Shown here one piece after another: positions 1 through 38,597 of a stretch of DNA of 38,597 nt. The position numbers and the translations under genes were made by a program. The stretch comes from Acetobacteraceae bacterium AT-5844 (GTDB lineage: Bacteria; Pseudomonadota; Alphaproteobacteria; Acetobacterales; Acetobacteraceae). The first letter of the stretch is position 1. Every line of letters begins with the position of its first letter. The notes below the pieces were generated by a model that saw only the letters and a list, made by a program, of their open reading frames with translations, was not told the origin of the DNA and made no database searches. The DNA lies in the NCBI GenBank assembly GCA_000245075.1, contig JH599923.1, positions 1-38,597 of the forward strand, in the 5' to 3' direction.

Positions 1-1
1 C

Positions 2-850
2 GCCCCCCCGCCCGCCGCCGAAGGGGCCTCCCCCGCCCCCGACCTCGCTGCCCTGCGCAGTGAGATCGACCGCATCGACACGGCCATGCACGACCTGCTG
101 ATGCAGCGGGCCGCGCTCTCCGCCCATATGGCCGCCAGCCGCGCCAAGGGCGGCGCCGCCACCTTCCGCCCAGGGCGTGAGGCCGCGATCCTCCGCCGGC
201 TGCTCGGGCGCCATACCGGCCCCCTTCCACGGCCCGTCGTCGCGAGGCTGTGGCGGGACGTCATTTCCAGCTCCCTCGCCCAGCAAGGCCCGTTCAGCAT
301 GGCGGTGCAGGACAGCGCGGACGGTCAGGTCGCGGCGCTGGCACGCGGCCATTTCGGGCTGCTGACCCCGTTGCGGCTCCATCCCAGCCCGCCCCGGGTG
401 CTCTCGTCGGTCGCGAGCGGCGAGGCCAGCGTCGCCATTCTCCCCGCCCCCACCGAAGGTGAGCCGCCCGAGGCCGCCTGGTGGGTGCAGATGGAAGCAC
501 CCCGGTTGCAGGTCGTCGCCGGCCTGCCCTTCCTGGCGGGGAAGGATGGCGTGGAACCGCAGGCCTTCATCGTGGCGCCCATTGCGCCAGAGCCCACGGG
601 CCGCGACCGCACGCTGCTGCGGCTGGAGCCCGAGGCCGAGCATACCCGCCCCCGCATCGCCGCCGCCTTCGCCGCCATCGGCATGCCCGCGCGCTGGCTG
701 CTGCGGCGGGACCTGCCCAACCCGATGGCGCTGGCGGAGGTGGACGGGTTCCTCACCCCGAACGACCCGCGCCTCGCCTCGCTGCCCTTCCCGCGTATCC
801 AGATTCTCGGCGCCTATGCCGAGCCCGAGACGGAAGACCTGCCCGCATGA
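2..850 (+). CDS. Chorismate mutase-domain protein with decayed prephenate dehydratase-like C-terminus (5' partial)
   Basis: The reading frame is open to the left window edge, so the true start lies outside. Before the first internal ATG (position 86) the frame already encodes LRSEIDRIDTAMHDLLMQR, the first helix of an AroQ-type chorismate mutase, so starting at 86 would cut the domain. The product should convert chorismate to prephenate in the cytoplasm, the branch point to Phe and Tyr. After the mutase domain about 170 residues look like a worn prephenate dehydratase/ACT module: an ARGHFGLLT segment, SVASGEASVAILP where dehydratases have their pre-ENS strand, and a terminal RIQILGAYAEP like the end of PheA ACT domains (V-L-G-S-Y-P). 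The dehydratase TRF catalytic motif and the ENS motif are not visible, so dehydratase activity is doubtful. The stop overlaps the hisC start by 4 bp (ATGA), so the genes are coupled with hisC and tyrA. The mutase call is strong; the degenerate P-protein reading is inference. Confidence 0.82.
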   Translation, partial: APPPAAEGASPAPDLAALRSEIDRIDTAMHDLLMQRAALSAHMAASRAKGGAATFRPGREAAILRRLLGRHTGPLPRPVVARLWRDVISSSLAQQGPFSMAVQDSADGQVAALARGHFGLLTPLRLHPSPPRVLSSVASGEASVAILPAPTEGEPPEAAWWVQMEAPRLQVVAGLPFLAGKDGVEPQAFIVAPIAPEPTGRDRTLLRLEPEAEHTRPRIAAAFAAIGMPARWLLRRDLPNPMALAEVDGFLTPNDPRLASLPFPRIQILGAYAEPETEDLPA

Positions 851-1932
851 CCGTGCTGCCCCGCCCCTCCATCCTCACCATCGAGCCCTATGTCGGCGGC
901 GAGTCGAAGCTCCCGGGCGTCAACCGCATCATCAAGCTCTCCTCCAATGAGGGCGCCTTCGGCCCGCCGCCCAAGGCCATCGAGGCCATCACGCAGGCGG
1001 CGCGGGAAGCGCATCGCTACCCGGATGGCAGCGCGAAGGCGCTGCGGGAGGCCATCGGCGCGAAATATGGGCTGGACCCGGCGCGCATCATCTGCGGCAA
1101 CGGCTCAGATGAGCTGATCGCGCATCTCTGCCTCGCCTATGGCGGCGAGGGCACCGAGGTCGTCATGAGCGCCTATGGCTTCATGATGTACGACATCGCC
1201 GCCCGCTACGCCGGCTCCCGCGTGCTGAAGGTGGCCGAGCACGACATGAAGGCGGATATCGACGGCATGATCGCCGCCGCCGCCGGCCCGCGCGTGCGCA
1301 TCGTCTTCATCACCAACCCCAACAACCCGACCGGCACGCTGCTGCCCGGCAGCGAGATCGCCCGCCTCCGCGCCGGCCTGCGGGACGACGTGCTGCTGGT
1401 GCTGGATTCCGCCTATGCGGAATACGTCACCGAGCCCGGCTACGACGCCGGCGACAAGCTGGTGGATGCCGCGGGCAACACCATCATGCTCCGCACCTTC
1501 TCCAAGATCTTTGGCCTTGGCGGCATGCGGGTCGGCTGGGGCTATGCGCCGGCGGAGATCATCGACACGCTGAACCGCGTGCGCGGCCCCTTCAATGTCG
1601 CTGCCGCCAGCCAGGCCGCCGCTCTGGGCGCGCTGGCCGAGGAAGGCTGGGAAGCGAAGTCCGTCGCCCATAATGTGGAGTGGCGCGGCAAGGTGGTGGC
1701 GGCACTGGAAGCCGCCGGCATCAAGGTGTGGCCGAGCCAGACGAATTTTATTCTTGTCGATTTCGGCCAGCCTGCGCGCGCCCAAGCCGCCGATGCGGCG
1801 CTGAAGCAGCGCGGGCTGATCGTGCGCGCCATGGGCGGCTACTCCCTGCCGCACTGCCTGCGCATCACCATCGGCACTGCCGAGGAATGCCAGATGGTCA
1901 TCGACGCGCTGACCGCCTTCGCGAATGGCTGA
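847..1932 (+). CDS. hisC: Histidinol-phosphate / aromatic aminotransferase
   Basis: This is a fold-type I PLP aminotransferase of 361 residues, the normal length for HisC. Visible motifs are KLSSNEGAFGPPPKA near the N-terminus, CGNGSDELI (PLP phosphate region), ITNPNNPTGT, the SAYAEY segment, and TFSKIFGLGGMRVGWG with the Schiff-base lysine at about residue 220. C-terminal RITIGTAEE matches the substrate-binding arginine region (R-x-T-x-G). HisC converts imidazole-acetol phosphate to histidinol phosphate with glutamate as amino donor. The position between a chorismate mutase and tyrA suggests this copy also, or mainly, transaminates prephenate, phenylpyruvate or hydroxyphenylpyruvate, as known for HisC paralogues in such operons. 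The ATG at 847 overlaps the previous stop by 4 bp and the next gene begins 8 bp before this stop, so translation is coupled. Family certain; preferred substrate inferred. Confidence 0.93.
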   Translation: MTVLPRPSILTIEPYVGGESKLPGVNRIIKLSSNEGAFGPPPKAIEAITQAAREAHRYPDGSAKALREAIGAKYGLDPARIICGNGSDELIAHLCLAYGGEGTEVVMSAYGFMMYDIAARYAGSRVLKVAEHDMKADIDGMIAAAAGPRVRIVFITNPNNPTGTLLPGSEIARLRAGLRDDVLLVLDSAYAEYVTEPGYDAGDKLVDAAGNTIMLRTFSKIFGLGGMRVGWGYAPAEIIDTLNRVRGPFNVAAASQAAALGALAEEGWEAKSVAHNVEWRGKVVAALEAAGIKVWPSQTNFILVDFGQPARAQAADAALKQRGLIVRAMGGYSLPHCLRITIGTAEECQMVIDALTAFANG

Positions 1933-2812
1933 ATTCCTCTTCAGCCGCCTTTGCATCATCGGCCTCGGGCTGATCGGCTCCTCCCTCGCCCGCGTGGCGA
2001 AGGAGCGGGGCGACATCGCCCGGACCGTGGTGGCGTGCGACACCGGCCCCGGCGTCGCCGCGCGTGTCGAGGAACTGGGCATCGCCGATGTGGTGGAGAC
2101 GGATGCGGCCCGCGCCGTGCAGGGCGCGGACTGCGTCATTCTCTGCGTCCCCGTCGGCGCCTTCTCCGCCGTCATGGCGAAGATCGCACCGCATCTCGCG
2201 CCCGGCGCCATCCTGACGGATACCGGCTCCACCAAGGGTTCCGTGCTGCGGGACCTGTTGCCGCTGCTGCCGGACAACGTGCACCTCGTCCCCGGCCACC
2301 CCATGGCCGGCACGGAGCATTCGGGCCCGGATGCCGGCTTCGCCACGCTGTTCCAGGGCCGCTACGTCATCCTCACACCCGGCGCCGGGGAAGACCCGGC
2401 GGCGGTGGCCAAGGTCACGGCCATGTGGGAGCGCGCCGGCGCCATGCTGGAGACGATGGATGCCGCCACCCATGACAAGGTGGTCGCCATCGTCAGCCAC
2501 CTGCCGCATCTGATTGCCTTCACCATCTGCTCTACGGCCGATGATCTGGCGCAGGAAACGCAGGAGCAGGTGCTGAAATTCGCCGCCTCCGGCTTCCGGG
2601 ATTTCACGCGCATCGCGGCCAGCGACGTGGACATGTGGCGCGACATTTTCCTCAACAACCGCTCCGCCCTGCTGGAAATGCTCGCCCGCTTCAGCGAGGA
2701 CGCCCAGGCGCTGGGACGGGCTGTGCGGTGGGGCCAGGCCGATTTCATCGAGGACCGCATCCGCAGGGGGCAGAAGGTTCGCCGCAGCCTGATCGCGATC
2801 AACCAGGCCTAA
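1925..2812 (+). CDS. tyrA: Prephenate/arogenate dehydrogenase
   Basis: This 295-residue NAD(P)-dependent enzyme converts prephenate (or arogenate) to 4-hydroxyphenylpyruvate (or tyrosine). The N-terminus has the Rossmann signature CIIGLGLIGSSLARVAKE. Further on are the typical DTGSTKGSV, VPGHPMAGTEHSG and IVSHLPHLIAF segments; the first histidine of VPGHPMAGTE and that of SHLPH are the active-site residues in this family. The C-terminal helical dimerisation domain includes FRDFTRIAASDVDMWRDIFLNNR. There is no ACT domain, so feedback control by tyrosine through that module is absent. It is the last gene of the chorismate mutase-hisC-tyrA operon, overlaps hisC by 8 bp, and is followed 30 bp later by a strong intrinsic terminator. 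Confidence 0.94.
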   Translation: MAEFLFSRLCIIGLGLIGSSLARVAKERGDIARTVVACDTGPGVAARVEELGIADVVETDAARAVQGADCVILCVPVGAFSAVMAKIAPHLAPGAILTDTGSTKGSVLRDLLPLLPDNVHLVPGHPMAGTEHSGPDAGFATLFQGRYVILTPGAGEDPAAVAKVTAMWERAGAMLETMDAATHDKVVAIVSHLPHLIAFTICSTADDLAQETQEQVLKFAASGFRDFTRIAASDVDMWRDIFLNNRSALLEMLARFSEDAQALGRAVRWGQADFIEDRIRRGQKVRRSLIAINQA

Positions 2813-2842
2813 GCCGCGGCTCCGCCGCCTGGACGCATGCAG

Positions 2843-2882
2843 AGGCCGTCAGTCCATAAGGATTGGCGGCCTTATTCTATTG
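2843..2882 (+). terminator. Rho-independent terminator of the chorismate mutase-hisC-tyrA operon
   Basis: A 13-bp stem (2843-2855 with 2860-2872, two G-U pairs) is closed by an ATAA loop and followed by TATTCTATT. It begins 30 bp after the tyrA stop. The stem-plus-T-rich-tail arrangement is a standard intrinsic terminator. Confidence 0.85.
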
Positions 2883-2907
2883 GAAGATAAAACAGAAATT
2901 CATACTG

Positions 2908-3014
2908 ATTCTGAAATATAGTCAGCCAAGAGTATCATAATACCGCTCCCACAAGCGAAAGCCTTTCAATAAAAAGCTTATCCTTCACAGTAAACATCAG
3001 GAATATTTCAGAAT
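2908..3014. repeat. 12-bp inverted repeat in an AT-rich intergenic patch
   Basis: ATTCTGAAATAT at 2908-2919 is repeated exactly in reverse complement at 3003-3014 (ATATTTCAGAAT), with 83 bp between the arms. The patch from about 2880 to 3030 is far richer in A+T than anything else nearby and lies upstream of the KGG-protein gene. A related pair, TACCGCTCCCACAAG near 2942 and TACCGCTCCCGCAAG near 3055, is repeated directly with one mismatch. Function is unknown; it may be the promoter/operator region of the stress gene. Confidence 0.5.
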
Positions 3015-3098
3015 TTTCATTTAAACCTTCTGCAGGTCCGGCGGGTTATTCAGGTACCGCTCCCGCAAGGGGCGGCCAAACTCCAAAAGGAGGAAAGA

Positions 3099-3383
3099 AT
3101 GACCCAGAGTAATCGCGGCTTCGGCTCCATGGACGAGAAAAAGCAGAAGGATATTGCTTCCCAGGGCGGGCAGAGCGTGCCGCCGGAGAAGCGGAGTTTT
3201 TCCCAGGACCATGAACTCGCCTCCGAGGCCGGACGTAAGGGTGGCCAAGCGAGCCACGGCGGCGGCGGCGGAAGCAGCGGTGGTGGGAGCAGCGGTGGCG
3301 GCAACTTCTCGCAAGACCGCGAGCGCGCCAGCGAGGCAGGCAAGAAGGGCGGCCAAAGCAGCCATGGTGGCGGCCGCAGCTGA
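3099..3383 (+). CDS. KGG-repeat general stress protein (YciG/con-10 family)
   Basis: A 94-residue hydrophilic, glycine-rich protein. It carries two full copies of the KGG motif unit, ELASEAGRKGGQASHGG (about residues 41-57) and ERASEAGKKGGQSSHGG (about 75-91), and a degenerate first copy, KDIASQGGQSVPPEKRSFSQ. The copies are joined by a flexible Gly/Ser linker. This matches the stress-induced bacterial acidophilic repeat / YciG family; such proteins are induced in stationary phase, desiccation or osmotic stress, and their molecular role is unclear. A strong Shine-Dalgarno AAGGAGG sits upstream of the ATG. It stands alone behind an AT-rich leader and is followed by a hairpin. No EcfG-type GGAAC/GTT promoter was recognisable. 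Confidence 0.9.
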   Translation: MTQSNRGFGSMDEKKQKDIASQGGQSVPPEKRSFSQDHELASEAGRKGGQASHGGGGGSSGGGSSGGGNFSQDRERASEAGKKGGQSSHGGGRS

Positions 3384-3393
3384 TCACGCTGCC

Positions 3394-3419
3394 GGGCGGA
3401 TCTGAAAAGGATCCGTCCC
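3394..3419 (+). terminator. Stem-loop after the KGG gene
   Basis: GGGCGGATC pairs with GATCCGTCC (9 bp, one G-U) around a TGAAAAG loop, beginning about 10 bp after the stop codon. There is no T-run, so it may be a weak terminator or an mRNA-stabilising hairpin. Confidence 0.5.
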
Positions 3420-3479
3420 TCATCCAGAGAACCCGCTTCCTCAGCCATTACGGGAAAAGCAGGTAGACTGGCCGAATAG

Positions 3480-3510
3480 CAAGGCCGGGGGCGAAATGCC
3501 TCCGGCCTTG
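3480..3510. terminator. Stable hairpin between convergent KGG and ACT genes
   Basis: A 13-bp stem (3480-3492 with 3498-3510, one G-U) and a GAAAT loop lie between the plus-strand KGG gene and the 3' end of the minus-strand ACT gene. It is probably a shared terminator for both directions, although neither side has a clear T-tract. Confidence 0.6.
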
Positions 3511-3522
3511 TCTACGTTCGCC

Positions 3523-3807
3523 TCAGGCGGCGACAGCCAGGCGGTTATGGCGGCCTTCCATGGCCTCTACCCGCCTGACACCCACGATCTGCCCGAGATT
3601 GCCCGCCACCACATGCAGCATTTCCAGCGGCATGGCATCGAGGCTGATTTCCACGCGCAGCAACTCCCCTTCCCGCTGGGAGCGCACACGGTCCGGCACC
3701 AGGTCACGCTTGGCAAAGGGCTCCAGGGCACGGGAGAGCAGGCCAGGATAGGCATCCGCGACAACAGTGAAGCGGGCGGCGGAAAAAGCCGGAGAAAAGT
3801 CAGACAT
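3523..3807 (-). CDS. Small ACT-domain protein
   Basis: A stand-alone 94-residue protein. ARFTVVADAYPGLLSRALEP is the first strand, turn and helix of an ACT fold. It is followed by FAKRDLVPDRVRSQREGELLRVEISLDA (strands 2-3) and a second helix with the final strand GNLGQIVGVRRVEAME. Free-standing ACT proteins of this size resemble the regulatory subunit of acetolactate synthase and bind amino acids, but no ilv gene is nearby, so the ligand and partner are unknown. It has no clear Shine-Dalgarno and is a single gene ending at a strong hairpin. The domain assignment rests on pattern and length. Confidence 0.72.
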   Translation of the reverse strand: MSDFSPAFSAARFTVVADAYPGLLSRALEPFAKRDLVPDRVRSQREGELLRVEISLDAMPLEMLHVVAGNLGQIVGVRRVEAMEGRHNRLAVAA

Positions 3808-4035
3808 GGGAGATGGTCCGATACGTCCGCGCCGGCATTCCGGCGCTGTTGCGAAGAGGCGCGCGGGGCTTCTCCCGGCCGCTGCCCCCCGCAGGGCGCT
3901 TAGGCGGCCGGGCCGCTAATAATCGTCATTCGCTTGGACGACATCGGGCTCATGCAGGCAGCTTAGGCGCTCTTTTCCACCACCTGCAAGACGGTACGCG
4001 CAGGGCCGACATGCACCATGCGCGCACCGTGGCAA

Positions 4036-6345
4036 TTACGCCTCCGGCCGGGCTGGCCCGAAGGGCTCGGGCGCGGCCTGTCCCGGCTCGAAGGTCAGGC
4101 GCTGGCGTGGTGCCGGAATTTCGATGCCCAACTCCTCGAAGCGCTGCTTGATGCGGCGATGCATCTCCCGCCGCACGTTCCAGCGCTGGATCGGCTCGGT
4201 TTTGATGCGCACCCGCACCACCGGGCCATCGGGCGACAGCCGCTCGACGCCCATCACCTCCATCTCATCACGGATGGCGCTGCTCCATTTCGGCTCGGCG
4301 CGCATTTCGGTGCAGAGGGCGGACAGCACCTCGACCACGCGGTCCGTATTCTCCTTGTAGGTCACCTGGATGTCGAACAGCGCGAAGGAGAAGTCGCGCG
4401 TCATGTTCGTCACCCCGTTCACGGCGCTGAAGGGGATGATGTGCAGGCTGCCATCCAGGTCCCGCAGCTTGATGGACCGGATGGAAAGCTGCTCCACGAC
4501 GCCCGATTTGGTGCCGAGCGTGACGACATCGCCCACCGCCATCGCGTCCTCCAGCAGCAGGAAGACGCCGGTGATGACATCCTGCACCAGCTTCTGGGAG
4601 CCGAAGCCCAGCGCCAGGCCGATGACACCGGCACCCGCCAGCAGCGGCGCCACATTCACCCCGATCTGCGTCATCAGGTTCAGCGCGACGAACAGGATGA
4701 TGACGCCCGCCAGGGTGGTGCGCAGCATCGGCAGCAGGGTGCGCAGGCGCGCGCTGCGGGCGGCGTCGGCATCGCGCGAGAGGCGCTCCAGATGCCGCTG
4801 CATGGCCATGTTCACCACTTCCCACAGCACCACGGCCACCAGGGCGAGGAAGCCGAAGGACAGTGCAGAGCGGAGCAGGCGCGCCCCCAACTCGCCCGGC
4901 GCGAACCAGTTGAAGGAGCCGAGGCCCCAGGCCTCCAGCAGCACCATCACCACGATCACCGTCAGCACACCGGAGGCGATGCCCTTCAACAGTGGCACGT
5001 AGCGGTTGGCCTGCGCCTCCAGCCCCGGATATCGGCTGGCGAGATCCGGCGAGACGCGGAAGCCGCGTGCGATCAGCCCCCGCACCGCCATGTCCAGCAG
5101 CTTGCCCAGGGTCAGCACCACCACCGTCACCGCGCTGGCGCCGAGCAGGCGGGAGAAGCCGTCCTCGATCTGCAGCGCCCAGACAGCCCAGAGTGCCAGG
5201 AGGTAGAGAATGGCCAGGATGTGCCACACCTCCGCCAGCCGGTCCCGCGCGCTGCGGAGCGCACGGCGGGCGCGGTCCGTCCTCTCATTGTCCTTCAAGG
5301 GCGGCGCGCGCAGCAGCCGCGACACCGCCACCCGGTTCTGCAGGATGATGATGCCGAGGAAGAGGGAGACGATCAGCAGCATCACCCGCTGGATGGCATC
5401 ATAGGCGCCCCAGGGCAGGCCGAAGAGCAGCCCCGCCTCAGACAGCGCGAAGCCGCAGAGGACCACGGCAGTCATGCGCCGCAGCCAGAGCGTGACATAG
5501 GCCGCCGTCATGTTCCGCAAGGGCACGAGGCGCAGGGAGGGCGCGGCGGGCGCGAGCAGCATCCGGCTCACCGCCATGACCAGCCGGCCGAAAATGTAGG
5601 TGTTGTTGGCGATCAGCATCAGCAGCTGCGTCGTGGGCAAGGGCCGCACCACGCCGATGAGGCCATAGGACAGCACGGCGAAGGCCGCCACCGGCAGCAG
5701 GTCCAGCAGCAGCCGCCCGAGCACCAGGGGCACGCGGCGCAGCCGGGCCCACCCTTCAGCCAGTTCCGGCGCCGCGTCGTCCAGGCGCTGCCGCCAGCCC
5801 CGCAGGGCACGCCGCGTGAGCCATTCCGCCAGCAGGCCAAGGCCGAAGAGCAGCGCCAGCTTCCAGGATGCATCGATGACCCGCGCCTGGGTCACGGGGT
5901 CCCGCGCCAGGGTGGAGGACCAGGCGATAAGCCCCGGCAGGTCCGTCACCGCCTGGACGGTGGCGATCACCTGATCCGAGGTGGCCTCCAGCCTGCGGGA
6001 GATACCGACCATCAACTGGCTGCCCAGCGTATTGGGGGCCAGCAGCGGCTCCGATGGCGCGGGGGAAGCTGGCGTCGTGGCAGGCGGTGTGCCCGGCGAG
6101 GCAGGCGCCGCTCCCTGCCCTGCCGCCGGCGCGGCTGGTGCGGGGGCAACGGCGCTGCCGGCGGCGGAAAGCGCCTCCAGCGTGCGCATCAATTCGGCAC
6201 GCCTCGTATCGTCCCGCAGAATGCCCAGCAGGCGTTGTGCCTCCCCCGCCTCCACGGCGGCGGGAGCGGGTTGGGCGGCGGGGGCCTGGGCGAAAGCGCC
6301 GGCAGAACCGGCCAGCAGGAAAACAAGAAAAAACAGGATGCGCAT
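4036..6345 (-). CDS. Large mechanosensitive ion channel (MscS family)
   Basis: The ATG at 6345 is chosen because it opens directly into a signal peptide, MRILFFLVFLLAGSAGAFAQA; the upstream extension in the same frame has no such character. The 769-residue product has a Pro/Ala-rich periplasmic N-terminal part (about 20-120), then many hydrophobic segments (about 180-530). The MscS pore and beta domain start near residue 575: GSQKLVQDVITGVFLLLEDAM, then VGDVVTLGTKSGVVEQLSIR, HIIPFSAVNGVTN and the C-terminal alpha/beta cage. The length and extra membrane helices match the MscK/YbdG-like large MscS class, which release solutes on hypo-osmotic shock. The last residues are Pro-rich. It is a single gene with a 230-bp gap to the downstream ACT gene; that gap shows only an 18-codon minus-strand ORF without support. 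Confidence 0.93.
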   Translation of the reverse strand: MRILFFLVFLLAGSAGAFAQAPAAQPAPAAVEAGEAQRLLGILRDDTRRAELMRTLEALSAAGSAVAPAPAAPAAGQGAAPASPGTPPATTPASPAPSEPLLAPNTLGSQLMVGISRRLEATSDQVIATVQAVTDLPGLIAWSSTLARDPVTQARVIDASWKLALLFGLGLLAEWLTRRALRGWRQRLDDAAPELAEGWARLRRVPLVLGRLLLDLLPVAAFAVLSYGLIGVVRPLPTTQLLMLIANNTYIFGRLVMAVSRMLLAPAAPSLRLVPLRNMTAAYVTLWLRRMTAVVLCGFALSEAGLLFGLPWGAYDAIQRVMLLIVSLFLGIIILQNRVAVSRLLRAPPLKDNERTDRARRALRSARDRLAEVWHILAILYLLALWAVWALQIEDGFSRLLGASAVTVVVLTLGKLLDMAVRGLIARGFRVSPDLASRYPGLEAQANRYVPLLKGIASGVLTVIVVMVLLEAWGLGSFNWFAPGELGARLLRSALSFGFLALVAVVLWEVVNMAMQRHLERLSRDADAARSARLRTLLPMLRTTLAGVIILFVALNLMTQIGVNVAPLLAGAGVIGLALGFGSQKLVQDVITGVFLLLEDAMAVGDVVTLGTKSGVVEQLSIRSIKLRDLDGSLHIIPFSAVNGVTNMTRDFSFALFDIQVTYKENTDRVVEVLSALCTEMRAEPKWSSAIRDEMEVMGVERLSPDGPVVRVRIKTEPIQRWNVRREMHRRIKQRFEELGIEIPAPRQRLTFEPGQAAPEPFGPARPEA

Positions 6346-6449
6346 GCGCGGGAGCCGAGCCGATGCCGCCTTCCGGGTCAAGCTCCCGCCCGCGGAATGA
6401 AGTGGACGTTCCGCTTGCGCACGGCCCCGGAAAGGCTGAGTGTGGCGGC

Positions 6450-6641
6450 ATGAAGACCGCCGTTTCCATTCTCCTGGCCCTGGCAATGGTGGCGACGCTT
6501 GGCGTGCTCTTCGCCGGCATGTTCGGCCTGGCGCGAGGCCAGAGCGGCGAGCGCTCCAACAGGCTCATGCGCTGGCGCGTGGGCTTGCAGGGCCTGGCCC
6601 TGGCGCTCTTCGTGCTGCTGGTGCTACTCAGCCGGGGCTGA
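6450..6641 (+). CDS. HIG1-domain twin-transmembrane protein
   Basis: A 63-residue membrane protein with two hydrophobic helices (about 4-27 and 43-61) around a basic loop ending in SNRLMRWRVGLQGLALALF. The loop is diagnostic of the hypoxia-induced HIG1 family (R-S-x-x-L-M-R-x-R-V-x-L-Q). In alphaproteobacteria and mitochondria these small proteins associate with respiratory supercomplexes or cytochrome oxidase. The ATG at 6450 is the only start that gives the expected length. Its last 14 bp overlap the 3' end of the convergent Na/Pi gene. Family likely; partner unknown here. Confidence 0.85.
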   Translation: MKTAVSILLALAMVATLGVLFAGMFGLARGQSGERSNRLMRWRVGLQGLALALFVLLVLLSRG

Positions 6642-8250
6642 GCTGCGCGCGGGCCGCTGGCCCCTCCGTCTCCATTCCCTGCGCCAGGCGGCGGACCAGC
6701 CACACCGCCCGCTCGAACAGGGTGGTGGCGCGGAACAGCAGCTCATGCCCTTCATGCGCCAGTTCCGCCCCAGCCCTGAAGACGCGGCGGCGAAGCCCAT
6801 CCATCATCTCCGACCGGTCCGCCGCCAGATGCCGTAGCGTCGTCACATCCTCCGCGTCGCCGGAGAGAGCGGCGTCGTGCAGTTCCGACAGCATCAGATG
6901 CAACGTCTCGGCAAGCGGGGGGACGAGGGCGCCGATAGGGTCGGCTTCCCCACGCCGCGCCGCCTGCTCCAGCACGGAGGCAAGTTCCGTCACCGTCTCC
7001 CGCAGCGCGCCGATCAGGCCATTGGCATTGTCCAGCGCCACGGCCCGTTGCAACTGCTCCTCCAGCGCGCCCTTGGAAATCACGGATTGCAGGAAGGTGG
7101 CGATCGCCTGCTCCACCGCCTGCCCGGCGGCTGAGACGGTGGCGGCGGGCAGAGCGGGCGGTGCGCCATCCTCGCGAACGCCATCCAGCAGCCCCGGCAG
7201 CCGGTCCAGCAGCCGGGCCTGCTCGCGTTCCACCAGGCTGAGGGCGGTCGGCGCATCCTCCAGCGCCTGGTCATAGAGAAAGGCCGGGCGCGCCAGTTCT
7301 TCCTCCTCCGTTGCAGGCGCCAGCCGGGCCAGCAAGGGCGGGAAGAGCATCATGAAGGGCGCGATGACCAGCGCCGGCACGGCCTGCAAAGCCACGAACA
7401 GCCAGGCGAGCTGGTGCGGCAGGTCCATGGAGGCCAGCGGCACCGGCAGGTGCGGCCAGATCTTCCAGGCAATGAAAGGCAGCACGAACATCACCGCGCC
7501 GAGCGCCTTGAACAGCGTCTGGAACAAGGCGAGCCGCCGCGCCGTACCGCGCAGGCCGCCGGAGAGCAGCAGCACGGAAAGCCCCGAACCCAGCGAGGCG
7601 CCGCAGACGGCCACGCCAGCCTGCCCGCCATCCAGCACCCCCACGCCCGCGAGGGCGATGGCCAGGATGGTGACGGTGGAGGAGGACTGCGCCACCAGCG
7701 TCACCAGTGCGCCCACCACGAAGGGCGGCCACAGCGCGTGGTCCGCAATGGCCATGGCATCCCGGACGAAGGCGGCATCCCGCAGGGGAACGGCACCGGA
7801 TTTCAGGATGACCAGCCCGAGGAACACCATGCCGAGATGAAAGGCCGCGCCCAGTGCCAGCTTCCACCGCCCACGCCCGTCCAGCCCGAAGGCCAGGGCG
7901 CAACCGGCGCAGCCCAGCAGCCAAAGCGCGACAAGGCGCAGGTCGAAGGAGGCCACAAGCACCAGCGCGGCCGTGCCGAGATTCGCCCAGGCCACCACCG
8001 GCAGGGCGCGGAGCAGCGGCATCAGCCCCGCCTGCACCATGGAGGTGGCGATGAAGGTGACGGCGTTGGAGGATTGCGTCAGCGTGCCCAGCAGCGTGCC
8101 GGTCAGCGCGGCGCTGAGCGTGCCCCCCGTGGCGCGGCCAATGACCTCCCGCATGCGCCGGCCGGCCATCTGTTGCAGATGGCTGCCCACGCCCTTCACG
8201 CCTAGCAGGAACAGGCCAAGCCCGCCCAGAAACGAAGCGAGGATTTCCAC
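6628..8250 (-). CDS. Na+/phosphate cotransporter-family protein with PhoU-like tail
   Basis: A 540-residue membrane protein with the two QSS repeats that mark the NptA/PF02690 family: TQSSNAVTF (about 59) and AQSSSTVTI (about 188). Each sits in one inverted half of the transporter domain, with about eight membrane segments in the first 310 residues. The remaining 230 residues are soluble, helical and PhoU-like. Members export or import phosphate with sodium in the inner membrane; YjbB-type relatives export phosphate. The start codon is GTG at 8250, opening MEILASFLGGLGLFLLG. It is divergent from the etf operon across a 460-bp gap that contains an inverted repeat. Transport direction cannot be told from sequence. 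Confidence 0.9.
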   Translation of the reverse strand: MEILASFLGGLGLFLLGVKGVGSHLQQMAGRRMREVIGRATGGTLSAALTGTLLGTLTQSSNAVTFIATSMVQAGLMPLLRALPVVAWANLGTAALVLVASFDLRLVALWLLGCAGCALAFGLDGRGRWKLALGAAFHLGMVFLGLVILKSGAVPLRDAAFVRDAMAIADHALWPPFVVGALVTLVAQSSSTVTILAIALAGVGVLDGGQAGVAVCGASLGSGLSVLLLSGGLRGTARRLALFQTLFKALGAVMFVLPFIAWKIWPHLPVPLASMDLPHQLAWLFVALQAVPALVIAPFMMLFPPLLARLAPATEEEELARPAFLYDQALEDAPTALSLVEREQARLLDRLPGLLDGVREDGAPPALPAATVSAAGQAVEQAIATFLQSVISKGALEEQLQRAVALDNANGLIGALRETVTELASVLEQAARRGEADPIGALVPPLAETLHLMLSELHDAALSGDAEDVTTLRHLAADRSEMMDGLRRRVFRAGAELAHEGHELLFRATTLFERAVWLVRRLAQGMETEGPAARAQLSPG

Positions 8251-8290
8251 AGCCGCGCCCTAGTGGCCGGCAGCGACGGCAACTGTCATC

Positions 8291-8329
8291 ATTCCGTCAT
8301 CAACATATTGATTTTGACGGAATATTCCG
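8291..8329. promoter_or_regulatory. Inverted repeat and 12-bp palindrome in divergent promoter region
   Basis: ATTCCGTCA (8291-8299) is mirrored by TGACGGAAT (8315-8323) across a 15-bp AT-rich spacer. The right arm overlaps a perfect palindrome, CGGAATATTCCG (8318-8329). The block lies 41 bp upstream of the Na/Pi gene start and about 380 bp before etfB. It looks like a dimeric regulator site; the regulator is unknown. The rest of the gap, 8330-8710, is GC-rich with no recognisable gene and one further inverted repeat (8498-8517). Confidence 0.5.
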
Positions 8330-8497
8330 CCTCGGGTGGACCGTGCAGCGCAGCGCGGCAGGCGTCAAGGTTCAGCCTGTGCAGGATGGTTCAGCCCGCC
8401 CAGCCGTGGGTTGCCAAAGGGCCAGCCGACGTCCTCTTTTCCCGGCGCTGTTCATTGGGGGCTCGCCCGCGGCCCGCCGGAACAAGGGTTTCGGAAT

Positions 8498-8517
8498 CAG
8501 CGCCATACAAGGCGCTG
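8498..8517. promoter_or_regulatory. 7-bp inverted repeat in the long etfB leader
   Basis: CAGCGCC and GGCGCTG flank ATACAA, about 195 bp before the etfB start. It could be an operator or an RNA hairpin in the leader. Nothing else stands out between 8330 and 8710. Confidence 0.3.
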
Positions 8518-8710
8518 GCCGCCGGAGGCGTCTCTCTCCCGACAGCCTTCTCCCGCACCGCACCGTCTTGCCACACTGCGGCCCCGCTCGTAGGTTTTCG
8601 CCGCGCGGCTGGGAGGCGGGCCTCCATGCCCTGGGCCGCGACGGCGGCTGGCTCGCACCTGCTGCCCCCTGACCTCGGCGGCACACGTGCAAGAAGGACA
8701 ACACCTACCG

Positions 8711-9457
8711 ATGAAGCTTCTGGTCCCGGTCAAGCGGGTGGTCGATTACAACGTGAAGGTCCGCGTGAAGGCGGATGGCACGGGCGTCGAGACCGCCAAC
8801 GTCAAGATGTCGATGAACCCCTTCGACGAGATCGCGGTGGAAGAAGCCGTCCGCCTGAAGGAAAAGGGCGTCGTCACCGAAATCGTCGCCGTCTCCATCG
8901 GTCCGGCGCAGGCGCAGGAGCAGCTCCGCACCGCCCTCGCCATGGGCGCTGACCGCGGCATCCTGATCGAGGCTGAGGGCACCGAGCCGCTGACCGTCGC
9001 CAAGCTGCTGAAGGCGGTGGCGGAGCGCGAGCAGCCGCAGGTGGTCATCCTCGGCAAGCAGGCCATCGACGACGACATGAACGCCACCGGCCAGATGCTG
9101 GCGGCGCTGCTGGGCTGGGCGCAGGGCACTTTTGCGAGCAAGGTGGACATCGCCGACGGCACCGCCACCGTGACCCGCGAGGTGGATGGCGGTCTGGAGA
9201 CGGTGAAGCTCTCCCTCCCCGCCATCGTCACCACCGACCTGCGCCTGAACGAGCCGCGTTACGCCTCGCTGCCGAACATCATGAAGGCGCGCAAGAAGCC
9301 GCTGGAGACGCTGAAGCCGGCCGATCTCGGCGTGGACGTCTCGCCGCGCCTCACTGTGCTGAAGGTCGAGGACCCGCCGAAGCGCCAGGCGGGCCGCAAG
9401 GTCGCCTCGGTGGCCGAGCTGGTGGACAAGCTGCGCAACGAAGCGAAGGTGATCTGA
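8711..9457 (+). CDS. etfB: Electron transfer flavoprotein beta subunit
   Basis: A 248-residue protein starting [20 protein letters not shown], the canonical start of alphaproteobacterial EtfB. The in-frame GTG eight codons upstream adds non-family residues and was not used. [55 protein letters not shown] (AMP-binding region) and [22 protein letters not shown] (dehydrogenase recognition loop) are all present. With EtfA it takes electrons from acyl-CoA and other flavin dehydrogenases and passes them to ETF-ubiquinone oxidoreductase. It is the first gene of etfB-etfA-hydroxyacyl-CoA dehydrogenase, with a 2-bp gap to etfA. Confidence 0.96.
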
Positions 9458-9459
9458 GC

Positions 9460-10386
<927 letters not shown>

Positions 10387-10390
10387 CGCC

Positions 10391-11269
10391 ATGGCGGAGA
10401 TCGGTACGGTCGGCGTCATCGGCGCCGGGCAGATGGGCAATGGCATCGCCCATGTGGCGGCGTTGGCGGGGCTGGACGTCGTGCTGGTCGACGTGAAGGC
10501 CGAGGCGGTCGAGAAGGCTGTTGCCACCATCGGCAAGAATCTCGACCGGCAGGTGAGCAAGGGCGGCATCGACGCCGCCGCCAAGGATGCCGCCATGGCG
10601 CGCATCAAGGGCGGTACGGAGATGAGCGCCCTGTCCGCCGCCGACATCGTCATTGAGGCGGCGACGGAGCGGGAGGAGCTGAAGCTCGCCATCTTCAAGC
10701 AGGTGGTGCCGCTGCTGAAGCCGGAGGCGATTCTCGCCTCCAACACCTCCTCCATTTCCATCACGCGCCTCGCCGCCGTGACGGACCGGCCGCACCGCTT
10801 CATCGGCATGCACTTCATGAACCCGGTGCCGGTCATGAAGCTGGTGGAAATCATCCGCGGCATCGCCACGGATGACGCCACCTATGAGGCGGTGAAGGCC
10901 CTGGCCGAGAAGATGGGGAAGGTGACGGCGGTGGCGCAGGACTACCCCGCCTTCATCGTCAACCGCATCCTGATCCCCATGATCAACGAGGCGGTGCAGA
11001 CGCTGCAGGAAGGCGTGGGCGACGTCGCCTCCATCGATGCGGCCATGAAGCTCGGCACCGGCCAGCCCATGGGGCCGCTGCAACTGGCGGATTTCATCGG
11101 GCTGGATACCTGCCTCGCCATCATGCGCGTGCTGCATGAAGGCATGGGGGACAGCAAGTACCGCCCCTCCCCGCTGCTGGTGAAGCATGTGGAGGCCGGC
11201 TGGCTGGGCAAGAAAACCGGCCGTGGCTTCTACGACTATAGCCAGGACCCGCCGCGCCCCACGCGCTGA
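10391..11269 (+). CDS. 3-hydroxybutyryl/3-hydroxyacyl-CoA dehydrogenase
   Basis: A 292-residue NAD-dependent dehydrogenase converting (S)-3-hydroxyacyl-CoA to 3-oxoacyl-CoA. The Rossmann motif [17 protein letters not shown] is at the N-terminus. [10 protein letters not shown] and [18 protein letters not shown] hold the catalytic serine/histidine region, and the C-terminal domain has [18 protein letters not shown] and the terminal [13 protein letters not shown]. The length matches the single-function Hbd type, not the FadB fusion. Position directly behind etfBA fits a beta-oxidation or butyryl-CoA role; ETF would take electrons from the partner acyl-CoA dehydrogenase, which is not in the window. 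Two hairpins follow the gene. Confidence 0.95.
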
Positions 11270-11287
11270 GCGCCTGAGCATTTTCCT

Positions 11288-11330
11288 GGAGGGAGAGGCC
11301 CTCTCCCTCCGGCACCCCGCCTGCGGGTTA
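11288..11330 (+). terminator. Tandem hairpins ending the etf operon
   Basis: GGAGGGAGAG (11288-11297) and CTCTCCCTCC (11301-11310) form a perfect 10-bp stem with a GCC loop. It is followed by a second small stem, CCCGC-CT-GCGGG, and then TTATGCTT. The pair starts 18 bp after the dehydrogenase stop and probably terminates the operon. Confidence 0.65.
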
Positions 11331-11376
11331 TGCTTCCCCTTGGCGCCCGGCACCGACTCGCGCCATATCCCCGCCC

Positions 11377-12084
11377 ATGAAGCGTTTCTGGGACACCGCC
11401 ACCCCTGCCCCGCGAGAGGAAGGTGGCTTCACCGTGCTGTTGGATGGCCGCCCGCTCCGCCTGCCCGGCGGCGGCCCGCTACACCTCCCCACCCTGCCAC
11501 TGGCCGAGGCCGTGGCGGAAGAGTGGCGCGAGGCCGGCGGCGCGAAGGGTGGAGAGATGACCATGGAGATGGTCCCCCTCACCCGCGTCATCGGCACGGC
11601 CATCGACCGCGTGGCGTCCAACCCGCAGCCCAGCATCGATGCCATCGCCGAGTATGGCGAGACGGACCTGCTCTGCTACCGGGGCGAGGATTCGCGGCTC
11701 GCCGCCATCCAGGCCGCCGAGTGGCAGCCGTTGCTGGATTGGGCGGAACAGGCGCTGGGTGCGCCGTTGAAGGTCACGAGCGGCATCATCCATGTGCGGC
11801 AGCCGCCGGAGTCACTCGCCGCGCTCAAGCGCGCCGTGGCCGCGCTGCCACCGCTGGAACTGACGGCTATCGGCCTGGCCGTGCCGCTGCTGGGCAGCCT
11901 GGTGCTGGGGCTTGCCCTGGCCCATGGCCGGCTGGACGCGGAGGAGGCCACGCGCCTCGCCCGGGTGGACGAGGATTGGCAGCAGGATTTCTGGGGCGAG
12001 GATGAGGAGGCCCTGGCGCGCCGCCTCGCTATCGCCAAGGATATCGCCCTGGCTGCCCGGCTGGTCGCGCTCGCCCGCGGCTGA
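11377..12084 (+). CDS. ATP12-family F1-ATPase assembly chaperone
   Basis: A 235-residue protein opening MKRFWDTATPAPREEGGFTV, as in the alphaproteobacterial ATP12 family. Further family features are LDGRPLRLPGG near the start, EEWREAGG, MVPLTRVIGTAIDRV, the acidic/aromatic block YGETDLLCYRGE, and WQPLLDWAEQALGAPL. In mitochondria Atp12p keeps the F1 alpha subunit soluble until assembly, and bacterial members are presumed to do the same. It is a single gene 107 bp after the etf operon; the acylphosphatase gene follows 33 bp later. The family is essentially confined to alphaproteobacteria and mitochondria, which supports the host assignment. Confidence 0.9.
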   Translation: MKRFWDTATPAPREEGGFTVLLDGRPLRLPGGGPLHLPTLPLAEAVAEEWREAGGAKGGEMTMEMVPLTRVIGTAIDRVASNPQPSIDAIAEYGETDLLCYRGEDSRLAAIQAAEWQPLLDWAEQALGAPLKVTSGIIHVRQPPESLAALKRAVAALPPLELTAIGLAVPLLGSLVLGLALAHGRLDAEEATRLARVDEDWQQDFWGEDEEALARRLAIAKDIALAARLVALARG

Positions 12085-12117
12085 GCCCGGCGGCCGGCAA
12101 GGCAGAGGGAGCGAGCC

Positions 12118-12393
12118 ATGGACGCCAAAAGGGTGCGCATCCGCGGAAGGGTGCAGGGGGTGGGCTATCGCGACTGGATGATGCGCGAGGCCACACGGCT
12201 CGGCGTCCAGGGATGGGTGCGCAACCGGGCGGATGGCAGCGTGGAAGCCCTGGTGGCGGGCGATGCGGCAGCGGTCGGCGCCTTGCTCACGGCCTGCCGT
12301 GCCGGCCCCACCCTGGCCCGGGTGGAGGATATCAGTGAAAGCTTCGCCGAGCCCCCGGAGGAGCCCGGCTTCCAGCTTCTGCCGACCGCCTGA
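12118..12393 (+). CDS. acyP: Acylphosphatase
   Basis: A 91-residue enzyme that hydrolyses acyl phosphates. The phosphate-binding loop with catalytic arginine, RGRVQGVGYRDWM, is at residues 8-20. The second signature, GWVRNRADGSVEALVAG with the catalytic asparagine, is at about 31-47. A GGGAG ribosome binding site precedes the ATG. The gene is probably cotranscribed with the ATP12-family gene and converges on the binding-protein gene 30 bp downstream. The C-terminal tail is slightly longer and Pro/Glu-rich. Confidence 0.93.
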   Translation: MDAKRVRIRGRVQGVGYRDWMMREATRLGVQGWVRNRADGSVEALVAGDAAAVGALLTACRAGPTLARVEDISESFAEPPEEPGFQLLPTA

Positions 12394-12423
12394 AGCAGTG
12401 CCGCAGGGGTCAGCGCCCCGGGA

Positions 12424-13437
12424 TCAGCGCATAGGCGGCGCGTATTGCAGGCCGCCCTTGGTCCAGAGATTGTTGATGCCGCGTGGCAGGCCCATCGGCG
12501 TGATGTGGCGTTCCCACAGCTCGCCGTAATTGCCGACCGCCCGGATCACCTGCACGGCCCAATCCGGCGCCAGGCCGAGCATCTGGCCGAGATCGCCCGT
12601 CTTGCCGATGAAGCGCTGGATATCCGGGTTGGTGGAATCCGCGAAGCTGCCGGCATTCGCCTGGGTGATGCCCAGCTCCTCTGCCGTCAGCAGGGCGAAA
12701 TGCACCCAGCGGACGATATCGAACCACTTGGCATCCCCCTTGCGGACGGAGGGACCCAGCGGTTCCTTCGAGAAGATCTCAGGCAGCAGCACGTAATCCG
12801 CCGCACTGGCGCCCTGGGCGACGCGGAAGGCAGCCAGGGTGGAGGTGTCGGACGCGTAGACGTCGCACCGCCCGGCGATGAAGGCAGCGCGGATTTCCTC
12901 CACATTCTCGAAGGTCACGGGGTTCAGCCGCATGTTGTGGGCGCGGAAGAAGTCGGCCACGTTCAGCTCGGTGGTCGAGCCCTGCTGCAGGCAGACGCTG
13001 GCGCCATCGAGTTCCTTGGCGGAGCTGACACCGAGCGACTTCCGCACCATGAAGCCGTTGCCGTCGTAGAAGTTCACGCCGGTGAACAGGAAGCCCAGCG
13101 CCGCCTCGCGGGACAGCGTCCAGGTGGTGGTGCGGATGGAGACGTCGATCTCCCCGGATTGCAGGGCGGGGAAGCGCTGCGCCGCGATGGTGGGCACGAA
13201 GTTCACCTTGGCGGGATCGCCAAAGACGGCGGCGGCCAGGGCGCGGCAGTAATCCGCATCCAGCCCCTGGAACACGCCCCGGCTGTCCGGCGCGGCAAAG
13301 CCGATGGTGTTGGGGGTGACGCCGCAGGCGATGGTTCCGCGCGCGCGGATGATGCCCAGCGTGTCCGCCGCGGGCTGGGCGAGCGCGGCAACGGGGAACG
13401 CCAGCGCGGCCAGGAGAAAGGCGCTCAATCCACGCAT
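12424..13437 (-). CDS. Amino-acid ABC transporter periplasmic binding protein (AapJ-like), copy 1
   Basis: The ATG at 13437 opens a signal peptide, MRGLSAFLLAALAFPVAALA, and is preceded by AAGGAC. The 337-residue protein has the family-3 solute-binding fold typical of general L-amino-acid (AapJ) proteins: IRARGTIACGV at the mature N-terminus, SRGVFQGLDADYCRALAAAV, ALQSGEIDVSIRTTTWTLSR, and the C-terminal GINNLWTKGGLQYAPPMR. It should bind amino acids in the periplasm. No aapQMP permease or ATPase genes are adjacent, so it is an orphan. It is a tandem paralogue of the upstream gene: the last 18 residues are identical and the last 55 or so bases nearly so. The two genes are 85 bp apart in the same direction. 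Confidence 0.9.
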   Translation of the reverse strand: MRGLSAFLLAALAFPVAALAQPAADTLGIIRARGTIACGVTPNTIGFAAPDSRGVFQGLDADYCRALAAAVFGDPAKVNFVPTIAAQRFPALQSGEIDVSIRTTTWTLSREAALGFLFTGVNFYDGNGFMVRKSLGVSSAKELDGASVCLQQGSTTELNVADFFRAHNMRLNPVTFENVEEIRAAFIAGRCDVYASDTSTLAAFRVAQGASAADYVLLPEIFSKEPLGPSVRKGDAKWFDIVRWVHFALLTAEELGITQANAGSFADSTNPDIQRFIGKTGDLGQMLGLAPDWAVQVIRAVGNYGELWERHITPMGLPRGINNLWTKGGLQYAPPMR

Positions 13438-13522
13438 CGTCGAATGTCCTTCAGGTCTGCGAACGGCGAAGCGGCGGCCCCGTAAGGAGCCGCCGCCCGG
13501 CAGAATGGCAGGTTTTACCCGG

Positions 13523-14632
13523 TCAGCGCATCGGTGGCGCGTATTGCAGGCCGCCCTTGGTCCAGAGATTGTTGATGCCGCGCTGCACGCCCATGGGGGT
13601 GATGTTGCGGTCCCAGATCTCGGCGAAGTTGCCGACCTGGCGCACCACATTCACCGCCCAGTCCGCCTGCAGGCCGAGCATCTGGCCGAGGTCGCCCGTC
13701 TTGCCCATGAAGCGCTGCACATCCGGGTTGTTGCTGTCCACGAAGCTGTCGATGTTCTGGCTGGTGATGCCCAGCTCCTCCGCCGTCAGCGTCGCAAAAT
13801 GCGCCCAGCGGACGATGTCGAAGAACTTCCAGTCACCCTTGCGCACGACGGCCCCCAGCGGCTCCTTCGAGATGATCTCCGGCAGCAGCAGGTACTGGTT
13901 GGCGTTGGGACCCTGGGTCATGCGGAAGGAAGCCAGGGAGGAGGCGTCCGTCGTGTAGGCGTCGCAGCGGCCGGAGATGAAGGCCTTCTGCACCTCTTCC
14001 ACCGTCTCGATCACCACGGGGGTGAACTGGATGTTCTGGGCGCGGAAGTAGTCCGCCATGTTCAGTTCGGTGGTGGTGCCGGGCTGGACGCAGATGCTGG
14101 CGCCTGCAAGCTGCCGCGCGGAGGTGACGCCCGAGGCGGCTTTCACCATGAAGCCCTGGCCATCATAGAAATTGACGCTGGCGAACTCGAACCCCAGCGA
14201 GGCTTCGCGCGTCAGTGTCCAGGTGGTGTTGCGCACCAACAGGTCGATCTCGCCCGATTGCAGGGCGGTGAAGCGGTTCTGCGAGGTGGTGGGGATGAAG
14301 CGCACCTTATTGGCGTCGCCGAAGATGGCGGCGGCGACAGTGCGGCAGGTATCGGCGTCCAGGCCACGCATTTCGCCCCTGCTGTCCGGGGCGCTGAAGC
14401 CCGGCACCTGCCCGGCGATACCGCAGAGCAACTGCCCACGGGCACGGATGGTGGCGACGGTATCCGCCGCAGCCTGTGCCGAGGCGGGGCTGGCCGTTGG
14501 CACAGCGGTGGCGATGACCCCGGCCAGGGCGAAACCGGCGAGTGCCAGCACCCTGGCTCTGAGAGAGGTGGAGACGGGAAGCTGGGAACAGGTCACGCGG
14601 CTCTCCGATTTCTGCATATCAGACCGGCGCAT
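13523..14632 (-). CDS. Amino-acid ABC transporter periplasmic binding protein (AapJ-like), copy 2
   Basis: A protein of up to 369 residues, paralogous to the neighbour downstream: TIRARGQLLCGIAGQVPGF, SRGEMRGLDADTCRTVAAAI, ALQSGEIDLLVRNTTWTLTR and the same C-terminal GINNLWTKGGLQYAPPMR. The start is uncertain. ATGs at 14632 and 14617 are possible, and a GTG at 14596 has GGAGAG upstream and would place the signal peptide (LRARVLALAGFALAGVIATA) nearer the N-terminus. It is the first gene of a two-gene tandem without permease or ATPase. The two copies differ throughout the lobes, which suggests different ligands or redundancy rather than a recent duplication. Confidence 0.88.
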   Translation of the reverse strand: MRRSDMQKSESRVTCSQLPVSTSLRARVLALAGFALAGVIATAVPTASPASAQAAADTVATIRARGQLLCGIAGQVPGFSAPDSRGEMRGLDADTCRTVAAAIFGDANKVRFIPTTSQNRFTALQSGEIDLLVRNTTWTLTREASLGFEFASVNFYDGQGFMVKAASGVTSARQLAGASICVQPGTTTELNMADYFRAQNIQFTPVVIETVEEVQKAFISGRCDAYTTDASSLASFRMTQGPNANQYLLLPEIISKEPLGAVVRKGDWKFFDIVRWAHFATLTAEELGITSQNIDSFVDSNNPDVQRFMGKTGDLGQMLGLQADWAVNVVRQVGNFAEIWDRNITPMGVQRGINNLWTKGGLQYAPPMR

Positions 14633-14656
14633 TTCACCGGCCTGCGGCAGTCTCGA

Positions 14657-14766
14657 CCTTTCAAAAGCGGAAAGGCAAGCCGTATAAGATGAAATTATGT
14701 GCGTTTAGCCCAGATATGGCGCAGTATATACCAGCATCCTCTGCTGTATGCACAATTATTATGCAT
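14657..14766. promoter_or_regulatory. AT-rich divergent promoter region with two inverted repeats
   Basis: Between the binding-protein pair (minus) and the MFS gene (plus) lies a 253-bp gap. Its middle, about 14655-14790, is AT-rich. CCTTTC/GAAAGG (14657-14662 and 14670-14675) is a 6-bp inverted repeat. ATGCA/TGCAT (14748-14752 and 14762-14766) flank a 9-bp AT spacer. These are plausible regulator sites or promoter elements. The remainder up to the MFS start is GC-rich and unremarkable. Confidence 0.4.
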
Positions 14767-14885
14767 TTTAACGAAATCGCAAATTGAGCTATCGGGGCAG
14801 CGCTGGTCGGGACTTGGCGCTAGCCTGCTTCTCCTGCTCTGCCCTTTCGCCCAAGGCCGCGCCTCGCCGCGCGCCGGATGACCCC

Positions 14886-16103
14886 ATGCCCCGCTCTCAG
14901 TTCCCGCCTCCTTCCCCTCCAGCCCACACAACCGCCCTGCCCGCTTGGCTACCCCTGCTGCTCGGCTTCCTGACCGCCATCGGGCCGCTGTCCACGGACA
15001 TGTACCTGCCCTCCTTCCCGGCGATCGAGGCTGGTTTCGGCGCGCCAAAGGGCTCGGCCGAGATGACCCTCGCGGCCTGGTTCCTGGGCCTCGCGGTGGG
15101 CCAGATGGTGCAGGGCACGCTGGCGGACCGCTATGGCCGCAGGCGGCCGCTGCTCGTGGGGCTCGGCGTCTTCATCCTGGGCAGCGCCGGTTGCGCCCTG
15201 GCGCCGGATATCCAGACCCTCGCCTTCTGCCGCTTCGTCGCGGCCTTCGGCGGCTCCGCCAGCACGGTGCTGCCGCGCGCAGTGGTACGCGACATCGCGG
15301 AGGGTTACGCCGCTGCTCGGCTGATGTCCCGGCTGATGCTCGTCATGGGCGCCGCGCCGATCCTGGCGCCCAGCCTGGGCGGGCTGATGCTGCAATTCGG
15401 CGGGTGGCGGCAGATCTTCTGGTTCGGCGTCGCCTATGCCGTCATTTCCTCGACCCTGGTCTGGCGGATGCTGCCCGAGACGCTGCCACCGGAACGCCGG
15501 CTCCGCCTTGGCCCCACGGACCTGCTGCTGCGCTACCTGCACATTCTGCGGGAGAAGGTGTTCCTCACCCATGCGGCGCTCGGCTGTGCCGCGATGTTCC
15601 TGCTGTTCACCTATGTCGGCGGCTCGCCGGGCGTCTTCGTCGGCATGTTCGGGTTGCAGCCCGGCGCCTTCGCCATTCTGTTCGGCGTCAATGCCGCCTG
15701 CTTCATTCTCGCCTCGCAGCTCAACCCGCCGCTGTTGCTGCGCTTCGGTCCCGTCCAGGTGGTGCGATGGACGAGCTATGTCATGCTGGCGGCAACGCTG
15801 GTGCTGGCCGCGGCCGCCTTCTCCGGGCAGGCCACCCTGTCCATGATCCTGGTGCCCGTGGCCATTGCCTCGGCCTCGACCGCGCTGATCCTGCCGAACT
15901 CGGCAGTCGGTGCCCTGACGCGGCATTCCACCCAGGCCGGCACGGCCTCGGCCCTGCTGGGCACGCTGCAATTCAGCATCGCCGGATGCAGCGGCATTCT
16001 CCTGGGCTGGCTTGCCGATGGCAGCGCGCGGCCCATGGCCATGCTGATGGTGGGGTCCGCCGTGGCGGCGGTGGTGGCGGAGCGCTACCGCCCGCGCAGC
16101 TGA
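14886..16103 (+). CDS. Bcr/CflA-type MFS drug exporter
   Basis: A 405-residue 12-helix transporter. The N-terminus LLGFLTAIGPLSTDMYLPSFPAI is the hallmark of the Bcr/CflA drug-resistance subfamily (P-x-S-T-D-M-Y-L-P). It is followed by the MFS motif A loop, GTLADRYGRRRPLLVG, and RFVAAFGGSASTVLPRAVVRDI. Members export bicyclomycin, chloramphenicol, sulfonamides or dipeptides by proton antiport across the inner membrane. The ATG at 14886 gives a short cytoplasmic lead before helix 1; longer starts add an unrelated Ala/Arg-rich stretch. It is a single gene, convergent with the methyltransferase gene. Confidence 0.93.
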   Translation: MPRSQFPPPSPPAHTTALPAWLPLLLGFLTAIGPLSTDMYLPSFPAIEAGFGAPKGSAEMTLAAWFLGLAVGQMVQGTLADRYGRRRPLLVGLGVFILGSAGCALAPDIQTLAFCRFVAAFGGSASTVLPRAVVRDIAEGYAAARLMSRLMLVMGAAPILAPSLGGLMLQFGGWRQIFWFGVAYAVISSTLVWRMLPETLPPERRLRLGPTDLLLRYLHILREKVFLTHAALGCAAMFLLFTYVGGSPGVFVGMFGLQPGAFAILFGVNAACFILASQLNPPLLLRFGPVQVVRWTSYVMLAATLVLAAAAFSGQATLSMILVPVAIASASTALILPNSAVGALTRHSTQAGTASALLGTLQFSIAGCSGILLGWLADGSARPMAMLMVGSAVAAVVAERYRPRS

Positions 16104-16133
16104 AGCCGCGCGGGCCGCCCCGCCGCCAGGGGT

Positions 16134-17255
16134 TCAGCCCTTGCGGGCCAGCAGAACCATGGATTGCGCATAGGCCGGGCCAGCCAGACGGCCCAGCTCC
16201 CGCATCGCCTCCAGCACGACCTCATCCTCGGTGCCGGGCCCTTCCGGCCAGGGCAGCACGAAGCCATCGGCGCGCAGGACGCGGAAGCCCGCAGCCCGCA
16301 CGGCGCTGGCCAACTCCCCATAGGTGAAGCCGCTCGGCTGCTCTTCCCGCGCCACCAGGCGGTTCAGGGCGAGCTTGTTGTCCACGCTGACGAACAGCAG
16401 CCCGCCGGTCTTGAGCAGGGCGGCCGCGCTTTCCAGCAGCGCGGAGGCGGCAGAACCCGGCTGCACCAGCGCATCCGCCAGCAGCGCGATGTCGAAGGGC
16501 GGCTCGTCCAGCTCGGGTTGGCGCGGGTCGGCGTTGATGAAGCGGAAGTTCGGCTGCGCGGCATGGGCGCGGCGGGCGCTCTCGATAACATCCGGCGCCT
16601 TATCGATGCCCAGCACCTCGGCACTGGCCAGAACCTCGCTGAACCGGCCGGACCCGCAACCCAGATCCACCACGCGGCGGCGGCTCACATCACCGAGATA
16701 CTCGGCCATGAGGTGCTGCAGTTCATCCTGCCGGAGCCGATGGACCGCCCTGCCCCCCGGGCCCGAAGGCGCCGGGGCGGGCGCGGCGGGGGCCTGCGCT
16801 GGCTCCGGCGACGGGATCGGCTCGATCACCGGAGCCTCGGCCTCGGCCTGCGGATCAGCGCCGGCTTCGGCGGCCGCGGCCGGTTCACCCCGCTCCGCAC
16901 GCAGCTGCGGCAACTGGCCGAACAGCGACTTCACATGGTTCGAATCCGAAAGGTCCTGCACATCCGCGCCGGGCTCGCGTGCGAAGACGACGAACACCTC
17001 ATTCGCGAAGACCGGCACCGAGACCTTTGGCAGCTCATCCAGGAAGCTGAGGTCAAACTTGCTCAGCATGCCTTTGTGGATGACCATCCAGGCGTCGGCC
17101 GGCTCATCCTCACCCTTCGGCTGGCCATAGGTCCGCACGAAGGGGAGTTCGTCCACGAACTGGTCCGGCGCCAGGGTCCGTTCACCCGGGCGCCGCCGCT
17201 CCAGCAGATAGAGCAGCGTGTCGTTCCACGCGCGATCGTCTGTCGGAAATGGCAT
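16134..17255 (-). CDS. Two-part protein: uncharacterised N-domain plus SAM-dependent methyltransferase
   Basis: A 373-residue protein with GGAG 9 bp before the ATG. Residues 1-120 form an unrecognised domain ([55 protein letters not shown]). Residues 122-168 are a low-complexity Glu/Ala/Pro linker. Residues 170-373 are a class I methyltransferase: motif [16 protein letters not shown] (about 195-209), acidic [15 protein letters not shown] (motif II), [14 protein letters not shown] (motif IV) and [14 protein letters not shown] (post motif). The substrate is unknown. It is divergent from guaA across 121 bp and convergent with the MFS gene. The methyltransferase call is secure; the N-domain could be a substrate-recruitment module. 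Confidence 0.85.
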
Positions 17256-17339
17256 TGGTCTGGCTCCGTCGCGCTTATGCTTGCGGCGCAAAGGTGCCGT
17301 GCATGGCCGGTCCAATCAAGGCCCTGCCCTTCGTTGCGT

Positions 17340-17369
17340 CTTGCACCGCACGCAGCATTGTGGTGCAAG
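17340..17369 (+). promoter_or_regulatory. 8-bp inverted repeat abutting the guaA start
   Basis: CTTGCACC (17340-17347) and GGTGCAAG (17362-17369) are perfect reverse complements with a 14-bp spacer. The right arm ends 7 bp before the guaA ATG, where a ribosome binding site would lie, and no Shine-Dalgarno is visible. It may be a repressor site or an mRNA hairpin controlling initiation. Confidence 0.45.
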
Positions 17370-17376
17370 CTGGCCC

Positions 17377-18951
17377 ATGGTCGACCTCTCCTCCCAAGCC
17401 CTCCACAGCGATCGCATCCTCATCCTCGATTTCGGCAGCCAGGTGACGCAGCTGATCGCGCGCCGGGTGCGGGAATCCGGCGTTTATTGCGAGGTCTGGC
17501 CCTTCACGGCCAGCGACGAGCGCATCCGGACCTTTGCCCCCAAAGGCATCATTCTCTCCGGCGGCCCCGCCAGCGTGACGCAGGAAGGCAGCCCCCGCGC
17601 GCCGCAGAGCGTGTTCGGCCTCGGCGTGCCGCTGCTGGGCATCTGCTACGGCCAGCAGACGATGTGCGAGCAGCTGGGCGGCAAGGTGGAAGGCAGCGAC
17701 CACCAGGAATATGGCCGTGCCTATGTGGATGTGCGGGAATCCTGCGCGCTGTTCGAGGGCGTCTGGGGCCCCGGTGCCCGCGAGCAGGTGTGGATGAGCC
17801 ATGGCGACCATGTGACCGCCCTGCCTCAGGGCTTCCGTATCGTCGCCACCAGCGAGGGCGCGCCCTTCGCCGTCGTGGCCGATGATTCTCGTCACTTTTA
17901 TGGCATCCAGTTCCACCCGGAGGTGGTGCACACGCCGCATGGCGCGCAACTTCTCCAGAATTTCACGCACAGCGTCTGCGGCTGCTCGGGCGACTGGACG
18001 ATGGCGGCCTTCCGGGCCGAGGCCATCGCCCGCATCCGCGCCCAGGTCGGCAGCGGCAAGGTGATCTGCGGCCTCTCCGGCGGCGTGGATTCCTCTGTCG
18101 CGGCCGTCCTCATCCATGAGGCGATCGGCGATCAGCTCACCTGCATCTATGTCGACCACGGCCTGATGCGTGCCGGCGAAACGGAGCAGGTGGTCAGCAC
18201 CTTCCGGGACCGCTTCAACATCAAGCTGGTGCACCGCGACGCTTCCGACCTCTTCCTGGGCCAACTCTCCGGCGTCACGGACCCGGAGAAGAAGCGCAAG
18301 ACCATCGGCCGCCTGTTCATCGAGGTGTTCGAGGAAGAGCAGGCCAAGCTCGGCGGCGCCGACTTCCTGGCCCAGGGCACGCTGTATCCGGACGTGATCG
18401 AGAGCGTCTCGGCCACAGGCGGCCCCTCCGTCACCATCAAGTCCCACCACAATGTCGGCGGCCTGCCCGAGGACATGCGCATGCAGCTCGTCGAGCCGCT
18501 GCGGGACCTGTTCAAGGATGAGGTCCGCGCCCTGGGGCGCGAGCTGGGCATGCCGGAGGAAATCGTCGGCCGCCACCCCTTCCCCGGCCCGGGCCTCGCC
18601 ATCCGCATCCCGGGCGAGGTGACGCGCGAGAAGATCCAGGTGCTGCAGAAGGCCGACACCATCTACCTGGAAGAGATCCGTGCCGCCGGCCTCTACGATG
18701 CCATCTGGCAGGCCTTCACCGTGCTGCTGCCGGTGCGCACGGTGGGCGTGATGGGCGATGGCCGCACCTATGACAGCGCCTGCGCGCTGCGCGCCGTCAC
18801 CTCCACGGACGGCATGACCGCTGATGTCTATCCCTTCACCATGGAATTCCTCACCCGCGTGGCAGGCCGCATCGTGAACGAGGTGCGCGGCATCAACCGC
18901 GTGACCTATGACATCACGTCCAAGCCGCCTGGCACGATCGAGTGGGAGTGA
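17377..18951 (+). CDS. guaA: GMP synthase (glutamine-hydrolysing)
   Basis: A 524-residue enzyme that aminates XMP to GMP with ATP and glutamine. The class I amidotransferase domain has the nucleophile in LLGICYGQQ (Cys about 90) and the His-Glu pair in [12 protein letters not shown]. The ATP-pyrophosphatase P-loop is [18 protein letters not shown]. The C-terminal dimerisation domain ends with the almost universal [15 protein letters not shown]. The ATG at 17377 is chosen because family similarity ([19 protein letters not shown]) begins 11 residues later; the longer frame is unrelated. Its 3' end is a known integration target for one family of genomic islands, and the adjacent downstream gap holds gene debris. 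Confidence 0.97.
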
Positions 18952-19189
18952 CGGGTTGCAAATGGCGGCGATAGCGTAGTTTCAGTAGCGACTTTCGCTG
19001 CCGTTTGCTGCCATTCCGTCAGCTTCTCGTTCCTGCTCAGCCACATGATCTCCCTCTCGGAGCTTGCCCACTCGATCTGGATCACTGCCTGGTCAATGGA
19101 GAGCAACTTCAGAGGGAGAGAGAGCTAGACGAGCACGCATATCGGCTGGCCTACTTCGCGCTCATGCCAGCGAGCAGATACCGAGACCC
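18952..19189. other. Non-coding gap downstream of guaA with inverted copy of the guaA end core
   Basis: No credible gene was found. The 11-bp string GATCGAGTGGG of the guaA 3' end (18936-18946) recurs in reverse complement at 19067-19077. The antisense frame across 18906-19106 only mirrors the end of guaA at its C-terminal part and is not treated as a gene. With the LysR fossil that follows, the gap looks like decayed or rearranged DNA. Confidence 0.4.
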
Positions 19190-19300
19190 CGCGCGAATGG
19201 ATCCGAGCGCAGCGTCACCCGTGCGGCCGAGCGCCTCGGCTTCACGCAGCTGGCGGTGAGCGAGATGTCGACGCGACTGCGCGAGAGTTTTGACGCCCCC
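19190..19300 (+). pseudogene. LysR-type helix-turn-helix remnant
   Basis: In frame 19211-19297 the translation reads SVTRAAERLGFTQLAVSEMSTRLRESFDAP (given here as motif pieces: SVTRAAERLG, FTQLAVSEMS, TRLRESFDAP). This is a near-consensus LysR family DNA-binding helix-turn-helix, where intact proteins read S-V-T-R-A-A-E-R-L-x-x-T-Q-P-A-V-S and L-R-x-x-F-D-x-P. The usual N-terminal lead and all of the effector domain are missing, and the frame then runs into the antisense of the YhaN-like gene's 3' end. It is therefore a fossil of a lost regulator gene. Confidence 0.6.
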
Positions 19301-19310
19301 CGCCGGTGCA

Positions 19311-22300
19311 TCACCCCGCGAGCCGCAGCAGCGCCACGCCATCCGCCGCGCGCTGGGCGGCCATGGCGGCGATGTGCTCGTGATGGGTGAAGAGGATCAC
19401 CTGCGTCGTCCTGCCCAGTTGCAGCAGCAAGTTTAGCGCCGCGCGGCTGCGGGCATCGTCGAAATGCACCAGCAGATCATCTGCCACAAAGGGCAATGGT
19501 TCCGCCGCCAGCACATGCTGCTCCACCGCTGCCACGCGCAGGGCCAGATAAAGCTGGTCCCGTGTTCCTTCACTGAGCGCCTCGACATGGCATTCCCGCC
19601 CGTCGGCCTGCACGGCGACGAGCAACGGTTTGCCCGTGCCATCCTCATCGACACTGAGCCGCGTATAACGGCCAAGCGTCAAAGCCGCGAAGTTACGGCC
19701 TGCCGCCTGCAACATCGGCCCCTGCTGGTCGCGGCGGAAACGGTCGATGCCCGCCCGCAGCAGCACCCGCGCCATATGCAGCCGGGCGTACTGTTCCGCC
19801 GCCGCGCCCGCCTCGGCCAGCGCCTGCCGGGCTGCCTGGGCCGCGCCCGCCGCATCCTGCCCGCGGCGCAGTCCTTCCAGCACCGTCTCCGCCCGCATCC
19901 GCTCGGCGCTCAGCGCCTCTCGCCGGGCGCTCAGCCGCGCCGATTCCTCCTCCAGGCTGACGAGGCGCGCCACGGTCTCATCGGGGTCGGCCCCAGCCGC
20001 CTCCGCGCGGAGCGTGGCTTCGTCCCGCCCGTCGCCCTGCGCCGCCAACGCAGCCTGAAATGCCGCCTCGTCGCGCAAGGCCACCTCATGGGTGCGGGCC
20101 CGGGCGATCGCGGGCTCCAGCTCTGCATCCTCGGCGACAGCAGCAAGGGCGCGCAGATGCGCCAGTTGCACCGCCGCTGCCTCACCGCGTGCGCGCGCGG
20201 CCAGCACGGCCTGCTCATGCGCCGCGATCCGCTCCGAGAGCGAGGCCGCCTCCGCCTCCACGCGTCTTGCCTCTTCCAACCGGCGGCCAAGCTCGGCAGC
20301 CACCAGCGCGGGTGCCGTTTCCATCGCGCCGAGGCTGAGGCGCAGTGCGCTGGCGGCGAGGGTGAAGGATTCCACCGCCGCTTCCATCTGGCCGATGCGT
20401 TGCATGCCGCCCCGCCATTCCGGCCAGGCTTCGGCGATACGGCTCCAGGCATCGAGCGCGCCTTCAGCCACTGCGGTCGAACAGCGTGGCTCCAGACCCA
20501 AGGCGCCGACGGCCTCGCCCCACTGACGCTGCCGGGCCTCCAGCTCTTCCGCAGCCGACCGGGCCAAGGCCTGCGAGGCAGGCAGCGCCGCCGCTTCCCT
20601 GCCCCGTGTCTCCTCGAGGGTACGCCGTGCCTGCCAGGCGGCTTCCTGCCCGGCGCAGGCAACCTCGGCACGTGTCAGCGCGGCTGCGAGGCTGTCGGTC
20701 TCTGCATCCGGCAGCAGTGCCGTCAGCCGCGCCCAGGCTGCGTCGCGGCGGGCCAGTAGATCCTGGCGCTGCCGGGCGGCGTCCTTCGCCTCTTGATGCC
20801 GGCGCAGCACGTCGAAGCGATCCCGTCGCCAGAGAGCCATGTCGGCGGGGCCTGCGGGCTCGATGCCAGCGGGGGCCCACAGCGCCTGCCATGCCGCCTG
20901 CGCCGCCTTTTCCTGAACCTCGGCTCTGGCCAGCGCGGCCCGCGCTTCCTCCAGCCGTGCGCGCAAGCGGTTCAACTGGTCGCTCTGCAGCAGATAGGTC
21001 GCGACGCGCTGCGCTTCCTGCGCCGCCCGATCCGCCAGCCAGTCGGCCTCGTCGCGCAAAGCCTCGAAGGTATCGGGGTCCGGTGCGGGGTCCGACGCCC
21101 CGCCTTCCAGCACCCGCCGCAGCCCACGCCAGGCCTGGTCCCGGGACTGGCGGGCCTTACGGATGGCCTGCGGGGTGGGCAGCGTGCCGCCACTGGCTGC
21201 GCGGTCCAGCGCGTCCTCCGCGGAGCGGATATCCGCCGCGAGGGTGGAGAGGCTTGCCTCTGCCGCCTCCCGCGCAGAGATAGCCGCCACCATGCCCGCC
21301 CCGGTTGCTTCGGTGGCCTGTGGCAGCGGCAAGGGGCAAGCGGCCAGGGCGTCCGCATCGCCTGCCCAGAGCGGGAGAGCACATAGCGCCTGCGCCGCAT
21401 CCTGCCGCAGCGCCTCCGCGCGTGTGGTGGCCTGGGCCAATTGCTCCTCGATCCGCCCCTCGCCCCGCACTTCCTCGACCGTCGCGCGCAACAAGGCGGG
21501 GTCCTCTGCTGGCGGGGCCGCTCGCAGCGCGGCCTCGGCCTGGGCCAGGCGCGCCTGCCCGGCGGCCAGTTCCCGTTGCGCCGCGCTCGCCTTCTCCTGC
21601 AACGCGGCATGGGCGGCGATGAGGCGTTGCACGGCGGCCCGGGCGGCGGCGCCCGGAACAGCCTGTCCCAGAATCTCTGGCGCTTCGGCCCGGCCCAGGG
21701 CGCGGCCGGCATCGGCAATGACTCCGCGCAACGCCTCCACCTCCAGGCGCAGCGCTGGCAAGCCTTCCTCTGCCTGCCGGCTCAAAGGCTGCTGCGCGGC
21801 CAGGGCCATTATGGCGTCCTGTGCCGCCAATACCGCCGGGTCCCGACGTAGCGCCGCGCGGCGCTCGACGAGGCGCAAGGCCTCCTCCTGCTCGCGGCGT
21901 AGATCGGCCTGCGCCTGCGCCTGGGCCGAAAGAGCATCGCGCAGCCGCTGCTCGGCGCCGGGCGGCAGAGCGGGCGGCGCGCCGAGCTCACGCAGTGCCG
22001 CCCGTGCCCGGTCCAGCCCCGCCAGCACGGGCAGGATGCGCCGCACGCGCTGCAGGCGGTTGGTCTCGGCGGCAAGGCGCGCCGCTTCTTCCTGCAACTC
22101 CGCCAGGGCTGCGACGGCGGAGGCATGGGCCTGTTCCGCTGCCTGCCATTCCTTTGGCAACACCGCGAGATGATCGGCCTGCCGCTGGTGCTCGCGCCAT
22201 TGGGCCACGGCCACACTCATCCGCCGCCGGCCACGGCCATCGCCCACCAGCGCCTTGGCATCCTCATCCAGCCGCTCCAGGGCTGCACGCAGCCCCAGAA

Positions 22301-22760
22301 GACCGGTGCCGGCGGCGAAGAGGCTTTCACCCACCCCGCCTCCGCCAGCCGCGAGGGCGGTGCCGCCCTGGCGCAGCCGCTCGCCATCCAGGCCAAAGCC
22401 ATGCTCGAAGGTCTCGCGGGTGGCGCCGCCAAGGAAGGGTTGCAAGGCATCGTCCGGCAGCACCGCATCGTCCGGCGCGCGCAGCGTGTTCTTCAGCCCC
22501 TTCCGGCGGATGAACTGCCCGGCCCGGCCACTCCGCGCCAGCAGCGTGAAACCGAGACGCAGCTGTGGGCCGCCATGCAGAAAATCATAGGCGCTGCGAT
22601 GGCCAAAGCCGAACAGCGCGTCGCTGATGGCGGACAGCGTGGTGGATTTTCCCGCCTCATTCGGCCCATGCACCACGCAGAGGCCAGCCTGCTCCGGCAG
22701 GTCCAGCACCACATCGGAGAGGTGGCCGTAACGCAGCAACTCCAGTCGGCGCAGCCTCAT
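19311..22760 (-). CDS. SbcC/YhaN-like AAA ATPase with long coiled coil
   Basis: A 1149-residue SMC/Rad50-type ATPase. The N-terminus MRLRRLELLRYGHLSDVVLD is YhaN-like, with Walker A GPNEAGKST at residues 32-40. Signature-like and Walker B elements are at the C-terminus: EALSEGTRDQLYLALRVA (signature loop), PLPFVADDLLVHFDDARS (Walker B and D-loop) and VILFTHHEH (switch histidine). Between them, about 200-1000, lie long Ala/Glu/Arg-rich heptad coiled coils; no CxxC zinc hook is evident. With the partner nuclease it should form a Mre11-Rad50-type complex acting on DNA ends. Its start overlaps the nuclease stop by 4 bp and has AGGAG upstream, so the subunits are coupled. Confidence 0.92.
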   Translation of the reverse strand: MRLRRLELLRYGHLSDVVLDLPEQAGLCVVHGPNEAGKSTTLSAISDALFGFGHRSAYDFLHGGPQLRLGFTLLARSGRAGQFIRRKGLKNTLRAPDDAVLPDDALQPFLGGATRETFEHGFGLDGERLRQGGTALAAGGGGVGESLFAAGTGLLGLRAALERLDEDAKALVGDGRGRRRMSVAVAQWREHQRQADHLAVLPKEWQAAEQAHASAVAALAELQEEAARLAAETNRLQRVRRILPVLAGLDRARAALRELGAPPALPPGAEQRLRDALSAQAQAQADLRREQEEALRLVERRAALRRDPAVLAAQDAIMALAAQQPLSRQAEEGLPALRLEVEALRGVIADAGRALGRAEAPEILGQAVPGAAARAAVQRLIAAHAALQEKASAAQRELAAGQARLAQAEAALRAAPPAEDPALLRATVEEVRGEGRIEEQLAQATTRAEALRQDAAQALCALPLWAGDADALAACPLPLPQATEATGAGMVAAISAREAAEASLSTLAADIRSAEDALDRAASGGTLPTPQAIRKARQSRDQAWRGLRRVLEGGASDPAPDPDTFEALRDEADWLADRAAQEAQRVATYLLQSDQLNRLRARLEEARAALARAEVQEKAAQAAWQALWAPAGIEPAGPADMALWRRDRFDVLRRHQEAKDAARQRQDLLARRDAAWARLTALLPDAETDSLAAALTRAEVACAGQEAAWQARRTLEETRGREAAALPASQALARSAAEELEARQRQWGEAVGALGLEPRCSTAVAEGALDAWSRIAEAWPEWRGGMQRIGQMEAAVESFTLAASALRLSLGAMETAPALVAAELGRRLEEARRVEAEAASLSERIAAHEQAVLAARARGEAAAVQLAHLRALAAVAEDAELEPAIARARTHEVALRDEAAFQAALAAQGDGRDEATLRAEAAGADPDETVARLVSLEEESARLSARREALSAERMRAETVLEGLRRGQDAAGAAQAARQALAEAGAAAEQYARLHMARVLLRAGIDRFRRDQQGPMLQAAGRNFAALTLGRYTRLSVDEDGTGKPLLVAVQADGRECHVEALSEGTRDQLYLALRVAAVEQHVLAAEPLPFVADDLLVHFDDARSRAALNLLLQLGRTTQVILFTHHEHIAAMAAQRAADGVALLRLAG

Positions 22761-23980
22761 GCGCGCTCCTGCGCCGTCAGCCGTTCGGCAGCCAGCGCCC
22801 AGGCATCGGCCGCCTGCGCGCGCAGCCCCGCCGCATCCTCCGGCAGGGCGAGCGCGGCCCGGGCCTCGGGCGGCAGGCGCTGCGCCAGCTCGGCGAAATC
22901 CCGCAGCAGAGTTTCCACGAGGGCGGGGTCGTCCAACCCGGCGAGGAAGGCCTCCTGCAAGGGCGCCAGCATGTCGTCCGTGCGCTCCTGTGGCAGGCAG
23001 GTGCGCAGCTTCAGCGCCTCCACCCAGAGATCATGGCCAAGGCCCAGGGCCAGGGCACGGGTTTCCGCCGCCAGCCGCTCGCTCTCGCCCAGAAGCGTGC
23101 CATGCAGGCTGGTGGTGCCCGTCAGCGTCAGGCGCGCGATATGCGGCAGCCCCTCGCCGCCTTCCAGCGCATCCCGCACCGCCTGGCCCATACGCGCCGT
23201 CAGCGCCTCCTGATCCAGCCCCGTGGCATCGACCTCCAGCGCCACCCAGCGCAGCACATCGATGGCGCGGTGCTCCACCGCGACGATGCGCCGGTCCTCC
23301 ACCGTGACGAGGGTGCAGCCCTTGGCCCCGGTCTCCCGCGCGTGGCGGCCTTGCAGATTGCCGGGAAAGACAATCCAGGGCCGCTCATGCAGCACCTGGC
23401 GCGCATGGATGTGCCCCAGCGCCCAGTAGTCGTAGCCCTTGGCCACGAGATGCGCGACGCGGCAGGGCGCATAGACCTGGTGCTCGCCAGGGTCCTCCGC
23501 CGAGCTGTGCAGCACACCGATGTTCAGAAGGCCCGGCCGCGGCGCGGGATAACCGGCGGAGAGATCCTCCGGCACCGCACGGTTGGGAAAGGAATGGCCA
23601 TGCAGCGCCACGCCATGTTCCGGCAGTTCGAAGCTCTGGCAGGTGCGGGAGGAAAACTCCCGCACATTGGGCGGCAGGGTCAGCGCGCGGGTGATGACGG
23701 AGGCCGCATCGTGATTGCCACGCAGCAGGAAGCAGGGCCGCGCCAGACGCCGCATCTGCTCGGCGAAGAACAGGCCCGTCGAAAAATCCTTCCAGTCCCC
23801 GTCATAGAGATCGCCCGCGATGACGACGAAGGCGACATCCTCGTCGATGGCGAGCTGGATCATCGCCTCGAAAGCACGCCGGGTGGAATGGCGCAGCACT
23901 TCCGCCGGGAGGTCGTCCCGCGCCTGGAGGCCGAGCAGAGGGCTATCGAGATGGATATCGGCGGCGTGCAGGAATTTCAC
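22757..23980 (-). CDS. SbcD/YhaO-like DNA repair exonuclease (metallophosphoesterase)
   Basis: A 407-residue nuclease, GTG start at 23980. The calcineurin-like metal-binding motifs appear in order: FLHAADIHLDSPL (about 3-15), VIAGDLYDGDW (about 52-62), LLRGNHDAAS (about 86-95), a histidine in IGVLHSS, and YDYWALGHIHARQ. The C-terminal portion (about 270-407) is a family-specific capping and partner-binding region. It is the Mre11-type subunit paired with the ATPase gene that overlaps its stop. It is first in a two-gene operon; upstream is a 110-bp gap without recognisable signals. The YhaO subtype is preferred over classical SbcD because of the DIHLDSPL form and the YhaN-like partner. Confidence 0.92.
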   Translation of the reverse strand: MKFLHAADIHLDSPLLGLQARDDLPAEVLRHSTRRAFEAMIQLAIDEDVAFVVIAGDLYDGDWKDFSTGLFFAEQMRRLARPCFLLRGNHDAASVITRALTLPPNVREFSSRTCQSFELPEHGVALHGHSFPNRAVPEDLSAGYPAPRPGLLNIGVLHSSAEDPGEHQVYAPCRVAHLVAKGYDYWALGHIHARQVLHERPWIVFPGNLQGRHARETGAKGCTLVTVEDRRIVAVEHRAIDVLRWVALEVDATGLDQEALTARMGQAVRDALEGGEGLPHIARLTLTGTTSLHGTLLGESERLAAETRALALGLGHDLWVEALKLRTCLPQERTDDMLAPLQEAFLAGLDDPALVETLLRDFAELAQRLPPEARAALALPEDAAGLRAQAADAWALAAERLTAQERA

Positions 23981-24090
23981 GCCGCCATGCTAGCCGAGAG
24001 CGGGGCCTTGTGTCAGCCACCCCACAGGCCGCGACGCCTGTAGGCACGCTTCATGTTTCTGCCCGCACATAGCTTACCTTTTCTTATCCT

Positions 24091-25266
24091 TCATCGGCCC
24101 TGGGCTTCTGCTGTCTCTTCCTCGGGCGGCAGGCTGGCCAGGATCTCCCCCGTATGCTCGCCCGGCGCGGGCGGGTTGGAGCGCAGCCCGGGGCGCGCCT
24201 CGCCGAATTGAATCGGCAGGGCTGGTACGGAAGTGGCGCGGCCATCCGGCAGTGTCAGCGGCAGCAGCCCACCGCTGGCCTGAAGATGGGGGTCGTCATA
24301 AAGATCGCCCGGCTGGTTGATGCGCGCGAAGGGCAGGCCGCCGCGTTCGCACAAGGCTTCCAGCTCCGCAGCCGAATGCTTCCCCACCAGGCTTTGCACC
24401 AGCGGGATCAGCACATCGCGCCCTTCCGCCCGCAGCGTGTTGGTGGCCCAGGCAGGGTCGCGCAACGCGGCTTCGCCCAGCGCCTCGGTGAAGATCTCCC
24501 ACTGCCGGTCCGTCACCACGCCGATGAACAGGGAAACGCCGTCGCTGGTGATGAAGACGTCATACACCCCCCAGGATCGCCGCCCCGCCGCCATGGAAGG
24601 CGGTGCCACGCCGGTGATGGCCTGTTGCAACATATGCGTGGATACCAGGAAGGCTGCGTTCTCGAACAAGCCGGACTGAACCAGTTGCCCGCGCCCGGTC
24701 GTCTCCCGCTGGCGCAGCGCGGCCAGGATGGCGATGGCGCCGAACATCCCACCCATCATGTCGTTCACCGAGGCCCCGGCCCGTAGCGGCCGGCCGGGCG
24801 GGCCGGTCATGTAGGCCAGGCCGCTCATCATCTGCACCACCTCGTCGAGCGCGGTGCGCTTTTCATAGGGCCCGGAGAGAAAGCCCTTCAGCGAGCAGTA
24901 GATCAGGCGCGGGTTCTCCGCCGAGAGCGCCTCATAGCCCAGCCCGCGTGCGGCGAGGCCGCCGGGGCGGAAATTCTCCACCACCACATCCGCCGTGCCG
25001 ATCAGGCGGCGCAGGGCGGCGAGGTCGCTCTCGCTCTTGAGGTTGAATTGCACCGATTTCTTGTTGCGCGAGAAGGCGGGAAAGAACCCGGTGCCTGAGG
25101 CGGTGAGATAGCGGGTGTGGTCGCCCTTCCCTGGCGGCTCCACCTTGATCACCTCGGCGCCGAGATCGGCCAGGATCAGGCCGCAGGTCGGCCCCATCAC
25201 CATGTGCGAGAATTCGATGACCCGCACGCCATCCAGCGGCAGGGCCTGCTCCGGTGCGGCGTTCAT
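24091..25266 (-). CDS. Type III CoA-transferase (CaiB/BaiF family)
   Basis: A 391-residue enzyme moving CoA between carboxylic acids. The N-terminal nucleotide-like fold reads GVRVIEFSHMVMGPTCGLILAD, LGAEVIKVEPPGKGDHTRY and ADVVVENFRPGGLAARGLGY. The putative nucleophilic aspartate is in RAGASVNDMMGGMFGAIAIL, matching the position of the formyl-CoA transferase aspartate. The ATG at 25266 overlaps the upstream lyase stop by 4 bp (ATGA); an in-frame TTG two codons earlier is possible but unlikely. Coupling to an HMG-CoA-lyase-like gene suggests that it activates a hydroxy-dicarboxylic or similar acid as the CoA thioester for cleavage. The substrate is unknown. Confidence 0.92.
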   Translation of the reverse strand: MNAAPEQALPLDGVRVIEFSHMVMGPTCGLILADLGAEVIKVEPPGKGDHTRYLTASGTGFFPAFSRNKKSVQFNLKSESDLAALRRLIGTADVVVENFRPGGLAARGLGYEALSAENPRLIYCSLKGFLSGPYEKRTALDEVVQMMSGLAYMTGPPGRPLRAGASVNDMMGGMFGAIAILAALRQRETTGRGQLVQSGLFENAAFLVSTHMLQQAITGVAPPSMAAGRRSWGVYDVFITSDGVSLFIGVVTDRQWEIFTEALGEAALRDPAWATNTLRAEGRDVLIPLVQSLVGKHSAAELEALCERGGLPFARINQPGDLYDDPHLQASGGLLPLTLPDGRATSVPALPIQFGEARPGLRSNPPAPGEHTGEILASLPPEEETAEAQGR

Positions 25267-26237
25267 GCGCAAATCTCCTGTGCGGCGAGACGGCCGGTGC
25301 CTTCAGGCGGCTGCCGGCCATCGGCATAGCGGAAGCCCTTCTCGGTGCCGACATCGGGGAGGTAACCGTAGATGGGCTCCCCGGGCAGGCTCTCCGCCAG
25401 AATGGCGCGCGCCTCGGCGAGCTTCGCGAGATCGACGCCGGTTTCCAGCCCCATCGCCTCCAGCATCCAGACCAGATCCTCCGTGACGATGTTGCCCGTG
25501 GCGCCCGGCGAATACGGGCAGCCGCCAATGCCGCCCTGCGAGGCATCAAAAGTCGTCACGCCGACTTCGAGCGCCGCGACGACATTGGCCAGGCCCTGGC
25601 CACGCGTGTTGTGAAAATGCGCTCCACCCGCACGCTCTCCCAGCTCGGCGCGCAGGCGGGAGAACAAGCGCTTCACTTGCGCCGGATTGCCATAGCCGAC
25701 GCCGTCCGAAAGGCCGACACTGTCCGCGCCCTTTTCAGCCAGCCGCACCGCCAGCGCGATGACATCATCCTCCGGCACAGCACTGGAAATGGTGCAGCCA
25801 AAGGCCGTGGATATGCCGATTTCGATTTGCGGTCGCTCCTCTTCCGGCAAGGTGGCACGCCAGGCGACGACCTCTCCCACCTGTTCCACCGCGCGGTCCG
25901 TGCTCACGCCGATATTGGCCCGGCTATGCGCGTCGGAGGCGGAGACCGGCATGGTGATGCGCCGCGCGCCCGCCGCCACGGCGTTCTGCACGCCACGGAG
26001 GTTCGGCGCCAGCGCCAGGACCGAGAGGCCCGGAATGGCGAGGGCGTCCTGAACCACCTCCGCCGTGTCCGCCATCTGCGGCAGCTTCTTCGGATTCACG
26101 AAGGAACCGACTTCGATCTCCCGAAGCCCGGCCGCGGCGAGCGCGCGTATCCAACGGATCTTCGCCTCTGTCGGCATGATGCGGTGGATGGATTGCAGCC
26201 CATCCCGCGGCCCGACTTCGCTGACCAGGATAGTCAT
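25263..26237 (-). CDS. Hydroxymethylglutaryl-CoA lyase family enzyme
   Basis: A 324-residue TIM-barrel lyase of the HMGL/DRE-TIM group. The start MTILVSEVGPRDGLQ carries the metal and substrate motif (VGPRDGLQ). EIEVGSFVNPKKLPQMAD, the Asp/His metal residues in SVGLSDGVGYG and GAHFHNTRGQGLAN, and the cysteine-loop motif GGIGGCPYSPGATGN are all visible. HMG-CoA lyase cleaves its substrate to acetoacetate and acetyl-CoA; the family also cleaves related 3-hydroxy-3-methyl acyl-CoAs. An in-frame GTG at 26246 is possible, but the ATG at 26237 fits the family better. It is the first gene of a two-gene operon with a CoA-transferase and is divergent from an IclR regulator across a palindrome. Confidence 0.93.
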   Translation of the reverse strand: MTILVSEVGPRDGLQSIHRIMPTEAKIRWIRALAAAGLREIEVGSFVNPKKLPQMADTAEVVQDALAIPGLSVLALAPNLRGVQNAVAAGARRITMPVSASDAHSRANIGVSTDRAVEQVGEVVAWRATLPEEERPQIEIGISTAFGCTISSAVPEDDVIALAVRLAEKGADSVGLSDGVGYGNPAQVKRLFSRLRAELGERAGGAHFHNTRGQGLANVVAALEVGVTTFDASQGGIGGCPYSPGATGNIVTEDLVWMLEAMGLETGVDLAKLAEARAILAESLPGEPIYGYLPDVGTEKGFRYADGRQPPEGTGRLAAQEICA

Positions 26238-26322
26238 GCCCCACACTCCCGGAAGCTGAGATGCAAAGCGTGGGATGGGCGAGGCATGGGCACCGTCTCC
26301 TCAGGCCCTCGTCAGGGCATAT

Positions 26323-26339
26323 TTTCTGTCAGACAGAAA
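26323..26339. promoter_or_regulatory. 17-bp palindrome, candidate IclR operator
   Basis: TTTCTGTC-A-GACAGAAA is a perfect inverted repeat. It sits in an AT-rich stretch between the divergent lyase operon (start 26237) and the IclR gene (start 26388). Position and symmetry suit an autoregulated IclR-family site controlling both directions. Confidence 0.7.
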
Positions 26340-26387
26340 TAATTACTTCTGGAAAGAAAAATTAGTTGGCTTCATTCTCCGGCGTCA

Positions 26388-27176
26388 ATGGAAAAGCCAG
26401 CCCCGCATCCTGAGCCCCGGCGCCGTGGCCGCCCCCCTTCCGCGAACAAGGCAGCGGAGGAAGAGAGCGTGCTGCGCGTGGAGGCGGTGGAGCGTGCCCT
26501 CTCGCTCCTTGAAGTCTTCGACCGGCAGGCGGCCCATGGCCACGCCACAAGGTTGAGCCTGAGCGAGCTGGCCGCCGGTGCCGGCCTGTACCCGAGCACC
26601 GTGCATCGCCTCACGGCCTCGCTCATCCGCTATGGCTATCTCCAGCGCGATGCCGATGGCGCCTTCCGCCTCGGGCCGAGCCTGCTGCGCATGGGCCTGC
26701 TTTACCGCGACAGCTTCAACCTGGCCGATTTCATCCGCCCCGCCCTCGCCGCCCTCACCCGGGAGACCGGCGAGACCTCGGCCTTCTTCATCCGCGAGGG
26801 GCAGGACCGGCTCTGCCTGTTCCGCCACCACTCCGACCGGTTGATCCGCCACCATGTGGAGGAAGGCACGCGCCTGCCGCTCGACCGTGGCGCCAGTGGC
26901 CATGTGCTCACCGCCTATTCCGATGGGCATGACGAAAAGAGTGCCGCTCTGCGCGCCGCCGGCCATGCCATCTCCCTCGGCGAGCGCGACCCGGAGGCGG
27001 CGGCCATCGCCGCGCCGGTCTTTGGCCCGAACGGCTTTCTGGGCGCCCTCAGCATCGGCGGCCTGCGCCATCGGTTCGACGAGGCGGTTTGCCGGCAGCT
27101 CGCCGCCACCGTCATGCGCGCCGCCGCAGCCCTTACCACCAGCCTCGGTGGCCGTCCGCCGCCAGGCCAAGCATGA
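26388..27176 (+). CDS. IclR-family transcriptional regulator
   Basis: A 262-residue regulator. After a Pro/Arg-rich lead, VLRVEAVERALSLLEVFDRQ starts the winged helix-turn-helix, with LSLSELAAGAGLYPSTVHRLTASLIRYGYL as the DNA-recognition part (motif pieces LSLSELAAGAGL and YPSTVHRLTASL). The effector domain includes RETGETSAFFIREGQDRLCL, RLPLDRGASGHVLTAYSDG and AAIAAPVFGPNGFLGALSIGG. IclR proteins sense small organic acids or their derivatives. It is divergent from the CoA-transferase/lyase pair and 25 bp ahead of the SMP-30-like gene, so it probably controls both. No clear Shine-Dalgarno is visible. Confidence 0.94.
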   Translation: MEKPAPHPEPRRRGRPPSANKAAEEESVLRVEAVERALSLLEVFDRQAAHGHATRLSLSELAAGAGLYPSTVHRLTASLIRYGYLQRDADGAFRLGPSLLRMGLLYRDSFNLADFIRPALAALTRETGETSAFFIREGQDRLCLFRHHSDRLIRHHVEEGTRLPLDRGASGHVLTAYSDGHDEKSAALRAAGHAISLGERDPEAAAIAAPVFGPNGFLGALSIGGLRHRFDEAVCRQLAATVMRAAAALTTSLGGRPPPGQA

Positions 27177-27201
27177 ACGACAATACGGAGAGAAACGCCT
27201 G

Positions 27202-28098
27202 ATGATGCTGGATACGCCACCCCTGCGTGTCGAAACGCAGCTCTACAGCGCCATGCCGGAGGCGCTGCGGCGGCCGGTGGTGACCGAATGGTCCCGCGCC
27301 AACAAGAAGGGCGAGGCCGTGGATTGCTTCCTGGAAGGGCCGTGCCTCGATACGGAGGGCAATCTCTACCTGGTGGACGTGCCGCATGGCCGCATCCTGC
27401 GCGTGACGCCAGCGAAGGAATGGTCCGTCATCGCTGAGTATGATGGCGAGCCCAATGGGCTGGCGCTGCATCCGGATGGCGACCGGCTTTGCATCACCGA
27501 CTACAAGCAGGGGCTGCTGGCACTCGACCTTCGCGGCGGGAAGCCGGAGCCGCTGCTGGCCCGCCGCAACAGTGAGCGCTTCAAGGGCCCCAATGATCTG
27601 GTCTTCGCCCGCAATGGCGATCTCTACTTCACCGACCAGGGCCAGACCGGGCTGCACGACCCGACCGGCCGCGTCTTCCGCCTGACGCCGCAGGGGCGGC
27701 TGGACTGCCTGCTCTCCAACGGGCCGAGCCCGAACGGGCTGGTGCTCTCACCGGAGGAGGATGTGCTGTTCGTCGCGATGACACGCGACAATTCCGTGTG
27801 GCGCCTGCCCCTCTTGCCGGATGGCTCGACAACGAAGGTCGGCCGCTTCGCTTCCTTCCACGGCGTCTCCGGCCCGGATGGCATGGCGATGGACAGCAGC
27901 AAGCGGCTCTTTGTCGCGCATGCCTCGCTCGGTTGCGTCTTTGTCCTCTCCACCCAGGGCGAGGTGCTGGCGCGGCTGCGTTCGTGCCGCGGCCATACCG
28001 TGACCAACCTGACTCTGACCGGCACGCGTGCGCTCATCACCGAGTCACAGACGGGCGCGGTGCTGGAAGCCGAGCTGGGAGAGCTGCCCCTCCCCTGA
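27202..28098 (+). CDS. SMP-30/gluconolactonase-like beta-propeller hydrolase
   Basis: A 298-residue cytoplasmic protein with GGAGAG 9 bp before the ATG. SMP-30/LRE family signs are FLEGPCLDTEGNLYLVDVPHGRI (N-terminal metal glutamate and first blade), EPNGLALHPDGDRLCITDY, FKGPNDLVFARNGDLYFTD (metal-binding Asn/Asp), SPNGLVLSPEEDVLFVA and GPDGMAMDSSKRLFVAH. Members hydrolyse sugar or other lactones with a divalent metal. It lies between the IclR gene and a Bug binding protein in one likely operon. The actual substrate is unknown; the neighbourhood suggests a lactone intermediate of an organic-acid pathway. Confidence 0.9.
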   Translation: MMLDTPPLRVETQLYSAMPEALRRPVVTEWSRANKKGEAVDCFLEGPCLDTEGNLYLVDVPHGRILRVTPAKEWSVIAEYDGEPNGLALHPDGDRLCITDYKQGLLALDLRGGKPEPLLARRNSERFKGPNDLVFARNGDLYFTDQGQTGLHDPTGRVFRLTPQGRLDCLLSNGPSPNGLVLSPEEDVLFVAMTRDNSVWRLPLLPDGSTTKVGRFASFHGVSGPDGMAMDSSKRLFVAHASLGCVFVLSTQGEVLARLRSCRGHTVTNLTLTGTRALITESQTGAVLEAELGELPLP

Positions 28099-28141
28099 CA
28101 CTCCCGCCTTCAAAAAAATAAATGTCCAAGGAAAACACAGC

Positions 28142-29146
28142 ATGATCACACAGGACCCGCCGCGCCACGGCCTGCTCTCACGTCGCCTGTTGCTGCATGC
28201 CGCGCCCGGCCTCGCCGTGGCGGCGCTTGCGCTTCCTGCCCTGGCGGCCGGTTACCCCTCTCGTGCGGTGCGCATCGTCGTGCCTTACGCGCCGGGCGGG
28301 GCGGTGGACACGCTGGCACGGCGGATGGCTCAGAAGCTCACCGAACGCCTTGGCCAGCCCTTTGTGGTGGAGAACCGGAGCGGCGCGACCGGCACCATCG
28401 GCACCGCTGAAGTGGCACGCTCGGCGCCGGATGGGCTGACGCTGCTGGCCATGGACAATACCTACGCAACGCTGCCCTTCCTCTTCAACAACCTGCCCTT
28501 CGACCACGCCAACGCCTTCATCCCGATCACCCTGACCGCCATCTCGCCTGTTCTGATGGTGACAGGTGCGCGCTCGCCCTATCGCGATCTCGGTACCATG
28601 CTGGAAACGGCGCGCAAACAGCCGGAGAAGGTGACCTTCGGCTCCGGCGGCGTCGGCAGCTCACTGCATCTTTCGGCGGAAGCGCTCCAGCAGGCCGCTG
28701 GCGTGAAGATGTTCCACGTGCCCTACAAGGGCGGCGGCGAGGCGGTGAAGGCGACGCTGGCGGGCGAAGTGGATTTCTGCATGACGTCGCTCGGCTCTTC
28801 CCTGGCGCCCATCCAGGGTGGGCTGCTGCGCGGGCTGGCGATCTGTGGCGACAGCCGCGCGTCCAGCCTGCCGGATGTGCCGACATTTGCCGAAGCTGGC
28901 CTGCCGCAGGTCAATATCGTCAACTGGTCTGGCTTGGCGGCGCCACGCGGCACCCCACAAGCGGTGATCGACACGCTTTATCAGGCCATGGCGGCGTCAT
29001 TGCAGGACGAGGTCATGAAAACCTTCCTGGCCAGTATTGCCTCCACGCCAGGAGGCATGCCGCCCGAAGCATTCACCGATCTCATCCGGCGCGAGGCGGA
29101 AAGCTGGGGCGCCGTGGCCCAGCGCGCGGGCATCGAGCGGCAGTAA
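28142..29146 (+). CDS. Bug-family (TctC-like) periplasmic substrate-binding protein, copy 1
   Basis: A 334-residue exported protein. The start MITQDPPRHGLLSRRLLLHAA resembles a Tat-like signal (SRRLLLHAA) followed by a hydrophobic stretch to ALPALAAGYPSR. The mature N-terminus YPSRAVRIVVPYAPGGAVDTLAR is the Bug signature. FGSGGVGSSLHLSAEAL and FHVPYKGGGEAVKATLAGEVD follow, and the C-terminus is typical. Bug proteins bind carboxylates or other organic solutes for tripartite tricarboxylate transporters, but no TctA/TctB gene is here. It follows the SMP-30-like gene by 43 bp with an AAGGAA ribosome binding site, so it probably captures the substrate of this cluster. Confidence 0.92.
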   Translation: MITQDPPRHGLLSRRLLLHAAPGLAVAALALPALAAGYPSRAVRIVVPYAPGGAVDTLARRMAQKLTERLGQPFVVENRSGATGTIGTAEVARSAPDGLTLLAMDNTYATLPFLFNNLPFDHANAFIPITLTAISPVLMVTGARSPYRDLGTMLETARKQPEKVTFGSGGVGSSLHLSAEALQQAAGVKMFHVPYKGGGEAVKATLAGEVDFCMTSLGSSLAPIQGGLLRGLAICGDSRASSLPDVPTFAEAGLPQVNIVNWSGLAAPRGTPQAVIDTLYQAMAASLQDEVMKTFLASIASTPGGMPPEAFTDLIRREAESWGAVAQRAGIERQ

Positions 29147-29192
29147 ACGAGACGGGGCGGGCTCCATCGGCCCCCCCGCCATCAGCCGCGGC

Positions 29193-30137
29193 CTATGCCG
29201 GCTGGCTCACCTTCCCCAGCAGCTTTCCTTCCCACACTCCCTCCTCCACCATCGCCGCGACCTCCTGCTGCAACAGCTCCTGAAAGCGCTGCACCGCGAG
29301 AGACGCCTTCCGGCCCATCGGCCGGGCGATCACCAGCTTCCGCGAGAGGTGCGGGTCCACCACCCAGCAGGCGGCCAGCTTTCCTTCCAGAACTTCCTGA
29401 TGCACGGCGGGCATGGGCAGAACCGTTCCTCCAATGCCCGCGGCCACCAGCCCCTTCAGCACCTGAAGGGCATCCACCTCCACCGGAATGGTCAGGTGGA
29501 GGCCTTTCCGTGCGGCTTCATTCTCGATGAGAATTCGCAATCCGTGCTGCGGCCCAGGGAGGATCAGCTTCTGCTCAGCCAGTTCCGCGAATGAGATGGC
29601 AGCATGCTGTCCCCTCATGGCCTGGCCTTGCGTGATGAAATACAGGTTCTCGACCAGCAGCGGCGTGAACCGGATGTTCGCCCCCTGCTCCGTCCCATAC
29701 AGCACGGCGATGTCGATCTCGCTGCTGTGCAGCCAATCTAACAAATATCCGCTGAAAGCCGTAACGACGCGGAGCCGCACCTCCGGATAGCATTGCAGAA
29801 AGCGCTGGATCAGCCGCGTGGCCAGCACATCCCCTACAGTCGGCGGCACGCCGAGAATGACCTGCCCACGAACCGAGCCGGCTTCCAGGCTGAGATCCGC
29901 ACGTGTTTCCTCGATCTGCCGCAGGATGCTCGCCGCCCTCTCCCGTAGCATCTCCCCGGCATGGGTCAGCACCATGCCTCGGCCGTGGCGGCTGAACAGC
30001 GTGACCTTGAGCTCCTCCTCCAGCATCCGGATCTGCCGGCTCAAGGCGGGCTGCACGATGCGCAGGCGGTCCGAGGCTTTGCTAAGGCTGCCAAGTTCCG
30101 CCACCTGCATGAAAGTGGCCAGTTGCTTGAGATCCAT
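29193..30137 (-). CDS. LysR-type transcriptional regulator
   Basis: A 314-residue regulator from MDLKQLATFMQVAELGSLSK; an ATG seven codons upstream (30158) is an alternative. The helix-turn-helix spans about residues 17-36 (SLSKASDRLRIVQPALSRQI), followed by LEEELKVTLFSRHGRGMVLT. The effector domain begins VRGQVILGVPPTVGDVLATRL. It is divergent from the split ThDP decarboxylase genes, the usual arrangement for a LysR activator of the adjacent operon. The short intergenic region holds TTAT-N13-ATAA. The inducer is unknown but likely a substrate or product of the divergent operon. Confidence 0.93.
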   Translation of the reverse strand: MDLKQLATFMQVAELGSLSKASDRLRIVQPALSRQIRMLEEELKVTLFSRHGRGMVLTHAGEMLRERAASILRQIEETRADLSLEAGSVRGQVILGVPPTVGDVLATRLIQRFLQCYPEVRLRVVTAFSGYLLDWLHSSEIDIAVLYGTEQGANIRFTPLLVENLYFITQGQAMRGQHAAISFAELAEQKLILPGPQHGLRILIENEAARKGLHLTIPVEVDALQVLKGLVAAGIGGTVLPMPAVHQEVLEGKLAACWVVDPHLSRKLVIARPMGRKASLAVQRFQELLQQEVAAMVEEGVWEGKLLGKVSQPA

Positions 30138-30174
30138 GCTGCCATCAAATCTCGGCATAGAAAGCAGAGCAAGA

Positions 30175-30195
30175 TTATAATTCCGCTACGAATAA
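30175..30195. promoter_or_regulatory. Candidate LysR binding site
   Basis: TTAT (30175-30178) and ATAA (30192-30195) are inverted around 13 bp, partly overlapping ATTATAAT. They lie in the 110-bp gap between the LysR gene and the decarboxylase alpha gene. The spacing is close to the T-N11-A architecture of LysR sites. The arms are short, so this is tentative. Confidence 0.4.
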
Positions 30196-30247
30196 CTTCG
30201 GGCCTACACCAGAAAAAACCTCAATGTCGGTGGAGGAGACGTCTCGG

Positions 30248-30787
30248 ATGGCGCTCGATAGCGTGGGTGCGGCCGCGCCCAACTGGCAACAGGACGTCTT
30301 CGACGTTCTGAAAGCCGCGAAGGTCAGGCACGTCGTCTATGTCCCCGATGCCGGGCACGCGACGGCCATACGGCTGGCCGAGGCGGATGAGGACATCCAA
30401 TCCGTCGTGCTGACAACGGAGGAGGAAGGCATCGGCTACCTGGCCGGCGCCTGGCTGGGCGGCGAGCGCGGCGTACTGCTGATGCAATCCAGTGGCGTGG
30501 GCAATTGCATCAACACGCTGGCGCTGCAGGCCTGCACCCGCTTCCCGCTGTTGATGGTGGTGACCATGCGGGGCGACTGGGCCGAGTTCAACCAGTGGCA
30601 GAACCCCATGGGGCAAGCCACGGAAGCCGCCCTCAAGCTGATGGGCGTGCTGACCTGGCGCGCCGATGAACCCAAGGACGTCGCCCCGCTCCTGCGCGGC
30701 GCTGCCACCATGGCCTTCGAGGGAGATGCCGCCTGCGCGGTGCTGCTCGGCCAGCGATTGATCGGTGAGAAGGAGTGGGTGAAGTGA
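30248..30787 (+). CDS. ThDP-dependent 2-oxoacid decarboxylase, alpha (PYR-domain) subunit
   Basis: A 179-residue subunit resembling the N-terminal domain of sulfopyruvate (ComD) and phosphonopyruvate decarboxylases. WQQDVFDVLKAAKVRHVVYVPD begins the domain. TTEEEGIGYLAGAWLGGERG carries the glutamate that activates ThDP (pieces TTEEEGIGYL and AGAWLGGERG). VLLMQSSGVGNCINTLALQA and FPLLMVVTMRG complete the PYR fold. The ATG at 30248 is preferred for its GGAGGAG ribosome site 9 bp away; an ATG at 30224 lacks one. It overlaps the beta gene by 4 bp. Together the two should decarboxylate a 2-oxoacid to an aldehyde. The substrate side chain (sulfo, phosphono or other) cannot be told from sequence. 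Confidence 0.85.
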   Translation: MALDSVGAAAPNWQQDVFDVLKAAKVRHVVYVPDAGHATAIRLAEADEDIQSVVLTTEEEGIGYLAGAWLGGERGVLLMQSSGVGNCINTLALQACTRFPLLMVVTMRGDWAEFNQWQNPMGQATEAALKLMGVLTWRADEPKDVAPLLRGAATMAFEGDAACAVLLGQRLIGEKEWVK

Positions 30788-31371
30788 CCAGGGGTGGAAC
30801 GCTCGACCGGCGCGCCATCGTCGCCGACCTGCTCAAGGACCGCGGCGACCTGCTTGTCGTCACCGGCCTCGGCTCCCCGTCCTATGACGTGATGGCCGCG
30901 GGCGATCACGACCACAATTTCTACCTCTGGGCCGCCATGGGCAGCGCGGCCATGGTGGGGCTGGGCCTGGCTCAGGCGCAGCCGGAGCGGCCGGTGCTGG
31001 TGGTGACCGGCGATGGCGAGCAGCTGATGGGCTTCGGGGCCCTCGCGACCATTGCGCTGCGCAAGCCGCGCAACCTCAGCATCGTCATTCTGGATAACGG
31101 CCATTTCGGCGAGACCGGCATGCAGCCGAGCCATGCCGGCCAGGGCATTGAGTTCACCCGTGTGGCGGAGGCGATGGGCTTCCCGACGGTCGACCTCATT
31201 ACCGAGCGGCAGGGCGTGGAGCCGCTTCGCCGGCGCCTTCACGCGCGGGAGGGGCTGAACCTCGCCGTCGTGAAGATCAGGCCCGAGAACCCGCCGCGCG
31301 CCTTGCCGCCGCGCGATGGTGTCCATGTCAAGAACCGCTTCCGCCAGGCACTGGGGTTCCGGCCGGCATGA
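30784..31371 (+). CDS. ThDP-dependent 2-oxoacid decarboxylase, beta (PP-domain) subunit
   Basis: A 195-residue partner, GTG start at 30784 with AAGGAG 9 bp upstream; the start overlaps the alpha stop (GTGA). The ThDP/Mg motif is GDGEQLMGFGALATIALR through VILDNGHFGETG (the G-D-G ... N pattern). YLWAAMGSAAMVGLGLAQAQ precedes it, as in ComE and phosphonopyruvate decarboxylase C-domains. The C-terminus PPRDGVHVKNRFRQALGF is a short tail. A 44-codon ORF starts on its stop codon. The operon alpha-beta-(small ORF)-Bug is probably activated by the divergent LysR regulator. Confidence 0.87.
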   Translation: MTRGGTLDRRAIVADLLKDRGDLLVVTGLGSPSYDVMAAGDHDHNFYLWAAMGSAAMVGLGLAQAQPERPVLVVTGDGEQLMGFGALATIALRKPRNLSIVILDNGHFGETGMQPSHAGQGIEFTRVAEAMGFPTVDLITERQGVEPLRRRLHAREGLNLAVVKIRPENPPRALPPRDGVHVKNRFRQALGFRPA

Positions 31372-31499
31372 GCACCGGGGCAGCGCTGTTGGAAGGCCCA
31401 GGAAAAAGCGGCCGGGAGGCAATCTGCGAATATTTGCAGACGGAGACGGTGTGGGTGAACCTGCAGGAGGGCGTGCCAAACCTATCCGTCATGCGCTGA
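31368..31499 (+). CDS. Tiny coupled ORF after the decarboxylase (43 aa, unknown)
   Basis: An ATG overlaps the beta-subunit stop (ATGA) and opens a 43-residue frame beginning MSTGAALLEGPGKSGREAIC and ending PNLSVMR. It has no recognised domain and no own ribosome site beyond coupling. The 18-bp near-palindrome at 31423-31440 lies inside it, so this stretch may instead be regulatory DNA. Coding status is uncertain. Confidence 0.25.
   Translation: MSTGAALLEGPGKSGREAICEYLQTETVWVNLQEGVPNLSVMR
31423..31440. promoter_or_regulatory. 18-bp near-perfect palindrome before second Bug gene
   Basis: TCTGCGAATATTTGCAGA is symmetric except for one pair. It lies 142 bp ahead of the Bug gene start and 51 bp after the decarboxylase beta stop. 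It could be an operator for a separate promoter of the Bug gene. Confidence 0.5.
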
Positions 31500-31581
31500 T
31501 ATCCAGCCGCGGCACGGCCTGGAAGCGGGGCAACGAGACCTGGCCCGGCCAGCAACAGCCGCGTGAACCCAGGGAGGACCC

Positions 31582-32574
31582 ATGTCTGGAATTCATCGCC
31601 GTGCCTTGCTCCGAACCGTCGCCGCTGGCGCTGCCGCGCCGGCGGTCCTGGCGAGATCAGCTGCCGCAGCCTCCTGGCCCGAACAGCCGGTGCGCCTGAT
31701 CTGCCCCTTCGCCGCTGGGGGTCCGACCGACGTGGCGGCGCGCCTCGTCGCGGATGGAATGACCGGCGTGCTGCCACAGCGCGTGCTTGTCGAGAACCGG
31801 ACAGGCTCCGGCGTGGTCGTCGGCACCGAGGCCGTGGCGAAGGCGCCGGCCGACGGATACACCCTGCTCTACAGCACCATCGCCCACGCGGTGCTGCGTC
31901 CCCTCTTCCCCAATCTCAGCTTCGATCCGCTCAAGGATTTCCGGCCGGTCGCCCTGGCCGGCACAATCCCGATGCTGTTGATGGTGAACAACGCGGTGCC
32001 CGCGCGAAACCTGCAGGAACTCATTGCGATGTTCCGCAGCAAGCCAGGCCAGTACGACTATGGCAGTTCCGGCGCGGGTGGTGCGGTGCACTTGGCCACG
32101 GAGTTGTTTCTGCACCAGGCAGGTGGCTTGAAGGTGAACCATATTCCCTATCGCGGCTCGGCTCCGGCGATGCCCGATCTGCTGAACGGCAATCTCACCA
32201 TGTTCCTGAACGTGGCATCGGACGGCATCGCCAGTGTGCAGCGTGGCACCACACGCGCGCTCGCCGTCAGCTCCGCGCAGCGCTTGCCGCAGTTACCTGA
32301 CGTGCCGACCTTCGCCGAAGCCGGCCTGACGGAATACGAGGCCTATACCTGGCATATGATCTTCGCACCCGCGGCAACTCCGACCCCGATTGTCGATCAG
32401 CTGAATGAGGCTGTGAACAAGGTGTTGCGCACGCCTAACCTGCAGCAGCGGTTCAGTGACCTCTCGATCCAGGTCCGGACCGACAGCACGCCCGCCACGG
32501 CACTCGCCTGGCTGCAATCAGAAACCGCAAAGTGGGAAGGCGTGGTGCGGGGGGCGGGCATCACCGTGAACTGA
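31582..32574 (+). CDS. Bug-family (TctC-like) periplasmic substrate-binding protein, copy 2
   Basis: A 330-residue exported protein with GGGAGGA upstream. The N-terminus IHRRALLRTVAAGAAAPAVLA is a twin-arginine-like signal; the mature protein starts SWPEQPVRLICPFAAGGPTD, the Bug signature. YGSSGAGGAVHLATELF and NHIPYRGSAPAMPDLLNGN follow, with a typical LPQLPDVPTFAEAGL hinge near the C-terminus. It is related to, but clearly distinct from, the Bug protein at 28142-29146, so the two may bind different solutes. No TctAB membrane genes are present. It lies downstream of the decarboxylase genes and upstream of a MarR regulator. Confidence 0.93.
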   Translation: MSGIHRRALLRTVAAGAAAPAVLARSAAAASWPEQPVRLICPFAAGGPTDVAARLVADGMTGVLPQRVLVENRTGSGVVVGTEAVAKAPADGYTLLYSTIAHAVLRPLFPNLSFDPLKDFRPVALAGTIPMLLMVNNAVPARNLQELIAMFRSKPGQYDYGSSGAGGAVHLATELFLHQAGGLKVNHIPYRGSAPAMPDLLNGNLTMFLNVASDGIASVQRGTTRALAVSSAQRLPQLPDVPTFAEAGLTEYEAYTWHMIFAPAATPTPIVDQLNEAVNKVLRTPNLQQRFSDLSIQVRTDSTPATALAWLQSETAKWEGVVRGAGITVN

Positions 32575-32704
32575 CGCCGAAAAGGTGAGGGCGACGCCCG
32601 CCCTCACCCATGGCAGCCCGCTCGCCCGCGTCCGGCACTCCACGCATGGGTCGCAACCTCATTTTGCGGCTGGCCGCGTCATGGTGAGAACGGTATGCCG
32701 AGGC

Positions 32705-33136
32705 ATGACGACGCCGACCGATGCCCAGCTCGCAACCCTTGGTGCTGCCTTCGGCACGTTTGCGCGGCGATACAAGCTGTCCGCTGCCAACCTCGCCGAC
32801 AGTCCGCTCAACGAGGTCGACACCCAGGCGCTCCTCTACGTCGCCGAGCACCAGGATTGCGGACCGACCGATATCGCCCGGTTTCTCGGCCTCCCCAATA
32901 CGACCATCTCGTCGGCCACTGACAGGCTGGCCAAGCGCGGGCTGCTGGAGCGCGCACGCATGGAGGATGACCGGCGTGCCGTTGCGCTCCGCCTGTCCAG
33001 CGAGGGAGAGACCCGCGTCGCGGCTATCCGCCAGGCCTACCAGGACATGTGCCGCCTGATGCTCGACCCCCTGACGCCGCAGGAGCGGGAGACCTTCATC
33101 TCCCTTATAACGAAGATCGTATTCAACGACCATTGA
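32705..33136 (+). CDS. MarR-family transcriptional regulator
   Basis: A 143-residue winged-helix regulator from MTTPTDAQLATLGAAFGTFA. Longer in-frame starts (ATG 32681, GTG 32585) add non-family residues, and none has a good ribosome site. DNA-binding features are LNEVDTQALLYVAEHQDCGPTD (pieces LNEVDTQALL and YVAEHQDCGPTD), IARFLGLPNTTISSATDRLAKRG with recognition helix TTISSATDRL, and the wing RARMEDDRRAVALRLSSEGE with the D-x-R motif. MarR proteins repress nearby genes until an aromatic or other ligand binds. It sits 72 bp upstream of the molybdenum hydroxylase operon, and a 20-bp inverted repeat spans its own stop codon. Confidence 0.92.
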   Translation: MTTPTDAQLATLGAAFGTFARRYKLSAANLADSPLNEVDTQALLYVAEHQDCGPTDIARFLGLPNTTISSATDRLAKRGLLERARMEDDRRAVALRLSSEGETRVAAIRQAYQDMCRLMLDPLTPQERETFISLITKIVFNDH

Positions 33137-33160
33137 ATAGTACGAATCTCGCCATACTTT
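33120..33160 (+). promoter_or_regulatory. Candidate MarR operator and promoter of the Mo-hydroxylase operon
   Basis: TATTCAA and TTGAATA (33120-33126 and 33133-33139) are inverted around CGACCA and straddle the MarR stop. The right arm contains TTGAAT, a good -35, followed after 16 bp by TACTTT (33155-33160) as -10. A repressor bound here would block this promoter, which is about 50 bp before the first hydroxylase gene. Confidence 0.55.
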
Positions 33161-33208
33161 CCAGGTCGGACGCGCCCCTGCGTCCGCGCCTTCGCCTGGA
33201 GGACCAAC

Positions 33209-33715
33209 ATGGCGATAAGGATCAACGGCGCTGAAGTCGAAGCGCCGGAGGACGCCCGCGTCTCCCTGCTCGATCTGCTGCGCGAGCGTGTCCATCTCAC
33301 CGGCACCAAGGTCGGCTGCAATCAGGGGGCCTGCGGGGCCTGCACCGTTCTGGTCGATGGCGAACGCGTGCTGTCCTGCCTGACCCTGGCAGCACAGGTT
33401 GACGGACGGTCCGTCACCACCATTGAGGGGCTGGCCGAAGCCGAGGCTCTCCATCCGCTTCAGGCCGCTTTCATCGACCATGACGGCTTCCAATGCGGGT
33501 ATTGCACGCCCGGCCAGATCTGCGCAGCCGCCGCCATGTTGGCTGAGGTCGCTGCCGGCGCGCCGAGCTATGTCACCGCCGATCTGACAGCCGAACGCGT
33601 CCCTCTGACGCGCGAGGAGATCCGCGAGCGGATGAGCGGGAATCTGTGTCGTTGCGGCGCCCATAACGGCATCGTCGACGCCATCCTGCAGGTCGCGGCG
33701 GAGCGCGCGGCATGA
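33209..33715 (+). CDS. Molybdenum hydroxylase, [2Fe-2S] small subunit
   Basis: A 168-residue iron-sulfur subunit of the xanthine dehydrogenase/CO dehydrogenase (CoxS/PaoA) family, with GGAGGA before the ATG. The plant-type cluster ligands are in GCNQGACGACTVLVDGERVLSC (Cys 37, 42, 45, 57); the second cluster is bound by FQCGYCTPGQI (96, 99) and NLCRCG (147, 149). It carries electrons from the Mo centre to FAD. No Tat signal precedes the domain, unlike E. coli PaoA, so the enzyme is probably cytoplasmic. It overlaps the FAD-subunit gene by 4 bp. Confidence 0.95.
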   Translation: MAIRINGAEVEAPEDARVSLLDLLRERVHLTGTKVGCNQGACGACTVLVDGERVLSCLTLAAQVDGRSVTTIEGLAEAEALHPLQAAFIDHDGFQCGYCTPGQICAAAAMLAEVAAGAPSYVTADLTAERVPLTREEIRERMSGNLCRCGAHNGIVDAILQVAAERAA

Positions 33716-34698
33716 ACCCGGTCGAGTATCGCCGCCCGGCAACGGCTGACGAGGCCCTCACATTGACCGGCTCCGCCGGCGCCAGGCTGCTCGGCGGCGG
33801 CACCAACCTTGTCGATCTCATGCGCAAGGGCGTTGAGCGCCCTTCCCTGCTGGCCGACGTCTCGGGGCTCTCGTCCCTGATTGAACCCACCGAGGGCGGC
33901 GGCCTGATGATCGGCGCCGCGGCGCGGAACAGCGCCGTGGCCGCTCATCCGCTGGTGCGTGCCCATTATCCCATGCTCGCCCGCGCGATCCTGGCGGGAG
34001 CCTCCGCCCAGATCCGCAACATGGCCACGGTCGGCGGCAATCTGATGCAGCGAACCCGCTGCCTGTACTTTGCCGACACGGCCGGATCACGCTGCAACAA
34101 GCGTTCGCCTGGAAGCGGCTGCGACGCGCTGGAGGGTTTCAACCGCTATCATGCGATCCTCGGTGCCTCCGGCGACTGCATCGCTGTTCATCCGTCGGAT
34201 ATGGGCGTGGCACTTGCCGCCCTGGACGCTCAAATCCGCATCTTGAGCACCGGCGGCATACGGGTGGTCCCTCTCACCGAGTTCCATCGCCTGCCGGGTG
34301 ACAGACCCGACCTCGAGACCGCGCTGGAGCCTGGCGAGCTGATCGTCTCGATAGAGCTCCCCCCATCATCCGTCGCAGCCCGCTCTGCCTATCGCAAGGT
34401 GCGCGACAGGGCGAGCTATGCCTTCGCCCTCGTCTCGGTCGCCGCCGGGTTGGCGGTCCGGGACGGGCGGGTCGAGGATGTCCGCATCGCCTTCGGAGGG
34501 GTCGCGCCGCGGCCCTGGCGCGCATTCCGCGCCGAAGCGGTGCTCCTGGGCCGCCCGCCGACGACCGAAGCTTTCGAGGAAGCCGCCGAGGCAGAGCTTC
34601 AGGATGCCACGCCGCTTTCAGGCAATAGCTTCAAGCCGAACCTTGTCAGACGGACGATGACCGCCGTCCTGTCCGAACTCGCTGGAGATGATCGATGA
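33712..34698 (+). CDS. Molybdenum hydroxylase, FAD subunit with PaoB-like extra cysteines
   Basis: A 328-residue flavin subunit (CoxM type). The FAD motifs are ARLLGGGTNLVDLMR (about 24-38) and IRNMATVGGNLMQRTRC (about 101-117). After the second motif comes an insert with Cys117, 128, 137 and 156 (RTRCLYF, SRCNKR, GSGCDA, GDCIAVHPSD). This matches PaoB/YagS-type subunits, where such an insert holds an additional [4Fe-4S] cluster, and is absent from plain CoxM proteins. The C-terminal CO-dehydrogenase flavoprotein domain includes YRKVRDRASYAFALVSVAAG. It is coupled to both neighbours by 4-bp overlaps. The extra cluster points to the aldehyde-oxidoreductase branch. Confidence 0.93.
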   Translation: MNPVEYRRPATADEALTLTGSAGARLLGGGTNLVDLMRKGVERPSLLADVSGLSSLIEPTEGGGLMIGAAARNSAVAAHPLVRAHYPMLARAILAGASAQIRNMATVGGNLMQRTRCLYFADTAGSRCNKRSPGSGCDALEGFNRYHAILGASGDCIAVHPSDMGVALAALDAQIRILSTGGIRVVPLTEFHRLPGDRPDLETALEPGELIVSIELPPSSVAARSAYRKVRDRASYAFALVSVAAGLAVRDGRVEDVRIAFGGVAPRPWRAFRAEAVLLGRPPTTEAFEEAAEAELQDATPLSGNSFKPNLVRRTMTAVLSELAGDDR

Positions 34699-37007
34699 GC
34701 AGGATTCAGAATGCCATCATCGGGTCGGTCAGGACCGCGATCGGGTGGGTTCCAGCGCAGTGGCTGCCGGGCGGCACGCCGGACCCATTGATCGGACGCA
34801 ACGCGGTGATCGGGCGCCAGGCCTCCCGGCTGGACGGCCCGCTGAAGGTTGCCGGGAAGGCCCGCTTCGCGGCCGAGATCGCGATGGACCGCCTCTCCTA
34901 CGCCGCGCTGGCGCATAGTCCGATCACCCGCGGGCGCATCACACGGCTCGACACCAGTGCCGCCGAAGCGGCGCCCGGGGTCATCCTGGTGCTGACCCAC
35001 CGCAACATGCCGCGCTTGAACCCCCTGCCCCTGATCAGCATCACCGACCTCGGCGCCGTGGGAAACAGCAACCTGCCGATCATGCAGGACCAGGTGATTC
35101 GGTATAACGGCCAGGTCGTCGCGCTGGTGGTCGCTGAGACACAGGAGCAGGCCGACCACGCCGCTTCGCTGCTCGAGATCGACTATGCAGCCGAGGAGGC
35201 GAGAACCTCGTTCCACGACGCGAAGGCGACCGCGCGTGTTCCGGCCTCGATCCTGATCGAGAAGAATCACCTCTCGGTCGGCGACGCCGAGCGGGAGCTC
35301 GAACGGTCGGCCCACCATGTCGATGAGGTCTACCGGACGCCGGGCCAAAACCACAACGCCATCGAACCCCATGCCGTCACGGTGGCCTGGGAGGGCGAGG
35401 CGCTGCTCATCCACGATGCCACCCAGATGATCGCGGCGAGCGCCAACGCCATCGGCAAGCTCTTCGGCCTGAAGAAGGGACAGGTGCGCGTGGTCTCGCC
35501 CTTCGTTGGGGGCGGCTTCGGTGGCAAGGGGCTATGGGACCACCAGATCGTTGCCGTCGCGGCCGCCCGGCTGATCGGCCGCCCGCTGCGCCTGGCGCTC
35601 ACCCGTGAGGGCGTCTACCGGATCATCGGTGGCCGCACCCCTGCCGAGCAGCGTGTCGCCATCGGTGCCGATCCGGAGGGTACCTTCACGGCGCTCGTCC
35701 ATACCGGCTACTCCATCATGCCCCCTTACGGCGCCTGCCCGGAGCAGTACACGCTCGGAAGCCGCGCGCTTTACCGCTCGAAGAGCTTCGAAGTCGTCCA
35801 GCGCCATCTCGATCTCGACATCGTGCCCAATACCTTCATGCGGGCGCCCGGCGAGGCGATCGGCAGCTTCGCGCTCGAAAGCGCCATTGACGAGCTGGCG
35901 CATAGCATGGCGATCGATCCCATCGAGCTGCGCCTCCGCAACCTGCCGGAGCGGCATCCGACGACAGGCGTTCCCTTCTCGCAGCACGCTTTGGGCCAAG
36001 CCTACCGGGACGGCATGAAGCGGTTTGGCTGGGAGCGGCGAAGCGCTACGCCGGGAATGCGGCGCGAGGGCGAATGGCTCATCGGCATGGGCTGCGCCAC
36101 AGGAAGCTTTCCTTATGCGCGGATGCCTGGCGCGAACATCCGCCTCACCCTGCGCCGCGACAGTTCCGCGACGCTGTCCTGCTCGGCGCAGGAGATGGGC
36201 ATGGGCACCGCGACGGTGCAGACACAGCACGCGGCGGACCGTCTCGGGCTGCCCCTCGACGCTATCACTTTCGAGCTGGGCGACTCCGCCCTGCCCGCGG
36301 CGCCCTTCGCTGGAGGTTCCTCGCAGACGGCGTCGCTTGCGGGCGCCGTGGTGGCCGCGGCGGACAAGCTGGCGGGCGAATTGCTGCGGCTTGCCGGAAA
36401 TGACAGCCCTCTCGCGGGTCTCCGGGCCGGCCAGGTCCGCCTCGCCGAAGGCAGCGTCGTTTCCATCGATGACCCCAACCGGCGTGAAAGCTATGGCTCG
36501 ATCCTGTCCCGCGCAGCGCGGGAGGAGATCACCGTCGCAGCAGCCGGAAGCCCGCCGATAGAGTTCCTGAAATTCGCCATTCACAGCACTTCGGCGGTGT
36601 TCTGCGAATTGCGCGTCAGCACGGTCACCGGCGAAATCCGCGTCGATCGGCTGTTAGGCTCATTCGACTGCGGGACAATCCTCAATCCCAAGACAGCAAC
36701 GAGCCAGCTCAAAGGCGGGATGATCATGGGCCTCGGGCTCGCGCTCACCGAGGAGACGCTGTTTGACGAGCGCAAGGGCCGGATCATGAACGCCTCGCTC
36801 GCCGACTATCACCTGCCCACGCATCTCGATGTGCCCGCTATCGACGTCATCTGGACCGGCATTCCCGACCCCCGCACGCCTCTCGGCGCGCGGGGGATCG
36901 GTGAGATCGGCATCACCGGTGTCGCGGCGGCCGTTGCCAATGCGGTCTTCAATGCGACAGGTCAGCGGATCCGCGACTTGCCGATCACACTGGACAAGCT
37001 GTGGTGA
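34695..37007 (+). CDS. Molybdenum hydroxylase, large Mo-cofactor subunit (PaoC/CoxL-like aldehyde oxidoreductase)
   Basis: A 770-residue catalytic subunit. The aldehyde oxidase N-domain begins RQASRLDGPLKVAGKARFAA. Mo-cofactor loops include SPFVGGGFGGKGLWDHQIVA, the MRAPGEAIGSFALESAIDEL segment (about 382, the substrate-arginine loop of PaoC-type enzymes), GQ-loop equivalents around SAQEMGMGTATVQTQHAA, and the C-terminal GARGIGEIGITGVAAAVANAV, whose glutamate (about 737) is the catalytic base. It lacks the CoxL active-site Cys loop of true CO dehydrogenase as far as can be seen, so an aldehyde or N-heterocycle is the likely substrate. No PaoD/XdhC-type maturation gene follows in the window. 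Confidence 0.95.
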   Translation: MSRIQNAIIGSVRTAIGWVPAQWLPGGTPDPLIGRNAVIGRQASRLDGPLKVAGKARFAAEIAMDRLSYAALAHSPITRGRITRLDTSAAEAAPGVILVLTHRNMPRLNPLPLISITDLGAVGNSNLPIMQDQVIRYNGQVVALVVAETQEQADHAASLLEIDYAAEEARTSFHDAKATARVPASILIEKNHLSVGDAERELERSAHHVDEVYRTPGQNHNAIEPHAVTVAWEGEALLIHDATQMIAASANAIGKLFGLKKGQVRVVSPFVGGGFGGKGLWDHQIVAVAAARLIGRPLRLALTREGVYRIIGGRTPAEQRVAIGADPEGTFTALVHTGYSIMPPYGACPEQYTLGSRALYRSKSFEVVQRHLDLDIVPNTFMRAPGEAIGSFALESAIDELAHSMAIDPIELRLRNLPERHPTTGVPFSQHALGQAYRDGMKRFGWERRSATPGMRREGEWLIGMGCATGSFPYARMPGANIRLTLRRDSSATLSCSAQEMGMGTATVQTQHAADRLGLPLDAITFELGDSALPAAPFAGGSSQTASLAGAVVAAADKLAGELLRLAGNDSPLAGLRAGQVRLAEGSVVSIDDPNRRESYGSILSRAAREEITVAAAGSPPIEFLKFAIHSTSAVFCELRVSTVTGEIRVDRLLGSFDCGTILNPKTATSQLKGGMIMGLGLALTEETLFDERKGRIMNASLADYHLPTHLDVPAIDVIWTGIPDPRTPLGARGIGEIGITGVAAAVANAVFNATGQRIRDLPITLDKLW

Positions 37008-37046
37008 GCTCCGACCGAGAGCATTGGGCTCGTCAATCAGCGGCCC

Positions 37047-38180
37047 TCAGAGGGTGACGCGCACCACGCTTTCCTTCGAGCCTCTGGCAGCCGCCCTTGT
37101 GTTCTTCACCGACACGAACAACGTGCCGCTGGCCTCATCCAACGCCATGCTGTTGGGGTGGGCTCCCAGCTCGACGGTGGCAATCGCGGCGTAGCTGGCG
37201 CTGTCCAGCACCGTGAGGGACCCACCCTCCCGGTTGGTGACGTAAAGGCGCTTGCGCGCGGCATCCAGCCGCAGCGTCAGCGGCCCTTTACCCGTCGGCG
37301 CTTCATGCAACAGCTTGCCGGTCTCCGGGTCCAGCGCCACCAGCCGGTTACCAGGGTGGTGGGAGACGAAGCCCGGCTGCATCTTCTCCTGGAAGCCCGG
37401 CATGCTCTCCAGCCCCTGGTCCACTGCCAGCACGCGGTTGCTGGCGGCATCGAAGGCCAGGTTCAGCGGCTGTTCCGCTCCGCCGGATTCGACATTGCGG
37501 GTGATGGCCAGGCTGCCCGCATCCACAGTCACCAGCCGCCCCAGCAGGGTGGAAACGAAGACCCGCCCCCGCGCATCGTCCATGGCGACGCCCGTCGCGC
37601 CAGGGCCGATACCCGTGATGGTCTTTTCCAGCTTCAGGTTCTTCGCATCCAGCGCAAAGAGCGCGCTGTCCTTCATGCCGCGCCCGGGCGCGTAGAGGCG
37701 CTGCCCGGTAGCATCCAGCTGCAGCTCGCGCAGGAAGTAGGTGTAGTTTTCCTTGCCGTCCTCGCCGCGCACCTTCTCATCCACCTGCACGGTGCCGAGC
37801 ACGCGGTTGGAAGCGATGTCGATGACGCTGATAGCGGCATCCACGCTGTGCCCGACATAGAGGCGGCCGCTGGCGTCATCCAGGGTGACGCCGAAGCCCT
37901 TCTTCGGCAGCGCGATCTCGGCCTGCACGGCCAGGGTGTGGGGATCGAGCCGGAACAGCTTGCTGGGGGGAGCGTTCTCTCCGAAACCGCCGGCGGAGGC
38001 GACAAAGAGCGCCTTCTGGCTAGGGCTGTAGGCCAGTTCATAGAGGGCAGGCGCCAGCTCGGCGCGCTGCACCTGGGCCTCCGCTGCGTGGCCGACGCGG
38101 GATGCGCCAGCCATACCGGCCGCCAGCAAGGCGAGGAAGGGCCTGCGGCCGAGGGCGGTGTGGGGACGGTGCGTTGCCAT
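37047..38180 (-). CDS. YncE-like beta-propeller protein, probably exported
   Basis: A 377-residue protein with a signal-like N-terminus, GRRPFLALLAAGMAGASRVG (twin-arginine-like), ending near HAAEAQ. The body is repeating propeller blades of the YncE/cytochrome d1-like type: LAYSPSQKALFVASAGG, GVTLDDASGRLYVGHSVDAA, GVAMDDARGRVFVSTLLGRL, LRLDAARKRLYVTNREGGSL and MALDEASGTLFVSVKN. YncE-type proteins are periplasmic and often linked to iron limitation. It lies 33 bp downstream of a DUF3325 gene on the same strand, a pairing typical of TonB/PepSY iron-uptake clusters. Biochemical role unknown. Confidence 0.9.
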   Translation of the reverse strand: MATHRPHTALGRRPFLALLAAGMAGASRVGHAAEAQVQRAELAPALYELAYSPSQKALFVASAGGFGENAPPSKLFRLDPHTLAVQAEIALPKKGFGVTLDDASGRLYVGHSVDAAISVIDIASNRVLGTVQVDEKVRGEDGKENYTYFLRELQLDATGQRLYAPGRGMKDSALFALDAKNLKLEKTITGIGPGATGVAMDDARGRVFVSTLLGRLVTVDAGSLAITRNVESGGAEQPLNLAFDAASNRVLAVDQGLESMPGFQEKMQPGFVSHHPGNRLVALDPETGKLLHEAPTGKGPLTLRLDAARKRLYVTNREGGSLTVLDSASYAAIATVELGAHPNSMALDEASGTLFVSVKNTRAAARGSKESVVRVTL

Positions 38181-38213
38181 GCGTGGGTCCTTTCGGAAAT
38201 CGTTGTGGGAGCC

Positions 38214-38546
38214 TTAGACGCTGCGCAGCAGCAGCATCAGGCCGGCTGGAATGGGCGCCGCCGCGAGCGCCAGGGCGATGCGAGGCGCGTAGGTCAGCAG
38301 CATTGCCAGTGGCATCGCCGTGGCGGTCAGGATGCCGGCCCAGAACACCAGCCCCAGCGCCCAGCCGGCGGCCTGCGCCACCGGCAGCATCGAGGCCGCC
38401 AGCAGCCCCCAGCCCAGCGCGGTGAGCAGGCGCCGGCGCCAGGGCGGAATGGCGCGGCGACGGAACACCTGCTCATGGTGCCGCTCCATGGCCAGGCAAA
38501 GGGCAAGGAAGCCAGCATAGGCGAGCGCGAAGCCGAGGACGATCAT
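38214..38546 (-). CDS. DUF3325 small membrane protein
   Basis: A 110-residue protein with three hydrophobic stretches (about 2-19, 42-60 and 65-105) and a basic loop, RRRAIPPWRRRLLTALG. Pattern and length match DUF3325, a family found next to PepSY-domain and DUF3649 proteins and TonB siderophore receptors. It is cotranscribed with the YncE-like gene. The remaining 51 bp to the window edge hold no complete gene; the next gene upstream, expected to be the PepSY protein, would lie outside. Confidence 0.8.
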   Translation of the reverse strand: MIVLGFALAYAGFLALCLAMERHHEQVFRRRAIPPWRRRLLTALGWGLLAASMLPVAQAAGWALGLVFWAGILTATAMPLAMLLTYAPRIALALAAAPIPAGLMLLLRSV

Positions 38547-38597
38547 CGCGCCGCCTCCGCCGGGCCGCGGGCGGGCAAGCCGGGTGCGGGCCTGCGG

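Follow-up and report, generated by a model that had tools for sequence, protein, structure and literature searches.

Organization of the locus

The stretch of DNA analysed here (the window, 38,597 nucleotides) carries a predicted split ThDP decarboxylase and, downstream on the same strand, a three-subunit molybdenum enzyme. The earlier note had read these genes as one pathway module, in which a 2-oxoacid is decarboxylated to an aldehyde that is then oxidized to an acid. Does the locus indeed encode a single conserved unit? All genes named previously are present with open reading frames; the gene for the alpha chain begins at 30224, 24 bp upstream of the start first proposed (30248). The features are listed below.

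29193-30158 (-): LysR regulator, divergent from alpha; module 1 (Pfam HTH_1 and LysR_substrate)
30224-30787 (+): alpha, predicted PYR domain of a split ThDP decarboxylase, DAGH type; module 1 (TPP_enzyme_N)
30775-31371 (+): beta, PP domain, GDGE type; module 1 (TPP_enzyme_C)
31404-31499 (+): ALDH remnant, final 31 codons and stop (tblastn)
31582-32574 (+): Bug/TctC binding protein; module 1 (Pfam TctC)
32584-32608 (+): GC-rich hairpin with a perfect 10 bp stem, 3' of the Bug stop codon, within the module seam (fold)
32705-33136 (+): MarR regulator; module 2 (Pfam MarR)
33209-33715 (+): 2Fe-2S subunit, PaoA-like, without a Tat leader; module 2 (PaoA model 246 bits, profile 54-217)
33712-34698 (+): FAD subunit, PaoB-like, with a [4Fe-4S]-type insertion; module 2 (5g5g_B 290 bits)
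34695-37007 (+): Mo subunit, PaoC/5y6q-like; module 2 (PaoC model 565 bits; 5y6q_C 466 and 5g5g_C 432 bits)

The ALDH remnant and the hairpin are both absent from the earlier note.

The locus probably consists of two modules

The genome-neighbourhood check revealed no PaoABC-type Mo or FAD subunit within 10 kb of beta in any of the 80 named loci, the 9 scanned plasmid loci or the 12 G-handle loci, some of which duplicate named loci. One further plasmid locus (L209) was left out of the count because its beta falls below the 40% threshold, and no Mo subunit occurs among its annotated genes. Of the 299 genomes in the order sample, 129 contain a beta relative and 95 a Mo relative. The rows were compared by eye, with beta matches listed to about E 1e-36 and the best three (or two) Mo candidates per genome scored; among the matches listed, only the window has both genes within 10 kb, and the next-nearest pair on one contig is 17.9 kb apart (G292:C54). 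The linkage is thus unconserved, and the idea of a single conserved pathway module had to be abandoned.

A homology seam lies at 32580-32704. On its upstream side, 29215-31371 and 31509-32579 align to the Roseomonas-type locus L069 (80-81% nt), while 32705-37002 aligns end to end to Sphingobium RAC03 plasmid DNA (73% nt). MarR stands immediately 5' of the FeS-FAD-Mo genes in all seven fetched relatives with at least about 61% identity (L201-L203, L217-L220), and alpha/beta are absent from the 16-20 kb fetched around these genes. MarR-PaoABC is therefore a free-standing cassette in other genomes. Since the linkage is unconserved, the cassette is free-standing and the seam separates the two sides, we distinguish two modules, LysR-alpha/beta-Bug and MarR-PaoABC. 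The shared direction of the seven genes from alpha to the Mo subunit was thus described correctly, but homology places a boundary between Bug and MarR within the supposed single unit.

The best full-length match to the cassette shows 59% identity within its own order (best Mo candidates per genome scored) compared with 77% in the Sphingobium plasmid; judged by these identity values, MarR-PaoABC was probably gained horizontally, seemingly from distant bacteria. The GC profile, 62-69% throughout 27000-38597, gives no sign of transfer. The fold of 32560-32640 reaches -33.7 kcal/mol (z -2.61; 4 of 200 shuffles as low), the hairpin at 32584-32608 has no T-run, and a terminator scan found no site within the seam and did not pick up this hairpin. 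Because the seven genes are codirectional with intergenic gaps of at most 210 bp, read-through from module 1 into MarR-PaoABC is possible.

The ThDP pair and the molybdenum enzyme

Alpha and beta are neighbouring PYR and PP chains with a GDG...N motif, and the PYR chain carries a conserved Glu; these features define a split ThDP decarboxylase. In an alignment of 96 rows, DAGH 42-45, E66 and E68 of alpha are at least 97% conserved; GDGE 79-82 and N108 of beta are conserved as well. ComDE, RhiEF and LumKL likewise have the GDG...N motif and divide PYR (alpha) and PP (beta) between chains of about 20 kDa. The beta chain of RhiEF (9iz3_B) is matched by the window beta at E 5e-16, and alpha matches 9u8r_A and 9iz3_A. 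The window-type pair differs from these three systems in its recurrent partners, namely CoA-ester and ALDH genes. Such pairs occur in Alpha-, Beta- and Gammaproteobacteria and also in Deinococcus; their annotations go no further than 'thiamine pyrophosphate-binding protein' or 'phosphonopyruvate decarboxylase', and some even read 'aldehyde dehydrogenase'.

The Mo subunit scored 565 bits with the PaoC model, followed by XdhA (350 bits) and 4-hydroxybenzoyl-CoA reductase alpha (299 bits). By HMM and phmmer scores, on which this placement is based, it groups with the aldehyde oxidoreductases, as previously proposed; an assignment as N-heterocycle hydroxylase was also considered and is unsupported by the scores. 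The Mo and 2Fe-2S subunits miss the NCBIfam equivalog cut-offs for PaoC (565 vs 1180 bits) and PaoA (246 vs 322 bits), respectively. The PaoB-type character of the FAD subunit was borne out, since C117, C128, C137 and C156 of its [4Fe-4S] insertion align to the four cysteines of PaoB (5g5g_B). E737 of the Mo subunit aligns to PaoC E692, presumably the catalytic Glu, whereas P473 stands at the position of PaoC R440, which we take to be the active-site Arg. The three subunits, the four-cysteine insertion and the catalytic Glu are thus common to the window enzyme, E. coli PaoABC and 5y6q. In contrast to E. coli PaoABC, the window enzyme has its own MarR and a Mo subunit N-terminal extension of about 32 residues, and no PaoD/XdhC-type gene was seen adjoining it in the window. 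It also lacks the Tat leader: the first start codon of the 2Fe-2S frame is 33209, and the match to the PaoA profile does not begin before its position 54. PaoA carries such a leader and belongs to a periplasmic enzyme, according to the accessible portion of PMC3958847. The window enzyme is therefore probably cytoplasmic.

Recurrent neighbours of the ThDP pair

Neighbours within 10 kb of beta were counted by tblastn in each of the 80 named loci; many of these loci are from Pseudomonas, and the counts are therefore non-independent. An acyl-CoA dehydrogenase was found in 55 loci, a LysR relative in 48, a type III CoA-transferase in 43, a hydratase in 30, a CoA lyase in 26, an aminotransferase in 19, Bug in 15 and ALDH in 14, in 12 of which (12/80) it lies immediately 3' of beta. 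Near-complete partner sets occur in L160, Haematobacter, Bosea, Mesorhizobium and Deinococcus. Genes read as 5-oxoprolinase adjoin the pair in Deinococcus and Variovorax, where the gene names presumably denote PxpABC. The window Bug has homologues close to alpha/beta in L069-L072, L074, L159 and L160. The pair also occurs without CoA genes in 5 of the 12 G-handle loci (L159, L161, L164, L165, L226) and on annotated Paracoccus, Variovorax, B. cenocepacia and Methylobacterium plasmids.

In the genome under study, an acyl-CoA dehydrogenase relative (89%) is encoded on a contig other than that of the window (C25:101338-102495), followed by a CoA-transferase and a hydratase with 51 and 42% identity to the L160 genes; the best hydratase match of this genome sits elsewhere (C57, 48%).

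Two other functions were weighed against this background. ComD and ComE are the best NCBIfam matches of alpha and beta, as would suit a sulfopyruvate decarboxylase in sulfonate metabolism. However, the scores fall below both equivalog cut-offs (112.8 vs 147.95 bits for TIGR03845; 137 vs 221.5 bits for TIGR03846), identity to Leisingera ComDE is 31/35%, the residues at the DAGH and GDGE positions differ, and the neighbours in the loci read are of a non-sulfonate kind, with no xsc, suyAB or comABC type genes annotated in the plasmid loci read. On the basis of cut-offs, identity and neighbours, this reading was rejected as hardly credible; of the earlier term 'ComDE-like', the split ThDP type holds and membership in ComDE does not. 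A heterocycle route, in which the pair would act as a decarboxylase on a heterocyclic carboxylate, with the product ring then hydroxylated by the Mo enzyme, has a published parallel with other chemistry in LumK/LumL, a similarly sized ThDP pair with the Mo-hydroxylase LumJ after it (PMC12746152, from the accessible part of the article), a likeness drawn from the description rather than from sequence; in L141, an XDH-type Mo subunit close to an alpha/beta pair points the same way. Yet that same part of the article describes LumJ as one chain of 140 kDa, the window Mo subunit scores with aldehyde oxidoreductases, the annotated neighbours of both modules in the window showed no Rieske or ring-cleavage gene, and the recurrent partners of the pair are CoA-ester genes and ALDH. 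We consider this route very improbable. Alpha/beta are best described as a putative split ThDP-dependent 2-oxoacid decarboxylase of a DAGH/GDGE-type subfamily separate from ComDE, with a substrate predicted from its gene neighbours.

A remnant of the linked aldehyde dehydrogenase

In relatives the gene order is alpha-beta-ALDH-Bug with a whole ALDH. At this site in the window, tblastn with the L160 ALDH matched residues 465-495 to 31404-31499 (67.7% identity, E 9.45e-9 for the whole window), and there was no second match in the window at E<=1. Remnants were also looked for in L069 and L071, and none was convincing. The reaction order from 2-oxoacid through aldehyde to acid fits the pair's usual ALDH, which lies directly 3' of beta in 12 of the 80 named loci.

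Since the linked ALDH is cut here to an in-frame 31-codon remnant, PaoABC might have taken its place in this lineage and oxidize the semialdehyde formed by alpha/beta, in which case the proposed reaction sequence would be right for this genome only. With the G138 ALDH as query, the best match in this genome reached just 42%, compared with 97% in G256, 88% in G240 and 86% in G012. PaoABC is codirectional, two genes beyond the beta-Bug gap, and E. coli PaoABC oxidizes succinic semialdehyde (PMC4287710, accessible portion). Nevertheless, 7 of 13 other beta-orthologue genomes (G193, G165, G259, G258, G188, G104, G281) have neither such an ALDH above 47% nor PaoABC near alpha/beta in the fetched loci, so an unlinked ALDH seems sufficient. 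MarR also travels with PaoABC, implying a signal of its own. On balance, such a replacement appears rather unlikely.

Proposed pathway and significance

We regard it as likely that the locus comprises two adjoining modules, LysR|alpha-beta-(ALDH lost)-Bug and MarR-PaoABC, with predicted substrates and a putative transfer. A substituted 2-oxoglutarate would arise from an amino acid of the glutamate or pyroglutamate kind or from a 2-hydroxyacid, and alpha/beta, as their neighbours suggest, may convert it to a substituted succinic semialdehyde. ALDH would normally oxidize this to a branched C5-type dicarboxylate, to be broken down by the type III CoA-transferase, acyl-CoA dehydrogenase, hydratase and a citramalyl-CoA-lyase-like enzyme; the lyases near the pair score 161-173 bits against a RipC/Ccl cut-off of 375. 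In this genome the linked ALDH is deleted, and relatives of the acyl-CoA dehydrogenase, CoA-transferase and hydratase are encoded on another contig. PaoABC, under its own MarR and probably cytoplasmic, would probably serve general aldehyde detoxification or oxidation.

These neighbours suggest that the product of the pair feeds methylsuccinate/itaconate-type CoA chemistry. The CoA-transferase, acyl-CoA dehydrogenase, hydratase and lyase of the itaconate/methylsuccinate cluster in PMC12290011 also occur beside alpha/beta, with MmgE/PrpD in some loci, whereas the accessible part of that description mentions neither alpha/beta nor ALDH. No published description of the predicted pathway was found among the matches listed. 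That a horizontally gained cytoplasmic PaoABC replaced the ALDH of an undescribed route from a 4-substituted (pyro)glutamate via a 4-substituted 2-oxoglutarate, decarboxylated by the DAGH-type pair, and a substituted succinic semialdehyde into the methylsuccinate/itaconate CoA route, as a methylsuccinate source, seems to us quite improbable.

Taken together, an apparent one-operon pathway is corrected to two units, each with its own regulator. The ThDP pair is widespread and unstudied, and its recurrent partner set opens its substrate to direct testing. According to the accessible part of PMC12290011, it was until recently unclear where methylsuccinate comes from; the predicted route, if true, would add one more source. 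The ALDH remnant, near an aldehyde oxidoreductase that seems to have arrived recently, is a candidate for the natural replacement of an enzyme by an unrelated one.

Linkage of alpha/beta and PaoABC

All genes named in the earlier note are present and open, and all but LysR lie on the forward strand. The start of MarR was set at 32705, the onset of DNA homology with an annotated Sphingobium MarR gene.

Genes of the window, each with an intact open reading frame
29193-30158, (-), LysR
30224-30787, (+), alpha, split ThDP decarboxylase
30775-31371, (+), beta, split ThDP decarboxylase
31582-32574, (+), Bug
32705-33136, (+), MarR
33209-33715, (+), FeS subunit, PaoABC type
33712-34698, (+), FAD subunit, PaoABC type
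34695-37007, (+), Mo subunit, PaoABC type

The earlier note had joined alpha/beta and the Mo enzyme in one pathway module, from 2-oxoacid through aldehyde to carboxylate. A conserved linkage was not borne out: PaoABC-type Mo or FAD subunits lay within 10 kb of beta in none of the 80 named loci (the best 80 of 419 confirmed beta relatives), none of nine scanned plasmid loci and none of 12 loci from the sampled genomes, some of which duplicate named loci (tblastn, with Mo matches counted from 30% identity across 40% of the length). Among 299 genomes of the order, a beta relative occurs in 129 (E<=1e-15) and a Mo relative in 95 (E<=1e-100, best three Mo candidates per genome scored). Counting the window's genome, 14 of the 299 carry beta orthologues (at least 75% identity) and 11 carry Mo orthologues (at least 55%, best three candidates per genome). 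Among the matches listed, both are found together elsewhere only in G281, on separate contigs (C46 and C44) and with the Mo gene split. No second beta-Mo pair within 10 kb was seen in the 299 genomes when the matches listed were compared by eye, the nearest among them being 17.9 kb apart (G292:C54). In a phylum-wide sample of 398 genomes, beta was found in 17 (E<=1e-30) and Mo in 71 (E<=1e-120, best two candidates per genome scored); leaving the window aside, the two genes come no closer on one contig than ~137 kb among the matches listed (G352:C1). One locus from an alphaproteobacterial MAG (L141) carries an XDH-type Mo subunit (ORF 2564-4453) ~2 kb 3' of beta; its 25% identity to the window's Mo subunit falls below the scan threshold.

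The MarR-PaoABC cassette and the ALDH remnant

MarR-PaoABC forms a cassette separate from alpha/beta. DNA homology with a Roseomonas-type locus (L069) covers 29215-31371 and 31509-32579, while that with the Sphingobium sp. RAC03 plasmid (L201) covers 32705-37002; the seam, 32580-32704, contains a 10-bp hairpin 3' of the Bug stop. The closest Mo relatives seen are on the RAC03 plasmid (77%) and in G440 (78%, best two candidates scored), and full-length identity within the order is at most 59% (best three candidates per genome). A MarR relative (41-65%) lies directly 5' of FeS-FAD-Mo in all seven loci fetched at 60.9-77.7% Mo identity (L201-L203, L217-L220), a count that leaves out other plasmid matches at 62%. 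In 13 fetched relatives at ~55-59% (L149-L158, L221-L223), no MarR relative was found at E<=1e-5, and the DNA fetched around all 20 Mo relatives contained neither alpha nor beta at that cut-off. At two stand-alone PaoABC loci, a protein resembling ThDP enzymes in its N-terminal residues is encoded divergently from the FeS gene (L151, 12825-14630; L152, 12690-14474); no such gene was seen in L150.

In L070, L072/L161, L159 and L160, an aldehyde dehydrogenase (ALDH) gene stands between beta and Bug. The corresponding gap in the window measures 210 bp and encodes, in frame to a TGA, 31 residues that align with the C-terminal 31 of this ALDH at 67.7% identity (E 9.45e-9 in a search against the whole window). 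The whole window gave no further ALDH match at E<=1, and nothing close to it is present in the rest of the assembly (best match, 42%). The simplest reading would be deletion of the ALDH gene in this lineage, with an assembly error as the alternative. A narrower form of the earlier proposal, that PaoABC replaced the lost ALDH here, appears unlikely. ALDH loss alone is no proof of replacement, because seven of the 13 other beta-orthologue genomes (G193, G165, G259, G258, G188, G104, G281) have no such ALDH above 47%, and their fetched loci also show no PaoABC near alpha/beta. A Burkholderia cenocepacia plasmid (L229, 8682-10282) has a short annotated ALDH-family CDS (393 bp) after beta and then an IS3 transposase, which may be another instance of ALDH loss beside alpha/beta.

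Neighbours of alpha/beta

Within 10 kb of beta, the 80 named loci contained acyl-CoA dehydrogenase in 55 (tblastn), LysR in 48, type III CoA-transferase in 43, hydratase in 30, CoA lyase in 26, RraA-type in 20 and a second RraA-like type in 16, EtfB and aminotransferase in 19 each, Bug in 15, ALDH in 14 (in 12 of them immediately after beta), GlcD-like oxidase in eight, and 2-hydroxyacid dehydrogenase, PxpA and PxpC in three each; these counts are lower bounds, because contig ends cut some loci, and not independent, because many loci are from Pseudomonas. At least one of four CoA-ester gene kinds was present in 56. The families were verified on single representatives. Fuller partner sets occur on annotated plasmids of Haematobacter, Sphingobium TomMM7A and Bosea, with MmgE/PrpD in addition in Mesorhizobium ciceri, and with MmgE/PrpD, PxpA and urea amidolyase in Deinococcus. 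On a Variovorax plasmid, LysR-alpha-beta-ALDH adjoins LamB/YcsF, allophanate hydrolase and carboxyltransferase genes, which we take to be PxpABC. The CoA set is absent from the annotated stretch there and from those of Paracoccus yeei, B. cenocepacia and Methylobacterium radiotolerans.

The window corresponds to C14:1-38597 of genome G000. In this genome, an acyl-CoA dehydrogenase orthologue (89%) lies at C25:101338-102495, followed 3' by a CoA-transferase (51%) and a hydratase (42%), the latter not clearly the orthologue because C57 holds the better match (48%). TctB and TctA genes lie upstream (L193, 4109-10513), and we infer that the window's Bug could partner a TctAB of this kind. Another Bug-type cluster in the window (24091-29146) comprises a type III CoA-transferase, an HMG-CoA-lyase family protein (286 bits, cut-off 246), a divergent IclR, an SMP-30-like protein and a second Bug.

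Predicted substrate and the Mo enzyme

Both alpha and beta scored under the ComDE equivalog cut-offs, and this identity was rejected. Leisingera ComDE, 31 and 35% identical to them, shares the PYR-chain Glu and the GDG...N motif. It departs from them at alpha DAGH (42-45) and beta E82, for each of which conservation across 96 rows is at least 97%.

An aspartate-type aminotransferase lies directly 5' of alpha in many Pseudomonas loci, and a GlcD-like oxidase or 2-hydroxyacid dehydrogenase is found in others; these, like a glutamate-dehydrogenase-like enzyme, could all supply 2-oxoacids. From such neighbour-gene logic, the simplest predicted substrate would be a 4-substituted 2-oxoglutarate, which alpha/beta would convert to a substituted succinic semialdehyde. 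A more distant, divergent pair (alpha 49%, beta 35% identical) lies on Bradyrhizobium guangxiense plasmid p53363 (L209, 993-14101) beside genes for a glutamate-dehydrogenase-like protein, ALDH, MaoC, CoA-transferases, MmgE/PrpD and an ABC transporter. The seven plasmids found to carry this pair, out of 72,556 records, all come from peanut Bradyrhizobium; they are at least 99% identical at the pair and so not independent. The high 4-methyleneglutamine content of peanut would be in keeping with the predicted pathway. ALDH with CoA-transferase, acyl-CoA dehydrogenase, hydratase and lyase resembles the itaconate/methylsuccinate cluster described in PMC12290011; the neighbouring lyases score under the RipC cut-off.

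The placement of the Mo subunit among aldehyde oxidoreductases held: it scored best against aldehyde oxidase 5y6q_C (466 bits) and PaoC (432 bits), and lower against 4-hydroxybenzoyl-CoA reductase (203 bits) and quinoline oxidoreductase (149 bits). As in PaoABC, the catalytic Glu is aligned (E737) and the FAD subunit has four cysteines; unlike PaoABC, the enzyme has no Tat extension, and PaoC R440 corresponds to P473. An N-terminal extension of ~32 residues (34695-34790, WLPGGTPDPLIGR type), which L151 and L152, among other relatives, also have, falls outside the PaoC alignment. Aromatic aldehydes are the preferred substrates of E. coli PaoABC, which makes no use of NAD (PMC3958847). Since E. 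coli PaoABC oxidises succinic semialdehyde (PMC4287710), the window's Mo enzyme could by analogy act on the predicted alpha/beta product.
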